From: a virus
Length of the DNA: 26,605 bases
Strand: one strand, 5' to 3'
IMG/VR virus record: IMGVR_UViG_3300001680_000216
Location: 1-26,605 of that record
Under the pieces are notes generated by a model. It had not been told where the DNA came from. It did not search any database and was given only the letters and a program-made list of their open reading frames with translations. Both the position numbers and the translations under genes were made by a program. This document shows, piece by piece, positions 1 to 26,605 of the stretch; position 1 is the first letter of the stretch, and every line of letters starts with the position of its first letter.

Positions 1-183
1 AGCTATATTTTCTCCAAGCAATAAAGAATTAACCTGATTACTATTAATATCAATCTTAGAGATATCAGGCATGTCTGCTTCTGCGGATATACCTACGGAG
101 TTAAAGGAAGAGTCTTTTCCTTCCTTTACCTCTTCTATATCCCTAAGGATCAGAGCTTCTGCAAAAGAACCTATAGACTCCAT
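1..183 (-). CDS. Hypothetical protein, 3' end outside the window
   Basis: ATG at 183-181 opens a frame that stays open for 61 codons to the window edge, so only the N-terminus is present. It begins MESIGSFAEALILRDIEEV and continues with a charged, helix-prone segment and then Ser/Asp/Asn-rich sequence. A GAGGAG Shine-Dalgarno (193-198) sits nine bases upstream, inside the last codons of the preceding acidic-protein gene, six bases after whose stop this gene starts. The two are therefore probably translationally coupled. I do not recognise the family. Its position after the baseplate genes suggests a virion or assembly protein, which is inference only. Confidence 0.7.
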   Translation of the reverse strand, partial: MESIGSFAEALILRDIEEVKEGKDSSFNSVGISAEADMPDISKIDINSNQVNSLLLGENIA

Positions 184-189
184 AGGTTC

Positions 190-495
190 CTACTCCTCGT
201 CTTCGTAGTCTTCAGCTTCTTCTTCTAAAACTTCAGTAACAGCTTCCACAACGGACATAACGCTATCAATATGCTCCAGAAGCTGATCTTCGGGAAGCAT
301 ACTCAAGAGAGCGTGGATATCTTCAAGACTAAACTCTTCAAAATCTTCGTCCACTTGTGCCTCTTCAGCACTCTCTTCAAGCATAGTTCCTTCAGACTCT
401 TCAACCTCAACAGGACGCAAACCAACGCGATCCCAAGCCGCAGATTCCAACAAAGTGCTACGCAGTTCATCACTCAAATTCATTTTAAAGTCCAT
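190..495 (-). CDS. Small highly acidic protein, 101 aa
   Basis: A 101-residue protein beginning MDFKMNLSDELR. From about residue 30 it is dominated by Glu and Asp: an acidic stretch at about 31-55, a helical segment at about 56-90, and an acidic end EAEDYEDEE. No cysteine, signal peptide or membrane segment is seen. An AGGAG Shine-Dalgarno lies eight bases upstream (503-507), supporting the start at 495 rather than the internal Met5. It is the first gene after the only substantial intergenic gap, so it may belong to a separate transcript. Small acidic proteins in T4-like phages include prohead core components such as gp67, but I see no specific sequence match. Function is unknown; it could be a scaffold, a chaperone or a DNA mimic. 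Confidence 0.8.
   Translation of the reverse strand: MDFKMNLSDELRSTLLESAAWDRVGLRPVEVEESEGTMLEESAEEAQVDEDFEEFSLEDIHALLSMLPEDQLLEHIDSVMSVVEAVTEVLEEEAEDYEDEE
193..198 (-). promoter_or_regulatory. Shine-Dalgarno GAGGAG for the gene starting at 183
   Basis: On the minus strand GAGGAG is followed by the TAG stop and then six bases before ATG (spacing nine). It coincides with the last two Glu codons of the upstream acidic protein, so the same bases code and recruit the ribosome. It fixes the start at 183. Confidence 0.7.
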
Positions 496-502
496 AATTG
501 TA

Positions 503-507
503 CTCCT
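503..507 (-). promoter_or_regulatory. Shine-Dalgarno AGGAG for the acidic protein
   Basis: AGGAG on the minus strand with an ordinary spacing to ATG at 495. It favours this ATG over the in-frame ATG four codons further on. Confidence 0.7.
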
Positions 508-543
508 AATTTAAACACGGTTTCGTGCTACTATTATCTAGTG

Positions 544-583
544 TGCATTAAAAATAAAAACATATAATTTTATATTTAATGTA
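544..583 (-). terminator. Long AT-rich inverted repeat, possible terminator or RNA hairpin
   Basis: Bases 544-559 pair with 568-583 around an eight-base loop: sixteen positions with one A/A mismatch (553/574) and one G/T wobble (545/582). Read on the minus strand the 3' arm is TTTTATTTTTAATGCA. It begins seven bases after the TAG that ends the PAAR-related frame. The stem is nearly all A/T, so it is not a classical GC-stem terminator. It could instead be an RNA processing site or a protein-binding palindrome. No U-run follows the stem beyond the one inside the arm. Confidence 0.4.
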
Positions 584-589
584 GAGTAC

Positions 590-766
590 CTAGCACGGAG
601 GCCCAGTACTTGAACCTGAAACTAAGGAAATTGTCACCCAATCTCCAGGAGTTCCTGGGACACTATCCTCTATATCATCATAAAGGTGATGTCTAGGTCT
701 AACTTTAATAGATCCCGTCGATGAAGGACAACCATATATTCTTCCTGTATCAGGATCTAAAGTCTT
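590..766 (-). other. -1-frame continuation of the PAAR gene (58 codons, no start codon)
   Basis: Immediately after the PAAR gene, the -1 frame is open from 766 to a TAG at 592-590. It encodes a protein-like sequence starting KTLDPDTGRIYGCPSSTG and ending SGSSTGPPC, with alternating hydrophobic residues typical of beta-strands (for example DWVTISLVSG). No ATG, GTG or TTG occurs near its start, and an in-frame TGA at 769-767 precedes it, so it is not a separate gene. Adding one A to the AAA run at 766-768 fuses it to the PAAR protein as ...LTYEKTLDPDTGRIYG.... This would give 258 residues instead of 202. I see no classical slippery heptamer. The likeliest explanation is a one-base deletion, real or from assembly. 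Confidence 0.6.
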
Positions 767-1365
767 TCATATGTAAGATCTATGGGAGCTACTAAATCAG
801 GGGGTGTATAACTAGGAAAGTTTCCAACCAATCCCACTTCGTCATAATTTTTATACTCTGCTACTTCCCCATACACCTTAGTATATCCTGTGGTATAAAT
901 TCCATCTTCAGGAGTAACATCAACATATCTAGGAGATAAACTTCCCATAGAATCTACTGTGCCTACGGGAATATTAGGAGCATAAACAACATAAGGTCTT
1001 CCAGCAGCAAAGCCTTGGGTATCGTCTGCGTCATCTCCACCGATATCGGGATTAGGACTTGTCCCATCTTTACTATTTGCAAAAACATTAGGAGATCCAT
1101 TATCAGCTACCGTCCCACAACTAATTCTATCACCATCTCTGTGAACTGGCAAATTATTTACATAAACATTTGGAGAACCCTGTGCAGCTTCTCCAACAGC
1201 ATGACAGTAAGAAGGGATACAATGGGTGGCAGGGTCATAAGGATCATAAAGTCTTACTGTATCCTCTCCATTCGTTATAACATTTGTAGACCCTAACAAA
1301 GGAGAAGATAACGGAGAATATCCATGATACTGCGCTTCATCAGATGGTCTAATTACTTTAGGCAT
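757..1365 (-). CDS. PAAR-like tail spike tip protein, probably frameshifted near its C-terminus
   Basis: PAAR proteins cap the central spike of contractile tails (and T6SS VgrG) and sharpen it, usually holding a metal ion with His/Cys. Three repeats of the diagnostic GSxNVxxN signature are visible: GSTNVITNG, GSPNVYVNNLPVHRDGD and GSPNVFAN, the second followed by ISCG. Candidate ligands are the His/Cys in ATHC, SYCH, VHRDGD and ISCG. The start is taken at 1365, where TAATG overlaps the stop of the upstream gene. An ATG ten codons earlier (1395) would overlap that gene by 31 bases and adds only a MGTRTRTFVV extension. This gives 202 residues. The frame ends at TAG 759-757 (...LTYERL), but the -1 frame continues plausibly to 590, so the natural product may be about 258 residues. 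It sits about 23 kb from the spike gene. Confidence 0.85.
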   Translation of the reverse strand: MPKVIRPSDEAQYHGYSPLSSPLLGSTNVITNGEDTVRLYDPYDPATHCIPSYCHAVGEAAQGSPNVYVNNLPVHRDGDRISCGTVADNGSPNVFANSKDGTSPNPDIGGDDADDTQGFAAGRPYVVYAPNIPVGTVDSMGSLSPRYVDVTPEDGIYTTGYTKVYGEVAEYKNYDEVGLVGNFPSYTPPDLVAPIDLTYERL

Positions 1366-4300
1366 TACAACGAAGGTCCTGGTGCGGGTTCCCAATCGGA
1401 AACTGGAATACTTGCCATCTCTCTTACCCTTCTTGCTTCTAATTCTTCAAAGGAACGACCCAAATAACTCCTATCAGAGTAATTATCGTAGACTTCCAAA
1501 TCATATGCTGTAGGGGTACTTCCTGTTCTAGTTTTAATTAACCTACTTCTAGCCATATACTGATCCGCGCCTCCTCCTGTAATATTATTATAAATAGTAT
1601 TTCTATACCACGGAATTTCCGTAGCAGCAGTTCCCATATTGAGGGTATTCCCTGCTTTAACTTGCTCCACCACCCCAGGATCAATCTCCCCATTAAACAA
1701 ATTATAATAAGTTCTAGCACCAAGTCTAGCCAATACATCATAAACAGTTAGTCCATCAGCTAAAATAAATCTATTTCCTAATTTTTTAACAACATCGTAT
1801 AAAGTATTTAAGGCTGGTGTAGTGCGGGAAGGTTGAATTCCGTCTATGTAGTTTACTGAGGGCTGCAAGGCAGTAGGATTAGCAACCCTAGAATAATCAA
1901 TAGTATCTATTGTAGAAGCTCTCCCCTCTTTATCCTGATTAGGATAGGGGTAAGTAACCTTATATCCAATAGGATCATCCAGTCCAGTATTATACAACTC
2001 TTTATCAATACCTCTAACAAACACTAATCTTCTTAAAGCTTCTGCTTTTGCATTAGATAAGGTAAATAATTTAGATTTACCGTGGAATATATTATTCTTT
2101 GTTTTATTTGTAGGAATTATTCTAATATATTTTGGAATTTCTCTCACTAAATTAACATTTAGGTTAGGACCAAAACCCTCAAAGGTTAAAGAATTAAAGT
2201 AGAAAGAAGCCTTCTGTTCCTGCTCTAACAATGACAATATAGGATCATTGTAATCAATATAATAAGTTCTAGCAGGGAAAGGACTTTCATTAACTATATC
2301 TGATATTTTGTCTTCTGTTGTTACGGTAAAGGTGGTCTCTGTAGTCCTAATAAATTCATGTTTTTTATACTCTTCTCTTATTGAGGTAGGATCTAAAGCT
2401 AAAACATAGGAATTAGGAATAGCATCAGCAACAGATGCAGTAAGCATTGCAGAGGTATCTGTAGTTTTAACATCCATGACAGGCCCCTCTTGAGCATTTA
2501 AGGAATTATAGATTTTTTGTTTAGCCTCATTATTTAAAGAATAAGCATATTGTAAATTAGTAATATCAAGAGGAAGATAAGTAGTGGTTGCCCCTCTTGT
2601 GATAGGAACTTCGTAACTTTCGTTAGCCGATAAATTATAAGTCGTAGCTCCTATAGTAAACTTTAAAGTTTCATCATTCTTTACTCTTGCAAAAACTAGA
2701 TTCCCATTAGGAAGAGTAAAATTGAGACTTAATCTAATATCTTCAGGAAGAATATGCCAACGCTTTAACTTCTCTATAGCATCAGGGTTCTCATATTTTC
2801 TAAAATCAAGAGGTCTAATATTTTTTATAATTGTGGAAACTACATCTGGATTATTAATAAAGCTTGGAAGAGTTCTTGCTCTAACTTTACCCCTTGTAGA
2901 TTGAGTCCGTTGCTTTCTTAACATTTGAGCAGTAAATCCATACCTAGAATCCACTCCTACTGATAAGGGTTCTAGAGTTCTGATGTTGTCAAAAGGTCTC
3001 TTATAATTTATATTTCCTATATGAGTGATATAATAATCTTTTAGATAATTGAAATCAAAATTATCAATAGTATTATTTAACATCATACGATGAAAGGCGT
3101 TCAAAAGGAACGATCTGGGCAGCTTATTTCCCCCAATATCCTCTAGTCCATCCAATACTTTTGCTACATCAGCCCTGAGACTTTGATAAATATGATTGTT
3201 ATTTATATCAAATAAGTAATGAGGATCATAATCAGATCGTTGGTCCTCTATAACCTTAAGAACAGCAGCCACTCCTCTATGAGAAATCTTTTTAAATAAA
3301 TGTCTTCCCAATTTTGCATCATTAATATATGGAATAAAGTCCTTAGAGACTTCTACTCGCTCCTCGAAAGTAGGAAGATCAAATCCATATCTCTTATCTG
3401 CAATCACCCCATTATTCCTAATAGAGGGAGAATTAAAAGATGCAATATAGTAGAATCCAGGATCTGCGTGACTACTAAACTTAGTTTCTCCTCTTGGATT
3501 TATTTCATGCCACTCTCTTCTAGGACTTCCAATATTAATTTTAGAATTGAACGCTGGAATTAAGAAAGGGGGATCGAATTTTCTCAAAGTATTTAGGTGC
3601 TGTTGATTCCTCACCTTAAGGAGCGCACTCGTTTTAGGCATCATCAACGGTTTGGTTTCGGAAATTATGTAGACTCCATTCTTTGTTTTTATTCCTCCAA
3701 CAAACTCAGAAAAATTAAACTGTCTGTTCCCCTCATAGTATATTTTTCCACCACCGTATATGACGGAACCTTCTCCTTTTATAGGATCAAAACTGTCACC
3801 AAAAGCTAGTTCAATACTATGATCTCTCCCTGTAGCAACATACGCATTATACCCATCATTATCATCAGAGGGCTCTCTAATAAAAACACTTCCTCCATGC
3901 ATAGGAGCGTTTAAAGCTACTAAAGTAGCCCCCTTCCTGGTCAGAACTCTGGAAAGAAGTTCTCCATTTAAGCTCCACCACATAGTAAAGAAGGTTCTTC
4001 CTAAAATAGGAGACTTTCTCTGATCAGGGTTAGTAGAATCAAAGTACTTTGACCATCCTGCAATATCAAGAAACTCGTCTTGTAACCAAGCATAAGGATT
4101 TTCAACTATAGTATAAGCTTCATCTTCATATGTTGCTTTGGGAACTTTTAAATCAATGAACCCATTATGACCCACAAGAGTTTCTCCAATACCCATAAAA
4201 GTTTTTAAATCATTTTCCCAGACTACCGCAGTCCCCTCACCTATTGTCAATGTAGCGCCACCCATACTAGGGGGATAGAGAACATCCAGCGCATTTAGAC

Positions 4301-4991
4301 TATCTCCCTGAGGAGGCTCATAACCTTTAGAACCCATTCCATCAATAAGGCTCCGGTCAGCACCTACCAGATCAATAGTCATTGCGGGGGGACATTGAAA
4401 AGCCGCTATACATTCACATGGAAAGTCTGGATCAACAGCGGCGGGAGGTGTTATTTCATAACATGTATTACATGGAGAACTCCCTTTACAATCATCTATA
4501 GAATCAAACTCACCCGTAGGATCTTGTACACAGGTTCTGGTGTAATAGGAACAGCGACAAATTCCGTCAGGGTCAGGACATTTACTTGCTTTGTCACAAG
4601 CAAAAGGTCCCCCCGCTAGTATTGTCTCTTCACACTTATATTTTTCTATAAGAGTAGTAGTAGTAGTAGTAGTAGTAGGAGTAGTGGTAATAGTAGTAGT
4701 AGTAGTAGTAGTAGTAGGAGTAGTGGTAATAGTAGTAGTAGTGGTAGTAGTGGTAGTAGTAGTAGTGGTAGTAGTAGTAGTAGTAGTGGTAATAGTAGGA
4801 GTGGTAGTAGTAGTAGTAGTAGGAGTAGAAGTAGTTGTAGTAGTAGTTCCTCCCCCACCAGGAGTATCTCCTGCACCCGTACCCCCATAATCTCCACCAT
4901 CAGGAGGATCGTCAGGAGGAGGGGGAGGAGGGAATACGAAACAGAGCTTTAAATCATATAACGGGTTGCCACTACCACCTTCATGTCCCAT
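1365..4991 (-). CDS. Large virion structural protein with poly-Thr linker and Cys-rich module, 1208 aa
   Basis: Domains in order: a short N-terminus (1-20), a Pro stretch (21-29) and Gly-rich segment (to 48), a tract of 57 Thr in 65 residues (49-113), a Cys-rich module with twelve cysteines (120-200), then about 1000 residues of mixed sequence that I do not recognise. The C-terminus ends EPAPGPSL. The layout of a short anchor, a long flexible or glycosylatable linker and a compact Cys domain resembles an extended surface display protein, which is inference. GAGG six bases before ATG (4998-5001) supports the start, and the upstream stop ends four bases before it. It lies between the 810-residue fibre gene and the PAAR gene and shares TAATG with the latter, so it is probably a tail or baseplate component. 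No signal peptide or membrane helix is seen. Confidence 0.85.
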   Translation of the reverse strand: MGHEGGSGNPLYDLKLCFVFPPPPPPDDPPDGGDYGGTGAGDTPGGGGTTTTTTSTPTTTTTTTPTITTTTTTTTTTTTTTTTTTTTITTTPTTTTTTTTITTTPTTTTTTTTLIEKYKCEETILAGGPFACDKASKCPDPDGICRCSYYTRTCVQDPTGEFDSIDDCKGSSPCNTCYEITPPAAVDPDFPCECIAAFQCPPAMTIDLVGADRSLIDGMGSKGYEPPQGDSLNALDVLYPPSMGGATLTIGEGTAVVWENDLKTFMGIGETLVGHNGFIDLKVPKATYEDEAYTIVENPYAWLQDEFLDIAGWSKYFDSTNPDQRKSPILGRTFFTMWWSLNGELLSRVLTRKGATLVALNAPMHGGSVFIREPSDDNDGYNAYVATGRDHSIELAFGDSFDPIKGEGSVIYGGGKIYYEGNRQFNFSEFVGGIKTKNGVYIISETKPLMMPKTSALLKVRNQQHLNTLRKFDPPFLIPAFNSKINIGSPRREWHEINPRGETKFSSHADPGFYYIASFNSPSIRNNGVIADKRYGFDLPTFEERVEVSKDFIPYINDAKLGRHLFKKISHRGVAAVLKVIEDQRSDYDPHYLFDINNNHIYQSLRADVAKVLDGLEDIGGNKLPRSFLLNAFHRMMLNNTIDNFDFNYLKDYYITHIGNINYKRPFDNIRTLEPLSVGVDSRYGFTAQMLRKQRTQSTRGKVRARTLPSFINNPDVVSTIIKNIRPLDFRKYENPDAIEKLKRWHILPEDIRLSLNFTLPNGNLVFARVKNDETLKFTIGATTYNLSANESYEVPITRGATTTYLPLDITNLQYAYSLNNEAKQKIYNSLNAQEGPVMDVKTTDTSAMLTASVADAIPNSYVLALDPTSIREEYKKHEFIRTTETTFTVTTEDKISDIVNESPFPARTYYIDYNDPILSLLEQEQKASFYFNSLTFEGFGPNLNVNLVREIPKYIRIIPTNKTKNNIFHGKSKLFTLSNAKAEALRRLVFVRGIDKELYNTGLDDPIGYKVTYPYPNQDKEGRASTIDTIDYSRVANPTALQPSVNYIDGIQPSRTTPALNTLYDVVKKLGNRFILADGLTVYDVLARLGARTYYNLFNGEIDPGVVEQVKAGNTLNMGTAATEIPWYRNTIYNNITGGGADQYMARSRLIKTRTGSTPTAYDLEVYDNYSDRSYLGRSFEELEARRVREMASIPVSDWEPAPGPSL
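4653..4847 (-). repeat. Trinucleotide (ACT/ACC) microsatellite encoding poly-threonine
   Basis: Sixty-five consecutive codons, of which 57 are Thr (nearly all ACT, with scattered ACC and one ACA), broken by four CCT, three ATT and one TCT codon. The part at 4653-4730 is a perfect tandem duplication of a 39-bp unit encoding ITTTPTTTTTTTT. A further uninterrupted run of 20 Thr codons follows at 4731-4790. Its length can change in steps of three bases without breaking the frame. Confidence 0.95.
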
Positions 4992-4994
4992 AAC

Positions 4995-7427
4995 TTACCT
5001 CAAAATAACAGTAGCAGTTCCGTTATGTGGCATTGTAGAGTTGTATAATTGGAAGCCGTTATTCTCCCAACCTGTAGGGAATCCTATAACTTCAAAAATA
5101 ACAGTAGGATAGGTACAAACCCCTACTTGATCAACAGTTATTAGCGGATTTTGATCAAGATGGGGAACATATCCTGTTGAGGAATCTCCTTCAGTCACAT
5201 TGGCTGCATTTCCAGCAGCCACACCTACAGGTGCAAGTTCTGGATATAAAACTGCCCAAGATCTGAACCTGTCAGACTGTCTGTTACAAGAGGGGAAGGA
5301 AGGAGCTTTTTCAGTATCTGTGTCCCAACCATTCCATTGTTCACCACTCTCAGTATAAGGATCAGGACCTACCCACCCCACATTAATATCAAACCATCCA
5401 CTACCTTTACTAACCCAAACACCTTCTGTTCCTCCTGACTCAAACTCTCTTGTTGTATTTCTACCAAATCCTCCTTGGGAAAGAGGAACACAATTAGACA
5501 GGTATGCTTTCACACAGTAATTAGAGAATCCTGAGGGTAGGGTAAAGTGAAATCTCTTCTTCACCCAATACATCATAAGAGGGGCAGGTAATCCATCCTG
5601 TCCTCCAGTTAACCCATTTCCTATAGTGGTTCCAAAAGAATTAGGGAATATACCATCATTGCCCCCCGTTTCTTGAAAATCCAAAGTACTACTAACAGAC
5701 ATATTCCTGTTGATAACATACTTAAAGTTAATCCAATCATTTTTATAGAGTCCCGCTCCTGCCACAGCGGGATCTAATTGTTGAGACCAAGTAGACCAAT
5801 CCCAATCAGGATCTTCAGGAACATTATTGTAGGTCATACCATAAGTTCCATTTTCTATAAAACTTGGAGAACCTAGCGCAGCATTAATAGCTCCTTCAGG
5901 TCCCCATTTCTTGCCTCCCCAAATGTACCCCCCTCCAACAACCCTGGGAACTATAGGAGGAGTAGAGTCTCCAGAACCACCCCCCGTCCCCAATGCAGTC
6001 GTTACAATAGTGTTAACATGAGTTTCCAGTTCTCTTTTACCAACCGCAGGGTTAGCAAGGGATAAACTAGGCGCGGCTCCCGCTATACCTGCTCTCTCAT
6101 CGTAAGTTAATTCTGTAGTACGGAAGAAAGGTCGAATATCAATAAGGTTAGCGGTGGGAATGGTCCCAGCCTGAGTGCTATCAACTACGACATAAGCTAC
6201 GGGAAGGACTGACTGCCCAATAGTTCTCCAATCTCCTGTTTCTAATTCATTAGCTAAGAGAGGAGCTAAATTTAGTAAATCATCAGGAGAAGGGAAAGAA
6301 CCAAAGACAGAAGTTCCATCTTTTAAAATAAAGCCTCCATTCCCTACAGCCTCATCAGCTTTAGAGGCTAACATAAACGCATCTGCTACTGAAGGATCAG
6401 TTCCATCAAGGTTCTTCACAACTTCAGCAAATTCGCCAGGACCCGTCACCTGTTTGTTTAAACCTAGTCCTGCGCCCACCACTACCCCTAATTGAGGCTG
6501 AGTTATAGAAGTGGTAGTTCCTTGTTTAATTATTGCAGCAGCCCCTTGATCCACAGGTTTGGTATAGATAAAGACTAGATCTATCCTCTGGGTAGCACTA
6601 ATTAGTGTCTTAGTACCAGCAGCATCAATATAAAAGAAATCGTTAGCATTGAACTGAGGAATATCAACGGTAATAGTCTCTGGAACATCCACAATAGCCG
6701 TTCTTGTTACTCCTCTCCATCGCTTTGTAAATTCTATAGCTATACTCTCAGTATAACTTATATTATTTTTAGAGTTTGTAAATACATTTGAAAGGATATC
6801 ATAAAATTTAGGATGATCTACAAGAGGGAAACCTGTCCACGACAGCCCATCTAAAGTAGTGGATGCAATTGGAGTAGTACCCACCCCTACTTGATCTCCT
6901 AATGCCACACTATAAACAGGATACTCAGAGAATCTCTCAATTAAACCATTCAGTCTTAGAGCATTAGAACTACTATAAATTTTATTTACGGCTGTTTGTA
7001 CTGCTCCAGGATTCTTTGTAAACCAATTGGAACCTTGACCAAGATAAGTGGAATTTGCATTAAAATCTGGCTGACTGAGGGCCTCATCCAAAGTAAAGGC
7101 ATCATTTACTCTAGCAGAGAATCTACCAGCCTCTACTGAAACTGTAGATCCAGCCACCGTAGGACGCAGATCGGCAAAGTTAGCTCTTTGAACATTCCCT
7201 GTCCCCATCTTCCCCGCACCTACTCCCCCTAAAGGACCTCCTCCTCCCCCTGTCGCTTGCTCAGTTCCTCCCCCCATTAAATACTCTACCTGATCCTTAA
7301 GCCATAAGCAGTTCTGTTCAAGCTGCTCAATAGGGATGTTATCTACTTCCCAGTAATAAGGGTCATTAGCTTTATATCTCCTAACAGGAGCGGTAAAGAG
7401 AAAAGGAGTATTTGTAAATTCAGGCAT
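4995..7427 (-). CDS. Tail fibre or baseplate-attached protein with shared N-terminal docking motif, 810 aa
   Basis: The N-terminus (about 18-53) carries YYWEVDNIPIEQLEQN, closely resembling FYNWEQDNIPLYDLEER in the preceding 1276-residue protein. I read this as a common attachment segment to the baseplate. A Gly-rich linker (52-70) follows. The middle contains segments such as LIDIRPFFRTTELTYDERAG (about 430-450). The last 300 residues are rich in aromatic residues, Gly and Asn (GGYIWGGKKWGPEG and onward), typical of beta-rich fibre heads, but no named fold is recognised. The start codon overlaps the previous stop as TAATG, and no convincing Shine-Dalgarno is visible, so translation probably depends on reinitiation after the upstream gene. 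Tail fibre is the best call; a wedge accessory protein is the alternative. Confidence 0.8.
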   Translation of the reverse strand: MPEFTNTPFLFTAPVRRYKANDPYYWEVDNIPIEQLEQNCLWLKDQVEYLMGGGTEQATGGGGGPLGGVGAGKMGTGNVQRANFADLRPTVAGSTVSVEAGRFSARVNDAFTLDEALSQPDFNANSTYLGQGSNWFTKNPGAVQTAVNKIYSSSNALRLNGLIERFSEYPVYSVALGDQVGVGTTPIASTTLDGLSWTGFPLVDHPKFYDILSNVFTNSKNNISYTESIAIEFTKRWRGVTRTAIVDVPETITVDIPQFNANDFFYIDAAGTKTLISATQRIDLVFIYTKPVDQGAAAIIKQGTTTSITQPQLGVVVGAGLGLNKQVTGPGEFAEVVKNLDGTDPSVADAFMLASKADEAVGNGGFILKDGTSVFGSFPSPDDLLNLAPLLANELETGDWRTIGQSVLPVAYVVVDSTQAGTIPTANLIDIRPFFRTTELTYDERAGIAGAAPSLSLANPAVGKRELETHVNTIVTTALGTGGGSGDSTPPIVPRVVGGGYIWGGKKWGPEGAINAALGSPSFIENGTYGMTYNNVPEDPDWDWSTWSQQLDPAVAGAGLYKNDWINFKYVINRNMSVSSTLDFQETGGNDGIFPNSFGTTIGNGLTGGQDGLPAPLMMYWVKKRFHFTLPSGFSNYCVKAYLSNCVPLSQGGFGRNTTREFESGGTEGVWVSKGSGWFDINVGWVGPDPYTESGEQWNGWDTDTEKAPSFPSCNRQSDRFRSWAVLYPELAPVGVAAGNAANVTEGDSSTGYVPHLDQNPLITVDQVGVCTYPTVIFEVIGFPTGWENNGFQLYNSTMPHNGTATVILR
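4998..5001 (-). promoter_or_regulatory. Shine-Dalgarno GAGG for the 1208-aa gene
   Basis: TTGAGGTAAGTTATG on the minus strand: GAGG overlaps the last Arg codon and precedes the TAA stop of the 810-residue gene, six bases before the next ATG. Confidence 0.6.
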
Positions 7428-10400
7428 TAGTCTTGTTTATTCAAATCAAATTCATCTGCTGACAGGAATCCTTTTCCTGCTAGAGCGGCTTCAGACTCCG
7501 CTCCTTCCCCAGCATAAGTGGTGGTGGAGGTCTTCATAGTAACTATTTTAGGTCTACCTGAGATGCCTAGAGTTCCATTCTTTGCATTAGCGAAAGTCGC
7601 CATGCCAGATTCATCAAGTCTAATTCTGGCTTCATAACCCTCAGGAAGGAGATCTTTGGTGTAAAAGAAATCTGCCTCTTTATAATGTTTAAAGAATGGT
7701 TTCCCGTATGCATAAGCATAAGCACCTGTCCAAGCGGATTGATATCCAGGGAATCCATCGGCTCTATTAGTACTACTAGTACCTAAATCCTCCCTCCCAG
7801 GAGCGTAGGGGTTGAATACCCCAGTTCCATCCATTATCATTCCTTGTGCGAAAATTGCTGAAGTATAAAGTCTAGCATCTCTTGCTGTTCCCCACGGAGA
7901 GGTATCAAACAACGCTGAAGCATGGAGAGAACTAAAGGATACTTCTCCTTGAATCCCACTAGGAGCAGTTGTTCCAGCCCCATAAACGCTATAGGTATCA
8001 GGACCTTCCCCAAAGGTCTCTGTATTTAATAGTACCGAAGAACAAGGCCCAGACATATTATACCCCTGAGCAACAGTTTGATAAATAATACTTGTTTCTT
8101 TATCAGATTCAGGGGGAGCATAATAAGGACCTCCGTGTACGGTTTTTGGGCCTCCTTTATACACTAAATATTTAGCAAATCTTTTAGGAGATCCGTAGAA
8201 TCTAAAAGCTCCAAAATTCTGACCAGCGGTATTCCCAGAAGCACCAAAACCATCAAGAACACTCATAGCACTTGTAATCCAGGTGCTATCAGGAGCATTA
8301 ACAGCAGCCGCAAAGCCTCCCTCTGTGTATACCGCAGAAGGACCATTGTAACCCACAAGAGGGGGGAAATGTCCACTTACAGACACAAAAGACATATCTA
8401 ATTTAGAACTCTCATCTACATTCCAGATTCTTAATTGATTACATCCTTCAGTATCTGCGGTATTGTAATCATAATATAGGGAGGAAGTATTATTCCAACC
8501 CGCAGGGAAATTGACATTTCTCACATTAATTCGACTTCCCTTCATTCCCCGTACACACATTCCCCCAAAAGAAAGAGCAGTAACATCATTAGTAGTTGCT
8601 CCATCCCCTCCTGACTTGAGGGGGAAACTTTGAATATCACTCATAATTCTACTATAAGCAGTTGGATTTATAGTAGCTAAGGTATCATCTAATTGAGGAT
8701 TGGGATAGAATTGAATAGACCCATTAGCGATAGCGGTTGAAGTTTCAAAAGTATCATAATTGGCACCTAAAACTAAGCTAGAAGCATACCAGTCATCACT
8801 CCCTTCTATAGCATAATCGGCTGCTCCTGAAGCCCATTGACCATTAAAGTCTCCACAGTCCTCCATGTTAATAACAGAATTATTATCAGCCACCAAACAA
8901 GCTCTAGTAGAGTGGAGATCTACCTTAGTTTGATTTTGAGCGGTTCCACTTAAATCCCATTGTTCCTGATCTATAAACCCAGAATCATCTTTAGGAGGAG
9001 CTATATCTAGAATAGAATCATTATCAACTAATACATCCACTCCAAATCTTATTAGAAGAGTAGGACCATTCATCGTAAGTCTAGAAGTGTTAGTTACATA
9101 TGCCCCAGCATTATACTGTTGCTTTGCATATTCCTCAGGACCATCCAATAAAGTGAATTTATTCTCTCCTCCTACAAGTGTGCATGTTGAGTTATTTTTA
9201 ACTAATAAACAACTCCCATAATTAGCATTAGAAGTTCCTCCTCTACTACCAGAATCTGCTCCTCCTGGCTTCCCTGCTCCTGCTCCGAAACTAGTCCCTG
9301 TTTGAGTCCTAATTCGTGCAAAGGTCATTTTAAGGTCAGAGTTATTATCACAAACGATGGCAGGAACAGATAGCGCGGGAACCTCTTGACCTGGAGATTG
9401 TCCATGATTTCTACTGAATTTATTCCTAGCTAATCCTGCGCCCAAGCTAAGACTGGGATGGAACATCTTAGAGTTTTCTAATATGATATGTTGTCCATTA
9501 CTATCAAAGTTAACCATTCCTGGATAATCAAGCCAGTACCAGAAGTTAGTAATATTAGCGAAGGGAATCTCAGGAGAATCATCGTTCAAATCTCTAACTG
9601 TTTTTTCTACTATATCAGGTGCATTCTTAGCATATTTTAATTGGGAATTATTTAGATGAAGTCCTAAAGTTTGTTGACAATCGACATACAATTCATCTAT
9701 ATTGATCTTACTATTGAAGGCTTCAATGCCCGTATCGTGTTGCCAAACATCAATAGCTCCATCTAAGTCTATTTTGGAACCAACCATACTAATACCTTTA
9801 GTCTGGTTTTCATAAACCTGCAAAGAGGTCATGCTGTTGGTATAAGTAGCAGCTTTTCTCTTGCCTCCTCCTGTTAGAGTAGAGTTATGCATCAAGATCC
9901 CATTAGTTCCATTCCTAGTAGAAGCGAAAAGGGCTCCTCCACCGCTTGCTCCGTAGACATCCATAGTGCTTAATTGAACATTGGAATTGAATAATCTAAA
10001 TCCTGCGGCATTAGGGTCTGTTATCCTTACGGAATCCGTAGCTGTGTTGGAGGATAAGCCATAATTCCTATACGCAACTGCTCCTCTACTCAAGATCACA
10101 TCACTATTATTAAACTCAAATCCTGCCTCCAAACATCTCATAGCCGCACAATGTTCTAGCACAACCTCAGAATTGGTTACTTTAATCCCCACCTCAGTAC
10201 TATACGAAGCAGGAGTAGCTACTCCTAAAGCTCCGTCCACAGCAAAGTTTCTTATATAGATCTTACCACCACAATTGTTTACTTCTAATTTTCTTAAATA
10301 ATTCCCATAAAAAACACCAACACACGGATGATCATAAGCAGGATCATCGTCTTGCAGGTCTTCTCTCATCATGCGAGTGCCTGTAATCCCATTAGCTATT

Positions 10401-11257
10401 GAAGAATAGTCATAAGCGGATACTGAATAATCATTAGCAAACCCATAAGGAGTACCCCCAATATTATTTGCTGCTGGGAACAAATCAGCTACAGCACTCT
10501 CATAAAGTATCGCTGACATTCTAGCGGTTTTTACTTGTTTAGTTGTTGCTGCTTCTTTTCCGTTTACTACTTGAGCAAAGGTTATATTATTATCGTCATA
10601 CCTAGCATCATCAATTACCCCTGCTCCTGCTCCTGCCGAATTCTGTACCACAGCAGTATTAATGTCTAGAGCAGAAGTAGCTAGTAGAGTATTAAGTAAG
10701 TCTGTAGACTCTGTTCTTCCAATATAAGGTGTATTGTCCGTACTCATACTCCCCGCTGCCGTTCCTTTTACGCTTATTTGGGGAAAGGAGGAAGGACTTG
10801 CAGCATCATACTCACCTGGATTAATCGGAGAGAAGTTTCTATTAACAATTTCTAAAGCACCACTTGAGGTAAAATGTATATTGTTAAGAATCAAATCCCC
10901 TAAGTCTCCAAAATTAGCCACCTCAATCCGAATAGGATAACGGATAATGTCAGGGAGGGCATGGAGAGCAGAGCTTACATCTAAAAATAGGTTAGGGTTA
11001 TTAGCAAACTCATCGGTGCCTATAGCGTCCGCAGAGACACTAAAAATAACACCGCTTACTTGAGGAGGACCCGAAGTAGGCCATCCCGATTTCTCCCAAA
11101 GATAATAGGTTCTTTCCTCTAGGTCGTAGAGGGGAATATTATCCTGCTCCCAGTTATAAAAGGAACTAGTATCAAACTTCTCCACCCCAGGAGTCCAACT
11201 ATGGAGGATCTTATTATCACCCCCAGCTACATAAATATCTTCACTATGAAATCCCAT
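7427..11257 (-). CDS. Beta-helix tail spike/fibre protein, 1276 aa
   Basis: The N-terminal 60 residues hold the docking motif YNWEQDNIPLYDLEER (34-49). From about 360 to 955 the chain repeats a coil signature [N/T/D/G]-S-x-hydrophobic-x-hydrophobic at least fifteen times, for example NSEVVL, NSDVIL, NSNVQL, NSKINI, NSQLKY and NSVINM. This is the pattern of a right-handed parallel beta-helix (pectin-lyase-like) with an Asn/Ser ladder, the fold of many phage tailspikes that bind or cleave surface polysaccharide. The last 300 residues differ and may form a trimerisation or receptor-binding end. No catalytic residues can be assigned by eye. The start ATG lies one base after the TAA of the 190-residue gene (TAACATG), without a clear Shine-Dalgarno. 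I am confident of a fibre/spike role, less so of enzyme activity. Confidence 0.85.
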   Translation of the reverse strand: MGFHSEDIYVAGGDNKILHSWTPGVEKFDTSSFYNWEQDNIPLYDLEERTYYLWEKSGWPTSGPPQVSGVIFSVSADAIGTDEFANNPNLFLDVSSALHALPDIIRYPIRIEVANFGDLGDLILNNIHFTSSGALEIVNRNFSPINPGEYDAASPSSFPQISVKGTAAGSMSTDNTPYIGRTESTDLLNTLLATSALDINTAVVQNSAGAGAGVIDDARYDDNNITFAQVVNGKEAATTKQVKTARMSAILYESAVADLFPAANNIGGTPYGFANDYSVSAYDYSSIANGITGTRMMREDLQDDDPAYDHPCVGVFYGNYLRKLEVNNCGGKIYIRNFAVDGALGVATPASYSTEVGIKVTNSEVVLEHCAAMRCLEAGFEFNNSDVILSRGAVAYRNYGLSSNTATDSVRITDPNAAGFRLFNSNVQLSTMDVYGASGGGALFASTRNGTNGILMHNSTLTGGGKRKAATYTNSMTSLQVYENQTKGISMVGSKIDLDGAIDVWQHDTGIEAFNSKINIDELYVDCQQTLGLHLNNSQLKYAKNAPDIVEKTVRDLNDDSPEIPFANITNFWYWLDYPGMVNFDSNGQHIILENSKMFHPSLSLGAGLARNKFSRNHGQSPGQEVPALSVPAIVCDNNSDLKMTFARIRTQTGTSFGAGAGKPGGADSGSRGGTSNANYGSCLLVKNNSTCTLVGGENKFTLLDGPEEYAKQQYNAGAYVTNTSRLTMNGPTLLIRFGVDVLVDNDSILDIAPPKDDSGFIDQEQWDLSGTAQNQTKVDLHSTRACLVADNNSVINMEDCGDFNGQWASGAADYAIEGSDDWYASSLVLGANYDTFETSTAIANGSIQFYPNPQLDDTLATINPTAYSRIMSDIQSFPLKSGGDGATTNDVTALSFGGMCVRGMKGSRINVRNVNFPAGWNNTSSLYYDYNTADTEGCNQLRIWNVDESSKLDMSFVSVSGHFPPLVGYNGPSAVYTEGGFAAAVNAPDSTWITSAMSVLDGFGASGNTAGQNFGAFRFYGSPKRFAKYLVYKGGPKTVHGGPYYAPPESDKETSIIYQTVAQGYNMSGPCSSVLLNTETFGEGPDTYSVYGAGTTAPSGIQGEVSFSSLHASALFDTSPWGTARDARLYTSAIFAQGMIMDGTGVFNPYAPGREDLGTSSTNRADGFPGYQSAWTGAYAYAYGKPFFKHYKEADFFYTKDLLPEGYEARIRLDESGMATFANAKNGTLGISGRPKIVTMKTSTTTYAGEGAESEAALAGKGFLSADEFDLNKQD

Positions 11258-11258
11258 G

Positions 11259-11831
11259 TTAGAAACTTAATGTCCATTTAAATATGAGAGAAAACTCCTC
11301 TTTTTTGGTAATATTATTAAAAGTCTTGTAAGCCACTAGTATTGGACGATCAGCGTCCGCATATCCTGTTGGATTCTTCATCAACAGACCTATCTCATTC
11401 AAAGTAACTTCATTTGCCGTCCCTGTATCTAGGGTTAAAGTATACTGAACAGAGTTAACAGCTACTCGTCTAATCATCTCCTGAGAAATAAGAACCATAT
11501 CCTCAGTTTCAAGAGACCCGTCTTTGATTTGTGATAAAGTATGAATAGCTAAAGATGAGGTATCATACTGTGCGCGACTTAATTCATCCTGTAATGTAAA
11601 AGTAGACAATCCGTAAGTTGTCCAAGCATCTTCTCCTAATTGAAAGTACTTAATTTGAAAATTATTTATAGTATCCGAACCAGTCCCTCCAAACAGTAAG
11701 GCTAAACCCACTCCCATCCCTGAAACAATAGTGTTGTGATCAGAGTGAACTAACTCTAGTTCTCCATCAGCATACTCTTTCCAAATCTCTAAGTATCCTG
11801 AGGCTCCTAATTCTTCTATAAATCTACCCAT
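11259..11831 (-). CDS. Stand-alone copy of the shared tail adaptor domain, 190 aa
   Basis: This short protein lines up from end to end with the N-terminal 210 residues of the 707-residue neighbour. Shared marks are an N-terminal strand pair ending in HNTIVSGMG (32-40), then IKYFQLGEDAW (60-70), NEIGLLMKN (145-153) and a final strand FSLIFKWTLSF (180-190). The 377-residue protein has equivalents. It thus appears to be the minimal version of a domain used in three adjacent genes, probably a virion adaptor or plug on the baseplate edge. The start at 11831 lies 19 bases after the previous stop with only a weak AGG upstream. No named family is recognised by eye. Confidence 0.8.
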   Translation of the reverse strand: MGRFIEELGASGYLEIWKEYADGELELVHSDHNTIVSGMGVGLALLFGGTGSDTINNFQIKYFQLGEDAWTTYGLSTFTLQDELSRAQYDTSSLAIHTLSQIKDGSLETEDMVLISQEMIRRVAVNSVQYTLTLDTGTANEVTLNEIGLLMKNPTGYADADRPILVAYKTFNNITKKEEFSLIFKWTLSF

Positions 11832-11850
11832 AAAAATATATACCTATCTT

Positions 11851-13974
11851 CTAACTAAATTGATCATACCAACTATCGTATTCCTTCATTAGAGTAACTG
11901 TCCAATTTGCTCTGTCCCTGGCACTAAGCTCCTCCATATTATAGTTCCAAATTACAAATACATCTGTGCTTCCTTCTACAAAATTACTTCCTGGAGTAGT
12001 TATACTAGTAGGAGCATAATTGGTGAAAACACTTGATGGAGCTTCTTGACCAAGATAATTAGACAACTGATCCCATAATTGTTTTCCTTGCATCTCATCT
12101 CGCATATCATTAGCTAATGCTGAGGTATCCTTGTAATGACTATTTATTAGACCTAAACCACTTGCTTGTCTGAGGGTAGCATCCGATTGAGGAGGAGCAG
12201 CCCAAAAACTAAGATTTACATTGGGTTCAGTTACATCCCCCATATCAATATATGAGTTATTTGTATAATCTAGTAATTTAAAATTATTTCCAGTTGCACC
12301 GAAATCAGGATATCCTGTCCATGTAGATCCCGATAAGGAAGATCCAGCATAAGAAAAATGCCCATACACATGTTCATTATTGGGATGCCCCCAATAAGTA
12401 CCTGGAAAATTCGCATCCACAACAGAACTTGTAGACGAGGCTTGATGAGAAGCAGACCAAAACTGTTTAGTGCTTAAAGGAACTTCAACCCATTGGAAAT
12501 GAGATTTTAAATCAGGAATAGCAGACCAATAAAATCCACTAGCTTCTGTGAAATTTGCGTCTGTAAAAATATAAGAGCTAGTGGACCCTATCCCACTTAG
12601 AGAACTACTCTGCCAATTGTCCACAGAATAATTGGAAGTTGCTGACGATTCCATTCTTCCATAAATACTGGTACTGTATGTAGACCCCATCATCTTCATA
12701 GCTTTTGGAAGTGTAGCCATTTTAAAATCAAAGGTGCTGAGAGTATAAGGATACCACCTAGACCAATCAGTAACAGCATCTTTTACTGAAGTACCTAATA
12801 CGCGAGAGGAACACACTTCAAAATCTCTTCCTAAAGTACTATTACAATCAGCCGTATAAGCTACAAAGGAAGCCAAGCTTCCTCCTATCCCGTTCCCCAT
12901 TGTGAAGACATTAGAGGGATTAATTCCCCAGTTTGTGGCTCCGTAATATTTCGCCCATTGTACAGAGCTAACTGCATCAGTAAAGCAGTTTTCAATACCA
13001 CTAGGCATCCTAAAGGGCTGTGTAGAGGACGGAAGCAGCGCATTGTTATCGTCTACCGCACTAGTAAAAACTCTACAGGCTGAAATATTATCATCATCTA
13101 CAAACCTGTAATCAAAGGATGCTATGGATATACCATTAGAGAGCAGTCTCTGAAATAATCTAGTTTCTATATTATCTTGCTTTCGACTTACAAAATCAGA
13201 GTACTTAGTATAAGGAGCATTATTGGCGGTAACATTTGGGAAATAACAAACTAAAGCATTTCCATTAGGGTTAGTAGCATTAGCTCTCCAAAAATTATAA
13301 TTTGAACCAACCTCATCAGGGGTTACATCAATTACTGCCCCAGTATTAGTTGAAAGAACCCACTCTAGCTGTAGCTGAAAATCTTTACTTTTAGGAATAG
13401 GAGTAGCTACCCCCGATCCATCTGTTATACCGAAGGACTTATACGCTGCTAACTCCAGGAGATAGTTCTCATCCTTCTTAGCTTTATTATAGAATAACCC
13501 CGCTTCACAAATATTCTGCCCATTGAGAGTATTTTCATCAATTAGAATTGTAAAGATAACCTTATCATCAGCAATTTTATTTATTCTATTATCATCTAAC
13601 TCTAAAAAGGTTCCAGTAACTTCAGTTAAAGAAGGAGGGTCATAAAATGGGTTTATGGCTGATACTTGATATTCAGTTTTAAAATTAAGACTAGTATGAA
13701 CCCCATAATCAGTAATCGAAAAGGGAGAAGACAACTCATAGAAATAATTAGTGGTATAATCAGTCTGCGAACTCGCTCCCAATTGTAACCATCTCAGTCC
13801 CATATCCTGTACAAGAGTGCCTGGGGGAAAGTTCCCCATCATAATATCTGCTAGAAATGAAGCTAACCCTATGGTAATGATATTTTCTTTATCTATCACC
13901 ACCTCATCTGGTCTATCATCTACAAATAGTTTAGTTACTGTCAGGTGTCCATTTATACTAGATTTAGGTTTCAT
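11851..13974 (-). CDS. Tail protein with adaptor domain plus degenerate alpha/beta-hydrolase (esterase-like) domain, 707 aa
   Basis: Residues 1-210 are the adaptor domain shared with both neighbours (KENIITIG 29-36, RWLQLGASS 61-69, CEAGLFYNK 156-164, DFQLQLEWVLS 198-208). From about 235 the sequence follows carboxylesterase/feruloyl-esterase-type alpha/beta hydrolases: strand ALVCYFPN, LLSNGISIASFDYRF (277-291), then a DAVSSVQWAKYYG helix and WGINPSNVFTMGNGIGGSLA (349-368). In active enzymes the last segment reads GxSxGG; here it is GNGIGG with Gly362 (codon GGG, 12891-12889) at the nucleophile position. The usual HGG oxyanion motif near 243-250 is also absent. The fold is thus recognisable but the usual chemistry is not, suggesting a glycan-binding pseudoenzyme. 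It overlaps the upstream gene by ATGA and has a GGAGG upstream. Confidence 0.8.
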   Translation of the reverse strand: MKPKSSINGHLTVTKLFVDDRPDEVVIDKENIITIGLASFLADIMMGNFPPGTLVQDMGLRWLQLGASSQTDYTTNYFYELSSPFSITDYGVHTSLNFKTEYQVSAINPFYDPPSLTEVTGTFLELDDNRINKIADDKVIFTILIDENTLNGQNICEAGLFYNKAKKDENYLLELAAYKSFGITDGSGVATPIPKSKDFQLQLEWVLSTNTGAVIDVTPDEVGSNYNFWRANATNPNGNALVCYFPNVTANNAPYTKYSDFVSRKQDNIETRLFQRLLSNGISIASFDYRFVDDDNISACRVFTSAVDDNNALLPSSTQPFRMPSGIENCFTDAVSSVQWAKYYGATNWGINPSNVFTMGNGIGGSLASFVAYTADCNSTLGRDFEVCSSRVLGTSVKDAVTDWSRWYPYTLSTFDFKMATLPKAMKMMGSTYSTSIYGRMESSATSNYSVDNWQSSSLSGIGSTSSYIFTDANFTEASGFYWSAIPDLKSHFQWVEVPLSTKQFWSASHQASSTSSVVDANFPGTYWGHPNNEHVYGHFSYAGSSLSGSTWTGYPDFGATGNNFKLLDYTNNSYIDMGDVTEPNVNLSFWAAPPQSDATLRQASGLGLINSHYKDTSALANDMRDEMQGKQLWDQLSNYLGQEAPSSVFTNYAPTSITTPGSNFVEGSTDVFVIWNYNMEELSARDRANWTVTLMKEYDSWYDQFS

Positions 13975-15104
13975 ATAAAATACATCCTCCAGACTATAGT
14001 TAGATCTCTATAATTAAACGCACCAGGCCAGAAATCATCACCCGTATCCCGTGCAATATTCGTCTTACATATGTTTTCTAATAAACTCTTTTTAGAAAAT
14101 AACCTATACTTTTTGGGATTAACAATATTTAAAAATGCAAAAGGAGGATTATTTTCCTTTAATGCAGAACATAGGTCCATGCTCCACAATCCTATATTAT
14201 ATATTCCACCGTACAAATTGGCTGTTCCCAGGTCTCCACTTCCTATTAATACCTTATAAGCAATTTCTCCTGTATTAGAAGTATGATAAGGATCATTTGT
14301 TGTTGTATTTGCAGATACTGTTAGTCCAGACCATCCTGAGGAAATATAATCATCTGTAGTAGAAGACCCTACAAAATTAACAAATCCTTGGATATCCATA
14401 GAACCTACTTGATTAAATAAACTATTGTAAGTTCCTGCATACATTACTTCTGTAGGTGCTCCGGTAAGGGGGATATTGGAATCAGAACTCACAACATAAA
14501 ATTGTGAACCCCCTGTGCTACTTCCTTCGGGATAACACCCAAACACCGCTCCCAAGGAGGAAAGGTTTCCTAGAGTTCCTAATATAGAAGACGCATACGG
14601 TATTACATTCAAGTTATGTCCTACATCCTCTACATTAGGAGTAAGAGAAAGTAGAGTAGTTTCTGTTGGGGTATATACCCCAGAGGGGAGAGTATTTTCT
14701 TCCAAGCTAGTTTGACGAGGAGTTACAAAGGAGGGTAGGAGCTTTCCTGCATCGGTAGGAACATAACTGGATGTTACTAAACTAGATCCCGAAGCAATCG
14801 CTAATACTCTAATTAAATTTGCATTACTGGTCTGGTTAATAACTTTGTTAGGAACTGCGTCACCCCATGCATGTCCATGCTTCCTGTAATGATCTGAAGC
14901 AGTTCCAAAAGATATAGCTTGAATAGTATAATTAGAAGTATCTAAGATAGCAGATAGATCAGGAATAGAAGAGAGACTTGCAGGAGCGGTCATTATATCA
15001 GCTAATAATTCTCCCGCACCATCTACAATAGTGTTCTTCCCTTCCATTACAAGTTCTTGGTCTTCGTTACCAAAACTTTTATATACTTCTATCTTTCCTA
15101 TCAC
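13971..15104 (-). CDS. Tail protein with shared adaptor domain, 377 aa
   Basis: First of three consecutive genes with the same N-terminal architecture: IGKIEVYKSFGNEDQELVM, then GKNTIVDGAGELLADIM (22-38) and IQAISFGTASD. These correspond to the NTIVSGMG and IITIGLASFLADIM segments of its neighbours. Near the C-terminus YNIGLWSMD and a final strand LTIVWRMYF mirror EIGLLMKN and LIFKWTLSF, so the domain is kept whole but interrupted by an insertion of about 200 Ser/Gly/Thr-rich residues that may form a beta-rich head. The start is GTG (15104-15102), chosen because AGGAG lies nine bases upstream (15114-15118). Its stop overlaps the next ATG. It is likely a baseplate-peripheral virion protein; function is otherwise unknown. 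Confidence 0.8.
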   Translation of the reverse strand: MIGKIEVYKSFGNEDQELVMEGKNTIVDGAGELLADIMTAPASLSSIPDLSAILDTSNYTIQAISFGTASDHYRKHGHAWGDAVPNKVINQTSNANLIRVLAIASGSSLVTSSYVPTDAGKLLPSFVTPRQTSLEENTLPSGVYTPTETTLLSLTPNVEDVGHNLNVIPYASSILGTLGNLSSLGAVFGCYPEGSSTGGSQFYVVSSDSNIPLTGAPTEVMYAGTYNSLFNQVGSMDIQGFVNFVGSSTTDDYISSGWSGLTVSANTTTNDPYHTSNTGEIAYKVLIGSGDLGTANLYGGIYNIGLWSMDLCSALKENNPPFAFLNIVNPKKYRLFSKKSLLENICKTNIARDTGDDFWPGAFNYRDLTIVWRMYFI

Positions 15105-15110
15105 TCTTTA

Positions 15111-18100
15111 TTACTCCTGTGGACTCATTCCTTCTACAAACTCTACTAGAGTATAAGTTTTAGGAGACGCTCCTACTGTCCAAGCAGTTCCGTCTGGGGA
15201 TGTGGTGATATCATCATAATAAGTATAGGTTCCCCATGTAGGATGATACCTGTAGTTCAATCTACTCCCTCCGCTTGCCTCAAAAATACCTGAACTATCC
15301 GCTGCAATTCTCGTAGCATAACCATCTCCTAAGCTTGAAGCAGAAATACTATTTAAATATTTAAAGTAAATTCTATAATCATCTACTCCTGTCCTCGTAA
15401 CCACCTCAGAATGAACAGTTCCTAAATCATCAATATACTCTACCGTAAATTCATCAAGAGTAGTTCGTTCTAATGTCTTGTCTATTATAGATATATTTTC
15501 AAAAACATAGTCTACAATATCACTAGTAACTTCTCCTCCGAATGATCTCAACATTATTTCTACGACATATCTCTGATCACTTCGATGAACAAAAGTGGGT
15601 TGATATGCTTTTGGTTTTGGAAGGAACATGCCTGATTTTCTATACTGTTTATTACTTGTATTGAAAGGAATTTTATAAGTATTAAAATGTTCTTCTCCTA
15701 AATTCTCAATAGCAGTAACAGCAAGGGAAGGAGGTAATGAAAAAGTAGTACACAAGGTATCTCTTACCCCATACTGAAACGCTTCTGGAGCCGCGTCCCC
15801 ATCTGTAAGGGGTAATACTGTGTTGTCTCCTGAACAGGAGATCCACTCCCCATTATAATAAGGATTCGAATAATTCCATGATTTCCCAAATTGCGTATCT
15901 GTCTCTCTACTGATCCAAGACCAAAACATATTGTCTTCTGGCATAGTATGGATCCATACTCCGAAAGGCACCACAGGAACAGCATCTATCCCATACCTAG
16001 CTAAAGTTAATGAGAGTTCATAATCATGGTCAGGGAGAAGAAGATTACCAGAAGTAGTGGTTGACCCAAAAGCCGATAAATCGAATCTAATTCTCGCATA
16101 ATTATAGAAGGAAGAATTACCACTACATTGAACATCTAGAAGCCCTTTACCTGTAAGGTAAGACGCTATCGCAGGATTATCCTCTCCGTACTTCGGAGTA
16201 GTTCTATACATTTTAAATCTAGGACTAGCATTTACTTTGGTAGGTCCTCCTACTGAATCATAATATTCGGGAATTGAATATCTACAGAATTCGATACCAC
16301 TAAATCCATAAGGATACCTCATCTCTCCCTCTTCACAGTCCCCAGGCCACCCCACAACAAGCTTTCCTTCACACGATCCAGCACTTGCATCAGCCCCTGC
16401 ACCACTCATATCCTGATAGCTCAAACCTTGATATCCAGCCTGAGTAAAGGAGGAAGCTATAAACGAGGTAGCAGAACCATCTTTAGTGAAGTTACCATTA
16501 TAAACTAAAGGTCCATAGATGTGAGAGAATATATTTCTCCCTCCATGAGCATCAAATCCACTCACCAGATAGGGAGCCGTACCATGTCTACCAAATTCTT
16601 TAGCATAACGATTATAAGCTTCCTGTATTCCAGACCCAAAAGTATAGTCTGCATACTCATACCAACTACTAACTCCATTAAACGCACTATTAGCAAGAGA
16701 ATTTATAGGATCCATCCAGGAAGAAGAGGTCTGCCAAGCTGAGGAAACATCTTTGAAATTATCATAAGCCTCTCGATAAGCATCCTTCTCCATAGTACGA
16801 TGCATAACTCTTAGAATTTCAGGAAGCTCTTCTCTCCTTACATACTCTAAACATCCTCCTGCTGCCAAGGTGATGTTAGGGGCTAAAGCTCCTCTCCAAG
16901 GGAAAGTCCAAGAGGTATCAACTCCAAAAAAGGTACGAGGAGAAGTACTAGTTTCACAGTAATCCCAAACGGGATGGAGGGAGGAAACAGAACCTGTAGT
17001 GAAAGGAGTCTGGAACCCACATCCAGAATAATTATATCCGAGAGTTAGGGCTCCTCCTCCTGATGCACCAGTATGGGGATCAAAAGTAGAAGGAGTATAG
17101 CTATTGGGCATATTAAACCCAGTCCTATCAAAGAAGCCATTTCTAGGTACATTATTATATAAGTTTCTTCTTCTTAAATTATTTCTAGGTGCATAGTTCC
17201 CAGAAGCAACATTCCCATCCCCAGTTAATAATATATCAGTTACACTATCTACAAGTCCCCTGGTAACTCCAGTAGAAGAAATTCCAGGCCCCAAGCCTAT
17301 AGTATCGGCAGCCATAGCCATGTTTACGCCTGAGGCATCCCAAGCATTAACTACAGTACTACTTGTTACTAAATCTTTTGGAGTAAAAAATACAGTAGGA
17401 CAAGCATACAAAAAGTTAGAAACATCATCAAATGCTTGAAGAAATACTTTTGCTCTAGGAATTGCATGGGCAGGAATAGTTTTATTTAATCCAATTAAAG
17501 AATGGTAAATACCTAGAGAAGTTTGAGGAGTAGATGTCTTTTTAGAGAAAGATTGAGAGCCAGCACTCAAATGTAAATCAAAGTGAGAGGACTTTGAACT
17601 CCATAAAGATAAATACTGAGATTTAGTATTAGAAATATCCGTTAAGATATCTGTAAAATTAAAGGGCTCTTCAAATCCAGAGGTATATAAAACAAAAGTA
17701 TTTCCTATTTCTATATCATCACTAGAGGACACACTCTTAGAAAGAATATACTCTACTGCGGAAGAGATATAGTTTGAACTAACATCTAAATCAAGTAATG
17801 ATTTTTCAAGATTCAGCATCAAGGGTTCGGATATTCCCACCCTCTCGTAGTAGCGTATCTCTTCAAAAGGGGGAATATCATAGAGTCTATCTCTATAATA
17901 AAATTTAAAATCGGGGTCTCCAGGGGGAGGAAAGATCCCATCTCCCAATAAAAAACTATTGGGATGAGAAATCCATAAATCTCTTAGAACTTTATCTACA
18001 CATCTTCTTATATTTGAATCAACACTTGATAAACTATAGTCGGGAACGACTGCTCCAGTTTCATCTGTGTATGTTACCCCCAAATCTTGAGCTAAAGTAG

Positions 18101-19388
18101 GAGTCCATAACGCAAAAGGATCATCTTTATAACCCCCCTTATTAAAATAGGGAGACCCTGTAGCCAACAAGTAATAAATTAAAAAGGGTACATAAGACTC
18201 ATGTAATTCATACATGGAGGAAGATAAACTAAATCCACTATCTCCAAATAGAGTATCTATCGCTAATTGAGTAGAAAGTACTGTCCCTTTAGCTTTATAG
18301 ATTCTAAGAGCATTTCTAATCTGGGATCTCCATCTTGAAGGATCACTTCCTATTAGATCCCATCCAATTAACTGAGACAAGTAGGGTAAATACTCAGAAG
18401 GGCAACTATCAATCTCATACAGAGATTCTAACTTCTCTACAGAAGAGTTAATATCCTGATATACATATCCCAGTACTTTTACAAATTTAGTAAACGGTCC
18501 TGCGAAAGCTTCAGCAGGAGAATAAGTTCCGAAAGTGATATAATCTTCAAAAGTTTCCTTAACCTTAAAGTCTGATCTATCAGCATAACCATCGGAATAC
18601 AACACCCCTAGAAGAGTTTTAAGTCGATCTAGCTCTTGTGTTCCACTAGTATAAGTTTGTGTTCCTGATAGATAATTAGTAGGAATTAACTCTAAAGAGG
18701 ATACCAAGGATAAAGTAGGATAGTTTCTCCACAAATACTCCTCAAACCCTGTAATTCCTTCTAAAGTTCCTAAGCTCTTACCTAAGAACAATTCCGATAA
18801 TCTGTCTAACACGAAGGAAGAAGGATTATAATCCCCATTAGGAACAGACGAAGTGTTTAGTAAGTAAAACCACCCAAGAGAATTAATATAGTATTCGTGA
18901 AGGGCTGATCCATCTACTCCATAAGCGGTCGCTGCTACTTTAGTTCCCTTTGGGGTAGGGATAGAGGAAGTAAAAAAGTTTAACTTAATAGAAGGGAGTA
19001 ACTGTTCTTCCAAATAGTTTCTCCATTGTGCGCTTGTCTCAAAAGACTCCATCTGGAATCCGAGAGGGTCTAGTATATCTCGTTCAAAAGTGAAGGGAGT
19101 GACATCAGTAAGATTATTTTGCTTTACAAAAAAAGGATAAATCCCTGATATGTTATCAATTTCAGCAAAATTGGGAGTGGCTGAGATAGGTAGAATTCTT
19201 CCTATACGGTCTGCTGCCAGGAGATGTGTTTTTAATAAGGAATCCAGAGGGTCTAGCTCTAAGCCACTTACTTCAAAATCCTTAATCCTATAAACAGAAG
19301 GTATAATTTTTTCTAGAGCTTCTGAATAATTTCTCTTAAAATAGGTTTTTTGAGTAGGATCAAAAAGTTTAAAGTTAACCTCAGCCAT
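15111..19388 (-). CDS. Giant baseplate wedge / tail protein I-like protein, 1425 aa
   Basis: The gene directly follows gp6 (TAATG overlap, AAAGG upstream), where T4-like phages place wedge gene 7 and P2-like phages gene I. Residues about 305-385 carry the tail-protein-I-type segment: LESLYEIDSCPSEYLPYLSQ, IGWDL, WRSQIRNALRIYKAKGT and LAIDTLFG. This segment links the wedge to fibres in P2-like tails. The N-terminus (1-120) looks like a wedge-type domain. The remaining 1000 residues include a basic RRRNLYNNVPRNGFF segment (around 755-770) and beta-rich, aromatic-rich stretches such as FGVWIHTMPED, suggesting built-in peripheral or carbohydrate-contacting domains. At 1425 residues it is far longer than P2 gpI and longer than T4 gp7 (1032). 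The wedge role is well supported by segment and order; functions of the C-terminal two thirds are unknown. Confidence 0.8.
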   Translation of the reverse strand: MAEVNFKLFDPTQKTYFKRNYSEALEKIIPSVYRIKDFEVSGLELDPLDSLLKTHLLAADRIGRILPISATPNFAEIDNISGIYPFFVKQNNLTDVTPFTFERDILDPLGFQMESFETSAQWRNYLEEQLLPSIKLNFFTSSIPTPKGTKVAATAYGVDGSALHEYYINSLGWFYLLNTSSVPNGDYNPSSFVLDRLSELFLGKSLGTLEGITGFEEYLWRNYPTLSLVSSLELIPTNYLSGTQTYTSGTQELDRLKTLLGVLYSDGYADRSDFKVKETFEDYITFGTYSPAEAFAGPFTKFVKVLGYVYQDINSSVEKLESLYEIDSCPSEYLPYLSQLIGWDLIGSDPSRWRSQIRNALRIYKAKGTVLSTQLAIDTLFGDSGFSLSSSMYELHESYVPFLIYYLLATGSPYFNKGGYKDDPFALWTPTLAQDLGVTYTDETGAVVPDYSLSSVDSNIRRCVDKVLRDLWISHPNSFLLGDGIFPPPGDPDFKFYYRDRLYDIPPFEEIRYYERVGISEPLMLNLEKSLLDLDVSSNYISSAVEYILSKSVSSSDDIEIGNTFVLYTSGFEEPFNFTDILTDISNTKSQYLSLWSSKSSHFDLHLSAGSQSFSKKTSTPQTSLGIYHSLIGLNKTIPAHAIPRAKVFLQAFDDVSNFLYACPTVFFTPKDLVTSSTVVNAWDASGVNMAMAADTIGLGPGISSTGVTRGLVDSVTDILLTGDGNVASGNYAPRNNLRRRNLYNNVPRNGFFDRTGFNMPNSYTPSTFDPHTGASGGGALTLGYNYSGCGFQTPFTTGSVSSLHPVWDYCETSTSPRTFFGVDTSWTFPWRGALAPNITLAAGGCLEYVRREELPEILRVMHRTMEKDAYREAYDNFKDVSSAWQTSSSWMDPINSLANSAFNGVSSWYEYADYTFGSGIQEAYNRYAKEFGRHGTAPYLVSGFDAHGGRNIFSHIYGPLVYNGNFTKDGSATSFIASSFTQAGYQGLSYQDMSGAGADASAGSCEGKLVVGWPGDCEEGEMRYPYGFSGIEFCRYSIPEYYDSVGGPTKVNASPRFKMYRTTPKYGEDNPAIASYLTGKGLLDVQCSGNSSFYNYARIRFDLSAFGSTTTSGNLLLPDHDYELSLTLARYGIDAVPVVPFGVWIHTMPEDNMFWSWISRETDTQFGKSWNYSNPYYNGEWISCSGDNTVLPLTDGDAAPEAFQYGVRDTLCTTFSLPPSLAVTAIENLGEEHFNTYKIPFNTSNKQYRKSGMFLPKPKAYQPTFVHRSDQRYVVEIMLRSFGGEVTSDIVDYVFENISIIDKTLERTTLDEFTVEYIDDLGTVHSEVVTRTGVDDYRIYFKYLNSISASSLGDGYATRIAADSSGIFEASGGSRLNYRYHPTWGTYTYYDDITTSPDGTAWTVGASPKTYTLVEFVEGMSPQE
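15114..15118 (-). promoter_or_regulatory. Shine-Dalgarno AGGAG deciding a GTG start
   Basis: CAGGAGTAATAAAGAGTG on the minus strand: AGGAG overlaps the last Glu codon of the 1425-residue gene, is followed by its TAA stop, and lies nine bases before GTG at 15104. The next in-frame ATG is much further in, so GTG is the likely start. Confidence 0.7.
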
Positions 19389-21007
19389 TAGATACCTTTT
19401 ACATTAATTACAACATTATTCAATTGAATTACTTCATTAAATTCAATATGGATATTGGTATCCACATTATCCACTTCTGCAAATCTTACATCATCAACCT
19501 TAGTAAAAATATCTCTAGTAAAGTCTGTTAGAATAAAGGGGTCTTCAAAATCAAAATTTTGAGTATTAAAATATCTAAGAACAGCATCTCTAGTTTTAGA
19601 TTTTATTTCTTCCTCTCTAGGAAGTAAATTTTTATCCACAGAAATAGCCATAACTAAATCTAAAGATCTCACTACCCCATCTACAATAACGATTTCATCT
19701 GTTAACATCTTCTTTTCCTGTAAGTGGGCTAACAACTCCATTTTAAAGGAAGTAGTGGCTTGCTGCAACTGAATGTCACTAGCCCTCTCCAAAACATACA
19801 CATCAATCGTATTAGCTGAACTATATGCTTTGCGTACCGCAGCCGTTACTTTTCCTATAGTCCCGTAGCTGGAAATAAACTTGGCTCCCCGCGCAACATA
19901 GTCCTCTAGAGTTACAAGTCTATCTTGTGATTTAAAAAAGAGAGGAGCATATTTTTTGGCATGAGATACACTCTCTGCGTTAGATCCTCCTGTAGCAAGA
20001 GAAGTATTTTCTATAGTCGCAGGTAGGGTGTTTCCTGCATCCCCATCAATCTGACCAGTAGTTAAAGCATTAATAAAGCTTTTTTGAACATTCCCTCTAG
20101 TACCCCCTCCTATTCTATAAGATACTTCATAGCTGGACCCTACAGGAGGAGAAATACCAGCAATGTTATCACCAAAAACAATAGTGCCTCCAAAAGAATC
20201 ATTTAAATTAACTTGAAAAATCCTATCGGTAGCCCCAGAAGCAAAATAAATGCTCTCTACTTGTGTAAAAGCTCCAGAAGCAGCAGGAACACCAGGGGCA
20301 TCAACAAAGACCTGAATACTTCCCTCAATAACAGGACTCTGGTTTAGAGTTAAAGATTTAATACTATCATAGGAGGTAAAAGTTCCCTTATCTACCACTA
20401 ACGCTCCTTCTAATAAGGCTGCATTACTCCAAATAGCAGGATTAGCGGGATCATTAGCTTCTTCTTTATTCATATAAATGGTAGAATTAGAATTGGCTCC
20501 CGAAATTCTTCCTGCTTCTACTTTATAGAGAGTATAAGTTACTTGCCCCCCATCTTCAGGAGATGCAATGGTAAGTGTTCTATTTGCAGGAGGTATAACA
20601 AGGGAATTCTGTCCCGCAGTCAGGGCTGTACCTATAGTAATCGTAGCGTTTGCAGCCGCAGCTAACGGTCCTCGCATTCTAACCCCAACCAATTCTAATA
20701 GTTTTCTTACATTATTTCTATTACGAGCAGTTGCTAAGAAGCTTTCATTCGCTAACATATCAGCCTTCAAGGATAATACGGCTCCCATATAAGCTACTAT
20801 CTCCACTAACATTATCCCCAGATCAGACTCAGAAAAGTTCTGATAATCTAAGGGATATACGGCTTTTATATATTCAATTATAGAATTTCGCATAGACAGA
20901 AAATCAGTAGATTCATAATCAATTAAGGTATCCTTCCTATCATCAGGAATGATTACCTTCTTCATGAAGTCTGAGGCTACTTCTCCTGTAAAATTAGACT
21001 GGCTCAT
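19388..21007 (-). CDS. gp6: Baseplate wedge protein, gp6 / baseplate-J family, 539 aa
   Basis: gp6 (J in P2) forms the ring of wedge dimers that holds the contractile baseplate together. Typical features are DLGIMLVEIVAYMGAVLSLK followed by ANESFLATARNRNNVRKLLE and the GVRMRGP turn (62-114), YRIGGGTRGNVQ (297-308), and the hallmark ESVSHAKKYAPLFFKSQDR followed by LVTLEDYVARG (345-374). The C-terminal part (about 400-539) has the alternating strand-helix pattern of the family. Length is in the usual 450-660 range. ATGA overlap with the gp25 gene and a GGAG upstream fix the start at 21007. gp25 upstream and the 1425-residue wedge protein downstream give the conserved 25-6-7 order. Confidence 0.95.
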   Translation of the reverse strand: MSQSNFTGEVASDFMKKVIIPDDRKDTLIDYESTDFLSMRNSIIEYIKAVYPLDYQNFSESDLGIMLVEIVAYMGAVLSLKADMLANESFLATARNRNNVRKLLELVGVRMRGPLAAAANATITIGTALTAGQNSLVIPPANRTLTIASPEDGGQVTYTLYKVEAGRISGANSNSTIYMNKEEANDPANPAIWSNAALLEGALVVDKGTFTSYDSIKSLTLNQSPVIEGSIQVFVDAPGVPAASGAFTQVESIYFASGATDRIFQVNLNDSFGGTIVFGDNIAGISPPVGSSYEVSYRIGGGTRGNVQKSFINALTTGQIDGDAGNTLPATIENTSLATGGSNAESVSHAKKYAPLFFKSQDRLVTLEDYVARGAKFISSYGTIGKVTAAVRKAYSSANTIDVYVLERASDIQLQQATTSFKMELLAHLQEKKMLTDEIVIVDGVVRSLDLVMAISVDKNLLPREEEIKSKTRDAVLRYFNTQNFDFEDPFILTDFTRDIFTKVDDVRFAEVDNVDTNIHIEFNEVIQLNNVVINVKGI

Positions 21008-21465
21008 TTTATTGTTACTCCAACGGCAAAGATCGTATTATTTAGCTCTACAGCAGATAAATATAAAGTTATGTCTAACCCCATTCCACCTTCTACGTTC
21101 ACTACATCGGATTCAGTAACCACTATTTTCTGAATAGAGACCCCTGGGAAGAAGGTATTAATAGAATTTATAATTTCATATTTGATATTGATAAATAATT
21201 CTTGAGTTAAAGGTTCAAATAAAAATTTCCTAAGACTTAATCCAAACTGGGGAAACATAACCCTTTCTCCTTTTTCGGTAAGGAGAAGTTGTTCTAGATT
21301 ATTTTGTAATAAAGTTATACCAGTTTGTTTATGGAAGTCTCCTGCTCCCTTTTTCTTTCCTGTTGGGAAGGCTAGGCCATAGTTTTCCTTACTTCTAGAA
21401 GTTAATTCTAAACTAATCTGCTTCGGAGGATTAACTCCATATAAAGTTGTACTTGTTTGTCCCAT
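21004..21465 (-). CDS. gp25: Baseplate wedge protein, gp25 / W family, 153 aa
   Basis: gp25 (W in P2, TssE in T6SS) is the small lysozyme-fold wedge subunit that links the baseplate to the tail sheath. Diagnostic segments are GITLLQNNLEQLLLTEKGER, then MFPQFGLSLRKFLFEPLTQ (about 69-87), followed by a helix (EIINSINTFFPGV) and two C-terminal strands. The family usually has 130-160 residues, and this one has 153, so it looks complete. A 30-residue basic N-terminal extension precedes the core. The start shares bases with the upstream stop (TGATG) and lacks a strong Shine-Dalgarno, implying coupled translation. Confidence 0.95.
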   Translation of the reverse strand: MGQTSTTLYGVNPPKQISLELTSRSKENYGLAFPTGKKKGAGDFHKQTGITLLQNNLEQLLLTEKGERVMFPQFGLSLRKFLFEPLTQELFINIKYEIINSINTFFPGVSIQKIVVTESDVVNVEGGMGLDITLYLSAVELNNTIFAVGVTIK

Positions 21466-24400
21466 CAGATATCTATATTCTTAAAGTAAGGTGCCTGAGC
21501 CCTATAGTTTTTACCTATTTCAGAGGCTAGTAATGTTCGATCATAAAATTTTGTACTACCAACATACCCGTTCAATCCGCTGATCTTACCATGACAGGGA
21601 TTCATAAATCCGTTAGCTACAGGAAGTCCTCCTGCGGGATCTCCCTCCCACCGTAGGAACCCGTCAGTATACCCTCCCCCTAGGACCCACGGAGTAAACT
21701 GACCTATATCATTTAATTTAGGTCCATTAGTAAACTCAGAGTCCTGTGTAGAGATAGCATTATAACTAAATGAATGTAAACTAGAATCAAAAGAGTCCTC
21801 ATTATAATATGTTGGTAAAGCTAGATAAGTCTTATTTACTAAAGTACCAAATGCACCCTGTATTCCAGAAGTGGTCATTAGTTCCCCATCTAAGTATATT
21901 GACATAGTACCTGCCGAAGGCTCGACAGTATAAGCTATATGCATAAACTGCCCAGAAGCATCGTTAAAGGTTCTTCCATGAGACCCTGAAGTATCCATGT
22001 CTACTTTCATTTTATACATTTCCGATTGATCCGAACAGAAAGCAGCTTTGGTATTAATAAAAGAGATCCCTGAACTGTTGTAGGAAATAGTAGGAGCCAC
22101 AAAGAAACATCTGTTTTCAACAGGATTAGCATCCTGATCATTGCTGGCTGATAAATCATTTACCACTTGTCTATCTCTGCTAAATCCCATTAGGAATCCT
22201 CTAACATGCTCACTACCGAAGGTATTCTCCACTTTACCTCCTGAGACTGCGATATCATCATTTAATCCTCCTGAATTCTCACAACCTAATAAAATTCTAT
22301 TAAAAGTACCAGGACCCCACTCCCCGTTTGGTTCGGCGTAATCCGTACTGGATGTACTCACTCCAGGCATATACACCCAACTCTCTATAGTTGCCCCCTC
22401 CATTCTATAGAAAAGGTTTCTAAACCCAGGAGAATCGGGTAATCTAACAGCTTGCCCTAAGGAAGTGTCGGTCCCCGCTGTGTTATAACGGACCAATCCC
22501 GTGAGTTTTGGAATAGACAGCCCCGATGTAAAAACAGAAGCAGGAGTTGTAGCCAATAACTTAGCGTTATTATCAATAATTGGATTATCAGTAGAAGTAC
22601 CTGCTTGAAGCCCAGAAGCAGTACAATTTAACACTCCCCACTTTGAAGAATAATCATAAGGGGCTGCTGAAGGTCTTTCAGCCGTAGCTTCCATAAAATT
22701 ATAAACAGCAATTAGACCATCCATAACGATCTGGTCTGTTAAGTTTAAGAGAGTTACTTTCTGATCTCCCGTAGTACTAGAATCGAAAATGATTCCCGCT
22801 GCGCCTATGGTGGGCACCATCAGATGCTCTGCGACAAGCCCAGCCTCCGTTCCTGACGCAGACACATATTTAGGCTTCAAAGGAAGGATGATATCCCTTA
22901 CTTCCCCCTGCTTAAAAGTTAAGTTCTTCTGTAAATCTAATGATACCTGAACATTATAGTCTTTAAGGTAGGTGAAATCATTAATTGGAATGCTTCCTAC
23001 AGGAGGGATATCGGGTTCAGACCCAAAAGAACCAGGAGTTACCACAGCAATCTCTATTTGTTTTTTTCTCTTATTAATCTGTTGATCATGTTTAGCATTA
23101 TGAGAGATAATAGCTTGTTGCATATTATAAATAATAGCAGTCCCAGAGCTATCTGAAGTAGCTTTTTGTAATTGCGTATTTAAATCATTGATATGCTTGT
23201 TTCTAGTAGCTATAAGCTGTTGGAGCATATGATCCCCATCATAATAAGGGAACAAGAAAGAACTTGCTGATATTATGGAGGGATCAAACAAGGTATCCAT
23301 GAAGGTATCTAAGTCTTTTTCACCTATCGCTACTCCTTTACCTCCCAAGTTGGGAGCATAGTCATGCAGGTAGCTGGTTCCAGGAGGAATAATTTTTATA
23401 GGAACATCAGGAACTCCTCCCGTCTGAGAATCGTAATAAAGACCATCAATAGTAAGAATGAACTGCCCGTGCTTTGCCTTTGGAGGACCGTAAACTAATC
23501 GGAAAATTTCTTCCTGAGTTTCCTTCAATGTTCCATCTTCATCAAGCACAACATTTCCATCTAAAATATTCTGCCAGTTCTCAGCCGAGGTATACCGAAG
23601 AGTAGTTCCAGAGACTATCTGAGGAATATTAGGGATGTCAGAATTAATAACTGGTTCTAAGGTTGGATCCAGCCTTCTAGCTTCAAAAATACTTGCAATT
23701 ATGCTTAACTGAGTATTGCAAGCAGTAGCAAAATTCATGGACTGCTGCATTTGGTCTCTAGCAAGAATAAATTGTGTTTCAGGATCAGGTCCCTGAGGTC
23801 CAAAAGATCCCACTCCCCCAGGAGGTTCAATTGGACCCCCCGAAGCCCAGAAACCCCCATTATCAAGGCACTCCTGCTCCGTAGTGCCCTCCGCTCCATA
23901 ACAGAGGGGATCGGGGGGGTCAAGCACCCAAGTCCCTCCTGCGGCCACACACGCAGCCTCAAAGGAGAACTGATCGCATTGGGCAGCAGGAACTCCTGTA
24001 CACCCTGTACAGGTCCCTCCCTGCCCCATTCCTAGCGTAGCAGCCATAGCCCCACTCCCCTTACTAGAGGCAAGCATATCTTTAAATTTATCAACACAAT
24101 CTAAAATTCCGTCAATTTGAGACTGAGCCATTGTTATGTTATTGTACATCTGCGCTCCGAAAGCAGCAGCAGCCCCCAATGAACCAAGAATACCACCGAT
24201 ATTGTTCAGTAATCCCCCGTCATCTGTATCGGCTCCAAACAGAGAAGAATCTCCTATAAATTTCCATGTACCTGTTTGGGTATCAAATTCAATAATTCCA
24301 CTATCTAGAAATAGTTTTTTTGTAATAAGAGCCGTTGCATTATTAGCAGCATCTCTACCGTCCTGTAAACTTTTAGAAAAAGCTCCTAATAAGTCTGATG

Positions 24401-24536
24401 GAAGAACCGACAACACATTAGATGCCATGTTAATAATACATTGAGGGGCACCATACCCCATAGCTACAGCATCCAATATAGTACCTTGTGAGGAACCTAG
24501 GACTTTCGCAGCTTTTTCTAGATCAAATACTCCCAT
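21465..24536 (-). CDS. Baseplate/tail protein with Cys-rich GGxW repeats and C-terminal LamG-like domain, 1023 aa
   Basis: Domains in order: an alpha-helical, Ala/Gly-rich N-terminus (1-165); a Cys-rich module (176-230) with two copies of a C-x3-GG-x-W motif (CVAAGGTW at 196-203, CLDNGGFW at 223-230); a Pro/Gly linker (230-252); a middle region with a long charged helix, possibly coiled coil (435-495); and a concanavalin/LamG-like jelly roll (about 605-1015). The last shows ATIESWVYMPG, GQFMHIAYTV, MSIYLDGELM and YVGSTKFYDRTLLASEIGKN, the typical LamG edge strands and final helix. LamG domains bind glycans or proteins, so a role in surface adhesion is inferred. It lies between the spike and gp25, so it is likely part of the hub or inner baseplate. 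TAATG start overlap; only a distant weak AAGGA. Confidence 0.85.
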   Translation of the reverse strand: MGVFDLEKAAKVLGSSQGTILDAVAMGYGAPQCIINMASNVLSVLPSDLLGAFSKSLQDGRDAANNATALITKKLFLDSGIIEFDTQTGTWKFIGDSSLFGADTDDGGLLNNIGGILGSLGAAAAFGAQMYNNITMAQSQIDGILDCVDKFKDMLASSKGSGAMAATLGMGQGGTCTGCTGVPAAQCDQFSFEAACVAAGGTWVLDPPDPLCYGAEGTTEQECLDNGGFWASGGPIEPPGGVGSFGPQGPDPETQFILARDQMQQSMNFATACNTQLSIIASIFEARRLDPTLEPVINSDIPNIPQIVSGTTLRYTSAENWQNILDGNVVLDEDGTLKETQEEIFRLVYGPPKAKHGQFILTIDGLYYDSQTGGVPDVPIKIIPPGTSYLHDYAPNLGGKGVAIGEKDLDTFMDTLFDPSIISASSFLFPYYDGDHMLQQLIATRNKHINDLNTQLQKATSDSSGTAIIYNMQQAIISHNAKHDQQINKRKKQIEIAVVTPGSFGSEPDIPPVGSIPINDFTYLKDYNVQVSLDLQKNLTFKQGEVRDIILPLKPKYVSASGTEAGLVAEHLMVPTIGAAGIIFDSSTTGDQKVTLLNLTDQIVMDGLIAVYNFMEATAERPSAAPYDYSSKWGVLNCTASGLQAGTSTDNPIIDNNAKLLATTPASVFTSGLSIPKLTGLVRYNTAGTDTSLGQAVRLPDSPGFRNLFYRMEGATIESWVYMPGVSTSSTDYAEPNGEWGPGTFNRILLGCENSGGLNDDIAVSGGKVENTFGSEHVRGFLMGFSRDRQVVNDLSASNDQDANPVENRCFFVAPTISYNSSGISFINTKAAFCSDQSEMYKMKVDMDTSGSHGRTFNDASGQFMHIAYTVEPSAGTMSIYLDGELMTTSGIQGAFGTLVNKTYLALPTYYNEDSFDSSLHSFSYNAISTQDSEFTNGPKLNDIGQFTPWVLGGGYTDGFLRWEGDPAGGLPVANGFMNPCHGKISGLNGYVGSTKFYDRTLLASEIGKNYRAQAPYFKNIDI

Positions 24537-25666
24537 TAGTTTAGATATATTTTTCCTTGAGGTGTAGAGAGATTGATGTCTCCTTCATCAGCAGTTAGAT
24601 TGATATCTCCTTTTTGTGCTACTATATTTATATCATTTGTCTCAGATACTATATTTATGCTCTTATTAATCTGAACTTCCATTCTTCCTCTAGAGTTGAT
24701 TTGAATCAATGAATCATTTCCATTTGTACTAATAAAAATAGAAGGAATATCTTGCATAACCGTTCCCGCTCCCTTATTAGCTGTAATGGTTATATCATTG
24801 TTCTGTGCCATCACATTAACTTTCCCCCAATCAGTAGAAGGTGGTCCTGTAAATCCAGGAGAATTTTGACTCATTTTTCCTGTAGAGGTATTAAGGATGT
24901 CTAAATTTAAACCATCCTGAACCCTAAGCTCCATCGCGGAACTTTTAGTTAGATAATTCTGGGGGCCTTCAGTTTGTACATCTAAAGACCGAGCAGGTTG
25001 CTGAGGAGGAACTCCGTCTGTAGCTAATTTTATATGATCTCCATGTTCATTCTGAATTAAAATACAAGATTTAAGTGGAGAATCATCACAGACTACTTTT
25101 TTATCCAGATGACTGATCATCTCAATTCGTGTATTAAATTTGTTTCCTTCATAAAGATCAGACATAATGAAGGCATGTCCTTTAGGGGACTTCCATACAT
25201 ACTTCATGGGTCGAGATCTATATTTATAAATATCATCGTCTGGTGTGACCCCTCCTGATTGGAGCGGACCCTGAATTTCATTACCATATCCAGGAATCTG
25301 TGCCATGATATTAGGATTAGGAATAGATGCTATGTAAATATATCTCTTTTTAGTGGTAACATAAGGATCCCCGTCAGGAACATCAGCAAATAAAACCGTC
25401 GTACCTATCTCAGGAATAGCCCAGAATCCTCCTCCACCCTTACCGTGGTAGGGAGTAGAATAAGCAACACTTACGGGTTTTGCCAGAACGGGGTGCATCA
25501 CTTGAATTTCTCCAGACTGCCACGGATCTACTTCACTAGTAACAACCCCCATATGAAGGAGTGAGTACACTTTGGTATCTTTTGCAGAAGACGATCCTTT
25601 AGCCCCTATTAGACCATGTGTTTTTAAAATAGTCTCTACTTTTTTTCTAAAATAAGGAATAACCAT
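24536..25666 (-). CDS. gp5: Baseplate central spike protein, gp5 / gpV-like OB-fold plus beta-prism, 376 aa
   Basis: The spike pierces the outer membrane during infection. Residues 33-115 form an OB-fold of the gp5/VgrG type: LLHMGVVTSEVDPWQSGEI, VMHPVLAKP, FWAIPEIGTTVLFADVPDGD and RYIYIASIP. The C-terminus (325-376) is a repeating short-strand pattern, SINIVSETNDINIVAQKGD then INLTADEGDINLSTPQGKI, that matches the triple-stranded beta-prism of spike needles. Weaker repeats occupy 200-325. Unlike T4 gp5 there is no lysozyme domain between the two, as in P2 gpV and many marine myoviruses. The start at 25666 is supported by AGGAGG (25671-25676) and a TAATG overlap. A separate PAAR tip is encoded at 1365. 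Confidence 0.9.
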   Translation of the reverse strand: MVIPYFRKKVETILKTHGLIGAKGSSSAKDTKVYSLLHMGVVTSEVDPWQSGEIQVMHPVLAKPVSVAYSTPYHGKGGGGFWAIPEIGTTVLFADVPDGDPYVTTKKRYIYIASIPNPNIMAQIPGYGNEIQGPLQSGGVTPDDDIYKYRSRPMKYVWKSPKGHAFIMSDLYEGNKFNTRIEMISHLDKKVVCDDSPLKSCILIQNEHGDHIKLATDGVPPQQPARSLDVQTEGPQNYLTKSSAMELRVQDGLNLDILNTSTGKMSQNSPGFTGPPSTDWGKVNVMAQNNDITITANKGAGTVMQDIPSIFISTNGNDSLIQINSRGRMEVQINKSINIVSETNDINIVAQKGDINLTADEGDINLSTPQGKIYLN

Positions 25667-26605
25667 TAGTCCTCCTCAGGCCACCCACTTTCTGGATTAG
25701 GTGTTTGATTCAATCCTTGAACAGTCTGTGCCAACTGCTGTGTTAAGCTACCTCCCTCATTAGCAGCTTCCAACACCTGGGTAGCTGTAAAGGTTCCTCC
25801 AGACTCCAAACTAGCTTGAATTAGTGCAGCTTCCTGTTTATCAGTTAGCTCAGTAACCTTTTTATACATAATATTATTTCCCTGCTTCACCACAGTAAAC
25901 TCAGAAAAAGCTTCTTTATTAGTTATAACATGCTTAAAACCAAATATATTCCAAAAACCAGAATAGATGGCTGTAGTAAAAGCACTTTTATTTCCTTTAA
26001 TTCCTGCTGCTCTAACCTCGTTAACATTCATTATTATAGGACGAGCTAGAGATTGGAGTCCAGATAGTTTAAAATAGGGAATAGTCTTTATAGCTCCCTT
26101 TATCGTTTGATTAGCTAAGTAATCAACCATGCGTTTTACACTCTCAAAAGCGTTCACTCCTCCTTGTTGTGGTATTGTTACAGTTTTTCCCTTATTAGTA
26201 TTAGCTCCTGTCACCCCTAGGATAAAATACATGAAATTTTTATAATCTTGAGAATCTCCATTCTTATCTCTATTTATAGAAAACCCAAAATGCTCTTTAG
26301 ACATACTACTTAAGCGTTGTAAAACATCGTCATTAAGATCATAAGCACTTTGATTTTGCAACCTTAAAAGCTCATCAGCTTGATCAGGGGAAAAACCTCC
26401 CTTATTAACTAAGTCAGCTTTTTGTTGGTTGGCTATGGAGGGCTTGGGTGGGCTTCCTGTTCCTCTTTGAACGGATTTTCCTTGTTCTGCCATAAAATTA
26501 AAAGATAGACCAGCTAGGTAATAAGGTTTTATATCCATCTTCATAGATAGAATATTGGAATTAAAATGTCCAGATCTAAAAATAGGTACTCCAGCAGCAA
26601 CTAAA
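25666..26605 (-). CDS. Structural protein, N-terminus outside the window
   Basis: The frame is open without a stop to the window edge (first complete codon 26604-26602), so the ATG at 26544 is probably internal and the gene starts further upstream. Visible sequence begins LVAAGVPIFRSGHFNSNILS, then a segment ending YYLAGLSFNF, a Lys/Pro/Gln-rich linker, and about 240 residues of mostly helical sequence. These include SPDQADELLRLQNQ, an AFESVKRMVDYLANQTIKGA helix and a Gln/Glu-rich end (PNPESGWPEED). No family is recognised. Its position directly before the spike gene, with TAATG coupling, suggests a baseplate hub or tail-tip protein. At least 312 residues are present. Confidence 0.75.
   Translation of the reverse strand, partial: LVAAGVPIFRSGHFNSNILSMKMDIKPYYLAGLSFNFMAEQGKSVQRGTGSPPKPSIANQQKADLVNKGGFSPDQADELLRLQNQSAYDLNDDVLQRLSSMSKEHFGFSINRDKNGDSQDYKNFMYFILGVTGANTNKGKTVTIPQQGGVNAFESVKRMVDYLANQTIKGAIKTIPYFKLSGLQSLARPIIMNVNEVRAAGIKGNKSAFTTAIYSGFWNIFGFKHVITNKEAFSEFTVVKQGNNIMYKKVTELTDKQEAALIQASLESGGTFTATQVLEAANEGGSLTQQLAQTVQGLNQTPNPESGWPEED
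25671..25676 (-). promoter_or_regulatory. Shine-Dalgarno AGGAGG for the spike gene
   Basis: GAGGAGGACTAATG on the minus strand. The perfect AGGAGG overlaps the terminal Glu-Glu-Asp codons of the upstream protein and precedes the TAATG overlap. It is the strongest ribosome site in the window. Confidence 0.75.

Follow-up and report, generated by a model that had tools for sequence, protein, structure and literature searches.

The gp707 gene of virus record IMGVR_UViG_3300001680_000216 encodes a tail protein with an esterase-like domain in which glycine occupies the position of the catalytic serine, raising the question of what such a domain does on a phage tail. A preliminary description of this DNA had left two answers standing, a tail-borne esterase or a pseudoenzyme that might have been repurposed to bind glycans. 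The whole 26,605-base record was analysed and is called the window here; going by the IMG sample series, the host bacteria are probably marine.

Genomic setting and architecture of gp707

The minus strand of the window carries a contractile-tail baseplate module that includes an OB/DUF2345 spike-like protein, gp25, a gp6/J-type protein, a Tail_P2_I-type protein and PAAR; the gp707 gene belongs to this run, with the Tail_P2_I-type protein on one side and a series of large tail proteins on the other. Its reading frame and the motifs named in the preliminary description were found where that description had placed them.

21004-21465, minus strand: gp25, baseplate gene run
19388-21007, minus strand: gp6/J-type protein, baseplate gene run
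15111-19388, minus strand: Tail_P2_I-type protein, baseplate gene run
13971..15104, minus strand: gp377, tail protein adjoining gp707; a homologue in relative L009 holds an inserted RCC1-type propeller
11851..13974, minus strand: gp707, 707-aa tail protein (scaffold domain plus putative pseudo-esterase domain), an ORF of the baseplate gene run
11259..11831, minus strand: gp190, bare scaffold protein, paralogue of the gp707 scaffold, with homology to gp707 residues 8-208
757-1395, minus strand: PAAR, baseplate gene run

Other tail proteins of the window have features of their own. Near the N-terminus of the 1208-aa protein at 1365-4991 (minus) lies a long low-complexity stretch rich in threonine (TTTTTTTTP repeats), and the adjacent large proteins at 4995-7427 and 7427-11257 (both minus) have in common an N-terminal motif of the DNIP-x-x-x-L-E type; at least 185 stretches of viral contigs hold relatives of the protein at 7427-11257, which had no match among isolate phages. 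In the 1023-aa tail protein gp1023 (21465-24536, minus), PF13385 (E=4e-7) marks a lectin domain of the concanavalin type; similarity to relatives is low in its first 250 residues.

Within gp707 the scaffold domain is followed by a C-terminal region of 494 residues, and the parts of the protein are the following:

13336..13974, minus strand: N-terminal tail scaffold domain, residues 1-213 (26% identity, E=1e-7, to gp190)
13231..13239, minus strand: invariant Pro-Asn-Val, residues 246-248 (four homologues), in the region where esterases carry HGG, equivalence uncertain
12715..13335, minus strand: alpha/beta-hydrolase-like half, residues 214-420 (Pfam, NCBIfam and hhalign over ~274-376; dN/dS about 0.10 and 0.07)
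12880..12897, minus strand: degenerate nucleophile elbow GNGIGG, residues 360-365 (codons read, Gly in four homologues, profile alignments)
11854..12714, minus strand: C-terminal half, residues 421-707, without recognisable relatives, with invariant His530 and His539

The phrog_5417 profile gives E=0.27 against gp707 itself and E=5.8e-10 against its paralogue gp190. In related viral contigs the scaffold is carried by 90 distinct ORFs, 81 of which are bare (about 180-260 residues); the other 9 bear a long, variable C-terminal extension, and since these extensions differ in kind, the scaffold serves as an anchor for different modules. A module swap is also seen near the gp707 locus in L009, among whose ORFs no gp707 homologue was found: its gp377 homologue (L009:15423-18368) has ~650 extra residues of RCC1-type propeller repeats placed between two gp377-matching parts.

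Resemblance to esterases

The esterase resemblance of gp707 is better than chance and is limited to residues ~274-376. The Pfam family BD-FAE (PF20434) matched the whole protein with E=2.7e-4 and the domain with E=1.5e-4, at scores of 20.9-21.8 bits that lie under the curated cut-off of 26.8 bits; Abhydrolase_3/HSL (PF07859) gave E=9.4e-4 and 5.7e-4, respectively, at 19.4-20.1 bits under a cut-off of 25 bits. The NCBIfam model of the acetylxylan esterase AxeA1 matched gp707 with E=4.1e-4, and the top PDB matches were esterases, each of them individually non-significant. Matches from the three libraries meet at residues 321-379.

Because the Pfam scores fell under the curated cut-offs, a profile-profile comparison was run as a test. 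Using hhalign, the four-member gp707 family (see below) was aligned with nine HSL-type esterases, namely E. coli aes and eight plasmid-borne relatives, with P=5.5e-5, whereas in the controls, for which the family was reversed, its columns were shuffled (60 shuffles) or other window families took its place, P was 0.049 or worse. The two distant homologues L011 and L012, neither of which matched a Pfam hydrolase family when taken singly, together gave a weak P=0.019 in the same register. The match runs upstream of the elbow loop, taking in the DAxxxxxW helix and the strand before the loop. The order of elements is that of BD-FAE and Abhydrolase_3/HSL: a strand, the DAxxxxxW helix (DAVSSVQW, residues 333-340), the INPxxV strand (WGINPSNVFTMG, 349-360), the elbow glycines (GNGIGG, 360-365) and the following helix; the motif SIASFDYRF is at residues 283-291. 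Unlike those families, gp707 has extra residues between strand and helix, glycine in place of serine, no HGG and a C-terminal half that is unrecognisable.

Beyond about residue 380 gp707 resembles nothing recognisable, and the C-terminal half compared with the esterases gave P=0.86; the hydrolase pattern that had been described over residues 235-420 thus stands for ~274-376, and the wider span was somewhat generous. AlphaFold2 models were unusable, both for full gp707 with two sequences (pLDDT 25.7) and for the domain with four homologues and six viral esterase fragments (pLDDT 31.6). Judged from the alignments, the whole domain may adopt an alpha/beta-hydrolase fold.

Loss of the catalytic motifs

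Neither of the two signatures of HSL-type esterases, the HGG oxyanion motif and the G[DE]SAG elbow, is present in gp707. The codon of Gly362 reads GGG at 12889-12891 (minus), as had been proposed, and in all 40 of the 40 subsampled profile alignments this residue was aligned to the catalytic serine of the esterases. The small residues of the elbow, Gly360 and Gly364, are retained, and the nucleophile position is Gly362 rather than Ser, Cys or Asp. The string HGG is absent from the whole protein, in agreement with the earlier observation. Pro246-Asn247-Val248 was considered as a replacement of HGG at the same place; we do not claim this, since extended profile alignments put it one strand earlier.

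Homologues and selection

Viral contigs yielded three further phages with the domain, one of them close (L002/L003, 79% identity) and two distant (L011 and L012, 44% and 42% identity over the domain), so that the known family consists of four members only, in two pairs. No relative was found in scans of bacterial genomes; tblastn of gp707 against isolate phages returned nothing meaningful, and neither did tblastn of the domain against plasmids, where the lone match (E=0.1) was located in an autotransporter.

None of the homologues keeps the GxSxG serine: the elbow reads G-N-G-[I/F]-G in 4 of 4, with glycine at the nucleophile position throughout, and no invariant serine exists among the four between residues 337 and 389. 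These results speak against the tail-borne esterase and in favor of the pseudoenzyme, the more so as the glycine is accompanied by strong purifying selection. The strongest constraint was found in the elbow segment, with dN/dS values of 0.059 (window versus L003) and 0.072 (L011 versus L012), whereas the C-terminal half evolves faster (0.27 and 0.18 for the same pairs); the reading frames are open in all four phages. A sequencing error at Gly362 was rejected because independent contigs share the glycine. The non-catalytic elbow is therefore fixed and maintained, and the loss is old, probably predating the divergence of the four phages; as the same loss has been kept in three related phages, a conversion into a binding or building part is probable, rather than an accidental breakage.

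Sulfatase modules in related phages

In L011 (5979-8405) and L012 (5973-8408) the polypeptide is longer than in the window, and just past the end of gp707 it passes into an S1 sulfatase that matches PF00884 over the cut-off (E=5e-29 and 2e-27, respectively), with the CSPTR/CTPTR signature and other family motifs intact. In L093 (ORF 5708-8995) a related sulfatase with CTPTR (PF00884, E=2e-24) is joined straight to the scaffold, indicating that the hydrolase-like domain is optional. A sulfatase is also found at the C-terminus of a homologue of the lectin-like gp1023 in L164 (1718-aa ORF, reverse strand); in L165, also on the reverse strand, two overlapping ORFs, of 1118 and 667 aa, share this gp1023-sulfatase fusion between them, through a frameshift or an assembly error. 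The S1 sulfatase module, with its C-[ST]-P-T-R intact, is portable: it follows the bare scaffold, the scaffold with the pseudoesterase or a gp1023 homologue, and its junctions are clean.

PF00884 was present in 6 of 39 related records, and tblastn found no sulfatase trace in the window. The sulfatase-bearing proteins of L011 and L093 had no match among 50,697 isolate-phage records, and the unnamed phrog_19870 matched the sulfatase part weakly. Eight related contigs, all of them fragments, were searched for a formylglycine-generating enzyme, and none was found; among the papers searched, none matched on virion-borne sulfatases.

Alternative explanations

Four other readings were weighed. The similarity could be local convergence, residues 350-376 belonging to another alpha/beta layout such as a Rossmann-like nucleotide loop that was never an esterase, a reading we consider unlikely. 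GNGIGG does fit GxGxxG, the hydrolase similarity ends at about residue 380 and no usable AlphaFold2 model was obtained; nevertheless, four FAD/NAD proteins compared by hhalign gave only P=0.19 over the full length and 0.05 for the N-terminal part, while the esterases scored better, not only with all nine but also in four-member subsets (P=2.8e-4 to 0.011). Furthermore, the esterase match extends through the upstream strand and the DAxxxxxW helix, L011 and L012 alone fall in the same register and have GNGFGS, a string that does not fit GxGxxG, and a nucleotide-binding family was returned by none of the libraries searched. A serious rival, although we would not expect it to be the right one, is that the domain is a spacer or presentation platform whose fold is kept for its geometry, for instance to hold the sulfatase in the relatives, with no ligand bound. 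The position of the module between scaffold and sulfatase in L011 and L012 favors such a role, as does the L093 sulfatase placed directly on the scaffold; against it, the domain is terminal in the window and in L003, where it has nothing to present, and constraint peaks around the former active site.

That gp707 is still an enzyme with its nucleophile elsewhere appears quite improbable. Candidates exist, since all four homologues share 29 serines, 9 aspartates and two histidines, and these two, the only invariant histidines of the family, His530 (12385-12387) and His539 (12358-12360), might act with another Ser or Asp; still, the stretch from 337 to 389 offers no invariant serine and HGG is lost too. 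In known catalytic alpha/beta hydrolases the elbow residue is Ser, Cys or Asp. As for the decay of what was once a tail esterase, which the loss of both catalytic motifs could suggest, we give it hardly any credence: it is rejected because dN/dS is low (about 0.06-0.10 in the hydrolase half), and the frames are open in four phages that have the same change across 42-44% identity.

A probable tail-anchored, non-catalytic module

Going by what was observed, namely the architecture, a conserved loss of the motifs, selection on the domain and a sulfatase fused to it in two relatives, we lean, with some reserve, towards the C-terminal region of gp707 being a non-catalytic alpha/beta-hydrolase-like module, anchored to the tail, that binds, recognises or presents a ligand of the host surface and does not hydrolyse it. 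The N-terminal scaffold domain would hang the module on the tail or baseplate, where it would probably be exposed on the virion. Before the four phages diverged, the nucleophile serine would have been changed to glycine and the HGG oxyanion loop lost, selection keeping the altered elbow since then. The former substrate pocket, or the rim around it, may bind a host-surface ligand, probably a polysaccharide, and in two relatives the C-terminal S1 sulfatase could supply the catalytic step; this neighbour hints at a sulfated polysaccharide as the ligand.

Esterase folds without a functional triad are known in neuroligins and other non-catalytic cholinesterase-like adhesion proteins, which act in surface recognition (PMC5943944, PMC2570956). 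These are animal proteins from another branch of the fold (carboxylesterase type B), and the parallel to gp707 is one of working mode only. The plant gibberellin receptor GID1 evolved from HSL-type esterases through the loss of a catalytic residue (PMC3531792); it lost the histidine, kept the serine and binds a small hormone, whereas in gp707 the serine position is Gly. SGNH domains have been described in phage tail proteins (PMC11823257), and the tail proteins of Acinetobacter, Pectobacterium and Klebsiella phages with SGNH-type deacetylase/esterase domains are, as gp707, modular with an esterase-related domain; those domains are of another fold family, and activity has been reported or proposed for them, while gp707 is without a canonical nucleophile.

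A bolder proposal, which we find possible but doubtful, is that gp707 is an esterase turned tail adhesin, a viral counterpart of neuroligin or GID1. The phage lineage would employ it either in exchange for or alongside an active S1 sulfatase borne on the virion, so as to recognise sulfated polysaccharide on the host surface and unmask it. Tail-borne esterases and depolymerases are already familiar; if the reading holds true, gp707 would illustrate plainly how an enzyme can be remade by a phage into a recognition module that selection maintains, and the recurrent sulfatase module with its intact signature leads to a concrete, testable hypothesis on the ligand, a sulfated host polysaccharide.
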